DNA of 38,538 nucleotides from Campylobacterales bacterium (GTDB taxonomy: Bacteria; Campylobacterota; Campylobacteria; Campylobacterales; Sulfurimonadaceae): contig JAPLGN010000008.1 of NCBI GenBank assembly GCA_026390135.1, positions 1-38,538 on the forward strand. The letters are read 5' to 3'. The translations under genes and the position numbers were made by a program. Numbering within the stretch: the first letter of the stretch is position 1; each line of letters begins with the position of its first letter. A model generated the notes under the pieces. That model searched no databases and had not been told where the DNA came from. It was given only the letters and a program-made list of their open reading frames with translations. This document shows, piece after piece, positions 1-38,538 of the stretch.

Positions 1-4
1 TTTT

Positions 5-21
5 CTCTCCTCTTCGGAGAG
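5..21. other. Short GC-rich hairpin at window start
   Basis: CTCTCC and GGAGAG can pair around a five-base loop. No T-tract follows on the plus strand, so a terminator for a gene left of the window is possible but not shown. Nothing else is visible before the promoter of the first gene. Confidence 0.25.
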
Positions 22-107
22 GCATTCACAATCCATTCACTTTTTTAATCCATAATAAGAGATCAAATTGTTGGTGTGTTATTATCGTTTTTTTGATGTC
101 TTTGTGA

Positions 108-113
108 TACAAT
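108..113 (+). promoter_or_regulatory. Probable -10 box for the 160-1997 gene pair
   Basis: TACAAT lies 46 bases before the first ATG in a T-rich stretch. No convincing -35 is present, as is common in Campylobacterota sigma-70 promoters. A strong AGGAG at 150-154, five bases before the ATG at 160, fixes the translation start. Confidence 0.5.
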
Positions 114-159
114 AGTCCACATAAAATGAGAAGATCCTCAACTTACACTAGGAGATAAG

Positions 160-1170
160 ATGTTAAATAAATTTTTGATGGGTGCATGTGCACTATCACT
201 CGCAGCTTCCGTTGCTTTTGGTGCCCAAGGGGTTAAATTCTATGTCGGTGATGGCAATAAAGAAAAAGAGTTTATGAGCTTGGTCAATGATAAGATCAGT
301 ACTTTGGGATTTGTTCTCTCTGATCCGCATGAGCATATCGACAATGCGTATAAAACCAAATGGGGCACACCAACACAAACAATCAAAGGTGTAACGGGTC
401 CACACCCTGATTTCGATCCGACGTTTAAAGTAACATTGGATAATCTTGGATTTTTCTCGATTACGAATGATGCAATTGTCGGACCGTTGTTGATGAAAGA
501 ACCGGCTCTTGGTGGATTTTCTCCGTTTAATCTTGGAATCTACAAAAAATTGGGTGAAGATAAAACGTATGTAGGGCATGTTATGCCTGAAACGATGTTG
601 GATATCGTAGGGATAAAAGACAAAGAGGTACGTGAAAAATTTGTTGCTTCTTTCACTGAATTGGACAAAATGACCGAAAAAGAGATCAGTTCAAAAGTAC
701 AATATGTCGATTACAAAGCATTGCCGGCTAAGCCAATGATGACATTTGAAGTACCGTTTGATCGTGCTGGCGGAGTAGAGAAGTTTAAGGGTGATTTCCA
801 AAGCCGATTTGAAGAGGCATTTGAAGCACACAAATATATCATTGCTGGGTATAAAGACATGAAAGAATCTATGGACGGTGCAGGTATTAAATTCGATCGT
901 TTTGATGCGTATTGGGTTTATTCATTATGTCACTTCCGCTTCTCGGAGGGCATTTTCAATCAAGGTCGTCCTGATGCCAATGTATTTGCACCGTGTTCAA
1001 TGTACATGTATGTTGACAAAGGATCAAACAAGATGATGGTTGGTATGCCACGTTTGGAGACATGGGCAGCTGTTATGGGTATCAAAGATCCTAAAATGGT
1101 TAATTCTATTCTAGGGCTTGATAAAGAAATCACTAAAATCATGACAGATTTGGGAGCAAAAGAGCTATGA
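160..1170 (+). CDS. Exported DUF302-like protein, possibly two tandem domains
   Basis: A 336-residue protein with a Sec signal peptide (hydrophobic stretch at residues 5-20, cleavage near AFG-AQ), so it is probably periplasmic. The C-terminal part has a pattern I recognise from DUF302: a residue run ending in 'FAPCSMYMYVD', then 'MMVGMPRLETWAAVMG' and a helix rich in charged residues. The N-terminal half has a similar layout ('PFNLGIYK' followed by 'VGHVMPETMLDIVG'), which suggests a duplicated domain. No catalytic motif is visible and the function is unknown. Its last four bases (ATGA) overlap the next gene, so the two are translationally coupled. The DUF302 assignment is by eye and tentative. 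Confidence 0.6.
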   Translation: MLNKFLMGACALSLAASVAFGAQGVKFYVGDGNKEKEFMSLVNDKISTLGFVLSDPHEHIDNAYKTKWGTPTQTIKGVTGPHPDFDPTFKVTLDNLGFFSITNDAIVGPLLMKEPALGGFSPFNLGIYKKLGEDKTYVGHVMPETMLDIVGIKDKEVREKFVASFTELDKMTEKEISSKVQYVDYKALPAKPMMTFEVPFDRAGGVEKFKGDFQSRFEEAFEAHKYIIAGYKDMKESMDGAGIKFDRFDAYWVYSLCHFRFSEGIFNQGRPDANVFAPCSMYMYVDKGSNKMMVGMPRLETWAAVMGIKDPKMVNSILGLDKEITKIMTDLGAKEL

Positions 1171-1997
1171 AAAAAGTACTATCATTAACTGCGCTGGCAT
1201 TTGCCATCGCATTTTCAGGATGTTCTGCAACTGCACCAAAGATTGAAGGCGGCGTTGCCATAGAAAAAATGGTTCCTGCGTACAGAGTTGGTGCGTATGT
1301 TGATGTTGAGAGCGCTAAATCAAAATTAGCGGCTCAGGGTTTTGAAATCGTTGGTACCTTTAAGCCAGCAGCAGACTCTACAACGATTCTGTACACAAAT
1401 GCTGCTATGAAAGCAGATGCTAACAAGCCCATGCGTGGTTTGGCGGCAGTAGGAAGAATTTTAGTGGATGATGAGCATCATCAAATTCACATTGCTAATC
1501 CAATTTATTTTAACAAAGCATTCTTGCAAGATGATTACAATCATGCGACAGCTTCAGCTGAATATATTGCTTTAGACAAAGCCTTTGGTCCATTGACAAA
1601 TTCTGAAGACCAATGGGAATTTGCAGGATTACCGGATTATCATTTTATGATCGGTATGCCGAATTATCAAGATATGGATGTTGTAGGTGAGGGTTCAACG
1701 GCTGATTTAATAGCTCGTGCGAAAGCAGCTAAAGGTATGGTTGTTCAAGTTGGTGACGATCGTTATGTTGCGTTTGTTGAACTCGATAAACGCACCAGCG
1801 CTTTCCCTAAAAAAATCGGTACACAAAACAGTGAGCTTTTGCCATGGGCTGTGTTAATCGAGGGCGGAAAAGCAAAAGCGTTAAATGCAAAATATTTTAT
1901 CGCAGTTAGTTACCCATTGTTGGACATGGGTGGATTTATGGGAATTATGACGATTCCTGATGCAGTTACAAAAAGTCTTCAAAAAACGTTTAAATAA
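1167..1997 (+). CDS. Lipoprotein paired with the upstream DUF302-like protein
   Basis: A 276-residue protein with a lipoprotein signal: a short hydrophobic N-terminus and a lipobox ending at Cys19 (FSGC). It is likely anchored to a membrane facing the periplasm. The C-terminal third ('ELLPWAVLIEGGKAKALN' and 'YFIAVSYPLLDMGGFMGIMTIPDAV') resembles the end of the upstream protein in shape: a short strand, a 'leucine-proline-hydrophobic' stretch, then a methionine/glycine-rich segment. The two may be distant relatives acting together. The start overlaps the upstream stop by ATGA. No function can be named; the coding call is secure from the signal, the coupling and the clean reading frame. Confidence 0.6.
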   Translation: MKKVLSLTALAFAIAFSGCSATAPKIEGGVAIEKMVPAYRVGAYVDVESAKSKLAAQGFEIVGTFKPAADSTTILYTNAAMKADANKPMRGLAAVGRILVDDEHHQIHIANPIYFNKAFLQDDYNHATASAEYIALDKAFGPLTNSEDQWEFAGLPDYHFMIGMPNYQDMDVVGEGSTADLIARAKAAKGMVVQVGDDRYVAFVELDKRTSAFPKKIGTQNSELLPWAVLIEGGKAKALNAKYFIAVSYPLLDMGGFMGIMTIPDAVTKSLQKTFK

Positions 1998-2013
1998 TTA
2001 CGTACTTCTCATT

Positions 2014-2033
2014 ATTCCCGCTTACGCGGGAAT
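2014..2033. repeat. Palindromic repeat (REP-like hairpin) between convergent genes
   Basis: ATTCCCGC and GCGGGAAT form a perfect 8-bp stem around a 4-base loop. It lies between the convergent ends of the 1997 and 2044 genes. This resembles the dispersed 'ATTCCCGC-N-GCGGGAAT' palindromes of many proteobacteria. Related hairpins occur at 12894-12970, again between convergent genes. It may serve as a bidirectional transcription end, although neither side has a strong T-tract. Confidence 0.6.
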
Positions 2034-2043
2034 CTAACTTCCT

Positions 2044-3084
2044 CTAAATCTTAAACGCTATTTCACCTAACATCTTCTGAACAATATCCTGATAATATTT
2101 TTTCTGTACATCACTGCCAAGCGCTACTGGCGGTTCGCCATTATCTGATCCCTCACGAATTTCCATATCGAGAGGTATTTGACCTAACAAGGGAATATTG
2201 TATCGCTCACTTAAACGCTGTCCTCCTCCTGAACCAAAAATATCATAACGATTTCCCGTATCCGGAGCAATAAAATAGCTCATATTCTCAACCAATCCTG
2301 CCATAGGGACGTGGATATCTTGAAACATTCGGATGGCACGACTGACGTCATCAGATGCTACGAGTTGGGGTGTGGTGACGAGTATTCCAGCCGTGATGGG
2401 AAGCTCTTGTGCCATGGTAAGCTGAATGTCCCCTGTCCCCGGAGGCATATCGATGACCATAAAATCAAGTTCACCCCATGCAACGTCTTCGAGAAACTGA
2501 ATTAGCGCGGAAACGGCAACAGATGAACGCCAGACAAGCGGTGTATCAGAGGTGGGCGTGGTTAATGCTACGCTCATGATTTTAAGTCCGTAGTTTTCGC
2601 TAGGGACGATTTTATTGTCATCATTCCAGCTGATTTTTTCCAAATCAGTATTTGTGAGTCGCGGAACATTGGGTCCATAGACGTCAGCATCCAATAGACC
2701 TACCTTATAGCCCAACTGAGCAAGTGCGATAGCAAGATTAACGCTTACGGTACTTTTGCCCACTCCGCCCTTGCCGCTTGTTACGGCAATAACGTTTGCG
2801 GCATACGGTGCTCGATTATTTGGTATTGCTGTAGTACCATAGTTTGTGTCTTTTTGTATTTGTGCTTTTTTCGTGATGTTGAGAGATTTAAATTCATGCG
2901 AAAAAGCAGCTTCTATGGCTGTTTTAACCGTGAGATAGGATTCATCACTAACGGTAAGAAGTTCTACGTGGGCGTTACCGTCGGTAACTTTTGAAGTAGA
3001 GATAAGTTTTAACTCACCAAGCGTTCGATCAAGATTTGGGTATTTAAGCGTTTGCAGCGCGTGCTCAAAGTTTTTACTATTCAT
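2044..3084 (-). CDS. mrp: Mrp/ApbC-family P-loop ATPase, Fe-S cluster carrier
   Basis: Cytoplasmic ATPase of the Mrp/NBP35 family, which holds and delivers Fe-S clusters. It has the deviant Walker A 'GKGGVGKST', the 'DADVYGPN' segment, a Walker B-like 'VIDMPPGTGD' and the family motif 'VENMSYF'. The usual CxxC near the C-terminus is absent: the region after 'VENMSYFIAPDTGNRYDIFG' has no cysteine pair. The frame is open to 3216, but I place the start at the ATG at 3084. There a GAGGAA precedes it, the ATG overlaps the upstream stop, and the protein then starts with the usual short MIP18-like domain (346 residues). It is the last gene of a three-gene operon. The missing cysteines cast some doubt on classical cluster transfer. 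Confidence 0.92.
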   Translation of the reverse strand: MNSKNFEHALQTLKYPNLDRTLGELKLISTSKVTDGNAHVELLTVSDESYLTVKTAIEAAFSHEFKSLNITKKAQIQKDTNYGTTAIPNNRAPYAANVIAVTSGKGGVGKSTVSVNLAIALAQLGYKVGLLDADVYGPNVPRLTNTDLEKISWNDDNKIVPSENYGLKIMSVALTTPTSDTPLVWRSSVAVSALIQFLEDVAWGELDFMVIDMPPGTGDIQLTMAQELPITAGILVTTPQLVASDDVSRAIRMFQDIHVPMAGLVENMSYFIAPDTGNRYDIFGSGGGQRLSERYNIPLLGQIPLDMEIREGSDNGEPPVALGSDVQKKYYQDIVQKMLGEIAFKI

Positions 3085-3448
3085 AAGGATTTCCTCTAAT
3101 GTCTCGTGCGAGAAGGGATTTGGTTCCATTCGCTTTTTGAGCAAGCTTTGCAAGCGGTACTCGAGCAGCAGGATACTCGAGGCTAAGTCGATGATACGCC
3201 GTGATTCGCTCATCAATAAGACGGTTTAACGCGGCAACTACGCCACCGATGGTCCCAAGTTTATCGGTTTCATTTAAAAGATCTTTGATAAGCATTTCAC
3301 GTGAATGCATCTTCAATTCAAGTCCATTGAGTGAGGCTATGTTGATAAAATCTGCAGCACTGAGATAGAGTCCTGAGAAAAACGTATTGAGAAAATGATT
3401 TTCAAGGGTCAAAAATTTACTTCGCATTTCCTGATTGTGTTTTTTCAT
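3077..3448 (-). CDS. Small unknown protein between LRV protein and mrp
   Basis: A 123-residue protein, predicted helical and soluble, with no signal peptide and no recognised motif. Its ATG overlaps the stop of the upstream LRV gene (ATGA), and its own stop overlaps the mrp start (ATGAATAG), so all three are coupled. The C-terminus is basic and rich in Ala, Arg and Lys ('PAARVPLAKLAQKANGTKS'). Context suggests a role near Fe-S handling; that is inference only. Confidence 0.7.
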   Translation of the reverse strand: MKKHNQEMRSKFLTLENHFLNTFFSGLYLSAADFINIASLNGLELKMHSREMLIKDLLNETDKLGTIGGVVAALNRLIDERITAYHRLSLEYPAARVPLAKLAQKANGTKSLLARDIRGNPYE

Positions 3449-4050
3449 TTGGAGGCATCCAGATTTGCTTGTGCTGCTTTGGTTACGTCAATATCGTTGT
3501 CTTTTAGAAGTGATTCAATGATTTCTCTTGGCGCAGCGCGGTTTTCAGCAAGGCGCATACGAACCATTTTGTCATTGTCATCAACAAGTATTTTTAGTAA
3601 TTTTGGGGGAGTGTTTGGATTACCTGAGAGTCCATCGCGCACAATCTTTTCATCACTGAAAAATTTCTCTAAAACATCACTGGGAGTTGAAGGGTTAGTA
3701 GCGACTAGGGCACGAACGAGATTGATAGAGTCGTTGGCTAAATGGCGTAAAACTTCAACCGGCGTATGCGGATTTTTAGCAACTGCCCAGCGAGCTCCCA
3801 TATCAATCGGATTTTGAGAAATATCAATCAGTAAAGCAACCATTATGGGGCTGTACTCTTTATTACGTTCATAGACAGAGGTTCGCAATGAGAGATTCAT
3901 TGCGACTTGACCAACGAGCTGCTTATCCTCTTTAAAGGCATCATAAATTGTACGTACTTCTTCTATAGGAAGGGTTTTGTCTTCGAGAAATTCAATAAGA
4001 GCGAGGGTGTCTGAATGTTCGATTGCATACGAAACGGTGGTAGTACTCAT
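3445..4050 (-). CDS. Leucine-rich-repeat-variant (LRV) protein
   Basis: A 201-residue protein built of about five helical repeats of roughly 24 residues. They carry the LRV signature: arginine/alanine helix, then 'NP-x-TP', then 'VL' plus a short helix ending in Asp. Examples are 'AVAKNPHTPVEVLRHLANDS', 'NPSTPSDVLEKF' and 'NPNTPPKLLKIL'. The frame is open to 4113, but an AAGGAG seven bases before the ATG at 4050 decides the start. The Azotobacter LRV protein has an N-terminal 4Fe-4S cluster; this one shows no matching cysteine cluster. It heads the operon with mrp. The partner it binds is unknown. Confidence 0.8.
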   Translation of the reverse strand: MSTTTVSYAIEHSDTLALIEFLEDKTLPIEEVRTIYDAFKEDKQLVGQVAMNLSLRTSVYERNKEYSPIMVALLIDISQNPIDMGARWAVAKNPHTPVEVLRHLANDSINLVRALVATNPSTPSDVLEKFFSDEKIVRDGLSGNPNTPPKLLKILVDDNDKMVRMRLAENRAAPREIIESLLKDNDIDVTKAAQANLDASK

Positions 4051-4197
4051 ACGAGGACTCCTTAGATTTTGATATAAATGTAACTGTGATACTAGCAAAA
4101 ACTCATTAAACAAATACTTTTAAGTTCAAGTTATAAGGTTAAAAAAAGATAGCAGATATATAAGAAAACATAAAACAATATCTTATTAGGCAGATTG

Positions 4198-4209
4198 CAC
4201 AAAATTGTG
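4198..4209. promoter_or_regulatory. Possible operator, inverted repeat
   Basis: CACAA-AA-TTGTG is a perfect inverted repeat with 5-base arms, about 75 bases upstream of the probable -10 of the molybdoenzyme operon. It could be a regulator site, but such short palindromes also occur by chance in AT-rich DNA. Confidence 0.3.
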
Positions 4210-4259
4210 ATGGGAATGTAACAAATGGTAAAAAAAAAGGAAGTTTTAAAACAAATTTA

Positions 4260-4276
4260 AGAGTTATTAAGACTCT
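4260..4276. promoter_or_regulatory. Possible operator overlapping the -35 region
   Basis: AGAGT-7-ACTCT is an inverted repeat ending six bases before the TATAAT at 4283, so a protein bound here would cover the -35 area. That placement fits a repressor or a class II activator. The sequence matches no regulator I recognise. Confidence 0.35.
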
Positions 4277-4282
4277 CGAATC

Positions 4283-4288
4283 TATAAT
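4283..4288 (+). promoter_or_regulatory. Probable -10 box of the molybdoenzyme operon
   Basis: A perfect TATAAT lies about 87 bases before the rhodanese ATG, leaving an untranslated leader of roughly 80 bases. The ribosome binding site AAAGGAGC sits just before the ATG at 4375. No good -35 hexamer is present, which suggests activator dependence. Confidence 0.55.
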
Positions 4289-4374
4289 AGGGACGGTTAT
4301 TCTGTAAAAAATAGTTGTACCCTGATGGATGCAATGGGAGTTAGAATATTAATTTTAAAGAAAAAGGAGCATGG

Positions 4375-5493
4375 ATGAATAGATTGTTAATGACACTCTG
4401 TTTGGCGGCATCATTATCTGCAGCGAATGTATTAGCAGCAGATTATGTAAATAAGGACATCCTTATTTCAGCCGAAGAAGCGGTTAAGCTAATCGGAAAT
4501 CCAAAAGTTATGTTTGTATCGGGTGATAACGAAGATATTTATAAGCTAGGGCACATTAAGGGCTCAGTCGAAATGTATGCGCACCACTTACACCATTCAG
4601 AGATTGATGGGGAGATGCACTGTGCGCCTTTGTATCGTTGTGTTGATGATGCGCAACTGACGATTGGTAAAAAAGGGATTAGTAACGATATGACGGTTAT
4701 CGCATACGATGATTTTAAAGGTCCCAATGCAACAGGTGTTTATTCATTTTTTGACAGTTATGGACACAAAAATATAAAAGTACTTAATGGCGGTCGTGCA
4801 GCTATTATGGCAGTTGATCCGGCTCAAAAAGAGTACGATGCTCTTAATAAAGATTTAAAAGCACTTACAAAAGGGCAAAAAGATTCAAAAGAGAAGCTAA
4901 AAACTGCAGTTGATGCGGATAAAGCAACCCTTGAAGCTTCTATTGGTCAAGCACAAAATGATATGACGGCATTGAAAGTAAAAATGACGGAAGTTGAAAA
5001 GCGTCTTTTAGTTGTAAAAGGTGATGAAAACGTTACCGCTAAAACTTATAAAATCGATCCTAAAAATATCAAATACAGTGCAATTGCCGATAAAAATGAA
5101 GTAAAGCATGCAATGGAAGATATTCTTAAAAACGGTAAAAAGTCTAAATTTATCATTATTGATTCTCGTGGACTTGCAGAGATTATCGGTGAACGTAAAA
5201 TGGATAACGTAGCGCGTGGCGGACACATTCCAGGAGCAACTTTCATCGAATGGAGTCAAATCTCCGATGCGGATAAAAAAATGTCATTTAAATCTGCAGA
5301 TGAAATCCAAAAAGTATATGATAATTATGGTGTTACCAAAGATAAAACGATTTATGCTTACTGCCAAGTAGGTGCGGGTCGCGGTTCTGAACACATTACA
5401 GCGCTTCAATTGCTCGGTTACAAAAACGTCAAAGTCTTCACTGGAAGCTGGGATGTTTGGGGTAACGACATGAATCTTCCGATTAAACGATAA
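4375..5493 (+). CDS. Periplasmic two-domain rhodanese (sulfurtransferase) leading the molybdoenzyme operon
   Basis: A 372-residue protein with a Sec signal peptide (cleavage near VLA-AD, residue 21). Two rhodanese domains lie at about residues 30-148 and 235-370. The second has the active-site loop 'CQVGAGR' with nucleophile Cys330, followed by a helix, as in thiosulfate or 3-mercaptopyruvate sulfurtransferases. The first has Asp in place of Cys ('YDDFKG', residues 111-116) and is the usual inactive lobe. Two features are unusual: a charged, probably coiled-coil linker of about 70 residues (about 152-220) between the domains, and a His/Cys patch in the inactive lobe (His70, 71, 73, 74, 82, Cys83, Cys89) that could bind a metal. 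It lies nine bases before the catalytic subunit gene. It probably makes or accepts sulfane sulfur in the periplasm; the substrate is unknown. Confidence 0.88.
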   Translation: MNRLLMTLCLAASLSAANVLAADYVNKDILISAEEAVKLIGNPKVMFVSGDNEDIYKLGHIKGSVEMYAHHLHHSEIDGEMHCAPLYRCVDDAQLTIGKKGISNDMTVIAYDDFKGPNATGVYSFFDSYGHKNIKVLNGGRAAIMAVDPAQKEYDALNKDLKALTKGQKDSKEKLKTAVDADKATLEASIGQAQNDMTALKVKMTEVEKRLLVVKGDENVTAKTYKIDPKNIKYSAIADKNEVKHAMEDILKNGKKSKFIIIDSRGLAEIIGERKMDNVARGGHIPGATFIEWSQISDADKKMSFKSADEIQKVYDNYGVTKDKTIYAYCQVGAGRGSEHITALQLLGYKNVKVFTGSWDVWGNDMNLPIKR

Positions 5494-5502
5494 GGCTCAA
5501 AT

Positions 5503-8415
5503 ATGACAAAAGTAATGAACAATAATCGTCGTGATTTCCTGAAAGTTTCAGGGATGACGGCTGCATTGGTGGCTTCACAAGGTTCACTTTTCGCAAAAAC
5601 AAATGTAATGTCGGTTGAAAACGGGAAAGAAAATTACCCGAATACCAACTATACTGAAAGCATGTATCGCAACGAGTTTGCGTTTACGTACGGTAAAAAA
5701 GAAGAGCATGGTTTCGCGTATCACTGTGTAAACTGTCAAGGTAACTGTGCATGGGAAGTTTGGTCAAATAACGGTGTAGTTACCCGTGAAAACCAATCAG
5801 CTCGCTATCCGGTTATCAATGCAAAAATCCCTGACTTCAACCCACGCGGATGTAACAAAGGGGTTCAGCACTCTCAGGTAATGTACCAAAAAGACCGTTT
5901 GTTGTATCCAATGCAGCGTGTTGGTGAGCGTGGTGAAGGTAAATGGAAACGTATTAGCTGGGATGAGGCGGCTGAGGTCGTATGTCAACAAATCTTTGAT
6001 TGTATGACAGACCCTGAGCGCGGACCGGATAAATTGATGGTTCATGCGGGAACAGGTCTTTTGACTGAAGGTCGTCGTGGCGCTCCATTGCGTTTCTCGA
6101 CTCAATTGGGTGCGATTCGTATTTATCCTTCTTCTTACCTAGGGGACATGTTCTCAGGTGCTGCTATCGCATACGGTGAAGGTAATGTTGGTTGTACATG
6201 GGATTTCATGTATACCGTCGATACGGCTGTTATGTGGGGCGGAAATCCATCGGTTTCTCGTATTCCTGATGCTCACTTTGTATGGGAAGGAAAATACAAC
6301 GGGGCGAAAGTCATCGTTATTACCCCTGAGTTCAATGCAACGGCTAAATCCGCGGATCTTTGGATTCCAATCAAAGCGGGTTCAGATAACATCCTCGCAA
6401 TGAGTGTTATGAATGTTATCATCAACGAAAAGCTTTATAAGCCAGAGTTTATGAAAACGTTTACCGATCTTCCGTTCTTGGTCGATGTGAAAACGCAAAA
6501 AATGATTCGACGCTCCGATATGGAACATGCGGCAAACGAAGAAGATCATCATAAATATGAAGAACAATTCTACAGTATGAACAAAGCAACAGGAAAAGCT
6601 GCTTTGATGCCGGCTACTGAAGGAAGCGCAATCAAATCGCTTCGTCTTGATGAACAAGGTATCGAACCTGAGCTTGAAGGGTCATGGACGATTACCGATG
6701 TCGATGGGAATAAACGCCAAGTTACTACTGTATTTGAAATGCTCAAAGCATCAGCGGCAAAATTTGCTCCTGAAGCAACCAAAGATATTACAGGGGTTCA
6801 TCCAGATACCGTTCGTGTCCTTGCACATGATATTGCATTGCCGAAAGTCGTTGAGATTACAACCGGTTTCTCTCTCAATAAATATTTTAATGGTGTAATG
6901 TCAATCTGGAATATCTCCTCTATTTGTGGATTAACAGGGCGCATGGGACCATACGGCGGATTAAATACTGAAAATGAATTTACCCTTTCCGGTCTTGGCG
7001 TATTGGGTGGATTTAGCGGTAAGTACAATGCTCGTTTTGGTTCTGGTTTTGTTGGCGAATTTGTCTTCGGCGATGGAATGAAATCATTTGATAAATTCTT
7101 CAGTGATGAAGACGTTAAACGTGCACAAAACGGTATGTCTAAAAAAGAGTATATGGCAGTATTGTCAGAAATGCTCAAATCGGGTGAAAATGATAAAGTC
7201 AATCAAGCGTCCAAACATGGTAATGTTAACAAGCCATGGTGGCAGCCTGATTGTGCTCTTATCGTAGCCGATTCTAAATTCCGTCGCAACAAAGGTTCTG
7301 AATACCGTAAAGCATTTTTGGAAAAAACGAAGTTTTATGCGTACGTGGACTATCGTATGTCTGAAGCTGCACAATTTGCGGATATTTTACTTCCTGCAAA
7401 ATCGCACTATGAAGTTTATGACCTTCGTACGTCTCCGGGTTACCACCGTTTTACGAATCTTGCACAGCCGGTTGCGAACATCAAGAATATTGGTGAGTCA
7501 ATGGATGAGTGGTCAATGTTTACCCTTCTTGCCAAAAAAATGGAAGAGATGGCAAACCGTCCTCAAAATATTGCCAAAGCAAAAGTACCTGATCATAAAA
7601 AATATGCAAAACCTGGTTTCCATGATTTGACTATTTTCCACAAAGAGTACACGAATACCGATCCAGAATCTGAAGGGGCTGGTGAAAACTACCTCGGAAC
7701 TGATAAGATGGCAGTTCAAGCAGCATTGGAAAAATGTGAGCAGTACGAGCCATGGACGATGGAAAAAATGTACAAAGTGGGCGGATTCTTGCTTATCAAT
7801 GAAAAAGCAGCGAAAAGTTCACCTTTGTATTCTGATCGCCCGTACAGCTCTATGGAGTTTACCCTTTATAAATTTGAGCGTCTTGAAACACTCTCTGGTC
7901 GTCAAACATTCTATGTTGACCATGAGCTGTATATTAAGATGGGTGCAGCAACCAATACAGGTATGGAAGGAATCCGCCCACAAAGCAAAGATCATCCATA
8001 CGTGTTTATGACTCCGCACGCTCGTTGGTCAATTCACTCTAACTATAAAACATCACGTACGCTTCTACGTTTGCAACGTGGTGTTCCTGCAATCCAAGTA
8101 AATCGTGTGGTTGCAGAGTCTAAGGGAATTAAAGATGGAGAGACTATCCGTATTTTCAATCACCAAGGTGAGTTCTATGCAATGGCAAAACTCTCTTCAT
8201 CTGCACCTGCTGATGGATTGGTTCTTGAGCATGGATGGGAACCGTACATGTATTTGAAAAACAAAGGTCACAATGAGGTCGTTCCTGTCGCAATGAACCT
8301 TTTGGAAATGGCTGATGGCTGGGGTCACCTGAAATTTGGTGGTCTGTGGGATGGTAACCAATACGCTTACGATGGTGCCGTGAACTATGAAAAAGCAACT
8401 GACGTAAAATATTAA
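5503..8415 (+). CDS. Type II DMSO-reductase-family molybdopterin oxidoreductase, catalytic alpha subunit
   Basis: A 970-residue bis-MGD molybdoenzyme, exported folded by Tat: 'NRRDFLK' at residues 8-14 precedes a hydrophobic stretch. The FS0 cluster motif has His as first ligand (His74, Cys78, Cys82, Cys117), typical of the NarG/SerA/ClrA/DdhA/EbdA/PcrA group (type II). Asp215 in 'YLGDMFSG' aligns with the Mo-ligand Asp of NarG. 'WGGNPSVSRIPDAHF' and the C-terminal dinucleotide-binding domain ('HARWSIHSNY') support this. The length is near SerA and ClrA (about 910-920) and far below NarG (about 1250). It sits in an operon with beta and gamma subunits and no NarI-like anchor, so a soluble periplasmic complex is expected. 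The substrate cannot be told: selenate, chlorate and dimethyl sulfide enzymes belong to the same group, and the upstream rhodanese favours a sulfur compound. Confidence 0.93.
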   Translation: MTKVMNNNRRDFLKVSGMTAALVASQGSLFAKTNVMSVENGKENYPNTNYTESMYRNEFAFTYGKKEEHGFAYHCVNCQGNCAWEVWSNNGVVTRENQSARYPVINAKIPDFNPRGCNKGVQHSQVMYQKDRLLYPMQRVGERGEGKWKRISWDEAAEVVCQQIFDCMTDPERGPDKLMVHAGTGLLTEGRRGAPLRFSTQLGAIRIYPSSYLGDMFSGAAIAYGEGNVGCTWDFMYTVDTAVMWGGNPSVSRIPDAHFVWEGKYNGAKVIVITPEFNATAKSADLWIPIKAGSDNILAMSVMNVIINEKLYKPEFMKTFTDLPFLVDVKTQKMIRRSDMEHAANEEDHHKYEEQFYSMNKATGKAALMPATEGSAIKSLRLDEQGIEPELEGSWTITDVDGNKRQVTTVFEMLKASAAKFAPEATKDITGVHPDTVRVLAHDIALPKVVEITTGFSLNKYFNGVMSIWNISSICGLTGRMGPYGGLNTENEFTLSGLGVLGGFSGKYNARFGSGFVGEFVFGDGMKSFDKFFSDEDVKRAQNGMSKKEYMAVLSEMLKSGENDKVNQASKHGNVNKPWWQPDCALIVADSKFRRNKGSEYRKAFLEKTKFYAYVDYRMSEAAQFADILLPAKSHYEVYDLRTSPGYHRFTNLAQPVANIKNIGESMDEWSMFTLLAKKMEEMANRPQNIAKAKVPDHKKYAKPGFHDLTIFHKEYTNTDPESEGAGENYLGTDKMAVQAALEKCEQYEPWTMEKMYKVGGFLLINEKAAKSSPLYSDRPYSSMEFTLYKFERLETLSGRQTFYVDHELYIKMGAATNTGMEGIRPQSKDHPYVFMTPHARWSIHSNYKTSRTLLRLQRGVPAIQVNRVVAESKGIKDGETIRIFNHQGEFYAMAKLSSSAPADGLVLEHGWEPYMYLKNKGHNEVVPVAMNLLEMADGWGHLKFGGLWDGNQYAYDGAVNYEKATDVKY

Positions 8416-8424
8416 GGGGTTTAG

Positions 8425-9522
8425 ATGTCTAAAAGACAATTAGCAATGGTCATGGACCTGAACAAATGTATCGGGTGCCAAACATGTACTGTGGCATGTA
8501 AAACGCAGTGGACGAATCGTAATGGTCGTGAATATATGTATTGGAATAATGTCGAGACCTATCCGGGTACGGGTTATCCTAAAAACTGGATGGAGCTTGG
8601 TGGCGGATTTGACGCTGCTGGCGATCTTCAACCGGGAGTTATTCCTAATCTTGAAGCCGATTATGGGGTTCCTTGGGATTATAACTATGAGTCTATCATG
8701 ACGGAAAGTGCTGAGCACAATCATTTTAAACCACACGTGTCACCTACATGGGGACCAAACTGGGATGAAGACCAAGGTGCGGGTGCATTCCCACAGGATA
8801 ACTATTTTTTCTATCTTCCACGTATTTGTAATCACTGTACAAATCCGGGTTGTTTGAGTGCGTGTCCTCGTGATGCAATCTTCAAGCGTGAGCAAGATGG
8901 TGTTGTTTTAGTTGACTTGGATCGCTGTCAAGGATACCGCTATTGTATTGCGGGATGTCCTTACAAAAAAATCTATTTCAATCCAAAAATCTCTAAGTCA
9001 GAGAAATGTATCCTTTGTTTCCCACGTATTGAGCAAGGTTTGCCACCAGCGTGTGCACAACAATGTGTCGGTCGTATCCGTTTCGTAGGGTTCTTGGACG
9101 ATGAAGAGTCACAAGTTTACAAATTGGTACACCAATACAAAGTAGCAATTGGTTTACGTCCTGATTACGGCACACAGCCAAATGTATATTATGTTCCACC
9201 GACCGAATCTCCGGCTAAATTTGATGCTGAGGGAAAAATCATCGAGGGATCAACACGTCTTCCAATTGAAGAACTTGAAAAACTCTTTGGACCTGATGTT
9301 CACGCGGCGATCAAAACGTTGAAAGACGAGATGAAGAAACGCAAAGAGACAGGCGTGAGTGAACTTATGGATATTTTGATTGCGTATCAACATGCGGATA
9401 TGTTCCGTTTGGATAACAATTATTATCAAGAAGTTGCAAAAGAGCAAAAACGTACACCATTGGCACCTGTAGATACTCGCTACCTTGCCGGTAAATTTAC
9501 GAAAGCGGGAGGACACCACTAA
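8425..9522 (+). CDS. Four-cluster Fe-S beta subunit of the type II molybdoenzyme
   Basis: A 365-residue electron-transfer subunit of the NarH/SerB/ClrB/DdhB type. Four cysteine groups are visible: Cys15/18/21/25, Cys135/138/143/147, Cys168/174/178 and Cys195/198/210/214. The third group has Tyr171 where a cysteine is expected, which in NarH relatives (Trp there) gives a [3Fe-4S] cluster. So three [4Fe-4S] and one [3Fe-4S] are expected. There is no signal peptide; in this family the beta subunit is carried through Tat bound to alpha. A good AAGGGG precedes the ATG, nine bases after the alpha stop. It moves electrons between the Mo site and the gamma-subunit heme. Confidence 0.94.
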   Translation: MSKRQLAMVMDLNKCIGCQTCTVACKTQWTNRNGREYMYWNNVETYPGTGYPKNWMELGGGFDAAGDLQPGVIPNLEADYGVPWDYNYESIMTESAEHNHFKPHVSPTWGPNWDEDQGAGAFPQDNYFFYLPRICNHCTNPGCLSACPRDAIFKREQDGVVLVDLDRCQGYRYCIAGCPYKKIYFNPKISKSEKCILCFPRIEQGLPPACAQQCVGRIRFVGFLDDEESQVYKLVHQYKVAIGLRPDYGTQPNVYYVPPTESPAKFDAEGKIIEGSTRLPIEELEKLFGPDVHAAIKTLKDEMKKRKETGVSELMDILIAYQHADMFRLDNNYYQEVAKEQKRTPLAPVDTRYLAGKFTKAGGHH

Positions 9523-10724
9523 TGAATAAGATTTTAACATCACTCCTTTCATTGGGTCTTGCATGTTCGGCTGCGCTTGCTGCTGAGGCAGCAATCACTG
9601 CTGTTAAAGTTACGGATAGTTTAGACGGTATCAAAGCAGATTCGGCTATTTGGTCAAATGCTAAGTTTTCGACTATTACTCTTTATCCGCAAACTGCAAT
9701 CGAAATGAATGATAAAAAAGCGAATGAATTGACTGAAAATGCAAAAGCAAAAAAAGCTCAAGTCGCAGCACTGTATGATGGCAAAAATATTGCCTTGATG
9801 GTTAAATGGGCGGATGGATCTAAGGATCTACAATCTGGCTATGCATCAACAACGTACAGTGACGGTTTCGCAGTTCAATTTGCAGGCGCTACAGCCAAGC
9901 CTCAGCCCTTGCCATACATAGGAATGGGTTCAGTCGGACGTCCTGTCGTTGTGCATCTCCAAAAAGCGAATGAAAAAGTATATGAGCCAAATGGAAATAA
10001 AGATGTTGGCAATCAAATAAATCGTCAACAAACAGGTGTATTTGGTCAAGAATTGGCTGATTTTGATGCAAAAGTTGCATCACTTGCTGTGACAGATTAT
10101 GAGCGTATTTTTGTGGGTGAAGGATTCCGTTCATTGACTGAAGTCAAAGATGGATCGATTAAATCCAATAGTTCTATGGTATATGGTGCCAATGGATGGA
10201 GCGGAATATTAACCCGTTCTCTTAAAGATGACTATGTTAATCTCAGCGGAACCGTACCCGTTTCCATCGCAGTATGGGATGGGTCAAAAATGGGTCGTAA
10301 CGGACTTAAAAATCTTTCGTCTTGGATTGCTATCAATCTTGACGGACAAAAACAAAATGCAGCAATGGTTACCGATTTGACAACCGATTCTAAAGGGGAT
10401 GCGAGCAAAGGTAAAGCAGCCCTTGAAGCAAACGGTTGTAACGGCTGCCACCAAATGAATGCAGCTGATCCTAAATCGTTTATGGCTCCTTCACTTAAAA
10501 ATGTAGGTGGATATTCGACCGCTGCTTATTTACGCGAATCCATTCTAAAACCATCAGCAGTGGTTGTTCCAGGGTATAATCGTAATGCACACAGCAATAC
10601 ACCATGGTATAATCTTGAAAAAGGGAAGCGTATCTCTACAATGACGGATTACAGTCATTTGGACAAAGCGACAGTTGAAGACATCGTAGCTTACCTTAAA
10701 ACGCTCAAAGCGGAGGTAGAATAA
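9522..10724 (+). CDS. Heme-binding gamma subunit fused to a C-terminal cytochrome c domain
   Basis: A 400-residue protein with a Sec signal peptide (cleavage near ALA-AE, residue 20). Residues about 25-285 resemble the ethylbenzene-dehydrogenase gamma family (EbdC/SerC/DdhC/ClrC), which binds one b heme through Met and Lys; Met135 ('YIGMGS') and Lys263 ('GLKNLSSW') are candidates. Residues about 292-400 form a monoheme cytochrome c domain with 'CNGCH' (Cys306, Cys309, His310) and candidate distal Met321. The usual gamma subunits are about 230-270 residues without this domain. The start overlaps the beta stop (TAATG). The fused c-type heme probably lets the complex exchange electrons directly with periplasmic c-type carriers. 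Confidence 0.88.
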   Translation: MNKILTSLLSLGLACSAALAAEAAITAVKVTDSLDGIKADSAIWSNAKFSTITLYPQTAIEMNDKKANELTENAKAKKAQVAALYDGKNIALMVKWADGSKDLQSGYASTTYSDGFAVQFAGATAKPQPLPYIGMGSVGRPVVVHLQKANEKVYEPNGNKDVGNQINRQQTGVFGQELADFDAKVASLAVTDYERIFVGEGFRSLTEVKDGSIKSNSSMVYGANGWSGILTRSLKDDYVNLSGTVPVSIAVWDGSKMGRNGLKNLSSWIAINLDGQKQNAAMVTDLTTDSKGDASKGKAALEANGCNGCHQMNAADPKSFMAPSLKNVGGYSTAAYLRESILKPSAVVVPGYNRNAHSNTPWYNLEKGKRISTMTDYSHLDKATVEDIVAYLKTLKAEVE

Positions 10725-11122
10725 TGAAAAAATTTGTACTACTATGCGCAGCACTTGTTGTTGGCGCATTTGCAAGTGAAGGTCAAGAGTTCGAAGGATT
10801 GTTGACAACTCCAGCGTGTGCTGCTCAAGGTGCATTTAACGACTGTTACTTAGAGAACTACACCTGTGGTTCTGACGGTTGTTTTAAGAAAATTGAACCA
10901 GGCGAAACAACGCATCCAAAGCTGGCTCTTTTCCAGCACGGAACGGGTAAAGTATACTATATCGACACCACAAAACTAAAAGTTTCAGAGCTGGGTGAAG
11001 GGATGAATAAAAACGGTGTTATCATTACAGGCGTACTTGATGAAGCAACCAATACAATTGCAGCAACTGAATTTAAAGCTCCACCACCACCGAAGAAATC
11101 ATTTTTCAAAGGGTGTTTATAA
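10724..11122 (+). CDS. Small secreted Cys-containing protein of the molybdoenzyme operon
   Basis: A 132-residue protein with a signal peptide (cleavage near AFA-SE, residue 17). After cleavage it has five cysteines: Cys32, 41, 48 and 53 clustered near the N-terminus, and Cys131 as the next-to-last residue. The C-terminal tail is rich in Pro and Lys. There is no CxxCH, so it is not a cytochrome c. The start overlaps the gamma stop (TAATG), so it is coupled to the enzyme genes. It takes the position held by delta or extra subunits in related operons, but I do not recognise the family. Roles as an accessory subunit, a sulfur carrier or a metal carrier are all inference. Confidence 0.75.
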   Translation: MKKFVLLCAALVVGAFASEGQEFEGLLTTPACAAQGAFNDCYLENYTCGSDGCFKKIEPGETTHPKLALFQHGTGKVYYIDTTKLKVSELGEGMNKNGVIITGVLDEATNTIAATEFKAPPPPKKSFFKGCL

Positions 11123-11132
11123 AAACACTCTC

Positions 11133-11150
11133 CAAGCCCTTCGGGGTTTG
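11133..11150 (+). terminator. Possible terminator or attenuator after the structural genes
   Basis: CAAGCCC and GGGTTTG pair around a TTCG loop, followed by TCTTTATT. The short T-rich tail suggests partial termination, which would keep the chaperone and ferredoxin genes at lower expression than the enzyme subunits. Confidence 0.5.
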
Positions 11151-11231
11151 TCTTTATTGACTAGTTTTTCTCGTTAGGGTAAATCGAAGCCCTCCTGTGA
11201 CACAATCCCTTACTTTTTTTAGGAATAATAC

Positions 11232-11801
11232 ATGAATACTGAATATCGACGTTATATCTATGCCTTTTTATCGCGCGTAATGAGTAATATCCCCGATCGT
11301 CGTTTTATCACTGACCTCAAAAATAATCAACAATTGCTCGAGGTTATTGGTGAGGAGACGAAAGCATGGTTTGATACCAGCAGTGAAGAAGAGCTCTATG
11401 ATGCATTGAATACTGATTATACCTCGATGTTTTTTCTTAATACACAGCCTGTTGAATCGTTTGTTTTGGATGCCAAAAATGAAACGCTTGTAGGATTGCA
11501 GAATCCGGTAATGGCATTTTATTTTACGCACGGTTTTGAGCTTAATATGGATCAGACTGAACTAATGGCGCCGGATCATCTTTCTATTGAGCTTGCCTTT
11601 ATGCAGATGCTGGTTTTTAGAAATGAAACAAATGCTCAGGTGAAGTTTATGGAAGAACACTTATTTATGTGGGTTATACCTTATATGCTGGGGATGAAAA
11701 GTATGGCAGGAACACCTTTTTACAGGGATGTATGTGATTTTATGGTTGAGTTTCTAGCATCTGATTATGAATATTTACATCAAGAGATTAGCAATGGGTA
11801 A
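11232..11801 (+). CDS. TorD/DmsD-family molybdoenzyme chaperone
   Basis: A 189-residue, mostly helical cytoplasmic protein without a signal. It has the TorD-family marks: 'PDHLSIELAFM' at about residues 115-125, then 'EEHLFMWVIPYM' about 25 residues later. This family binds the Tat signal of a molybdoenzyme and holds it for cofactor loading. Its place 110 bases after the structural genes points to the type II enzyme here as client. An AGGAAT precedes the ATG. A CACAAT at 11201-11206 could be a weak -10, so it may also be transcribed on its own. Confidence 0.85.
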   Translation: MNTEYRRYIYAFLSRVMSNIPDRRFITDLKNNQQLLEVIGEETKAWFDTSSEEELYDALNTDYTSMFFLNTQPVESFVLDAKNETLVGLQNPVMAFYFTHGFELNMDQTELMAPDHLSIELAFMQMLVFRNETNAQVKFMEEHLFMWVIPYMLGMKSMAGTPFYRDVCDFMVEFLASDYEYLHQEISNG

Positions 11802-12879
11802 TCATAATTTTATTCAAACAAATAACCTTTTTAGTTTCACGGCAACGCGTTGCTTGCGTAATGAGTATTTTCACAATGATTGTCATATCTGTATTGATTT
11901 ATGTCCTAAGGATGCTATTCATTTAGTGCGCAATAAATTGACACTGTTTGATAATGAATGTATCGAATGTGCCGGATGTATTGGAAGTTGTCCTACGGAA
12001 GCCTTCGAGATTGAGAGTTTTGATCCCAATGCATTTTCGGTATCTTTTCAGACTCAAACAAACCCTCAGCTCTCTTGTAAGAGCACAACCCCATGTTTGG
12101 GTGTATTTGACTCAGAGCATCTGCTTGTGATGACGCTACGGGGTGAATTGGAGGTTGTGTGTGACATGAGTCATTGCGCTACCTGCGTCTTGAATGAAAA
12201 TGGAAAGATGGAAGAGACGATTCGTTCGCATATTGATCAAGCTAATAATTTTTTGGTTCAAATTGAAGTTGACAAGAAAATTGAGATCCTTGAAGTTCAT
12301 GAGGAGCAAGAACCACGCCGTGCCCTTTTTCGCAAAGGATTAGAAAAAGTAAAAGAAGCAGTAGCGGATGCTCCACGAGTACAAAAAAGTATGACGGCAT
12401 CCCATCATGCCCTTCCCAATATGACTATGCCTCTTAAGAAAGTACTGTTAAGAAATAGTCTTAAAGATGTAGTGACAGCGATGGCGGTAACTGGCTTTAC
12501 AGAATCTTCACCGCTCTTTTTTAACAAACAAATTGCTTTTGACCTGTGTACGAATTGCGGTGATTGTACTCAATTTTGTCCGACGGATGCATTGTTTCCA
12601 ACATCCGACAAGCAAGGGATCTATTTTAGCCAAGGTAAGTGTATCGGATGCGGGATATGTGAAGATATATGCAAGCCCAATGCCATCACGGCTAAAGCCG
12701 GATTTGATATGGTAAGTATTGCATATGAACGTTCTGAAGAGCTGGTTCATTATGAAATGGTAATGTGCAATGAGTGTCGTTGCCCGTTCCCTTATAAAGG
12801 CGGTGACCCAGTTTGTGATCGTTGTTCCGGCTATAAAAAAGAATTTACTAATATGTTTACTCTAGCTCGGGATATCTAA
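11794..12879 (+). CDS. Cytoplasmic multi-cluster ferredoxin with C-terminal zinc-ribbon-like motif
   Basis: A 361-residue protein with two separate pairs of ferredoxin motifs. The first pair is 'CHICIDLCP' and 'CIECAGCIGSCP' (about residues 30-67); the second is 'CTNCGDCTQFCP' and 'CIGCGICEDIC' (about 250-295). A last CxC and CxxC set near residues 325-350 looks like a zinc ribbon or rubredoxin knuckle. The middle part has further cysteines ('CKSTTPC' and 'CDMSHCATC'). There is no signal peptide, so it is cytoplasmic, unlike the enzyme. The frame is open to 11767, but the ATG at 11794, overlapping the chaperone stop, is the likely start. It may supply electrons or Fe-S clusters during enzyme maturation; this is inferred from its pairing with the TorD-like gene. 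Confidence 0.85.
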   Translation: MGNHNFIQTNNLFSFTATRCLRNEYFHNDCHICIDLCPKDAIHLVRNKLTLFDNECIECAGCIGSCPTEAFEIESFDPNAFSVSFQTQTNPQLSCKSTTPCLGVFDSEHLLVMTLRGELEVVCDMSHCATCVLNENGKMEETIRSHIDQANNFLVQIEVDKKIEILEVHEEQEPRRALFRKGLEKVKEAVADAPRVQKSMTASHHALPNMTMPLKKVLLRNSLKDVVTAMAVTGFTESSPLFFNKQIAFDLCTNCGDCTQFCPTDALFPTSDKQGIYFSQGKCIGCGICEDICKPNAITAKAGFDMVSIAYERSEELVHYEMVMCNECRCPFPYKGGDPVCDRCSGYKKEFTNMFTLARDI

Positions 12880-12893
12880 CCTATTCGTCATAC

Positions 12894-12970
12894 ACCCTAA
12901 AGGGTACTTCGCCCGCGAAAGCGGGTATCCAGCTAGATTCACCCGAGGGCACTTCGCCCGTTTTCACGGG
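12894..12970. repeat. Cluster of three REP-like hairpins between convergent genes
   Basis: Three hairpins follow one another: ACCC/GGGT at 12894-12905, CCCGC/GCGGG at 12912-12925 and CCCGT/ACGGG at 12957-12970. Two 13-base copies, GGTACTTCGCCCG at 12903-12915 and GGCACTTCGCCCG at 12948-12960, differ by one base. The same type of palindrome is present once at 2014-2033. The cluster fills the gap between the ferredoxin gene and the leftward operon and could act as a bidirectional transcription end. Confidence 0.65.
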
Positions 12971-12983
12971 AATGACGTATGGA

Positions 12984-13955
12984 TTATTTCTTCTCCATAA
13001 CCTCTTTGGCACTTTTTAGTGCCCCTTCCATCGTTGCCTTAGCAACGCTCCAAGCTCGTTTACCCATTGCTTTTGCTTCTTGTGCTGAGTTAGAATTAAG
13101 CAGTGCTGCACCGCGTTCACTTACTCCTTGACGCAGTTTAGAGAGTTTACCTTGGAGAAGCTTGGCAGTTTCTTGCGATAAAATCGAGAGTTCATCGCTG
13201 TCTAGACGAATTTCTGAGCCAATAGTTGTGAGTTGTTCTATGAGAACAGGAGAGTTGTTTTTGGCAAGAGAGTGGACAATTTGCCCAAATAGGGTATGGA
13301 TTTGTTCCAATTCATCTTCGATCAATTGATATTCTTTATGGTAGAGTGCTCGGATTTCATCGGGAAGGTAGAGGAGATATTGACGGAATTTCTCTATCGA
13401 TTTGTGGAGTGCTGAACGGATACCCAAAAGTGTTCCCCGTAAAATCGGTTCAGCTTGATTGGGGGTTGCTTCGGCAACATTGAGGGCGCTTTGAAGTATG
13501 CTTGAAAAGATACGACGAATACGAACGGCATTTAGGACGTTGGCATTAAGCGTTTGGAATGTTATCTCTTTAATGATTTCATGAAGGGTCTCTTCGGTGT
13601 CAGAATCACGTTCGAGAGTTGTGATAATCGCTGATTCGACCATCTCTTCAAGTATGTCAAGGAGATCTACGGATTGAATTTTGATGAGGTGTAATTTCGC
13701 TAAAATTTCTTCATTATCACTAAACTTTTTTTCTAAAACATCAAAACATTGATATTTTAAATGCTGTAACTCATCACTTTTTCGAGATATTTGACGCTCG
13801 ATTTTTTCTTTTTGCTCGATGAGTTCCTCGAGTTCATTGTGGAGTGAAGAAGCTTCCTCTTTTACGAGAGATGAAGTGAGACTTTTTAACTCATCAAGAG
13901 AAAGCTTGTCAATGTCTTGATGATTAAATTGATTTTCAAATGTTTCGAGGCTCAT
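12984..13955 (-). CDS. Unknown coiled-coil protein
   Basis: A 323-residue, acidic, almost wholly helical cytoplasmic protein with no signal peptide. Residues about 30-75 ('ELEELIEQKEKIERQISRK') form a strong coiled coil. The last 60 residues are basic and amphipathic (repeated Ala-Lys spacing), perhaps for binding a membrane or nucleic acid. It is the last gene of the leuC-mobA-moaC operon, ten bases after the YbeD-like gene, with AGGAAATAC before the ATG. I do not recognise the family. Confidence 0.65.
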   Translation of the reverse strand: MSLETFENQFNHQDIDKLSLDELKSLTSSLVKEEASSLHNELEELIEQKEKIERQISRKSDELQHLKYQCFDVLEKKFSDNEEILAKLHLIKIQSVDLLDILEEMVESAIITTLERDSDTEETLHEIIKEITFQTLNANVLNAVRIRRIFSSILQSALNVAEATPNQAEPILRGTLLGIRSALHKSIEKFRQYLLYLPDEIRALYHKEYQLIEDELEQIHTLFGQIVHSLAKNNSPVLIEQLTTIGSEIRLDSDELSILSQETAKLLQGKLSKLRQGVSERGAALLNSNSAQEAKAMGKRAWSVAKATMEGALKSAKEVMEKK

Positions 13956-13964
13956 GTATTTCCT

Positions 13965-14237
13965 TTATAGTACCATTTTGATGTGCTGATGTGCTTTGAG
14001 TGTTTCATAAAAAAAGGTACGTTCATCCTCATTATGCACCAACAGTTCTAAGTTCATGCTGACGTATTTTCCACTGCCGCTCGTGTTGGAGGGCTTAAGG
14101 GAATAGATTCGTTCGGAAAAAATTTCCATTGCTGCTATCTCAATACCTGCCCGCTCGAATGCTATTACTTTGTAGCACCATGAGCAAGGGTATTCAAGCT
14201 GTAGTGTTTGTCCGTTCATTTCGCATGTAATCGCCAC
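13965..14237 (-). CDS. YbeD/DUF493-like small protein
   Basis: About 90 residues with the DUF493 (YbeD) layout: a strand followed by '[10 protein letters not shown]', a central '[22 protein letters not shown]' and a terminal helix ('[15 protein letters not shown]'). The family has an ACT-like fold of unclear function. I chose the GTG at 14237: a perfect AGGAGG lies five bases before it (14243-14248), inside moaC. The open frame reaches 14294 but has no such site. The gene overlaps the end of moaC by 44 bases in another frame. Confidence 0.78.
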
Positions 14238-14688
14238 TTTTTCCTCCTGATTTGGTTTCAAGTTGGATGGGTCCGATGACCATCCCCTTATCAATTGCTT
14301 TTAGCATATCGTAAATGGTGAGCAATCCGATACTTGTTCCTGTGAGGGCTTCCATTTCCACGCCTGTCTGTCCTGTTAGTTTTGCAGTGACGGTAAGGCG
14401 AAATCCAGGTAAATCAGGAAATTCGTCAATGTCACAGTTTACACCGCTGAGATTGAGTGGATGGCACATCGGGATGAGATCGCTTGTCTTTTTGGTTCCC
14501 ATAATGGCCGCAATTACTGCTGTTTGGAGGACGGGACCTTTTTTGGCAGTTTGGTTGACGACAGCATCAAAGGCATCTTGGCTCATGGTAATGAGTCCGC
14601 TTGCTATGGCTACTCGAGTGGTGGCAGTTTTGTCGGATACATCGACCATTTTTGGTCGGTCACGCTCATCGAGGTGGGTTAAATGCAT
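14194..14688 (-). CDS. moaC: Cyclic pyranopterin monophosphate synthase
   Basis: A 164-residue cytoplasmic enzyme of molybdenum cofactor synthesis, converting the GTP-derived cyclic intermediate to cPMP. Clear family marks are 'MVDVSDK' near the N-terminus, '[12 protein letters not shown]', '[10 protein letters not shown]' and '[10 protein letters not shown]' with the catalytic Lys region near residue 130. The length is normal (about 160). It sits after mobA in the same operon. Together with mobA it serves the bis-MGD enzyme at 5503-8415 and any other molybdoenzymes of the cell. Confidence 0.97.
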
Positions 14689-14703
14689 TGGGTAAACCCC
14701 TAT

Positions 14704-15285
14704 TTATTTTTTATTATTATAGCGAGAAAGTGCTTCTTCATATTCGTGAGGATGATTGAGGTTCATAAAAATTTCTTCGTTTTCAAATTCTACAAAACGC
14801 GTTTGCTTCATGGAGAGAAGTTTTCCCAGTCTGTGGTCACCTTCGTGCTGCATCTGCTGAAAGTTTTCTAACAATGTGTGATGATAGATGCCGCATAAGG
14901 GATGGGTTCCTGAAGGTGTTTTGGCAATGACAGCATCGAGATGAGGTTCATCCGCGTGCAGTAGGGTTTCGATGGTATCGACATTAACAAAAGGGGTATC
15001 AACACTTAAGGCAAAAAAACTTTCGCACTTCAAGTTTTCAAAAGCACTCACAAAACCTGCTGTTGGGGCAAAGTCACTATTTTCTGCATCAAGGATAAAT
15101 TGGGCTTCAAAATCAAATTTTTCACGTGTTTTGGTAGAAATATAGACATTGTTGAAAAGTTTGGTGAGTCGGTTATATTGGAACGCGGCAAGAGAGGTAT
15201 ATCCGCCAAAAGAAAGAAGGGATTTGTCTTGCCCCATGCGGGAGCTTTTTCCCCCTGCGAAGAGAATACAAGGCAGGGCAAACAT
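14704..15285 (-). CDS. mobA: Molybdenum cofactor guanylyltransferase
   Basis: A 193-residue cytoplasmic enzyme that joins GMP to molybdopterin to form MGD, the cofactor form needed by DMSO-reductase-family enzymes. The GTP-binding N-terminus 'ILFAGGKSSRMGQDKSLL' is diagnostic, as are 'FALSVDTPFV' (Mg site Asp) and 'GTHPLCGIYH'. The ATG directly follows the stop of the upstream DUF2780-like gene, and moaC begins 15 bases downstream. Confidence 0.95.
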   Translation of the reverse strand: MFALPCILFAGGKSSRMGQDKSLLSFGGYTSLAAFQYNRLTKLFNNVYISTKTREKFDFEAQFILDAENSDFAPTAGFVSAFENLKCESFFALSVDTPFVNVDTIETLLHADEPHLDAVIAKTPSGTHPLCGIYHHTLLENFQQMQHEGDHRLGKLLSMKQTRFVEFENEEIFMNLNHPHEYEEALSRYNNKK

Positions 15286-15750
15286 TTATTGTGCGAAGGC
15301 CGCGGCTACAATTTTATCCATACTCGGTGATGCACCGTTTTGAAGATATTGGAGCACGAGAGGTGAAAATTTATCCATCATGGAGGCATCCATTCCCAGC
15401 ATTGAAAACTGTGAACCAAGGCTTCCAAGTCCTAGCATGCCAGCAGGTGCTGCGGAGAGGAGCGTATTGACTTGAGGGACTTGTTTTGTGAGGGTTTTGA
15501 AGTCAGCTGGCTTCATGTTGCCTTTTGCGTCATTAAGAATAGCAGCTGTGCCGCCAATGGCTTGCGTAGGAGTGACACCCAAAGAAGTAGTAAGGTTTTT
15601 GATCAATGGATTGGAGAGAAGCTTTGCATCCGTAATAGGTGCGACTGAAGTTACGATTGGAGCGACGGTTTGCATCATGCCACCAAGATCAAAGGCAAAT
15701 GCACTGGAGGCGAAAAGAGTAAAAGAAAAGGCGATAAGAGAACGTTTCAT
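15286..15750 (-). CDS. Secreted DUF2780-like protein
   Basis: A 154-residue protein with a Sec signal peptide (cleavage near AFA-FD, about residue 20 of this start). The mature part is rich in Ala, Leu, Met and Gly, and resembles the DUF2780 (VcgC/VcgE) family in layout, including 'LTTSLGVTPTQAIGGTAAIL' and a helical end. The function is unknown. The frame allows a TTG two codons upstream, but the ATG at 15750 has AAGGA six bases before it. It lies between leuC and mobA, with which it has no evident link. Confidence 0.7.
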   Translation of the reverse strand: MKRSLIAFSFTLFASSAFAFDLGGMMQTVAPIVTSVAPITDAKLLSNPLIKNLTTSLGVTPTQAIGGTAAILNDAKGNMKPADFKTLTKQVPQVNTLLSAAPAGMLGLGSLGSQFSMLGMDASMMDKFSPLVLQYLQNGASPSMDKIVAAAFAQ

Positions 15751-15759
15751 GGGCAATCC

Positions 15760-17028
15760 TTAAATGATGCTTGCTGGGTCGGTGATGTATCCCGTGATCG
15801 CTGAAGCAGCGGCAACGGCAGAATTTGCCAAATAGACTTTGGACGAGCGTGAACCCATGCGTCCGACGAAGTTACGGTTAGTCGTGGCAACTGCGACTTC
15901 ATCATCGCCCAAGATTCCCATATAGCCACCTAAACATGCACCACAGGTTGGATTAGAAACAACTCCGCCTGCATCGATAATGATGTCCATGTATCCTGCT
16001 TTAGTAGCTTCTCGTGCGATACGTTGTGTCGCGGGTGTAACGATGAGGCGAACATCCGGATGGACGCGCTTGCCTTTGAGAATTTCAGCGGCGATTTTAA
16101 GATCCCCTAATCGACCGTTTGTGCAGCTGCCGATAAATGCTTGGTCAATTTTGATAGCATCACTTACGGCTTGAGAGAGGCTGTGTCCATTGGAAGGCAA
16201 AAATGGATAAGCGATGACAGGTTCAAGGTTACCGACATCGATTTCGAGAATTTGAACGTAGGTTGCATCCTCGTCAGAAGTAAAGATTTTTGGCTCACGT
16301 GCGAGGGGTTTATCGGCTAAAAATTCTGCCGTGATTGCATCGTATGCGACGATACCGCTTTTTGCACCCGCTTCGATTGCCATGTTGCACATTGAAAATC
16401 GGTCATCCATACCAAGGTATTGGATGGTGTCGCCGGTAAATTCGAGAGTGCGATACAAAGCTCCATCAACACCGATAAGACGGATGATTTCCAAGATAAT
16501 ATCTTTACCCGTGGTATATTTTCCCGGTTTTCCTGTGAGGACAACTTTGATACTTTCGGGAACTTTGAACCAGTTACCGCCTGTAATCATCGCAAACGCT
16601 AAATCAGTCGATCCCATTCCGGTAGAGAAAGCTCCAAGCGCACCGTGAGTACACGTATGAGAATCGGCACCGATGATAACATCACCAGGGACAACGAGCC
16701 CTTTTTCAGGAAGCAATGCGTGTTCGATTCCCATGTCTTTTTCATCAAAAAAGTGTTTCATCTGATATTTTTTAGCAAAATCTCGGCTGATACGTGCTTG
16801 ATTGGCGGAAGCTATGTCTTTGGCAGGGATGAAGTGGTCAAGGACGATGGAAAAGCCCTCCGGATTGGCGAGTTTAGTTGCTCCGATGTCCTCGAATGCT
16901 TTGATGGAAATCGGGGTTGTGATGTCATTTCCGATGACCATGTCGATAGGACAACGGATGATCTCACCCGCGTAAACAGCTTTGCCAACGTGCTGCGAAA
17001 AGATTTTTTCTGTAATGGTTTGGTGCAT
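15760..17028 (-). CDS. leuC: 3-isopropylmalate dehydratase large subunit
   Basis: A 422-residue aconitase-family enzyme of leucine synthesis, isomerising 2- to 3-isopropylmalate with the small subunit LeuD. [4Fe-4S] ligands are visible in 'GSCTNGR' and 'CGACLGG'. The substrate segments 'GADSHTCTHGALGAFSTGMGSTD' (read as GADSHTCTHG) and 'GRMGSRSSKVYLAN' are intact. The length of about 420 matches the archaeal/HacA-like LeuC type rather than the 466-residue E. coli type. leuD is not next to it. A TATAAT on the minus strand at 17064-17069 gives it its own promoter at the head of the operon. Confidence 0.96.
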   Translation of the reverse strand: MHQTITEKIFSQHVGKAVYAGEIIRCPIDMVIGNDITTPISIKAFEDIGATKLANPEGFSIVLDHFIPAKDIASANQARISRDFAKKYQMKHFFDEKDMGIEHALLPEKGLVVPGDVIIGADSHTCTHGALGAFSTGMGSTDLAFAMITGGNWFKVPESIKVVLTGKPGKYTTGKDIILEIIRLIGVDGALYRTLEFTGDTIQYLGMDDRFSMCNMAIEAGAKSGIVAYDAITAEFLADKPLAREPKIFTSDEDATYVQILEIDVGNLEPVIAYPFLPSNGHSLSQAVSDAIKIDQAFIGSCTNGRLGDLKIAAEILKGKRVHPDVRLIVTPATQRIAREATKAGYMDIIIDAGGVVSNPTCGACLGGYMGILGDDEVAVATTNRNFVGRMGSRSSKVYLANSAVAAASAITGYITDPASII

Positions 17029-17063
17029 AAGAGTTACCTTTTAGGGTTCTAAATAATGGCGCG

Positions 17064-17069
17064 ATTATA
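17064..17069 (-). promoter_or_regulatory. Probable -10 box of the leuC operon
   Basis: TATAAT read on the minus strand, 35 bases before the leuC ATG and directly after the tonB stop. An AAGGT lies about nine bases before the ATG. Confidence 0.5.
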
Positions 17070-17084
17070 CCATAAATGAATCTT

Positions 17085-17804
17085 CTAGTTGAGCTTAAAT
17101 TCGAGGGTTAAATCGATTTCTGCCGGGAGTGTATCGGATAAAGCATCCGGAATTTTGACACCGGAAGCAGATGCAACCGCGACTTTTGCTGCATTATGAA
17201 AAATATCTTCTCCTCGTTGAACCGAGATTCCTTTGATTGTCCCATCATCAGTAAGTGTGAATCGTACCCCGATTTCTCCCTCTTTTCCTGCACGTCTTGC
17301 TGCATACGGATAGCGGAGATGGTTTTGGATAGCGTTGCGCAACTGTGCATAAAAAGAACGTTTTTCAGATGCGAGATCGATTTTTGGTTTTTGGGGTGCT
17401 TGAACCACTTCGGCTGCTGGAGTGTTTTGAACGCTACGTTGAACCACTGGTGGTGTGGAGACAACGGGGGTTGGAGGTGTTATCGCTACCGGTGTTTTGA
17501 GCGGTGTTGGTTGTGGCAATTGAGCCTTTAGGGGGATAATAGGTTTGGGTGTAATCGGCTGTTGTACTATCGACTGAGGTTTTGGGGGCGTGGGGGGTGT
17601 AACCTGAGCGGGGATGTCACTTATTTTTTGGTGTTTGGGTTTCGGTGCGGAATCTGCCAAAGAGAGAACCATGATGTGTTTGGTTTCGATTTTGAGTATC
17701 GGCGGTGGTGTCCGCATTTGGGTAAGGGCGAAAAATGCCAATGAACCCATCAGGGAATGAAACATTAGAGAGAGTATAAACGATTTGCGTGCTGTAGTAA
17801 TCAT
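17085..17804 (-). CDS. tonB: TonB energy-transducing protein
   Basis: A 239-residue inner-membrane protein linking the proton-motive force to the outer-membrane receptor. It has an N-terminal membrane anchor (about residues 10-28), a long Pro-rich periplasmic spacer (about 45-150) and a C-terminal TonB domain with the characteristic 'YPYAARRAGKEGEIGVRFTL'. The frame is open to 18158, but the proline-rich extension there is out-of-frame shadow of the next gene; the ATG at 17804 overlaps the upstream stop (ATGA) and is preceded by AGGATGG. ExbB and ExbD are not in this window. It is the last gene of the receptor operon and is probably dedicated to it. Confidence 0.9.
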   Translation of the reverse strand: MITTARKSFILSLMFHSLMGSLAFFALTQMRTPPPILKIETKHIMVLSLADSAPKPKHQKISDIPAQVTPPTPPKPQSIVQQPITPKPIIPLKAQLPQPTPLKTPVAITPPTPVVSTPPVVQRSVQNTPAAEVVQAPQKPKIDLASEKRSFYAQLRNAIQNHLRYPYAARRAGKEGEIGVRFTLTDDGTIKGISVQRGEDIFHNAAKVAVASASGVKIPDALSDTLPAEIDLTLEFKLN

Positions 17805-18448
17805 AAGTGTATCCATCCTGTAAATATGGCGATTCCGACCCCTGCGAGGAAGATTGGAGCGGCGTGCTGGAGAACGTTTCGATAACGGGAGAGGTGGGTT
17901 AAGCTCTCTTTGAGTATTTGAGTCAGAACGACCGAGAAAAAGAGAAACCACAAAAGTGTCGCCCCTAACCCGAATACCGCACCATACGCTATCGCCCATA
18001 AAAGCGAATGTGATGCGGCACTGAGCGTCATCATGGTGATGACAGGGGCGCAAATGGACATGGATAAAAGGGCTCCGGTGATAAACAGAGGAATTTGCCC
18101 TTGCGGTGTTTGGGGTGAGGTGGAGCAACACGAAGAGGAGGCTTTGAGTGAAAACCATAACCGCCCTGCGAGGATAATGGTGATACTTCCGAGCAAGTAT
18201 CCCATGAGAGCGGTATCGCTGATAATCGATTTAACCATGCTCGCACCCGCATAGGCGATAAGGGAGAGAAAAATATATCCGCTAATCCGCCCTAGGCTAA
18301 TGGGGAGCAACACGCGGAGGCTTTGTTGACGTGTACCGCTGTTAGCCAAAAGAATCGGCGATAACAACGGCATACAAGTGAGCATGCACGCGGTTGCCCC
18401 ATAGGAGAGGGCAACGATAAAAAGAGAGAGGAGTGTATATGGTTCCAC
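17801..18448 (-). CDS. Polytopic membrane protein, DsbD/TauE-SafE-like
   Basis: A 215-residue protein with about six membrane helices. 'CMLTCMPLLSP' (Cys21, Cys25, Pro) in the first helix and 'SICAPVITMMTLSA' in the second half give a two-fold repeat like the DsbD/CcdA transmembrane region (often named 'sulfite exporter TauE/SafE family'). In this fold paired cysteines pass reducing power across the membrane; related proteins move metals such as copper. A cytoplasmic-loop 'SSSCCSTS' is also present. It lies three bases after the Fe-S membrane protein and overlaps tonB, so it belongs to the uptake operon. Confidence 0.75.
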   Translation of the reverse strand: MEPYTLLSLFIVALSYGATACMLTCMPLLSPILLANSGTRQQSLRVLLPISLGRISGYIFLSLIAYAGASMVKSIISDTALMGYLLGSITIILAGRLWFSLKASSSCCSTSPQTPQGQIPLFITGALLSMSICAPVITMMTLSAASHSLLWAIAYGAVFGLGATLLWFLFFSVVLTQILKESLTHLSRYRNVLQHAAPIFLAGVGIAIFTGWIHL

Positions 18449-18451
18449 TCT

Positions 18452-19453
18452 TTAACCCTTCCACCATTTATCAATTTTGGTTCGCTTTTTGAACCCCTCT
18501 TTAGAAGAACCATAGAGGGTGAGAGGACCATATTTGAAGCTCATCACTCCATCGTGCGGACAAAATTCGACACAACGTCCGCAGAGGGTACAGTCACTGT
18601 GAGTGATGTTTTTATTTTCGGCTTGGTTTTGAATCTCGTAAATATCCATCGGACACGCTTTGACACAGCTTGAACAGGTATCGCAATGAGAGTTACCGTT
18701 TTTGACAAGGCGTAAAAGACCGATTTTTTTGAACAATGTTTGCATCGGCAAAATCGGGCAGATACGGCAAAACGGTTGACGGACGAAGAGAGCCAGCGCG
18801 ACCATTAAACCAAACAACAAATCGGCAATCAGCGAGAGGATAAAATATCCGGTATTTGCCTGAGAGATATAGATTTGAGACATATCTCCCGTCATGGCGG
18901 TAGTCATAATACGGCTTGGGCAGATAGAGCAGTACGGATTTCCCCATTCATGTCCTAAAAATCCGATACCCGTTAAAAGAGGGAGAATCAATACCAAAAA
19001 GAGGAAAATAAACCATTTAATCGGGCGAATTTTATTCACTGTTTCGCGAGAAAGGCTTCCCAATTGTGTTAGCCCAAGTTTGGTTCCGATCATGGTAAAA
19101 ACATCTTGGAAAAATCCGAGAGGACAGAGCCATCCGCAAAACGCTTTGTTAAGGATGAGGATTAAAACAGCGACGGTTCCGATGGTAATCAACGTCCCCA
19201 TCAGCGCTTCCATCACTTTTGCGTTTTTGGTAAAGATTCCCGATACACGGTGATCCATTTGGTGTTGAAGAGGGATAAGGGTACACATATCTCCCCCCTT
19301 CATATCGTAAGCGCATGAGAGGGCAGGGAGATTTTGAGTTAGTTTATCTCCCGTATAAAAAGTAGTAAAAATCATCGCTCCGTAGACAAAAAAAGCAAAA
19401 GCGATGAGTTGAACGACTCTGCGAAGTGCCGTAACCGTGAGTAGTTTATCCAT
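18452..19453 (-). CDS. NapH/CcoG-like membrane ferredoxin
   Basis: A 333-residue membrane protein with about five helices. Cysteine pairs lie at membrane edges (Cys106/110 'FCGWLCP', Cys175/178 'CSICP', Cys229/232 'CRICP'). Two C-terminal 4Fe-4S motifs follow (Cys257/260/263/267 and Cys288/291/294/298). This is the NapH/NosR/CcoG layout, which moves electrons from the quinone side across the membrane. Here it is not beside nap, nos or cco genes but between a His-rich periplasmic protein and a DsbD-like protein in a TonB receptor operon. A role in reducing the imported metal is a reasonable inference. It overlaps the upstream gene by eight bases. Confidence 0.88.
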   Translation of the reverse strand: MDKLLTVTALRRVVQLIAFAFFVYGAMIFTTFYTGDKLTQNLPALSCAYDMKGGDMCTLIPLQHQMDHRVSGIFTKNAKVMEALMGTLITIGTVAVLILILNKAFCGWLCPLGFFQDVFTMIGTKLGLTQLGSLSRETVNKIRPIKWFIFLFLVLILPLLTGIGFLGHEWGNPYCSICPSRIMTTAMTGDMSQIYISQANTGYFILSLIADLLFGLMVALALFVRQPFCRICPILPMQTLFKKIGLLRLVKNGNSHCDTCSSCVKACPMDIYEIQNQAENKNITHSDCTLCGRCVEFCPHDGVMSFKYGPLTLYGSSKEGFKKRTKIDKWWKG

Positions 19454-20285
19454 TTTTAGCCCCTTTTTTAGTACGTCGATAAAACATTAATCCCCCCAAA
19501 AAGCCGATAGTGATTGCACCTGCTCCGTAGCTTTGGGATTGCCAATAATCATTGGGGTTAAGTGAATAGGGCATCGTTAGAGTGCTTTTATAGGTGAGAT
19601 TGTTATCACTGTGTTGTGCGACAAGGAGAAATTCAGAGGGTTTATTTTCACTTTTCCCAACCTGAACATTTTTAAAATCATTAGGCAGAGTAATCGAAAA
19701 TGCACCTGTATTATCGGTTGTATACGTTTGTGGAGGGGTATCGCGGGTTTCCAGTGTTATTGGGGCATTAGTAAGCGGTTTGCCTTGAAAATGGAGGAGA
19801 AAACGGTATGACTTTGATGCCGTATAGCGATCATGTTCACGGTGCAGAGGATTGGGGACAATCTCTAAATCGCTTTTAGGAAGAGCGGTTAGTTTGCTCG
19901 GAGAGACTTTGCTTGGACGCCCTTGTATAGAGAGATAGCGTATAGCACTATCGATTTGTGTATCTGTGTGGTGATTGAGGATTAGGGCATAATAACCGCC
20001 GATAGAGGCTTTAGGGAGATTGAGCGTCGTATCACTGAGATTTAAATCCTCTTTGGATAAATCGGGTTTTATTAGAGTAACTGAGCTATTTCCCTCTAAA
20101 TTCATGGCATGAAGCATGGTGGCTTCACCTATACCATGCCCTCCATGTTTACCATGTGAGGAACCTCCGTGGTCACCGTGGGAATGCTCACCACCATGAG
20201 AAATATGCGGTGCCCAATAAATAACTCCATCACCGTATCCCCAAAGGGTAACGGTGAGCAGGAGCGGTAATAGTATTTTTTTCAT
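19446..20285 (-). CDS. His-rich periplasmic protein with C-terminal membrane anchor (DUF4198-like)
   Basis: A 279-residue protein with a signal peptide (about residues 1-17). Just after it comes a His/Gly-rich stretch with eight histidines between residues 27 and 50 (His27, 30, 34, 36, 39, 44, 47, 50), a likely metal-binding tail. Residues about 80-245 look like a beta-sandwich with a DUF4198-type pattern ('DRYTASKSYRFLLHFQGKPL', 'TTDNTGAFSITLP'). A single C-terminal helix followed by 'RRTKKGAKNG' anchors it to the inner membrane. It starts ten bases after the receptor stop. A periplasmic metal-binding role next to the receptor is inferred; Ni, Co, Cu, Zn and Fe cannot be told apart. Confidence 0.8.
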   Translation of the reverse strand: MKKILLPLLLTVTLWGYGDGVIYWAPHISHGGEHSHGDHGGSSHGKHGGHGIGEATMLHAMNLEGNSSVTLIKPDLSKEDLNLSDTTLNLPKASIGGYYALILNHHTDTQIDSAIRYLSIQGRPSKVSPSKLTALPKSDLEIVPNPLHREHDRYTASKSYRFLLHFQGKPLTNAPITLETRDTPPQTYTTDNTGAFSITLPNDFKNVQVGKSENKPSEFLLVAQHSDNNLTYKSTLTMPYSLNPNDYWQSQSYGAGAITIGFLGGLMFYRRTKKGAKNG

Positions 20286-20294
20286 GAAATCCCT

Positions 20295-22493
20295 TTAAAA
20301 TTTGACGGACAAGCCCAATGTAAATTCACGACCCTGATTGACGGTGATAGAGAGGTCTTCTTGATCGTAGATGTGATTGTAGTCACGATCGCCACTGCTT
20401 CGGACGGTGTTATAATAGTATTTATCAAAAAAGTTATTGACACGGGCAAACATATCTACTTTATAGCCGTTGTATTTTTCAGTATGATTGATTAAGAAGT
20501 TGACGACGCTATACCCCGGCATTTTGAGCTGATTAAGTTCATCGGCGTAGTAGTTTGATCTTGCGGTCAGTTCGGTTGAAATAAGTGTTTGAGGTGAAAC
20601 ATTGATATTTCCAGTCAGGTTTAGAGTATGGTGAGAAGTTCTTGGGACTTCATTTCCGGTCAGGTTGTAATGCACCTGCGTAAAGCCTCCTGCATAGGGA
20701 CTACCAAGACCGAGGTAAAAATTTTCATACTGTGTAAAGTAGGCATCGAGATAGGTATAGGCGAGATCAAAGGAGAAGGTTTTTTTGGCATCGCTTTTTA
20801 GAGAGAGTTCTAACCCTTTGCTTCGCATACCGCCAATATTTTCATACTGCTCGGGATGAGCTGTCGTAGCTGAGGCATATTGTCCGATAGATGACATGAT
20901 ATAGTCCTTACGGTCAAGCCAAAAGAGAGTGGCTTCGTAAGTCAATGTATTTTCGGCAGTTGGAATCGTCCGTCTTATTCCCAAATCGTAATCGACCGAT
21001 TGCTCCGGTTTCAAATCAGGGTTACTTTGCACTTTAGAAGACGGTGTGATAGTTCCGTTGAAGAGCTGATCGATGGATGGGGCACGAAATCCGGTTGAGC
21101 GGCTTACAAAGAGGGTCGTTTCCGGGGTGAGATTATGGGATACTCCAATACGATGGGAGTAGACATTAAAATCTTTTTGGAGGTCTCCTGGGTTTAGGTA
21201 ATTGACATAATCGAGCTGAATATTGTCATAGCGTCCATTTAATGTTAGGGTTGTTGCATCGCCTAGAGGGACTTTAACTTCTGCATAGGGGGCATAGACC
21301 GCTTCTTTTGTTTTGTTATTCCCTGTAACAGTACCAGCATGGTAGATAGTGGGGGAAGATGCGCTGGTTTTATAATCGACCAGATACGATGTTTTATTTT
21401 TATAGGTGTTATTACGCAGATCTGCGCCGAGAAGATAGGCAAGATAGTCTCCTGAACTGCGGTATTCGCTTTTTAATCCTCGTTGAATCTGGTGGTAATC
21501 ATTGAGTGTGGTGTAAGCATCATCTGCGATAACAACCGCTCCGGTCGAACTGAACTTTTGGGGTGCGGAATCAAAGGTTGTATCGTCACCGTATTGGTAT
21601 GCATTAATGAGAAGATTGGAGTTATTGCCAAAATCTTTGCTGTACGTTAAATAGAGTTTTAGTAGATCGACATCGAACATCCTTGCGTAATCGCGACCCC
21701 CACCATCAGCTCCTGTCGAGATACTTTTGGGATCATTAAGTGCTTGAATAACACCGCCTACTGTTCCGTGGGAGTCTTTTTTGCGCTTTGAAGCCTCAGC
21801 CCCGAATGTGAGGTCACTGGTATCGTCAATATAGTATTGTATTTTACCGTCTACGTATTGTGCCGTGTACCCTGAGTTTGCCCAATAACCGTCACTTTTT
21901 CGCTCACTCGCCTGTATGCGTGCATTGTAGGAATCTTTGGAAAGGGAGGTTTCGGCTAAAAGTTTATGATACCCAAAGCTCCCTATCTCAGTAGAAATAG
22001 TCGATTTGTTTGCTGTGCCTTTTTTGGTCGTGATAATGACGGCTCCGGCAAGAGCATCATCCCCGAAGAGATACGAAGCTCCCCCTTTGATTACTTTGAT
22101 CGAAGCTATATCATCGAGATCGATGTTAACTGATCCGGTTCGCTCGAATACCGGAACACCGTCGATGACTACAGCTACCCCTGGTTTTTCTCCCATATAG
22201 CGTTGATTCTCAACCCCGCGAATATGGATTTTGATACTGTCTCCCGATGTTACCTCGGTTGTCATCCCCGGAATGCTTTGCAAAACCTGTTGAATGTTTT
22301 CAACGTGGGCATCATCTATTTTTTGACCGTCTATAATAGCTGTAGGCGATACTTCGGTTCGAGAAGGATGAAATCGGTCATCGATCGTTGTGGAATCAAT
22401 ATTAATAATTCCGAGATTTTCAGCTGCAAAACACGACCCTGCAATAAGGGTAGATAGGAGAATGCTATGAGAAATTCGACGGGTTTCGGCCAT
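20295..22493 (-). CDS. TonB-dependent outer-membrane receptor
   Basis: A 732-residue receptor: signal peptide (about residues 1-24), plug domain with 'IQQVLQSIPGMTTEV' and 'RGVENQRYMGEKPGVAVVIDGVPV', then a 22-strand-type barrel with 'SRSTGFRAPSIDQLFNG' and 'NPDLKPEQSVDYDLGIRR', ending in 'GLSVKF' (terminal Phe). The plug has the TonB-receptor consensus 'GGASYLFGDDALAGAVIITTKKG'. It resembles siderophore- or metal-type receptors of the FepA/CirA class. It heads an operon with four downstream genes reaching tonB. The ligand is unknown; the His-rich partner suggests a metal. A 14-base direct repeat upstream may be its regulator site. Confidence 0.92.
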   Translation of the reverse strand: MAETRRISHSILLSTLIAGSCFAAENLGIINIDSTTIDDRFHPSRTEVSPTAIIDGQKIDDAHVENIQQVLQSIPGMTTEVTSGDSIKIHIRGVENQRYMGEKPGVAVVIDGVPVFERTGSVNIDLDDIASIKVIKGGASYLFGDDALAGAVIITTKKGTANKSTISTEIGSFGYHKLLAETSLSKDSYNARIQASERKSDGYWANSGYTAQYVDGKIQYYIDDTSDLTFGAEASKRKKDSHGTVGGVIQALNDPKSISTGADGGGRDYARMFDVDLLKLYLTYSKDFGNNSNLLINAYQYGDDTTFDSAPQKFSSTGAVVIADDAYTTLNDYHQIQRGLKSEYRSSGDYLAYLLGADLRNNTYKNKTSYLVDYKTSASSPTIYHAGTVTGNNKTKEAVYAPYAEVKVPLGDATTLTLNGRYDNIQLDYVNYLNPGDLQKDFNVYSHRIGVSHNLTPETTLFVSRSTGFRAPSIDQLFNGTITPSSKVQSNPDLKPEQSVDYDLGIRRTIPTAENTLTYEATLFWLDRKDYIMSSIGQYASATTAHPEQYENIGGMRSKGLELSLKSDAKKTFSFDLAYTYLDAYFTQYENFYLGLGSPYAGGFTQVHYNLTGNEVPRTSHHTLNLTGNINVSPQTLISTELTARSNYYADELNQLKMPGYSVVNFLINHTEKYNGYKVDMFARVNNFFDKYYYNTVRSSGDRDYNHIYDQEDLSITVNQGREFTLGLSVKF

Positions 22494-22510
22494 TGTGCTT
22501 CCTTAAAATT

Positions 22511-22543
22511 TGAATTAAGAGTGTGATTATGAATTAAGAGTGT
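22511..22543. repeat. Direct repeat upstream of the receptor operon
   Basis: TGAATTAAGAGTGT occurs twice, at 22511-22524 and 22530-22543, start-to-start distance 19 bases (about two helix turns), 18 bases before the receptor start. The spacing and place suit an operator bound by a dimer of a response regulator or metalloregulator. Confidence 0.5.
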
Positions 22544-22642
22544 TACATTAGTGTTAAGCAAATAAAATAAGTTAATATTAATATTTTAAGGATGAAAAAC
22601 TATGGGGCACTTTTATTAGTTCCTAACAATCGGTTGAACAGT

Positions 22643-22648
22643 TATAAT
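22643..22648 (+). promoter_or_regulatory. Probable -10 box of arsC
   Basis: TATAAT 24 bases before the ATG at 22672. With a transcript start near 22655, an ATG at 22660 would have almost no leader, which supports the later start. Confidence 0.5.
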
Positions 22649-22671
22649 GTCGGTAAAAAATGGGGATAATC

Positions 22672-23022
22672 ATGATAACCATCTGGCACAATCCGAAATG
22701 TTCGAAATCGCGTGAAGCCCTTAAACTCCTCGAAGAGAAGGGGCTTTCCTATGAAGTAGTGAAATATCTGGAAACAACACCTTCGCGACAAGAGATCACA
22801 GAGCTTTTGCAAAAGCTTGGAATATCGGCGCGGGAGCTTATGCGGACCAAAGAAGATCTGTATAAAGAGTTGGGGCTTGCGGAAGTAGCAGAGGAAGAAA
22901 AACTTATCGATGCGCTGGCGGAGCATCCTAACTTGATCGAAAGACCAATTCTTATTGAGAACAATCAAGCGTTAATCGGACGTCCAGTTGAAAAAGTGAT
23001 TGATTTTTTAGTTAAGTCCTGA
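22672..23022 (+). CDS. arsC: ArsC-family arsenate reductase (glutaredoxin-dependent type)
   Basis: A 116-residue thioredoxin-fold protein of the E. coli ArsC class. The catalytic '[11 protein letters not shown]' has Cys10, and the three arginines that bind arsenate in this class are visible: Arg58 ('[12 protein letters not shown]'), Arg91 ('ERPIL') and Arg104 ('GRPVE'). All active residues are therefore kept. No arsR, arsB or acr3 lies beside it, so this is an isolated copy and may have another role in redox stress. The ATG at 22660 is possible but the later start fits the family. Confidence 0.85.
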
Positions 23023-24655
23023 ACTTTTGGAGCTGCTGGTTTAGATCGGCAGAACTTTGATCCAGATTATGGGTGACTTCTGCGATCTCTTGAATACTCG
23101 CTTCATTCGAAGAAGTAATGAGATTGAGAGAGTTGATATTGGATGCAATAAAATCCATCCCGCTCATTAATTTTTGAAGCTGTTGATTGGAGTGGTGAAC
23201 ACTCGAAGCTGCCAAAGAGATAAGAGAGGAAGAGGCTGCAATAATTTTTTGGATGAGATTGGAATCATGAGAAACACTTAGGATAGACGTGGTTGATTTG
23301 TCCATTTTTTGACTGGTGTCGGTGATGGCATCAACGATGGTATTGATCGTTCGATTGATCTGAGACAAGCTGTCTTGAGTTCGTTCAGCAAGTTTTCGTA
23401 CTTCATCGGCAACGACGGCAAATCCGCGTCCATGCTCTCCTGCTCGGGCTGCTTCGATAGCGGCATTGAGTGCGAGTAGATTGGTTTGATCGGCAATGTC
23501 ACCAATTATCTCGAGAATACCTTTGACATTTTTGGCTTGAGAAGCAAGCATATTTAACTCTTGCGAGAGGGTTTGCTGCGTGAGGGCAACGGATTGAATG
23601 CTGCCATTGATATTGGATATTTGAGAGGTTACGGAAGTGAGATTCGTATTGGCTTCATCGATTTTATGGTTCGTATCCTGCGCGGCGGCGGTTGAACAGA
23701 GAACAATTTCTTGTAAGTTGGCAATGTGGGAGTATGTTTGAGAAACATGAGTTGTACTTGATTGAAGTTTTTCTTTGATTGTAGAGGAGACTATGCGCAT
23801 CTTTTCAGCTGATGTCATATTGTGGGCGGATGCGTATTTAATATCTGACATTATTTTCCGAAGTTCTTCAAAAGAGTTATTCATATTCTTTGCGGCAGTC
23901 GCCAGTTCATCATTACCGTTGGAATCGATTCGATGAAGCAAATTTCCCTCTCTGAGGTGGTGAGCAATCTGCGTAATATTTGCTATCTTGTTGAGCAGAT
24001 CTTTGGTTATTGTTCTGAGAATAAAAAAAACGATAATCATTCCCAAAGGAAGTATAATCGCGATTAAAATAAGGGTCTGTTTAAATTTAGCTTGGGAAAG
24101 AGCGTAGAGATGATCGGCATTGGTGATTTGCAGTTCAATCAATGTGTCGATTTTCTCATTAGCAGGGGCGAGGCTATAGGGAAAGTCACTTTGGATGAGG
24201 TCGAGGACACCCATGAGGTCTTTGGCGGCAATTTTTTCTTCTAAAAGAGTAATTGATCGGCTCGCACGCGCCATCGATTCTTTTATTTCTGGAAGGTTCT
24301 TTGATTCTTGTTCGGTCAATTTAGCATTTGAATACAATTCCCATGTTGTATTGAAATGTTCATGAGAGATTTTGATTATTTTTGATGCTTTATCAAAATC
24401 TCCAACTCCTTCTGAGAGATCAATTGCTGTCTTTGTGATCTCTTTCTCGATAATATTTTTGCAAGTTCTAAGTTGTTGCAAGGGAACGAGACTTTGGGTG
24501 TGTATGGTTTGAATGGATGTGTTGGAAAGAAACATTCCAATAACGCCGATGGATATGGCAACGAGAGCAAAAAGTTGTGTCAGTATAACAATGAGACTGA
24601 TTTTTTGTTTGATGGATAGACGGGAAAGAAATGATGACGATTGAGCTGTTGCCAT
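23012..24655 (-). CDS. Methyl-accepting chemotaxis protein
   Basis: A 547-residue chemoreceptor with two membrane helices (about residues 19-43 and 190-215) around a periplasmic four-helix-bundle-type sensor domain. A HAMP region follows, then a signalling domain with the conserved hairpin tip '[36 protein letters not shown]' (short excerpt '[20 protein letters not shown]'). It binds CheW and CheA. The frame is open to 24730, but the ATG at 24655 with AAGG upstream starts the typical short cytoplasmic N-tail. Its end overlaps the end of arsC by 11 bases. The ligand is unknown. Confidence 0.93.
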
Positions 24656-24827
24656 TATGTACGCCTTGCTAAATAATGCACAAGTGTACGATTTAATAAT
24701 TACAATATCAATACAGTATTGACTCCACATATAATTTTGAAAAGACTGGCTTATTATTTTTAATTAGATCGTAACTTGAGCTTTCGTCGTTTTACAACTG
24801 AGAATCAATTTTTATGAAAATAGGAGA

Positions 24828-24833
24828 TATAAT
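24828..24833 (+). promoter_or_regulatory. Probable -10 box of the CBS-GGDEF gene
   Basis: TATAAT 25 bases before the ATG at 24858; AGAGGAG lies just before the ATG. The 24656-24857 gap between the two divergent signalling genes holds nothing else I recognise. Confidence 0.5.
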
Positions 24834-24857
24834 AAGACATAAAGAGGAGTTTGCCGT

Positions 24858-26192
24858 ATGTTTTTCCCCACACTTGAACTGATTGCATCTACGGATGTTA
24901 TCTGTGCCGATATCAACGATACCGTTAATGATGCTCTGCAAAAGATGAATGAGCATGCGCATCGCAGTATTGTTGTCATCAATGGTCCTCTTCACCATAT
25001 CATCACTTCAAAAGATTTAATCCGCTTAAAAGTAGAAAAAATTGACTTTTCGACGCCGCTTTCTCAGATTCCGTTGTATACTCTTCCTCGTTTGAGCAAA
25101 GAGAGTAGTGTTATAAATGCGCTTAATATGACAGACAAAATGGGTGAGTATATTTGTGTTTGTAATGAGGATGGTTCATTATATGGATTGGTTACCAACA
25201 GTGATATTGTCGCGAGTGTTGATCCTCAGGTTGTTTTGGAAAGTTTGCAGCTTGGAACTATTTTCGACAAAAAATTTGGATTTAAAAGCTTTGATTGTTC
25301 GGAAAGTATGGATAATATACTTGAATATATGAAAGATGCTCTTTCAGATTGTGTCATTATCCAAGATAAAAGCCTGCCTGTTGGAATTGTTACCTCCAAA
25401 GATATTTTGAAATTTATTGATGATGACCATAGTACCAGTATTACTGCCAAAGAGGTGATGTCCTCCCCGATTGAAACGATGTGCTCGACCGCTACAATCA
25501 ATGATGCGTTGAGCTTTTTCAAAAGCCATCACTACAAGAGGATTGTTGTTGTGGATGAGAATGGGACTATTATCGGTATCGTGACACAGCAAGATCTTAT
25601 CTCTCGTACGTATTTAAAGTGGTCACAGTTGGTGAATACTCATTACGATAAATTTGAGGAGTTGAACCAAATACTTCAGCAAAAAAATAAACAGTTAGCC
25701 ACATTGGCCACCAAAGATTCTCTGACCTCGATCAATAATCGGCATATGTTCGCAGAGCTTTTCGACAAAGAATTGGCAACATCAAAACGATACGGCATAG
25801 ACATATCGCTTTTGATGCTGGATCTGGATGATTTCAAAAAGGTCAATGACACCTATGGTCATAATATAGGGGATTATGTCCTTAAGACGTTTAGCTCAAT
25901 TGTTACAGAGTTAATTCGAGAGGCAGATGTATTCGCTCGATGGGGAGGAGAAGAATTTGTCGTCCTGTTGCAGCATACGAATTGCGATCAGGCATACGTC
26001 GCGGCGGAAAAAACTCGTCTCGCAGTTGAGGCCCATACTTTTAATCAAGTAGGGCACATCACATGCAGCATAGGGATAACTCGCGTAAATATAGAGGATA
26101 TTCTGAGCATAGCGATTGAACGAGCAGACCAAGCGCTTTACGCGGCCAAACATCAAGGGCGTAACCAAACGATTACATGCACTAGTTGCTAA
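24858..26192 (+). CDS. Diguanylate cyclase with four CBS domains
   Basis: A 444-residue soluble protein. Four CBS domains (about residues 10-60, 70-125, 140-195 and 200-255) form two Bateman modules, which usually bind adenosine nucleotides. A short coiled coil (about 262-285) joins them to a GGDEF domain. 'RWGGEEF' (GGEEF at 363-367) and 'LDLDDFKKVNDTYGH' show an active cyclase, and 'READ' at 354-357 is the product-inhibition I-site five residues before GGEEF. It would link energy state to c-di-GMP. No membrane segment is seen. The exact sensory ligand is unknown. Confidence 0.9.
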   Translation: MFFPTLELIASTDVICADINDTVNDALQKMNEHAHRSIVVINGPLHHIITSKDLIRLKVEKIDFSTPLSQIPLYTLPRLSKESSVINALNMTDKMGEYICVCNEDGSLYGLVTNSDIVASVDPQVVLESLQLGTIFDKKFGFKSFDCSESMDNILEYMKDALSDCVIIQDKSLPVGIVTSKDILKFIDDDHSTSITAKEVMSSPIETMCSTATINDALSFFKSHHYKRIVVVDENGTIIGIVTQQDLISRTYLKWSQLVNTHYDKFEELNQILQQKNKQLATLATKDSLTSINNRHMFAELFDKELATSKRYGIDISLLMLDLDDFKKVNDTYGHNIGDYVLKTFSSIVTELIREADVFARWGGEEFVVLLQHTNCDQAYVAAEKTRLAVEAHTFNQVGHITCSIGITRVNIEDILSIAIERADQALYAAKHQGRNQTITCTSC

Positions 26193-26195
26193 AAC

Positions 26196-26957
26196 TTATA
26201 CACCCTTTGCAGTACATGCCGGGGCGAAGAGCTCGGGACGATATTCGAAATGCATCGTATCATAGTGATACCAGCGTCCCCCCCAAATAAAGCCATATTT
26301 TTCGAAGATGCGAACGATAGACATGGGCATTGTATTGTGATATCCGATGTGTGCTGTTTCGCTTGGAGCTTCATCTTTCCAATATTGGGTTTTGGTGGGG
26401 GCTAAATCGATGGCGATGCCGAAGCTGTGCATAGAGAGGCGGTCCGTGTCTTTGATGACGCGATAGGCGTATGTCGTTGCACCCTCGGCCCAAATGCGCT
26501 CATTTTTTGGAAGCTTGGCTATTTCTTGACCGATAGCGTAAAGTTTTTTATCGACTCCTGCAACTTTGTTTACGGGAAGCTTTATCGAGCCTTTTAGGGT
26601 TGGCCATGTTATGGTGACAAGATTTCTTTCGATTGCTTTTTTATCTTTACCGTAAAGGGCTTGAAAAAAAGGCTGATACCGAAGACGTCCCGGATCGAAA
26701 AGATAGGGAGGAGGTGTCTCTATTCCGCCTGCATCGTAGGCTTGTGAAAGTTGCATCTCTAAATCGGTATTATTGATTTTTTCATCCCATGACGTCTTCG
26801 CGCTGTCAGTATGGTATGGCAATTGAGTACCATCTTTGAGGATAATGGACGTCTCGTTGGCGGAAGTGATGAGGTCGCCATAGCCTTGCGTGTAACATTG
26901 GGGAGAAGCGTACAGCGATGCTGTAAGTACCCATAATCCTAACCATTGATAGTTCAT
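26196..26957 (-). CDS. Exported M15-family D-Ala-D-Ala carboxypeptidase-like peptidase
   Basis: A 253-residue protein with a signal peptide (about residues 1-18). Zinc-ligand motifs of the M15 (VanY-like) family are intact: 'SMHSFGIAIDL' gives His167 and Asp174, and 'YDTMHFEYRPE' gives His226. It acts on peptidoglycan peptides or related D,L-peptides in the periplasm. The frame is open to 26987, but the AGGAG nine bases before the ATG at 26957 sets the start. It is convergent with the CBS-GGDEF gene. Confidence 0.85.
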   Translation of the reverse strand: MNYQWLGLWVLTASLYASPQCYTQGYGDLITSANETSIILKDGTQLPYHTDSAKTSWDEKINNTDLEMQLSQAYDAGGIETPPPYLFDPGRLRYQPFFQALYGKDKKAIERNLVTITWPTLKGSIKLPVNKVAGVDKKLYAIGQEIAKLPKNERIWAEGATTYAYRVIKDTDRLSMHSFGIAIDLAPTKTQYWKDEAPSETAHIGYHNTMPMSIVRIFEKYGFIWGGRWYHYDTMHFEYRPELFAPACTAKGV

Positions 26958-27056
26958 TACAACACACTCCTGTATTTGTTTGGACAATTATACCATTCCA
27001 CAATGGCTTCACAGTTAAGGGTAATAATACGACTATCTAAAAAGTAGGAGTTTCCA

Positions 27057-27398
27057 ATGAAACCATTACAACTTTTCGTCACTATTTTAAGTGCATCTGC
27101 CCTTCTCTCTACGTCACTTTATGCTGATCGCGGCTATGAACGCGGAGGCGGTGGTCGTGGTTATCATCACGAGCGGATGTCGTATGAAGGGGGAGGACAT
27201 CGTAATAACTGGGTTATTCCCTTGGTTGTCGGAAGTGTTATCGGGTATGCCCTCTCTTCACCCCAAAGAGAATCAGTAACCTATGTACAAAATGTTCAAG
27301 CACCTGTTGTATACGCACCCGAGCCGATGTATCAAGAACAATGGGTCTATTTTGGGAATTGTGATTGTCAGCGTAAAGTGTTGGTCCAAATTCGTTAA
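27057..27398 (+). CDS. Small exported Gly/Arg/Tyr-rich protein
   Basis: A 113-residue protein with a signal peptide (cleavage near LYA-DR, residue 23). The mature N-terminus is rich in Gly, Arg, His and Tyr (about residues 24-50). A hydrophobic Gly-containing stretch follows (about 52-68, 'PLVVGSVIGYALSS'), which may span or insert in a membrane. The C-terminus has a CxC ('CDC'). GTAGGAG precedes the ATG. No function can be named. Confidence 0.6.
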   Translation: MKPLQLFVTILSASALLSTSLYADRGYERGGGGRGYHHERMSYEGGGHRNNWVIPLVVGSVIGYALSSPQRESVTYVQNVQAPVVYAPEPMYQEQWVYFGNCDCQRKVLVQIR

Positions 27399-27402
27399 GG
27401 GA

Positions 27403-28689
27403 TTATTCCACTCGATTGCGCCCATTTTGTTTGGCGAGATAGAGCTTGCTGTCCACTTCGGAAACGTAACTTTGAATCGTCTCTTTTAAAATGTATGAGG
27501 TATCGTCGGTTATAACCGGAGTTACTCCGATACTGACGGTGTAGCTCAAGGAAACGGTATCAAAGAGGACAACTTGGGCTGCGGCTTCATTACAAATTTT
27601 TTGAGCAATGGTTCGTGCTTGAGTTTTGGAAGTGGCAGGGAGAAGAACAATAAACTCTTCTCCGCCATAACGAAAAATAAAATCCGATTTTCGCAATATT
27701 TTTTGAAGCAGTGCGGAAAAATCTTTGATAACTGCATCTCCTGCGAGGTGACCGCGGGTGTCATTGATTACTTTGAAATGATCCAAATCGCACATGATAA
27801 GAGAGCATTGACTCTCTGTCGCTTTGGCGATTTCGATTTGCCCCATCATTACTTTATCAAAAAGTCGGCGGCTTAGTAGACCCGTGAGGGGATCTTTGGA
27901 GTACTCTTCAATCATCATCATATCATTTAAAATAGCAATCTCATTTCCAATTTCTAACGAGATATAGTCGAGACGCTGAAGCAGATGGATAAGATGTTTG
28001 GGTTTTTGGATAAGCTGCTGGCATTGTCCTACGACATCCGATGCCGCATCATGCAAGCTTTGGTGTAGCCGTGTCACTTCTTTAAAGTGGCTTGTGGTGA
28101 CAATATAGGGAATAGAGGTATTATGAAGCCATTTCCCGAATTCACAGAGGCAATGGTTGAGCTCTGGGTGTGAAGTTTTGCATTGATTTTCAATGTAGGA
28201 AATAAGAGCGATGAGCCACTCTATGTGCTGTTGATAATGAATCATTAGATTTTTTTCAACGAGGTTGGCAATATGGGAGAGGCGCAGGTGATTTTTAGCA
28301 GCAAGACGCCTGAGAAATTTATGAAAATAGGCAACGGTAATTTCATTTTCAAGGTTGTCAAAATAGAGATTGAGATTTTTTAGATTTTCAAGATCACCTT
28401 CTTTTGCGAGGAGTCCCATCAAATTTCGTGCGATGGTGAGTAGCTCTCCATACACAAACATATAAGGGATTTCGTGGCTAACGCAAAAGTGTACAAACTC
28501 TTCTGTTTTTTCGGTTGCTTCTTCTGTATTGGTAGATGCTAACAGAGCAATAAAAAGCTCTTTATGATGATTGATGGCACGGGCATATTCGAAATTACTA
28601 TTCCCAAGATACCCTTCATATTCTAGATCATTGTAAAAATCGTGGATAGTAGATTTGATTATAGGGAGATAAGATTCTGTTTTAAACAT
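27403..28689 (-). CDS. Diguanylate cyclase with CZB zinc-sensing domain
   Basis: A 428-residue soluble protein. A helical N-terminal domain of about 140 residues has no clear family. Next comes a CZB domain with all four zinc ligands: His155 ('HIEW'), Cys182 ('CEFGKW'), His209 and His213 ('HQSLH'). This is the arrangement of E. coli DgcZ, where zinc inhibits the cyclase. The GGDEF domain has GGEEF at 342-346 and an I-site 'RKSD' at 333-336. It therefore appears active, product-inhibited and zinc-regulated. It ends five bases from the small Gly-rich gene on the other strand. Confidence 0.9.
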   Translation of the reverse strand: MFKTESYLPIIKSTIHDFYNDLEYEGYLGNSNFEYARAINHHKELFIALLASTNTEEATEKTEEFVHFCVSHEIPYMFVYGELLTIARNLMGLLAKEGDLENLKNLNLYFDNLENEITVAYFHKFLRRLAAKNHLRLSHIANLVEKNLMIHYQQHIEWLIALISYIENQCKTSHPELNHCLCEFGKWLHNTSIPYIVTTSHFKEVTRLHQSLHDAASDVVGQCQQLIQKPKHLIHLLQRLDYISLEIGNEIAILNDMMMIEEYSKDPLTGLLSRRLFDKVMMGQIEIAKATESQCSLIMCDLDHFKVINDTRGHLAGDAVIKDFSALLQKILRKSDFIFRYGGEEFIVLLPATSKTQARTIAQKICNEAAAQVVLFDTVSLSYTVSIGVTPVITDDTSYILKETIQSYVSEVDSKLYLAKQNGRNRVE

Positions 28690-28759
28690 TAATAAAATTC
28701 TTATATTGAGATGTTTAATTGTAGCATGTAAATAAATAAAAGATAGTTTTTAAGCCGTT

Positions 28760-28765
28760 TATAAT
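28760..28765 (+). promoter_or_regulatory. Possible -10 box of the OmpA-like gene
   Basis: TATAAT 34 bases before the chosen ATG at 28800. No -35 is visible. Confidence 0.4.
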
Positions 28766-28799
28766 TAGTATATGAGAGATGAATGATGTTGAGGTAATG

Positions 28800-29741
28800 A
28801 TGAAAAAAAGTATATTAGTATCTTTAGTTGCGTATCTTGGAATAGAGGTCGCACAGGCAAACACTACTGAAATGGTTTTTTATCCTAACTCCGATTTATC
28901 TTCTGCGGTTGCCCATTTTCATTACCAAGGGGAAAAATCAGAGCAGTATGGATTGTTGTTTGATCAAGGATTTGATAAAAAGCAGCTTCTTTATGCACAA
29001 CCTAAAAACTATACGATTGAAACGCAAAAAGATGGCAAAGTAAAACTGCTGTTTAGCTCAACAGACCGTTATTCGTATATGCAACAGATGCGGAGAGACG
29101 ATTTTATTGTAGAGAGTGCAGGAAAAGTAAGTGTATTACTTGTCTGTGGCGGCGATTGTTCAAGTTCGAAAGAGTGTGTTACTGAACAAAATATTTTGAC
29201 ATTGATGGTGCCGCAGGGGTATAGTATTCTAAGCTATAAAGGACTGGATGACAATCTCAAAGAGTTAAAAGCCAAAGAGTGGAAAATTCGAGATGGCGTG
29301 TACACTCTTTTTGCTCCCAACGTAAAAGGGGCGTGTATTTCCATGAAATTGGAGAAGAGAGAACCGTTCAATGAAAAAAGTGAAGCCAAGTCTGAACCGT
29401 TGGGATCAAAAGTCCCTAGCATTCAAGTCTATCAAAATAAAGATCTTTTTGTAAAAGGGGATGTTGTTTTGAGTATATCAGGGAAAGGACAATTGAAAAA
29501 ACTAACCGATTTAATGCAGAGTGGAGACAACCTCTCTGTGCGTGTATTCCAAGACACGGTTGCTCCCGTACGATTGGTCGGGAGATATCCAAATGCACAT
29601 TTATTTTCAGCTGCGCGCGCCGAAGAGCTTACAAAACAGTTAATATCTTTGGGAGTAGAGAGAAGTCGTATTGAGATGCAGCTTGTCGATGATAAGCTTC
29701 AAAAAACACGCGTTGAGACGGAAATTATTCTCGCCCAATAA
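28800..29741 (+). CDS. Exported protein with degenerate OmpA-like C-terminal domain
   Basis: A 313-residue protein with a signal peptide (cleavage near AQA-NT, about residue 20). Residues about 30-185 form an unknown domain with a Cys group ('CGGDCSSSKEC'). The last 95 residues look like an OmpA/MotB peptidoglycan-binding domain ('LFSAARAEELTKQLISLGVERSRIE' read in short as 'AARAEELTKQLISLGV'). The usual D-x-G-N arginine motif is poorly kept. The frame is open to 28779, but GAGG five bases before the ATG at 28800 decides the start. It overlaps the end of the next, convergent gene by 17 bases. Confidence 0.7.
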   Translation: MKKSILVSLVAYLGIEVAQANTTEMVFYPNSDLSSAVAHFHYQGEKSEQYGLLFDQGFDKKQLLYAQPKNYTIETQKDGKVKLLFSSTDRYSYMQQMRRDDFIVESAGKVSVLLVCGGDCSSSKECVTEQNILTLMVPQGYSILSYKGLDDNLKELKAKEWKIRDGVYTLFAPNVKGACISMKLEKREPFNEKSEAKSEPLGSKVPSIQVYQNKDLFVKGDVVLSISGKGQLKKLTDLMQSGDNLSVRVFQDTVAPVRLVGRYPNAHLFSAARAEELTKQLISLGVERSRIEMQLVDDKLQKTRVETEIILAQ

Positions 29742-30603
29742 TATCGAAAATATTGATGCCGTCGGGGAGTTTCGTCTCTCCGTCTCGGAAACTTCGGGTG
29801 TTAGAGATGAGCCGTTTGAAATGTTTTCTTAGATGATACGCATCTGGGACATTGGGACGGAACCAGTCTCCCTTGCTGCTAAAGAGCCAATCAATCCCTG
29901 CTTTGATCTCAAGAAGAGAATATCCTCCTGTATCACTCAAAAGTTTAATTTGCCCAGCCCAGCTCATCACATCAAACGGCTCTTCAAACTGCGGATCGAT
30001 AGAGGAAAGACGACGGATAAAATACTGTGCCATCTCAAATTCTTGAGTGTTAGGTTTTGCCTCTTCGACTTGTGTCGAATTCGCGATTGCGGGCGCATTG
30101 GAACTTACTTCTCGCCGTATCCATCGCTCAAATTCAGCAAACCAGTCAAATGATCGGCGATTTTGTCCTCGTTGATAGAGATTAAAATCGTCAAACAGTT
30201 CTCGTCGCAGCCCTTCTCGATCACACACTTCGAGAGCATAGGCATGGAGTTCTTCGAAAAAATCGTTGGAGAGATTGAGGTAATAGTTGCTGTCCGTGTA
30301 TTGCGTGGAGACCAAAGCTGTGGCGATTGGAATGGTACTCATGGGCTCAAGGACGTAAAGAATCATTACGCCGTTAGCCGTTTTTTCACGGGTTGTTTTG
30401 ACAATTTTTTTTACCACTAAGGCATCCAATGCTTCGACTACTTCTCTGGGGCTATGGCGTAAAAGCTCTGCCAAAAACGAGGCACTTAATGCTTTCGGTT
30501 TGTCTCCCCAAATGAGACTGTGGCGGATGATCAGCGGAAGAAGAGCGCGTTCTAAGAGGTTCAAGTCATTACGGTCGATGAGAGAAGAGGGGATTCCTAT
30601 CAT
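29725..30603 (-). CDS. Unknown protein with N-terminal winged-helix-like domain
   Basis: A 292-residue cytoplasmic protein. The first 75 residues look like a winged helix ('LLRHSPREVVEALDALVVKKIVK'), and the end (about 225-292) has aromatic, basic character ('WLFSSKGDWFRPNVPDAYHLRKHF') like some replication-initiator or DnaT-type C-terminal domains. Neither similarity is strong. It overlaps the upstream 30600-31199 gene by ATGA, so the two are coupled. A DNA-binding role is plausible but not shown. Confidence 0.6.
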   Translation of the reverse strand: MIGIPSSLIDRNDLNLLERALLPLIIRHSLIWGDKPKALSASFLAELLRHSPREVVEALDALVVKKIVKTTREKTANGVMILYVLEPMSTIPIATALVSTQYTDSNYYLNLSNDFFEELHAYALEVCDREGLRRELFDDFNLYQRGQNRRSFDWFAEFERWIRREVSSNAPAIANSTQVEEAKPNTQEFEMAQYFIRRLSSIDPQFEEPFDVMSWAGQIKLLSDTGGYSLLEIKAGIDWLFSSKGDWFRPNVPDAYHLRKHFKRLISNTRSFRDGETKLPDGINIFDIIGRE

Positions 30604-31199
30604 GAGCGTTTGAGAGCTTTTTTGGTGGTTTTCGCGATGAGAGGCTGTCTTGCCAACCGTTCTTGCTCGATTAACAAGTTGAGGTATTCGTGCTCCACTC
30701 GCGCTTCAAATAATCCGCGATCGTTCGCGACATAATCGTAAATCCATCGTTTTGTGAGAATTCGAATAACGTCAATGTCCAGTGAATCCAAAAGAGGTTC
30801 GGCGGAGTCAGCATGTTTGATGGAGGTAAAACGAACATTTTCAAATCGCTGTGCTGCACTGCTCTCACTGTTCTTTTCATCGGTGATATTTCGACGTAAA
30901 TCATACATGAGGGCATACAATTTTTGTGTTCTTTCGTGCGCTTGCATCTCCAGAGGAGAGAGTTGCTCTTCATAAAGCTCGTGAGCGATAAGAGAAATTT
31001 TTTCAATTCCCGTTTTATACGCAAAATCACGACTTGAAAGTCGACGCAAGAATTCGCTGTAGCGAGCCGTGCTAATAGGACGGATAAGTTCGTCGATGTG
31101 GGAGCGTAAGAATACGTCTTCATCTATTTTGAAATAGTTCATCAAAGATGTGACAAACTGGGTGCGAATCTGATCATCGGTTGGGGTGAATGGTTGCAT
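30600..31199 (-). CDS. Unknown helical protein coupled to the winged-helix gene
   Basis: A 199-residue, mostly helical, charged cytoplasmic protein with no signal peptide and a basic C-terminus ('AKTTKKALKRS'). I do not recognise it. Its stop overlaps the start of the downstream winged-helix gene (ATGA), so they act or are made together. A divergent gene starts 88 bases upstream. Confidence 0.6.
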   Translation of the reverse strand: MQPFTPTDDQIRTQFVTSLMNYFKIDEDVFLRSHIDELIRPISTARYSEFLRRLSSRDFAYKTGIEKISLIAHELYEEQLSPLEMQAHERTQKLYALMYDLRRNITDEKNSESSAAQRFENVRFTSIKHADSAEPLLDSLDIDVIRILTKRWIYDYVANDRGLFEARVEHEYLNLLIEQERLARQPLIAKTTKKALKRS

Positions 31200-31287
31200 A
31201 ATGGAATTATAACATCTTCCCCATATTTTCGCTAAAATACTGTGGGCATTAGAGAAATGTGCCTAGAAACGTCTAAAAAGGCTCAAT

Positions 31288-32403
31288 TTGTTAATCATTA
31301 ATTCTACTGTAATTCCCAATGGAGACTCTGATCTCGGGGATAATCTTCTTTATTACGACTACAATATCGGGCATTTACTCTCGCTCCAAGCCAAAGGGCA
31401 GACGATGGAAGATGAATCGTATGTCAGTGCTTTTCGTTCTTTTGAGGGTGAAGTGTATGAGAACTACATCTATGAAAAGCTTCTTCGTTACGCGGAAAAT
31501 GAACCTGAAATTAAAAGTTTTATTATTAAAGGGCCGCACAAAAATCGCACCCATGCGCAAAGCGATGCCCTCTCTGTAAGCTGGAAAGGGCAGATTATTT
31601 ACCGTGCCCGCCATAAAGAAATTGGAGAATTCGACGGACTTCTTTTTACCGATAAAGAACTGTATTTTATGGAAATGACTCTGGTGAAATCGGCAACGAG
31701 CCTCAAAAAACGGCTTCGTAAGAAACGGGCACTTTTGGAAGTTTTATTTCCTCGCTATAACGTCAGGGCTGTTTTAGTTCTTAACGAAGGTGCGACGGGA
31801 ACGACCGATTTACCCCCATATGCCAGCGTATGGTTTACCGAAGCATACAGCGCACAACATTTGCTGGAAAGCCTCAGTACCAATGCACCTAAAGCGCCAA
31901 TGGTTCGGATTCAAAGCGATAAAATTGCCCATGCAGAAGAGATTAAAATTGCATCCTTTAAATACTACGCAACACTATCATGGATGTTGCGCTCTCTTCG
32001 CGGGGGCAAACCGATTGATTGGGATTTCTTCCGTAAAAGTGCCACGCAGCGCTATCATGATATTTACACAAAAGTCTATGTCGGATATGTGAGTATAGAG
32101 GATTTTAAAGCCATTGTCCCCTCTGTGCAGTTTGAAAACTCTGGGGCAACACGTGCTATTGTCGCCATTGAAAAAGATCATACGGGCGGCTATTTTCTTA
32201 CCTATTTCCTCCGACATTCGGGCAAAAAACTTGATAATGTAACGGTTACCGCTGGTGTTGCCAAGGTAGCTAAAAAAGATCCGCTAGGAATTACTCTCAC
32301 TGAGATGAATCATTTGGATAAAATGATGGATGAGAGTTTTGCGCTAACGCTCGAGCAGCATGTTGAAATAGAAAAAACACTCAAAACGATCACGCATAAG
32401 TAA
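31288..32403 (+). CDS. Unknown protein with a possible degenerate PD-(D/E)XK fold
   Basis: A 371-residue soluble protein. 'EIGEFDGLLF' followed after ten residues by 'LYFMEMTLVKS' has the D...E-x-x shape of PD-(D/E)XK nucleases ('D-x(n)-E-x-K'), but Thr replaces the usual Lys, so it may be inactive or not a nuclease at all. It begins with TTG at 31288; AAAGG lies six bases before it, and no ATG fits. This is the only TTG start in the window that I consider well supported. It ends at a good terminator. Function unknown. Confidence 0.6.
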   Translation: MLIINSTVIPNGDSDLGDNLLYYDYNIGHLLSLQAKGQTMEDESYVSAFRSFEGEVYENYIYEKLLRYAENEPEIKSFIIKGPHKNRTHAQSDALSVSWKGQIIYRARHKEIGEFDGLLFTDKELYFMEMTLVKSATSLKKRLRKKRALLEVLFPRYNVRAVLVLNEGATGTTDLPPYASVWFTEAYSAQHLLESLSTNAPKAPMVRIQSDKIAHAEEIKIASFKYYATLSWMLRSLRGGKPIDWDFFRKSATQRYHDIYTKVYVGYVSIEDFKAIVPSVQFENSGATRAIVAIEKDHTGGYFLTYFLRHSGKKLDNVTVTAGVAKVAKKDPLGITLTEMNHLDKMMDESFALTLEQHVEIEKTLKTITHK

Positions 32404-32406
32404 ATG

Positions 32407-32426
32407 GCAGGTAAAACCTGCTTTTC
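32407..32426 (+). terminator. Intrinsic terminator after the 31288 gene
   Basis: GCAGGT and ACCTGC pair around a three-base loop, followed by TTTTC. It lies three bases after the stop codon of the 31288 gene and separates it from the 32522 operon. Confidence 0.7.
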
Positions 32427-32521
32427 ATTTAAAATTCATAAACCCCTTGTATTCTTCGTAAAAAACACCTCATTTACTTTTGATAGGTTACACTTTTGAA
32501 GAATTACATATAAGGACAGTT

Positions 32522-32980
32522 ATGAAAAAAGTTGTTATGCTTGCTCTTGTTGCGATGAGTCTTTTTGGAGCTCCCTATAAGATGGGGCAATCGGTTATGC
32601 CGTTGGATTTACAAGATCAGTTTGGAAAAAAAAGTACACTTAAAGTGATGCCAAAAACATTGATTATGGCGTTTGAAAAAGGGACAGGGGCAACGGTCAA
32701 TGAGTATTTGGCAACGCAGGATAAGGGATATTTAAAAAAGAACAACGCAGCCTTTGTTGCGGATATTAGTCAAATGCCCAATTTTATCACCGAAGCATTT
32801 GCCCTACCAAAAATGCGTAAATACGCTCATACAGTTTTGCTGATTCGGGATGAGGAGCAAGGGTTACGATTCCCTGCCCAAGAGGAGAAAATTACGGTGA
32901 TGAAATTTCGGGGCAACTTTCTGACTCAAATCGAATTCGTTTCCACCGCAACAGAACTAAAACAGGCGATTGATCAGTGA
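32522..32980 (+). CDS. Exported redoxin-like protein lacking cysteines
   Basis: A 152-residue protein with a signal peptide (cleavage near LFG-AP, about residue 16). The layout ('QSVMPLDLQDQFGKKSTL', then 'KTLIMAFEKGTG', then 'HTVLLIRDEEQGLRF') resembles a thioredoxin-fold or peroxiredoxin-like domain. There is no cysteine anywhere in the mature part, so it cannot be a thiol redox enzyme and more likely binds a ligand. The frame is open to 32480, but AAGGAC before the ATG at 32522 sets the start. It begins the six-gene operon; its stop overlaps the next start (TGATG). Confidence 0.7.
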   Translation: MKKVVMLALVAMSLFGAPYKMGQSVMPLDLQDQFGKKSTLKVMPKTLIMAFEKGTGATVNEYLATQDKGYLKKNNAAFVADISQMPNFITEAFALPKMRKYAHTVLLIRDEEQGLRFPAQEEKITVMKFRGNFLTQIEFVSTATELKQAIDQ

Positions 32981-34056
32981 TGACTCCGATCAAGGCGCTT
33001 AGAAAAAATCGCTTTAAGACAGCACTCATTTTTATGAGCATGAGTGTTTCTATCGCGGCAATTTTTCTCATTAGCGCTATCTCGGGAGGGGTCGTAAGCA
33101 TGTACTCTGCGATGCTCAAAACGGATGGGGACATTATCGTCACGCAAAAAGGGATTGCCGATACTTTTTTCAGTGATATTAACCGTTCAATGGTAGATGA
33201 GATTGCCAAAATTGAGGGGGTACGTGAAGCAGGTGCCTTGATTTTAGGGGCTGCACCCGTTGAGCCACTCCCTATCGTAGGAATTTATGGGGTGAGCGAG
33301 AACCGTTTTAAAAGTTATACTTTGATACAAGGCTCTATTCCAAACAACGGAGAAGTCATCCTGGGTTCTAAAATCTATGAGACGCTCAAGCATCCCAAAA
33401 CAATTAACCTCTCCAAGCAAAAATTTGTCGTAAGCGGTGTGTTTAAAAGCCGCATTGGATTTGAAGATGGCGGGGTGGTGATGAATTTACACGATGGCGG
33501 AGTATTGTTCCATAAAAGTGCATCAATTTTTTTGATAAGTTTGAATGATTTGGCAAAAAGTGATAGCATTGTAAAAAAAATAAATGCTTTAAACCCGGAC
33601 ATAGAAGCCAAAACCACAGACAGCTTCATCGATTCCTATAATCAGTTTAAAATCATAAAAACCAGTTCGGATGTGATTGGAGCAATGGCATTTTTGATGG
33701 GAATTTTGGGAATTGTGAGCATGATGAGCATGGTGGTCAATGATCGTAAAACCGAGTTTGGAATTATGCGTTCCATCGGATTATCCTCGATAGTTATTAT
33801 TCGAAAACTTTTAGCGGAAACATTGATTATTGCATTGGTGGCATTTTTCTTCGCTTTGGCCGTATCGCTTGGTGTCCTCGATGCTGTAGAACATGCAGAT
33901 AAATTTCAAGGTTACATCAACGGTGAGATCACTGTTTCATTGGCGATCAATGTTTTCGTGGTCTCAGTAGTGATGGCGATGCTGGGGACTTTGCTTCCTG
34001 CGATTTATGCTGCTCGCATTGATCCGATGACGCTGATACAGCGAGGTGGCTCATGA
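32980..34056 (+). CDS. ABC transporter permease, MacB/LolC-type (FtsX domain)
   Basis: A 358-residue permease with four helices: one near residues 14-35 and three near 235-260, 280-305 and 325-345. A periplasmic domain lies between the first and second. 'MSMVVNDRKTEFGIMRSIGLSS' is the FtsX-family coupling region, and 'PAIYAARIDPMTLIQ' is the usual end. This class moves substrates out of the inner membrane rather than across it (lipoproteins, lipids, or periplasmic loads as in MacB). It overlaps the next gene by ATGA. The ATG at 32980 overlaps the upstream stop and is preferred over the GTG three bases before it. Confidence 0.9.
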   Translation: MTPIKALRKNRFKTALIFMSMSVSIAAIFLISAISGGVVSMYSAMLKTDGDIIVTQKGIADTFFSDINRSMVDEIAKIEGVREAGALILGAAPVEPLPIVGIYGVSENRFKSYTLIQGSIPNNGEVILGSKIYETLKHPKTINLSKQKFVVSGVFKSRIGFEDGGVVMNLHDGGVLFHKSASIFLISLNDLAKSDSIVKKINALNPDIEAKTTDSFIDSYNQFKIIKTSSDVIGAMAFLMGILGIVSMMSMVVNDRKTEFGIMRSIGLSSIVIIRKLLAETLIIALVAFFFALAVSLGVLDAVEHADKFQGYINGEITVSLAINVFVVSVVMAMLGTLLPAIYAARIDPMTLIQRGGS

Positions 34057-34688
34057 AAATCCAAGCCAAAAATATCGAGCAGTATTATGGGATTGAGCAT
34101 GTTCTGCGCGGTGTCGATGTCTCCATTGAAGCAGGAAGTTTTACGGCGATTATCGGAGAAAGCGGGAGCGGTAAAACCACTTTGTTGTCGATTCTCTCGA
34201 CCTTATTAAATCCTACGAGCGGAGAAGTGACTTTTGATGGAAAGGGTATCGGCGAGTTAGGAAACATTGATGTATTTAGACGGCATAACATCGGATTTGT
34301 ATTTCAGTTTCACTATCTCATCTCCTATTTGACGTTGCGTGAGAATATTGCCCTTTCCGCATTGGATGATGCTACGGTTGAGCCGCTTATGGAGAGTTTG
34401 GGGATTGGACGGTTAGCCTCTCGTTACAGCGATGAAGTTTCAGGAGGTGAACGTCAGCGTGCTGCTATTGCACGTGCTCTAGTCAATCATCCTGCTGTGG
34501 TATTTGCTGATGAACCAACGGGTAATCTGGACACGAAAAATGCGTTGGGCGTGTATGAATTGTTCAAGCGCTACGCGCAGGAGGGGACGGGATTTGTGGT
34601 CGCTTCCCATGATAAAAAAATAGCCGAGTATGCCGATACAATAATTGAAATGGAGGATGGAAAAATTGTCAAAATTTCTAAACGATAA
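34053..34688 (+). CDS. ABC transporter ATPase, LolD/MacB type
   Basis: A 211-residue ATPase with Walker A 'GESGSGKTT', Q-loop 'FVFQFHYLI', signature 'SGGERQR' and Walker B 'VVFADEPTGNLD'. The short length and the GNLD ending are those of LolD/MacB/FtsE relatives. It pairs with the permease at 32980. It overlaps the start of the oxidase-like gene in another frame by about 30 bases, which is tight coupling. Confidence 0.95.
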   Translation: MKIQAKNIEQYYGIEHVLRGVDVSIEAGSFTAIIGESGSGKTTLLSILSTLLNPTSGEVTFDGKGIGELGNIDVFRRHNIGFVFQFHYLISYLTLRENIALSALDDATVEPLMESLGIGRLASRYSDEVSGGERQRAAIARALVNHPAVVFADEPTGNLDTKNALGVYELFKRYAQEGTGFVVASHDKKIAEYADTIIEMEDGKIVKISKR

Positions 34689-36201
34689 TCTCCCTCTTCT
34701 TTTGTTCTGGCTCTTTCTAGGGCTTTTTTCGGGACTGGTGTACGCAGTAGAGATGTTGGGATTGGATGGTTCCATGACTCTTTTTTCTCCTGAGAGAGCA
34801 CGGTCACTCCATATTTCACAAATGTTGTACGGCTTTTTTCCACTGATCCTCTCATTGCTGCCCTTTGCTCTGTTTGAGAAAGAGGGTGTTTTAAGTCAAA
34901 ACGGTTTGAAGCATTTAGCGCGATACTTCGTCGTTTGGAATGCTTTTTTGCTCTTTATGAGCATGGCACTTCTTTTCGGAAATATTCGAGGATTACCCTT
35001 TTACGATTTTCCTTATCAGTTGAATTTTCTCCTCGCATTTAGCGGGTTATTTTATCTTTTGGCGCTTTTGGATGCCTTGAAGCGTTATGAAAAACGTCCA
35101 GTATGGGTGAATGTATCCCTTTTAGCGGTTATCGCAGCCCCCATTGCATTAGTAGTTTTGATGAATCCACAATACGGTCAGGTGGAAAAAACTCTCGTAG
35201 GCCCGCATGGGGACAATACACTGGGGATGAGTTTCGCTCTTATCCCGATTTATTATCTGCTCATTAAACTCTCTGCTCAAAAAGTGTTTACGCCACGTCT
35301 CCATTGGTTGTGGAGTATTCCATTGGCAGGATATGTTACTTCGCTGATAATTCGTAATTTTTTCCACACTTTAAGCTACAACGAAGAGTGGTTTTTTCAG
35401 TATTTGACGTTGTTGTATCTGCCGCTATTATGGATTTGGCTTCGGGATGCGGGAATACAATTTAAAACAAATCCCTATCTCATCCTATCGATTGCGGCGT
35501 TTATTTTTGTCGATGTTGAGGGAAATATCCTTTTTATTCCTGAACTTCGAGCACTGATACATCGTAACGATTTGGTAGTAGGACATGCGCATATTGCCAT
35601 GGGTTTGGGGGTAGCGTTTATGGCACTCTCTATAGCCTACCATCTTTTGCCATCGCTTTTTAAACGGGTGTACGCAACACTTTGGACCCTTCTGATTAGC
35701 TTAATGGCATTATCTCTTTCCCTCGCGGGTCTTATTGAAGCGGGATTGATTGGTGGAACCGTTGAACCATTTTTGATCATGCGTGCTATTTTTGGGGTCA
35801 TGATTGTTGTTTTAGTCGCAAAAATACTGTATGACCGATTGATTATCCCTATCAATACCCCATTAAAAATCTATCATTTGGTAGGGTTTTTAGGGGATGC
35901 ATTTGGCGGGTTGGCTTTGCTGATTGCAGGAGGCTGGCTTTTTGGATTGCTCGGATTTGCATTCGCCGGAACGTATGAGTATGTTGTATTCGCTTTTGTT
36001 ATGGGAACCGGCATTATTCATTGGTTTGGGCTTCACGGTGATGAAAATCGTCTTGCGAGTATCAGTGCGACGATTCGTTTACTCATCTCTTCGACGTTCG
36101 CTTCTTTGTATCTGGCAGGAATCTTGGACACACTGGCATTGCTTATTGCCTTGTATGATGGTATTTATGCGATGATTTATTTTCTTTGGTTGCGTAAATA
36201 A
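34657..36201 (+). CDS. Heme-copper oxidase subunit I homologue lacking CuB ligands
   Basis: About 514 residues with some 12-14 membrane helices. It aligns by eye with CcoN of cbb3 oxidases. 'RSLHISQMLYGF' (His52) matches the helix II heme-b ligand. 'DLVVGHAHIAMGLG' (His310, His312) matches the CcoN segment 'DWTIGHVHAGALGW' with both helix X heme ligands. 'VDVEGN' matches the conserved glutamate-glycine before it. But the CuB sites are lost: CcoN 'YGHNAVG' is 'HGDNTLG' here (residues 184-190), and the 'HHLHYT' pair is replaced by 'NFFHTLSY' (234-241). So it probably binds heme but cannot be a copper-dependent oxygen or NO reductase. The start is uncertain: ATG at 34657 directly after GGAGG, or TTG at 34666 with better spacing. 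NnrS is an alternative relative. Confidence 0.8.
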   Translation: MEKLSKFLNDNLPLLLFWLFLGLFSGLVYAVEMLGLDGSMTLFSPERARSLHISQMLYGFFPLILSLLPFALFEKEGVLSQNGLKHLARYFVVWNAFLLFMSMALLFGNIRGLPFYDFPYQLNFLLAFSGLFYLLALLDALKRYEKRPVWVNVSLLAVIAAPIALVVLMNPQYGQVEKTLVGPHGDNTLGMSFALIPIYYLLIKLSAQKVFTPRLHWLWSIPLAGYVTSLIIRNFFHTLSYNEEWFFQYLTLLYLPLLWIWLRDAGIQFKTNPYLILSIAAFIFVDVEGNILFIPELRALIHRNDLVVGHAHIAMGLGVAFMALSIAYHLLPSLFKRVYATLWTLLISLMALSLSLAGLIEAGLIGGTVEPFLIMRAIFGVMIVVLVAKILYDRLIIPINTPLKIYHLVGFLGDAFGGLALLIAGGWLFGLLGFAFAGTYEYVVFAFVMGTGIIHWFGLHGDENRLASISATIRLLISSTFASLYLAGILDTLALLIALYDGIYAMIYFLWLRK

Positions 36202-36203
36202 CA

Positions 36204-37151
36204 ATGCTGATTGTTGTTCTTAGTTCTCAGCTTCTCTATTATCTCTTGATCGCGCAGACGGGAGTAGTCGGGGCATTTAATTCGCATCTCCACGATCTCT
36301 ATACTCTTCCTATCGGCGGGGTGCTCGGAAGCTTGCTTGCCGCATACTGGAAGCACCTAGAAATCAAAGAAGAGCTTTTCTTTATGTTTGGTACTCAGAT
36401 TATGATTTCGTGGTTTTATCCCGATTATTCACTGGGAGTCCTGTTGGCTTTTGGATTTATGATAGGGTATACAACTCCTTTGATGCTCTATGTCTTTCGT
36501 GAGCAAAGCCGGAAAAATCTGGCATGGGGACTTGCGCTTTCGTACGCGGTAGGAACAGCGCTGTATACGTATCCGTTCCAACAACGGGGGATTATAGCGA
36601 TTGTTTTACCCACTATTTCACTGATAGCGCTCTATTTTTCGACACTTCCAGCGAAATCACGGAGTCAACCCCATGCGATGAACTGGACAATGATCGGCGT
36701 GATGATGGTGTGGATTTTTGCAGATTCCGCGTTGTTTGAGACGTTGAGTCGCTCAGATGAGATGGATATTTGGGGTCATTATACGACATTGATTATTGTA
36801 TCTCATCTTTTAGGAGTTTATTTAGCGTTTCGTTATGGGAAAACATTGATGAGAAGTACATGGGTAATACTGGGGCTTTTTGCCATAAGCTATGGCGTCT
36901 TTTATGCTCATCAGCCGATAGTGCTTGCTGTTATCTATCCGATTGTTATTTCATTCTATAATGTTCTACTATTTCGTGAGTTGACCCAGATGGGAGATGT
37001 CCGTAGTATCGGAATTGCCATGGTGGGGGTAGGCTGGGGCGCATCGTCGATGGCAAATTTGGTCGCGCTCGATCACCAGCTTTGGATTAGCATCGTTGTT
37101 TTAGGAGCTTTTGCTCTTATTTATCCATTTTATTTTAGGAGAATCGTATGA
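36204..37151 (+). CDS. Polytopic membrane protein, unknown
   Basis: A 315-residue protein with about ten helices, somewhat like a short MFS-type fold, but with no diagnostic motif. 'SHLHDLYTLPIGG' near the N-terminus holds two histidines that could be functional. It starts three bases after the oxidase-like gene and overlaps the YceI gene by ATGA. It is probably part of the same membrane system. Confidence 0.75.
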   Translation: MLIVVLSSQLLYYLLIAQTGVVGAFNSHLHDLYTLPIGGVLGSLLAAYWKHLEIKEELFFMFGTQIMISWFYPDYSLGVLLAFGFMIGYTTPLMLYVFREQSRKNLAWGLALSYAVGTALYTYPFQQRGIIAIVLPTISLIALYFSTLPAKSRSQPHAMNWTMIGVMMVWIFADSALFETLSRSDEMDIWGHYTTLIIVSHLLGVYLAFRYGKTLMRSTWVILGLFAISYGVFYAHQPIVLAVIYPIVISFYNVLLFRELTQMGDVRSIGIAMVGVGWGASSMANLVALDHQLWISIVVLGAFALIYPFYFRRIV

Positions 37152-37675
37152 AAAAAGTAAGTCTCGCAGTGTTAGCTTTAGTTGCATCAATGTATGCCGG
37201 TAATTTGAGTTTTGAATCAGGTGTTATTAAAGCCCATACTGAAATGGTTGCCGATAGCACCATTGATCCATTCACTAAAAAAGCAACGTCACATTTAGTC
37301 ATGGAGGCCAATCCTTCAACGCTCAAAGGCTCCATTGAAATATCAATGAGTGATCTTTACAGTGATAATAAAAAACGTGATGAACATATGCAAGAGACAG
37401 TAGAATCTTCACTGTTTCCAAAAGCGGTATTTGAAGTCAAAGATGTAGTAGCCAAGAGCGGAGACAACTATACCCTAAAAGGTACGATGAGTTTACACGG
37501 TGTGACTAAGCCGATGAGCTTTGATGGAAGTATCGTTAATGAGGGGAATAAAGTTCGTATTAAAGCAACAAGCAGCATGAAAATGTCCGAGTTTGGAATT
37601 ACACCGCCCAGCATGATGTTTATGAAGGTACGTGATCAAATTGATCTGAATGTGGACGTTTTACTCAAACGATAA
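37148..37675 (+). CDS. YceI-family periplasmic protein
   Basis: A 175-residue protein with a signal peptide (cleavage near MYA-GN, about residue 17) and a lipocalin-like YceI domain. Marks are 'VDSTIDPF'-like ('ADSTIDPFTKKAT'), 'KRDEHMQETVESSLFPKAVFEV' and 'KGTMSLHGVTKPMSF'. YceI proteins bind polyisoprenoids such as ubiquinone-like lipids. It is the last gene of the operon, which makes an isoprenoid or quinone cargo for the neighbouring ABC transporter plausible. Confidence 0.9.
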   Translation: MKKVSLAVLALVASMYAGNLSFESGVIKAHTEMVADSTIDPFTKKATSHLVMEANPSTLKGSIEISMSDLYSDNKKRDEHMQETVESSLFPKAVFEVKDVVAKSGDNYTLKGTMSLHGVTKPMSFDGSIVNEGNKVRIKATSSMKMSEFGITPPSMMFMKVRDQIDLNVDVLLKR

Positions 37676-37703
37676 ATCAACCTTATAATTGTTCCTAAAA
37701 GTA

Positions 37704-37730
37704 ACTATTTTAAATAATAAATAGTGTTTT
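37704..37730 (+). terminator. Possible AT-rich terminator after the YceI gene
   Basis: ACTATTT and AAATAGT pair around an eight-base loop, followed by GTTTT. The stem is only A/T rich and weak, so confidence is low. Confidence 0.35.
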
Positions 37731-37765
37731 AATATTATTATAATACTAATATTGGTATGCTCCTT

Positions 37766-37794
37766 TTGATTTTCTTTGTGATTTTTCATAAAAT
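37766..37794 (+). promoter_or_regulatory. Probable promoter of the adhesin gene
   Basis: TTGATT (37766-37771) and TAAAAT (37789-37794) are separated by 17 bases, the best -35/-10 pair in the window. They lie about 35 bases before the ATG at 37829, which has AAAGG eight bases upstream. Confidence 0.6.
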
Positions 37795-37828
37795 TAGATA
37801 AGTATTCCAAATTGTAAAGGTATTTTAA

Positions 37829-38538
37829 ATGTTGAGAACAATAATAATTGGGAAAAAAATAGCGGGTGTAACACAGCTTACACAGCAAATGGTTATGAGT
37901 GGTGATAAAATTGTTTTGGTAGATGAAGCAGGGCATGCCCCCAAGCATATAACAACTAAAATGGTAGGAAAAGACCTTCATATTTTTGCAGATGGTATGT
38001 CTGAGCCTTCCGCTATTTTGAATGATTATTCTTCGTTTGAAAACTCAGTACAGATACAAGGACTCGATCAAGGTGGCGCATACTATGACTATACGGCAGC
38101 ATCGGGAGGGATGGCACTATCCTCGACTCCGGTGGTCGCACCGGTTGCAGCTCCTACTCCTGTTATGTCGACGAGCGCATGGTGGGGTGTTGGTATCCTG
38201 GCGGTTGCGGGCGGAGTTGCTGCGGCAGCAGGTGGCGGAGGCGGCGGAGGCAGTAGCACGACAACAGTTCCAGCAGCCACAACATTAACCGCAAGCTTAG
38301 TCGATAGCTTGGTTTCGGGGGTATCCTATACAACGAGCAGCGGGCTTACAGGTGTTACACTTGCTGATGGATCACTTACGTACAAAACGGGTGATATAGT
38401 AACCTTCAAAGTCGGCAATGCGACGATTGGCACATTCAATACTGCCAATATCAATCCAGATCATATTATTACTATTCAGGAAATTGCGGGTGTAGCTCGA
38501 ACCAACACAACTGATACAAAAGTTGTCAATATCGCCCA
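37829..38538 (+). CDS. N-terminus of a large repetitive surface adhesin (partial)
   Basis: An open frame of 236 codons running off the right edge, so it is partial at its 3' end. The first 90 residues resemble the BapA/LapA-type N-terminal retention region ('GVTQLTQQMVMSGDKIVLVDE'). A Pro/Ala stretch follows, then one hydrophobic segment 'WWGVGILAVAGGVAAAA' and a Gly-rich hinge of seven glycines, as in large type I-secreted adhesins. The last 70 residues ('SLVSGVSYTTSSGLTGVTLADGS' in part, with 'YKTGDIVTFKVG' and 'HIITIQEIAGV') look like the first copy of a repeated extracellular domain. A type I secretion system would be expected nearby, beyond the window. Confidence 0.8.
   Translation, partial: MLRTIIIGKKIAGVTQLTQQMVMSGDKIVLVDEAGHAPKHITTKMVGKDLHIFADGMSEPSAILNDYSSFENSVQIQGLDQGGAYYDYTAASGGMALSSTPVVAPVAAPTPVMSTSAWWGVGILAVAGGVAAAAGGGGGGGSSTTTVPAATTLTASLVDSLVSGVSYTTSSGLTGVTLADGSLTYKTGDIVTFKVGNATIGTFNTANINPDHIITIQEIAGVARTNTTDTKVVNIA

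Follow-up and report, generated by a model that had tools for sequence, protein, structure and literature searches.

A heme-copper oxidase homologue that appears to lack the CuB ligand set, in a conserved gene cluster of Campylobacterota

A gene cluster in a Campylobacterales bacterium of the Sulfurimonadaceae encodes a homologue of heme-copper oxidase (HCO) subunit I that, judging from alignments, keeps both heme-ligand sets without the CuB ligand set, and it does so in company with an ABC transporter pair, a protein of predicted MFS fold and a YceI-family protein. We tentatively assign this locus, whose parts and linkage were observed, to the maintenance of membrane lipids in the cell envelope, by a chemistry that we infer. 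A histidine sextet has been called a signature of heme-copper oxidases (available part of PMC3413370); the present family appears to keep the heme half and to drop the copper half, within a lipid-handling gene context. If true, this would be (i) a natural, testable case of an HCO fold functioning without a second metal; (ii) a second partner, of independent evolutionary origin, for YceI proteins; and (iii) a candidate system for phospholipid repair in bacteria, with a homologue of NAPE-PLD among its parts. Among the matches listed, we found no description of the cluster in the open-access literature.

Cluster layout, companion proteins and distribution

The stretch of DNA analysed (the window; 38,538 nt, assembly GCA_026390135.1, contig JAPLGN010000008.1, positions 1–38,538 of the forward strand) had been read, from its letters alone, as containing a six-gene operon at 32522..37675, and the ORF list agrees: all six ORFs lie on the plus strand, and adjacent ones overlap or are 2 bases apart (Table 1). 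A TAYACT element, followed by a purine-rich box, is present in all 13 aligned upstream regions.

Table 1. Features of the cluster in window coordinates
Feature	Position	Strand	Basis
Candidate cluster promoter, -10 TACACT (32489-32494), with ribosome-binding AAGGA (32512-32516)	32489..32516	+	putative promoter role
152-aa Cys-free protein, probably exported	32522..32980	+	ORF, without supported family
ABC permease, MacB/FtsX type, 359 aa	32977..34056	+	Pfam
ABC ATPase, LolD/FtsE/MacB-like, 211 aa	34053..34688	+	Pfam ABC_tran; NCBIfam
CuB-less HCO homologue (by alignment), 514 aa, M1 at 34657	34657..36201	+	COX1 match, HCO fold, CcoN profile match, 67 distinct relatives
MFS-fold membrane protein, 315 aa	36204..37151	+	AlphaFold model, Foldseek
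YceI-family protein, 175 aa, probably periplasmic	37148..37675	+	Pfam YceI
His52, helix II ligand of low-spin heme position	34810..34812	+	aligned to CcoN helix II ligand; 67/67
HGDN (H184-G185-D186-N187), Asp186 at helix VI CuB-ligand position	35206..35217	+	aligned to CcoN YGHN; 67/67
Helix VII region, Arg233, Tyr241, Glu244, Trp245 where CcoN has CuB His pair	35353..35391	+	each 67/67
HRND...HAH: His302, Asp305, heme ligands His310 and His312	35560..35592	+	aligned to CcoN HFTD...HVH; each 67/67

Within the ABC pair, the permease exceeded the Pfam cut-offs for FtsX (59.6 bits) and MacB_PCD (44.9 bits), and the top NCBIfam model for the ATPase was LolD, at 190 bits versus a cut-off of 307.75. 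What the sequence-only reading called a lipoprotein-type ABC exporter is more exactly a permease of the MacB/FtsX type paired with a LolD-like ATPase, a combination that recalls LolCDE and MacB; however, the cluster differs from these systems in having a single permease, in scoring well under the curated LolC/E and LolD cut-offs, and in having no MacA or LolA/B among its six proteins. The YceI protein, already recognized as such, matched PF04264 (74 bits) and E. coli YceI (1y0g, E 7e-8), and PDB entries name YceI relatives as polyisoprenoid-binding proteins. The protein previously counted as having ten helices was instead modelled by AlphaFold with 13 helical elements in an MFS fold (pLDDT 91.4, pTM 0.89); 49 of the 50 PDB matches listed by Foldseek bear recognisably MFS-type titles, that of the remaining entry (9d7x) being uninformative. 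In Pfam this protein had no match, and no MFS match was obtained among 29 members. The 152-aa protein is indeed Cys-free, but its description as redoxin-like is left without support, as searches of Pfam, NCBIfam and PDB profiles returned no supported match.

No Cys occurs in the 1,726 aa of the six cluster proteins, compared with 1.32% in the 29 other window ORFs, six of which are likewise Cys-free; envelope proteins are generally poor in Cys. Among the 48 loci looked at in this respect, one (L051) is without a flank, and the Cys content of the operon was lower than that of the flank in 45 of the other 47, the exceptions being L040 and L092.

We found the HCO homologue in 60 of 397 sampled genomes of the phylum, a count that includes one likely pseudogene (G483, with eight stop codons in the HCO frame). 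The scan reaches close relatives only, so that its scope is the sampled Campylobacterota, in which the family spans five Campylobacterales families of the sample; the hosts are sulfur- and water-dwelling relatives of Campylobacter. Among plasmids, only 70-residue matches to ccoN-annotated genes were obtained, in three records. In every one of the 49 neighbourhoods the ABC, HCO, MFS and YceI genes stay linked, except at contig ends (L057 and L059 begin inside the cluster) and in one split case (L099), and this linkage persists despite altered gene order in L098, L100 and L104; the 49 include both L054 and L096, apparently the same contig (each of length 374213; A2 has both, A7 only L054). The gene for the 152-aa protein lies at one or other cluster end in 34 of the 49.

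Fold and metal ligands of the HCO homologue

The predicted structure of the HCO homologue (pLDDT 79.5) has the fold of HCO subunit I, with CcoN as the nearest relative. In the comparison with CcoN and NorB that the sequence-only reading had suggested, cbb3 oxidase chains occupy Foldseek ranks 1–7 (E 1.1e-5 to 5.9e-5, TM 0.56–0.63), followed by cNOR and ba3 oxidases. The window protein reaches 34.9 bits against Pfam COX1, whose cut-off is 34.8, and 27 of 29 family members scanned match this model; since the cut-off is barely passed, such genes are easily miscounted as oxygen reductases. Profile comparison of the family gave E 3e-10 versus a CcoN set, 2e-15 versus CcoN plus cNorB, and 0.1 versus gNOR, the CcoN set consisting of 16 Campylobacterota sequences and six plasmid loci, two of which (L189, L192) are unannotated and one of these (L192) only 28% identical to Campylobacterota CcoN. 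A PDB search with the family profile returned R. capsulatus CcoN only (E 3e-4), one with the single sequence nothing relevant, and the curated ccoN model TIGR00780 scored 20.6 bits versus a cut-off of 583.15. In a tree of 68 HCO sequences the family forms a single clade (support 57), set off by a very long branch (3.1), and CcoN groups with cNorB (89); the gNOR outgroup is non-monophyletic, which makes the root and deep order of this tree untrustworthy.

Residues were counted in 67 distinct relatives, obtained from 106 tblastn alignments of at least 440 residues by discarding any translation that held a stop or X, or that was contained in or identical to another; 27 chosen positions were tabulated. 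His52, His310 and His312, which the earlier reading placed in helix II and helix X as ligands of heme, are invariant in all 67 and align with heme ligands of CcoN. The CuB His of CcoN helix VI aligns with Asp186, likewise present in all 67. None of the helix VII positions examined holds an invariant His (His occurs at I232 in 15 and at H237 in 34 of the 67), and the register of this helix versus CcoN is ambiguous: the first CuB His falls on H237 in hhalign, the His pair falls on positions 231–232 (M1 numbering) in MAFFT, and a backward count from the conserved Trp leads to F235/F236. The previous claim that three CuB histidines are missing therefore stands for helix VI and, for helix VII, as the absence of an invariant His in an ambiguous register; no conserved His set appears at the CuB positions in the alignments.

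The homologue resembles CcoN (cbb3 subunit I) in its fold, its helix II and X heme ligands and its HRND/HFTD segment, but it is without CuB ligands, is encoded in a cluster without CcoO or CcoP, and carries a C-terminal part outside the CcoN match (hhalign reaches about residue 403 of 514). We found neither CcoO nor CcoP linked to the cluster: the six proteins contain no CXXCH motif, and just 5 of the 49 neighbourhoods have an ORF with this motif within 5 kb; in L038, two CXXCH ORFs follow a separate CcoN-like match approximately 6 kb upstream. The source genome carries its own CcoN-CcoO locus (C11, L060) and cNorCB (C5, L061), both separate from the cluster, and we rejected the homologue as the genome's true CcoN or cNorB. 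The earlier suggestion that this is not a respiratory oxidase is supported by the absence of the CuB ligands throughout the family, by the lack of CXXCH in the six proteins and by the separate CcoN-CcoO and cNorCB loci of the genome. Identity with NnrS or with another known family, which had been considered, found no backing either; neither the window protein nor the 29 members scanned matched NnrS in Pfam, and gNOR, the closest named alternative in the group, differs in its motifs and profile and coexists with the homologue in three genomes (G153, G218 and G101, the gNOR-like gene of G101 being split over two contigs).

The invariant proximal heme ligand and the acidic residues near the former CuB site, as aligned, would suit a gas-reactive enzyme or sensor in which Asp186, Glu244 and His bind a non-copper metal, like FeB in NO reductases, or the high-spin heme is free, and in which NO, O2 or superoxide is reduced or sensed from menaquinol. 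An acidic swap of a CuB-site residue does occur in the superfamily: gNOR-like proteins of the same order show Asp in the equivalent helix (GLDLVADG, two Asp residues), and a published table gives D as the active-site residue of gNOR, for which a cupredoxin second subunit is described (available part of PMC8756737). NO reduction is the function proposed for gNOR in Sulfurimonas, Sulfurovum and Persephonella. However, although gNOR and the homologue share this helix VI Asp instead of His, gNOR retains the helix VII His pair (SHH in L177–L183), which the homologue family lacks. Electrons could be supplied by the nine-CXXCH multiheme protein that directly adjoins the cluster in L058 and L104, but 44 of the 49 neighbourhoods have no CXXCH ORF within 5 kb. 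As several of the same genomes already have cNorB or gNOR-like proteins, and the recurrent companions identified are lipid-type rather than nitrogen-type, we consider a gas-reactive function unlikely.

Linked hydrolases and lipid context

A hydrolase of one of two metal-dependent types lies within 6 kb of the cluster in at least 55 of the 60 genomes, with both types present in none, among the matches listed: a NAPE-PLD homologue is linked in 13 genomes and a YaeI/LpxG-like phosphodiesterase in at least 42 (the latter again among the matches listed). The linkage of either enzyme to an HCO homologue cluster is a new observation. The NAPE-PLD homologue of L104, of the MBL fold, matches the human enzyme at E 7e-40. 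The phosphodiesterase reaches neither the YaeI nor the LpxG curated cut-off, so that its substrate class is a guess. In G153 the cluster is split, yet the YceI and phosphodiesterase genes are adjacent on another contig (C30:58353-58745, 58785-59468).

From the hydrolases, the MFS fold, the Lol/MacB-type ABC pair and YceI, the class of substrate would be membrane lipids, a step beyond the sequence-only reading; the heme- or quinone-handling role proposed there is a compatible hypothesis. The same components, and the naming of YceI relatives as polyisoprenoid-binding, would also fit the biosynthesis and export of an envelope lipid or quinone: the HCO homologue would make a redox change (desaturation, hydroxylation or quinone reduction) in a product whose assembly and export fall to the ABC pair, MFS protein, YceI and hydrolase. 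We regard this as improbable, given that no recurrent transferase, ligase or acyl carrier was found among the neighbour ORFs chosen for annotation, although a B12-type radical SAM gene lies near the cluster in L101, and that HCO folds are not known to catalyse redox modifications of this kind.

A precedent for the lipid-maintenance reading is the LcoA-BcnA pair of Burkholderia cenocepacia, the same pair as E. coli yceJ-yceI, in which, as in the cluster, a predicted di-b-heme membrane protein is linked to a YceI-type protein. The LcoA and BcnA genes are linked or fused, their products are proposed to return the quinone cargo of the lipocalin to its reduced state, and their mutants accumulate lipid peroxides (available part of PMC9113575). 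LcoA is a cytochrome b561, whereas the membrane partner in the cluster is the HCO homologue, and the cluster adds the ABC pair, the MFS-fold protein and, in relatives, linked phospholipid-type hydrolases. In 12 cluster-bearing genomes checked, several of them drafts, no cytochrome of PF01292, which we take to be the Pfam family for b561-type cytochromes, lies within 5 kb of a YceI gene on the same contig, and thus the usual b561 partner was not seen; the nearest match, 6.0 kb away in G218, is below the cut-off. Fourteen named control genomes were screened for COX1, YceI and PF01292 only.

A possible function in envelope-lipid maintenance

In the mechanism that we propose, the HCO homologue would carry two b-type hemes and accept electrons from menaquinol. 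YceI would present the acceptor, which may be an oxidised quinone, a lipid radical or a lipid peroxide, and the electrons would reach it through the heme of the former active site. In place of CuB there would be a polar pocket of Asp186, Arg233 and Glu244, perhaps with His184 and Tyr226/241. Phospholipids with damage or a modified head group would be the substrates of the hydrolase, the ABC pair and the MFS protein would serve lipid transport, from leaflet to leaflet or away from the inner membrane, and the system would operate like the LcoA-BcnA peroxyl-radical system with the HCO homologue in place of b561. The retained heme ligands, the apparent loss of the CuB set, the HCO fold and the lack of a cytochrome c motif support this reading, as do the conserved ABC-HCO-MFS-YceI linkage, the linked hydrolases, and the precedents of LcoA-BcnA and of NAPE-PLD, which hydrolyses PE bearing lipid-peroxidation aldehyde modifications (available part of PMC12214272). 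A further-reaching form of it is doubtful, namely that an HCO lineage lost its CuB/FeB metal, with an invariant Asp-Arg-Glu(-His, Tyr) pocket now occupying the site, and switched from the reduction of gases to that of lipid radicals, lipid peroxides or lipid-bound quinone brought by a YceI lipocalin, serving phospholipid repair as its redox core.

Against the lipid-maintenance reading stand the low scores of the phosphodiesterase; the source genome, 82% complete, which has no linked hydrolase and, among the matches listed, no match to either type (NAPE-PLD threshold E 1e-30), the NAPE-PLD homologue that neighbours the cluster in relatives thus being absent from the window as well; and Sulfuricurvum, in which the NAPE-PLD gene is convergent with the cluster and not co-transcribed. 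The nine-CXXCH protein would allow a cytochrome c partner in L058 and L104. Bacterial lipids are as a rule not polyunsaturated (available part of PMC9113575), so that the stress may not be peroxidation.

Behind the cluster in L092 lie CopRS/CusRS-like two-component genes, which resemble heavy-metal sensors, and homologues of this pair, or of the kinase alone, follow the cluster in the other f7 neighbourhoods and in L089–L091, L105 and L106; they could mean metal rather than oxidant control. They would also suit the other option raised from the sequence, a heme or metal trafficking or assembly module in which the HCO homologue stores or passes heme under heavy-metal-type two-component control. 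However, the genes tested (L092) fall under the curated cut-offs, the six window proteins have neither Cys nor CXXCH, and the neighbours examined include no heme synthesis or cytochrome maturation gene, which makes such a module very unlikely.

Composition and linkage of the cluster

The window derives from a Sulfuricurvum-like member of the Campylobacterales, the closest named relatives in our genome scan being Sulfuricurvum MAGs (89–93% protein identity). The six genes of the cluster, one of which encodes a heme-copper oxidase (HCO) homologue, are co-directional and either overlap or are separated by a 2-base gap; 5' of the first gene lies a TAYACT box followed by a purine-rich box, the former being present in 13 of 13 aligned upstream regions.

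Features of the cluster, its flanks and related loci (window positions, unless prefixed by a fetched locus, L, or by a sampled genome, G, and its contig, C)
Feature	Location	Description
Six-gene cluster	32522-37675 (+)	
Cys-free protein, 152 aa		first gene; product probably exported
Permease		second gene; MacB/FtsX-type
ATPase		third gene; LolD-like
HCO homologue	34657-36201 (+)	fourth gene; 514 aa
Membrane protein, 315 aa		fifth gene
YceI protein		last gene
Conserved protein	31288-32403 (+)	371 aa, upstream of the cluster
Open frame	37829-38538 (+)	start directly after yceI; runs off the window
Oxidoreductase cluster	4375-12879 (+)	probably a DMSO-reductase-family enzyme
Interrupted HCO homologue	G483:C1:1208661-1210187	eight stop codons in frame
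Nine-CXXCH ORF	L058:2685-5195	836 aa, divergent
Nine-CXXCH ORF	L104:2981-4753	590 aa, co-directional
NAPE-PLD-type gene	G029:C18:23949-24830	81% identity to the L045 copy

Of 397 genomes sampled across the phylum, 60 carry the HCO homologue; they belong to five families and to 18 of 68 genera. In the named genome collection the homologue occurs at 28 loci, the titles of which all refer to Sulfuricurvum or to Campylobacterales, Campylobacterota, Epsilonproteobacteria, Sulfurovaceae or Helicobacteraceae bacteria. The sequence-only reading had proposed examining whether all six genes co-occur. Among 49 neighbourhoods (including the window, and one pair that is probably a duplicate), the gene for the 315-aa protein, here termed the MFS gene, accompanies the HCO gene in all, yceI in 48 and the ABC pair in 47, the remaining two beginning at contig ends; the 152-aa gene is found in 34, sited first or last. 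In three loci (L098, L100 and L104) the MFS and yceI genes precede the permease gene, and the preservation of linkage despite changed gene order argues for a shared function. In G483, where the HCO frame is interrupted and the frame of the linked phosphodiesterase is shortened (205 aa), the cluster appears to be decaying.

Cysteine is absent from all 1,726 residues of the six proteins, compared with 1.32% in 29 other ORFs of the window, and is less frequent in the operon than in its flanks in 45 of 47 related loci.

Fold and metal ligands of the HCO homologue

The HCO homologue barely reaches the cut-off of the Pfam COX1 model (34.9 versus 34.8 bits), which matches 27 of 29 relatives at E 0.1 or better. 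Structural searches with its AlphaFold model (pLDDT 79.5) returned cbb3 oxidase chains first, with NO reductase and ba3 oxidase next. Profile comparisons of the family yielded E 3e-10 against 22 CcoN-type sequences, 2e-4 against 10 cNorB sequences, and 2e-15 against both sets combined.

As the sequence-only reading had stated, the residues aligned to the CcoN heme ligands are kept: His52, His310 and His312 are invariant among 67 distinct relatives, as are H184, D186, N187, Y226, R233, Y241, E244, W245, H302, N304 and D305. Judging from these ligands, the protein would bind both hemes. Its reported lack of CuB extends to the relatives. The helix VI CuB histidine of CcoN aligns with D186, and no helix VII position examined in the 67 relatives is invariantly histidine; the helix VII register is uncertain, as three alignment routes, including one that counts from Trp, disagree, and none of them yields a conserved His pair. 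His237 of the window protein, the hhalign partner of the first CuB histidine, is kept in only 34 of the 67. Because D186 replaces the helix VI histidine and a conserved helix VII pair is lacking, the absence of the CuB site is a family trait. A protein of this kind could also react with gases or sense them, either through a metal other than copper or without one, a function that we regard as unlikely.

The HCO homologue is neither the CcoN nor the cNorB of this genome, as a true CcoN (with the motifs YGHN and GGHH; its gene precedes that of a cytochrome c subunit) and a cNorCB pair are encoded separately. It is also distinct from gNOR, a proposed NO reductase known from Sulfurimonas, Sulfurovum and Persephonella (PMC8756737): gNOR-type proteins, labelled here by motif and taxon (551–570 aa, GLDLVADG and SHH), match the family profile only at E 0.1 and coexist with the HCO homologue in G153, G218 and G101, the last on the evidence of a match divided between two contigs. 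The second 'CcoN' that a Sulfurimonas review describes in S. denitrificans, S. autotrophica and Sulfurovum NBC37-1, clustering with Aquificales and Actinobacteria (PMC4584964), is presumably a gNOR-type gene. Three other loci (L184, L185 and L186) encode possibly NnrS-like proteins of ~410–422 aa, having weak COX1 matches and WVHLFLLGF/KAHI-type motifs.

The six cluster proteins contain no CXXCH motif. Five of the 49 neighbourhoods have ORFs bearing one no more than 5 kb from the HCO gene, and none was seen within this distance in the other 44. In two distant relatives (L058 and L104), an ORF with nine such motifs adjoins the cluster and may encode a multiheme electron-transfer partner.

The MFS-fold protein and the linked hydrolases

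The 315-aa protein, previously described as a 10-helix protein, instead appears to have an MFS fold: of the 50 PDB matches listed for a model built from 29 sequences (pLDDT 91.4), 49 are MFS-type by title and one has an uninformative title. No Pfam MFS family matches it, and the most fitting name, on the basis of the model, is that of a small MFS-fold protein.

Two hydrolases recur near the cluster. The first has an MBL fold (the L104 copy matches human NAPE-PLD at E 7e-40), and its gene follows yceI in convergent orientation in most loci of Sulfuricurvum and Sulfurovaceae and is co-directional in L098, L100 and L104; the second is a calcineurin-like phosphoesterase, for which the best NCBIfam models, YaeI and LpxG, both score below cut-off. 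At distances of up to 6 kb from the HCO gene, the NAPE-PLD-type gene is present in 13 of the 60 genomes and the phosphoesterase gene in 42, with none having both and five neither; within 8 kb, the corresponding numbers for the 49 neighbourhoods are 28, 14, 0 and 7. The two metal-dependent hydrolases differ in Pfam fold, and their mutual exclusion at this site suggests an interchangeable activity; we infer that phospholipid-type phosphodiesters are their common denominator. In G153, the HCO locus (L099) lacks yceI, which adjoins the phosphoesterase gene on another contig. The G029 genome, which is of the same genus and lacks the HCO homologue, retains the NAPE-PLD-type gene.

A putative lipid redox system

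Lipid peroxyl radicals in Burkholderia are limited by BcnA, a YceI-type lipocalin, and by LcoA, a cytochrome b561 linked to it; LcoA has been proposed to re-reduce BcnA-bound quinone (PMC9113575). YceI relatives in the PDB are named polyisoprenoid-binding proteins. No PF01292 cytochrome, the family taken for the b561 type, was found less than 5 kb from YceI genes in any of the 12 genomes of the group checked, in which case the redox partner of YceI in the membrane would be the CuB-less HCO homologue. It would presumably receive electrons from menaquinol and pass them to a YceI-bound lipid or quinone. The cluster would thus work like LcoA-BcnA without being a member of that system, with an HCO-fold protein that lacks the second metal. 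Phosphatidylethanolamine that carries aldehydes from peroxidation is a substrate of NAPE-PLD (PMC12214272), consistent with a repair function of the linked hydrolase. Among the open-access matches listed, no title or abstract opening describes the family or the cluster.

The predicted task of the ABC pair and the MFS protein is to carry lipid, either between leaflets or away from the inner membrane; that these genes instead form a biosynthesis-export route for a lipid or quinone seems rather improbable. A heme or metal trafficking module is less probable still: CopRS/CusRS-like two-component genes follow the cluster in genomes of one family (f7, at a guess Arcobacteraceae-like) and lend it some support, but those tested score below curated cut-offs.

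Most Sulfuricurvum loci have the conserved 371-aa protein upstream of the cluster; it has no convincing match in Pfam or NCBIfam and was not seen next to the cluster in L089-L108. Downstream, the open frame has Gly/Ala- and Thr/Ser-rich stretches and an adhesin-like appearance; since the convergent NAPE-PLD-type gene occupies this place in most Sulfuricurvum relatives, a local rearrangement is suggested. The oxidoreductase cluster of the table encodes, besides a 970-aa molybdopterin oxidoreductase and a 4Fe-4S subunit, a rhodanese-domain protein, a Cys-rich ferredoxin-like protein and a heme subunit of the ethylbenzene-dehydrogenase type to which cytochrome c is fused.
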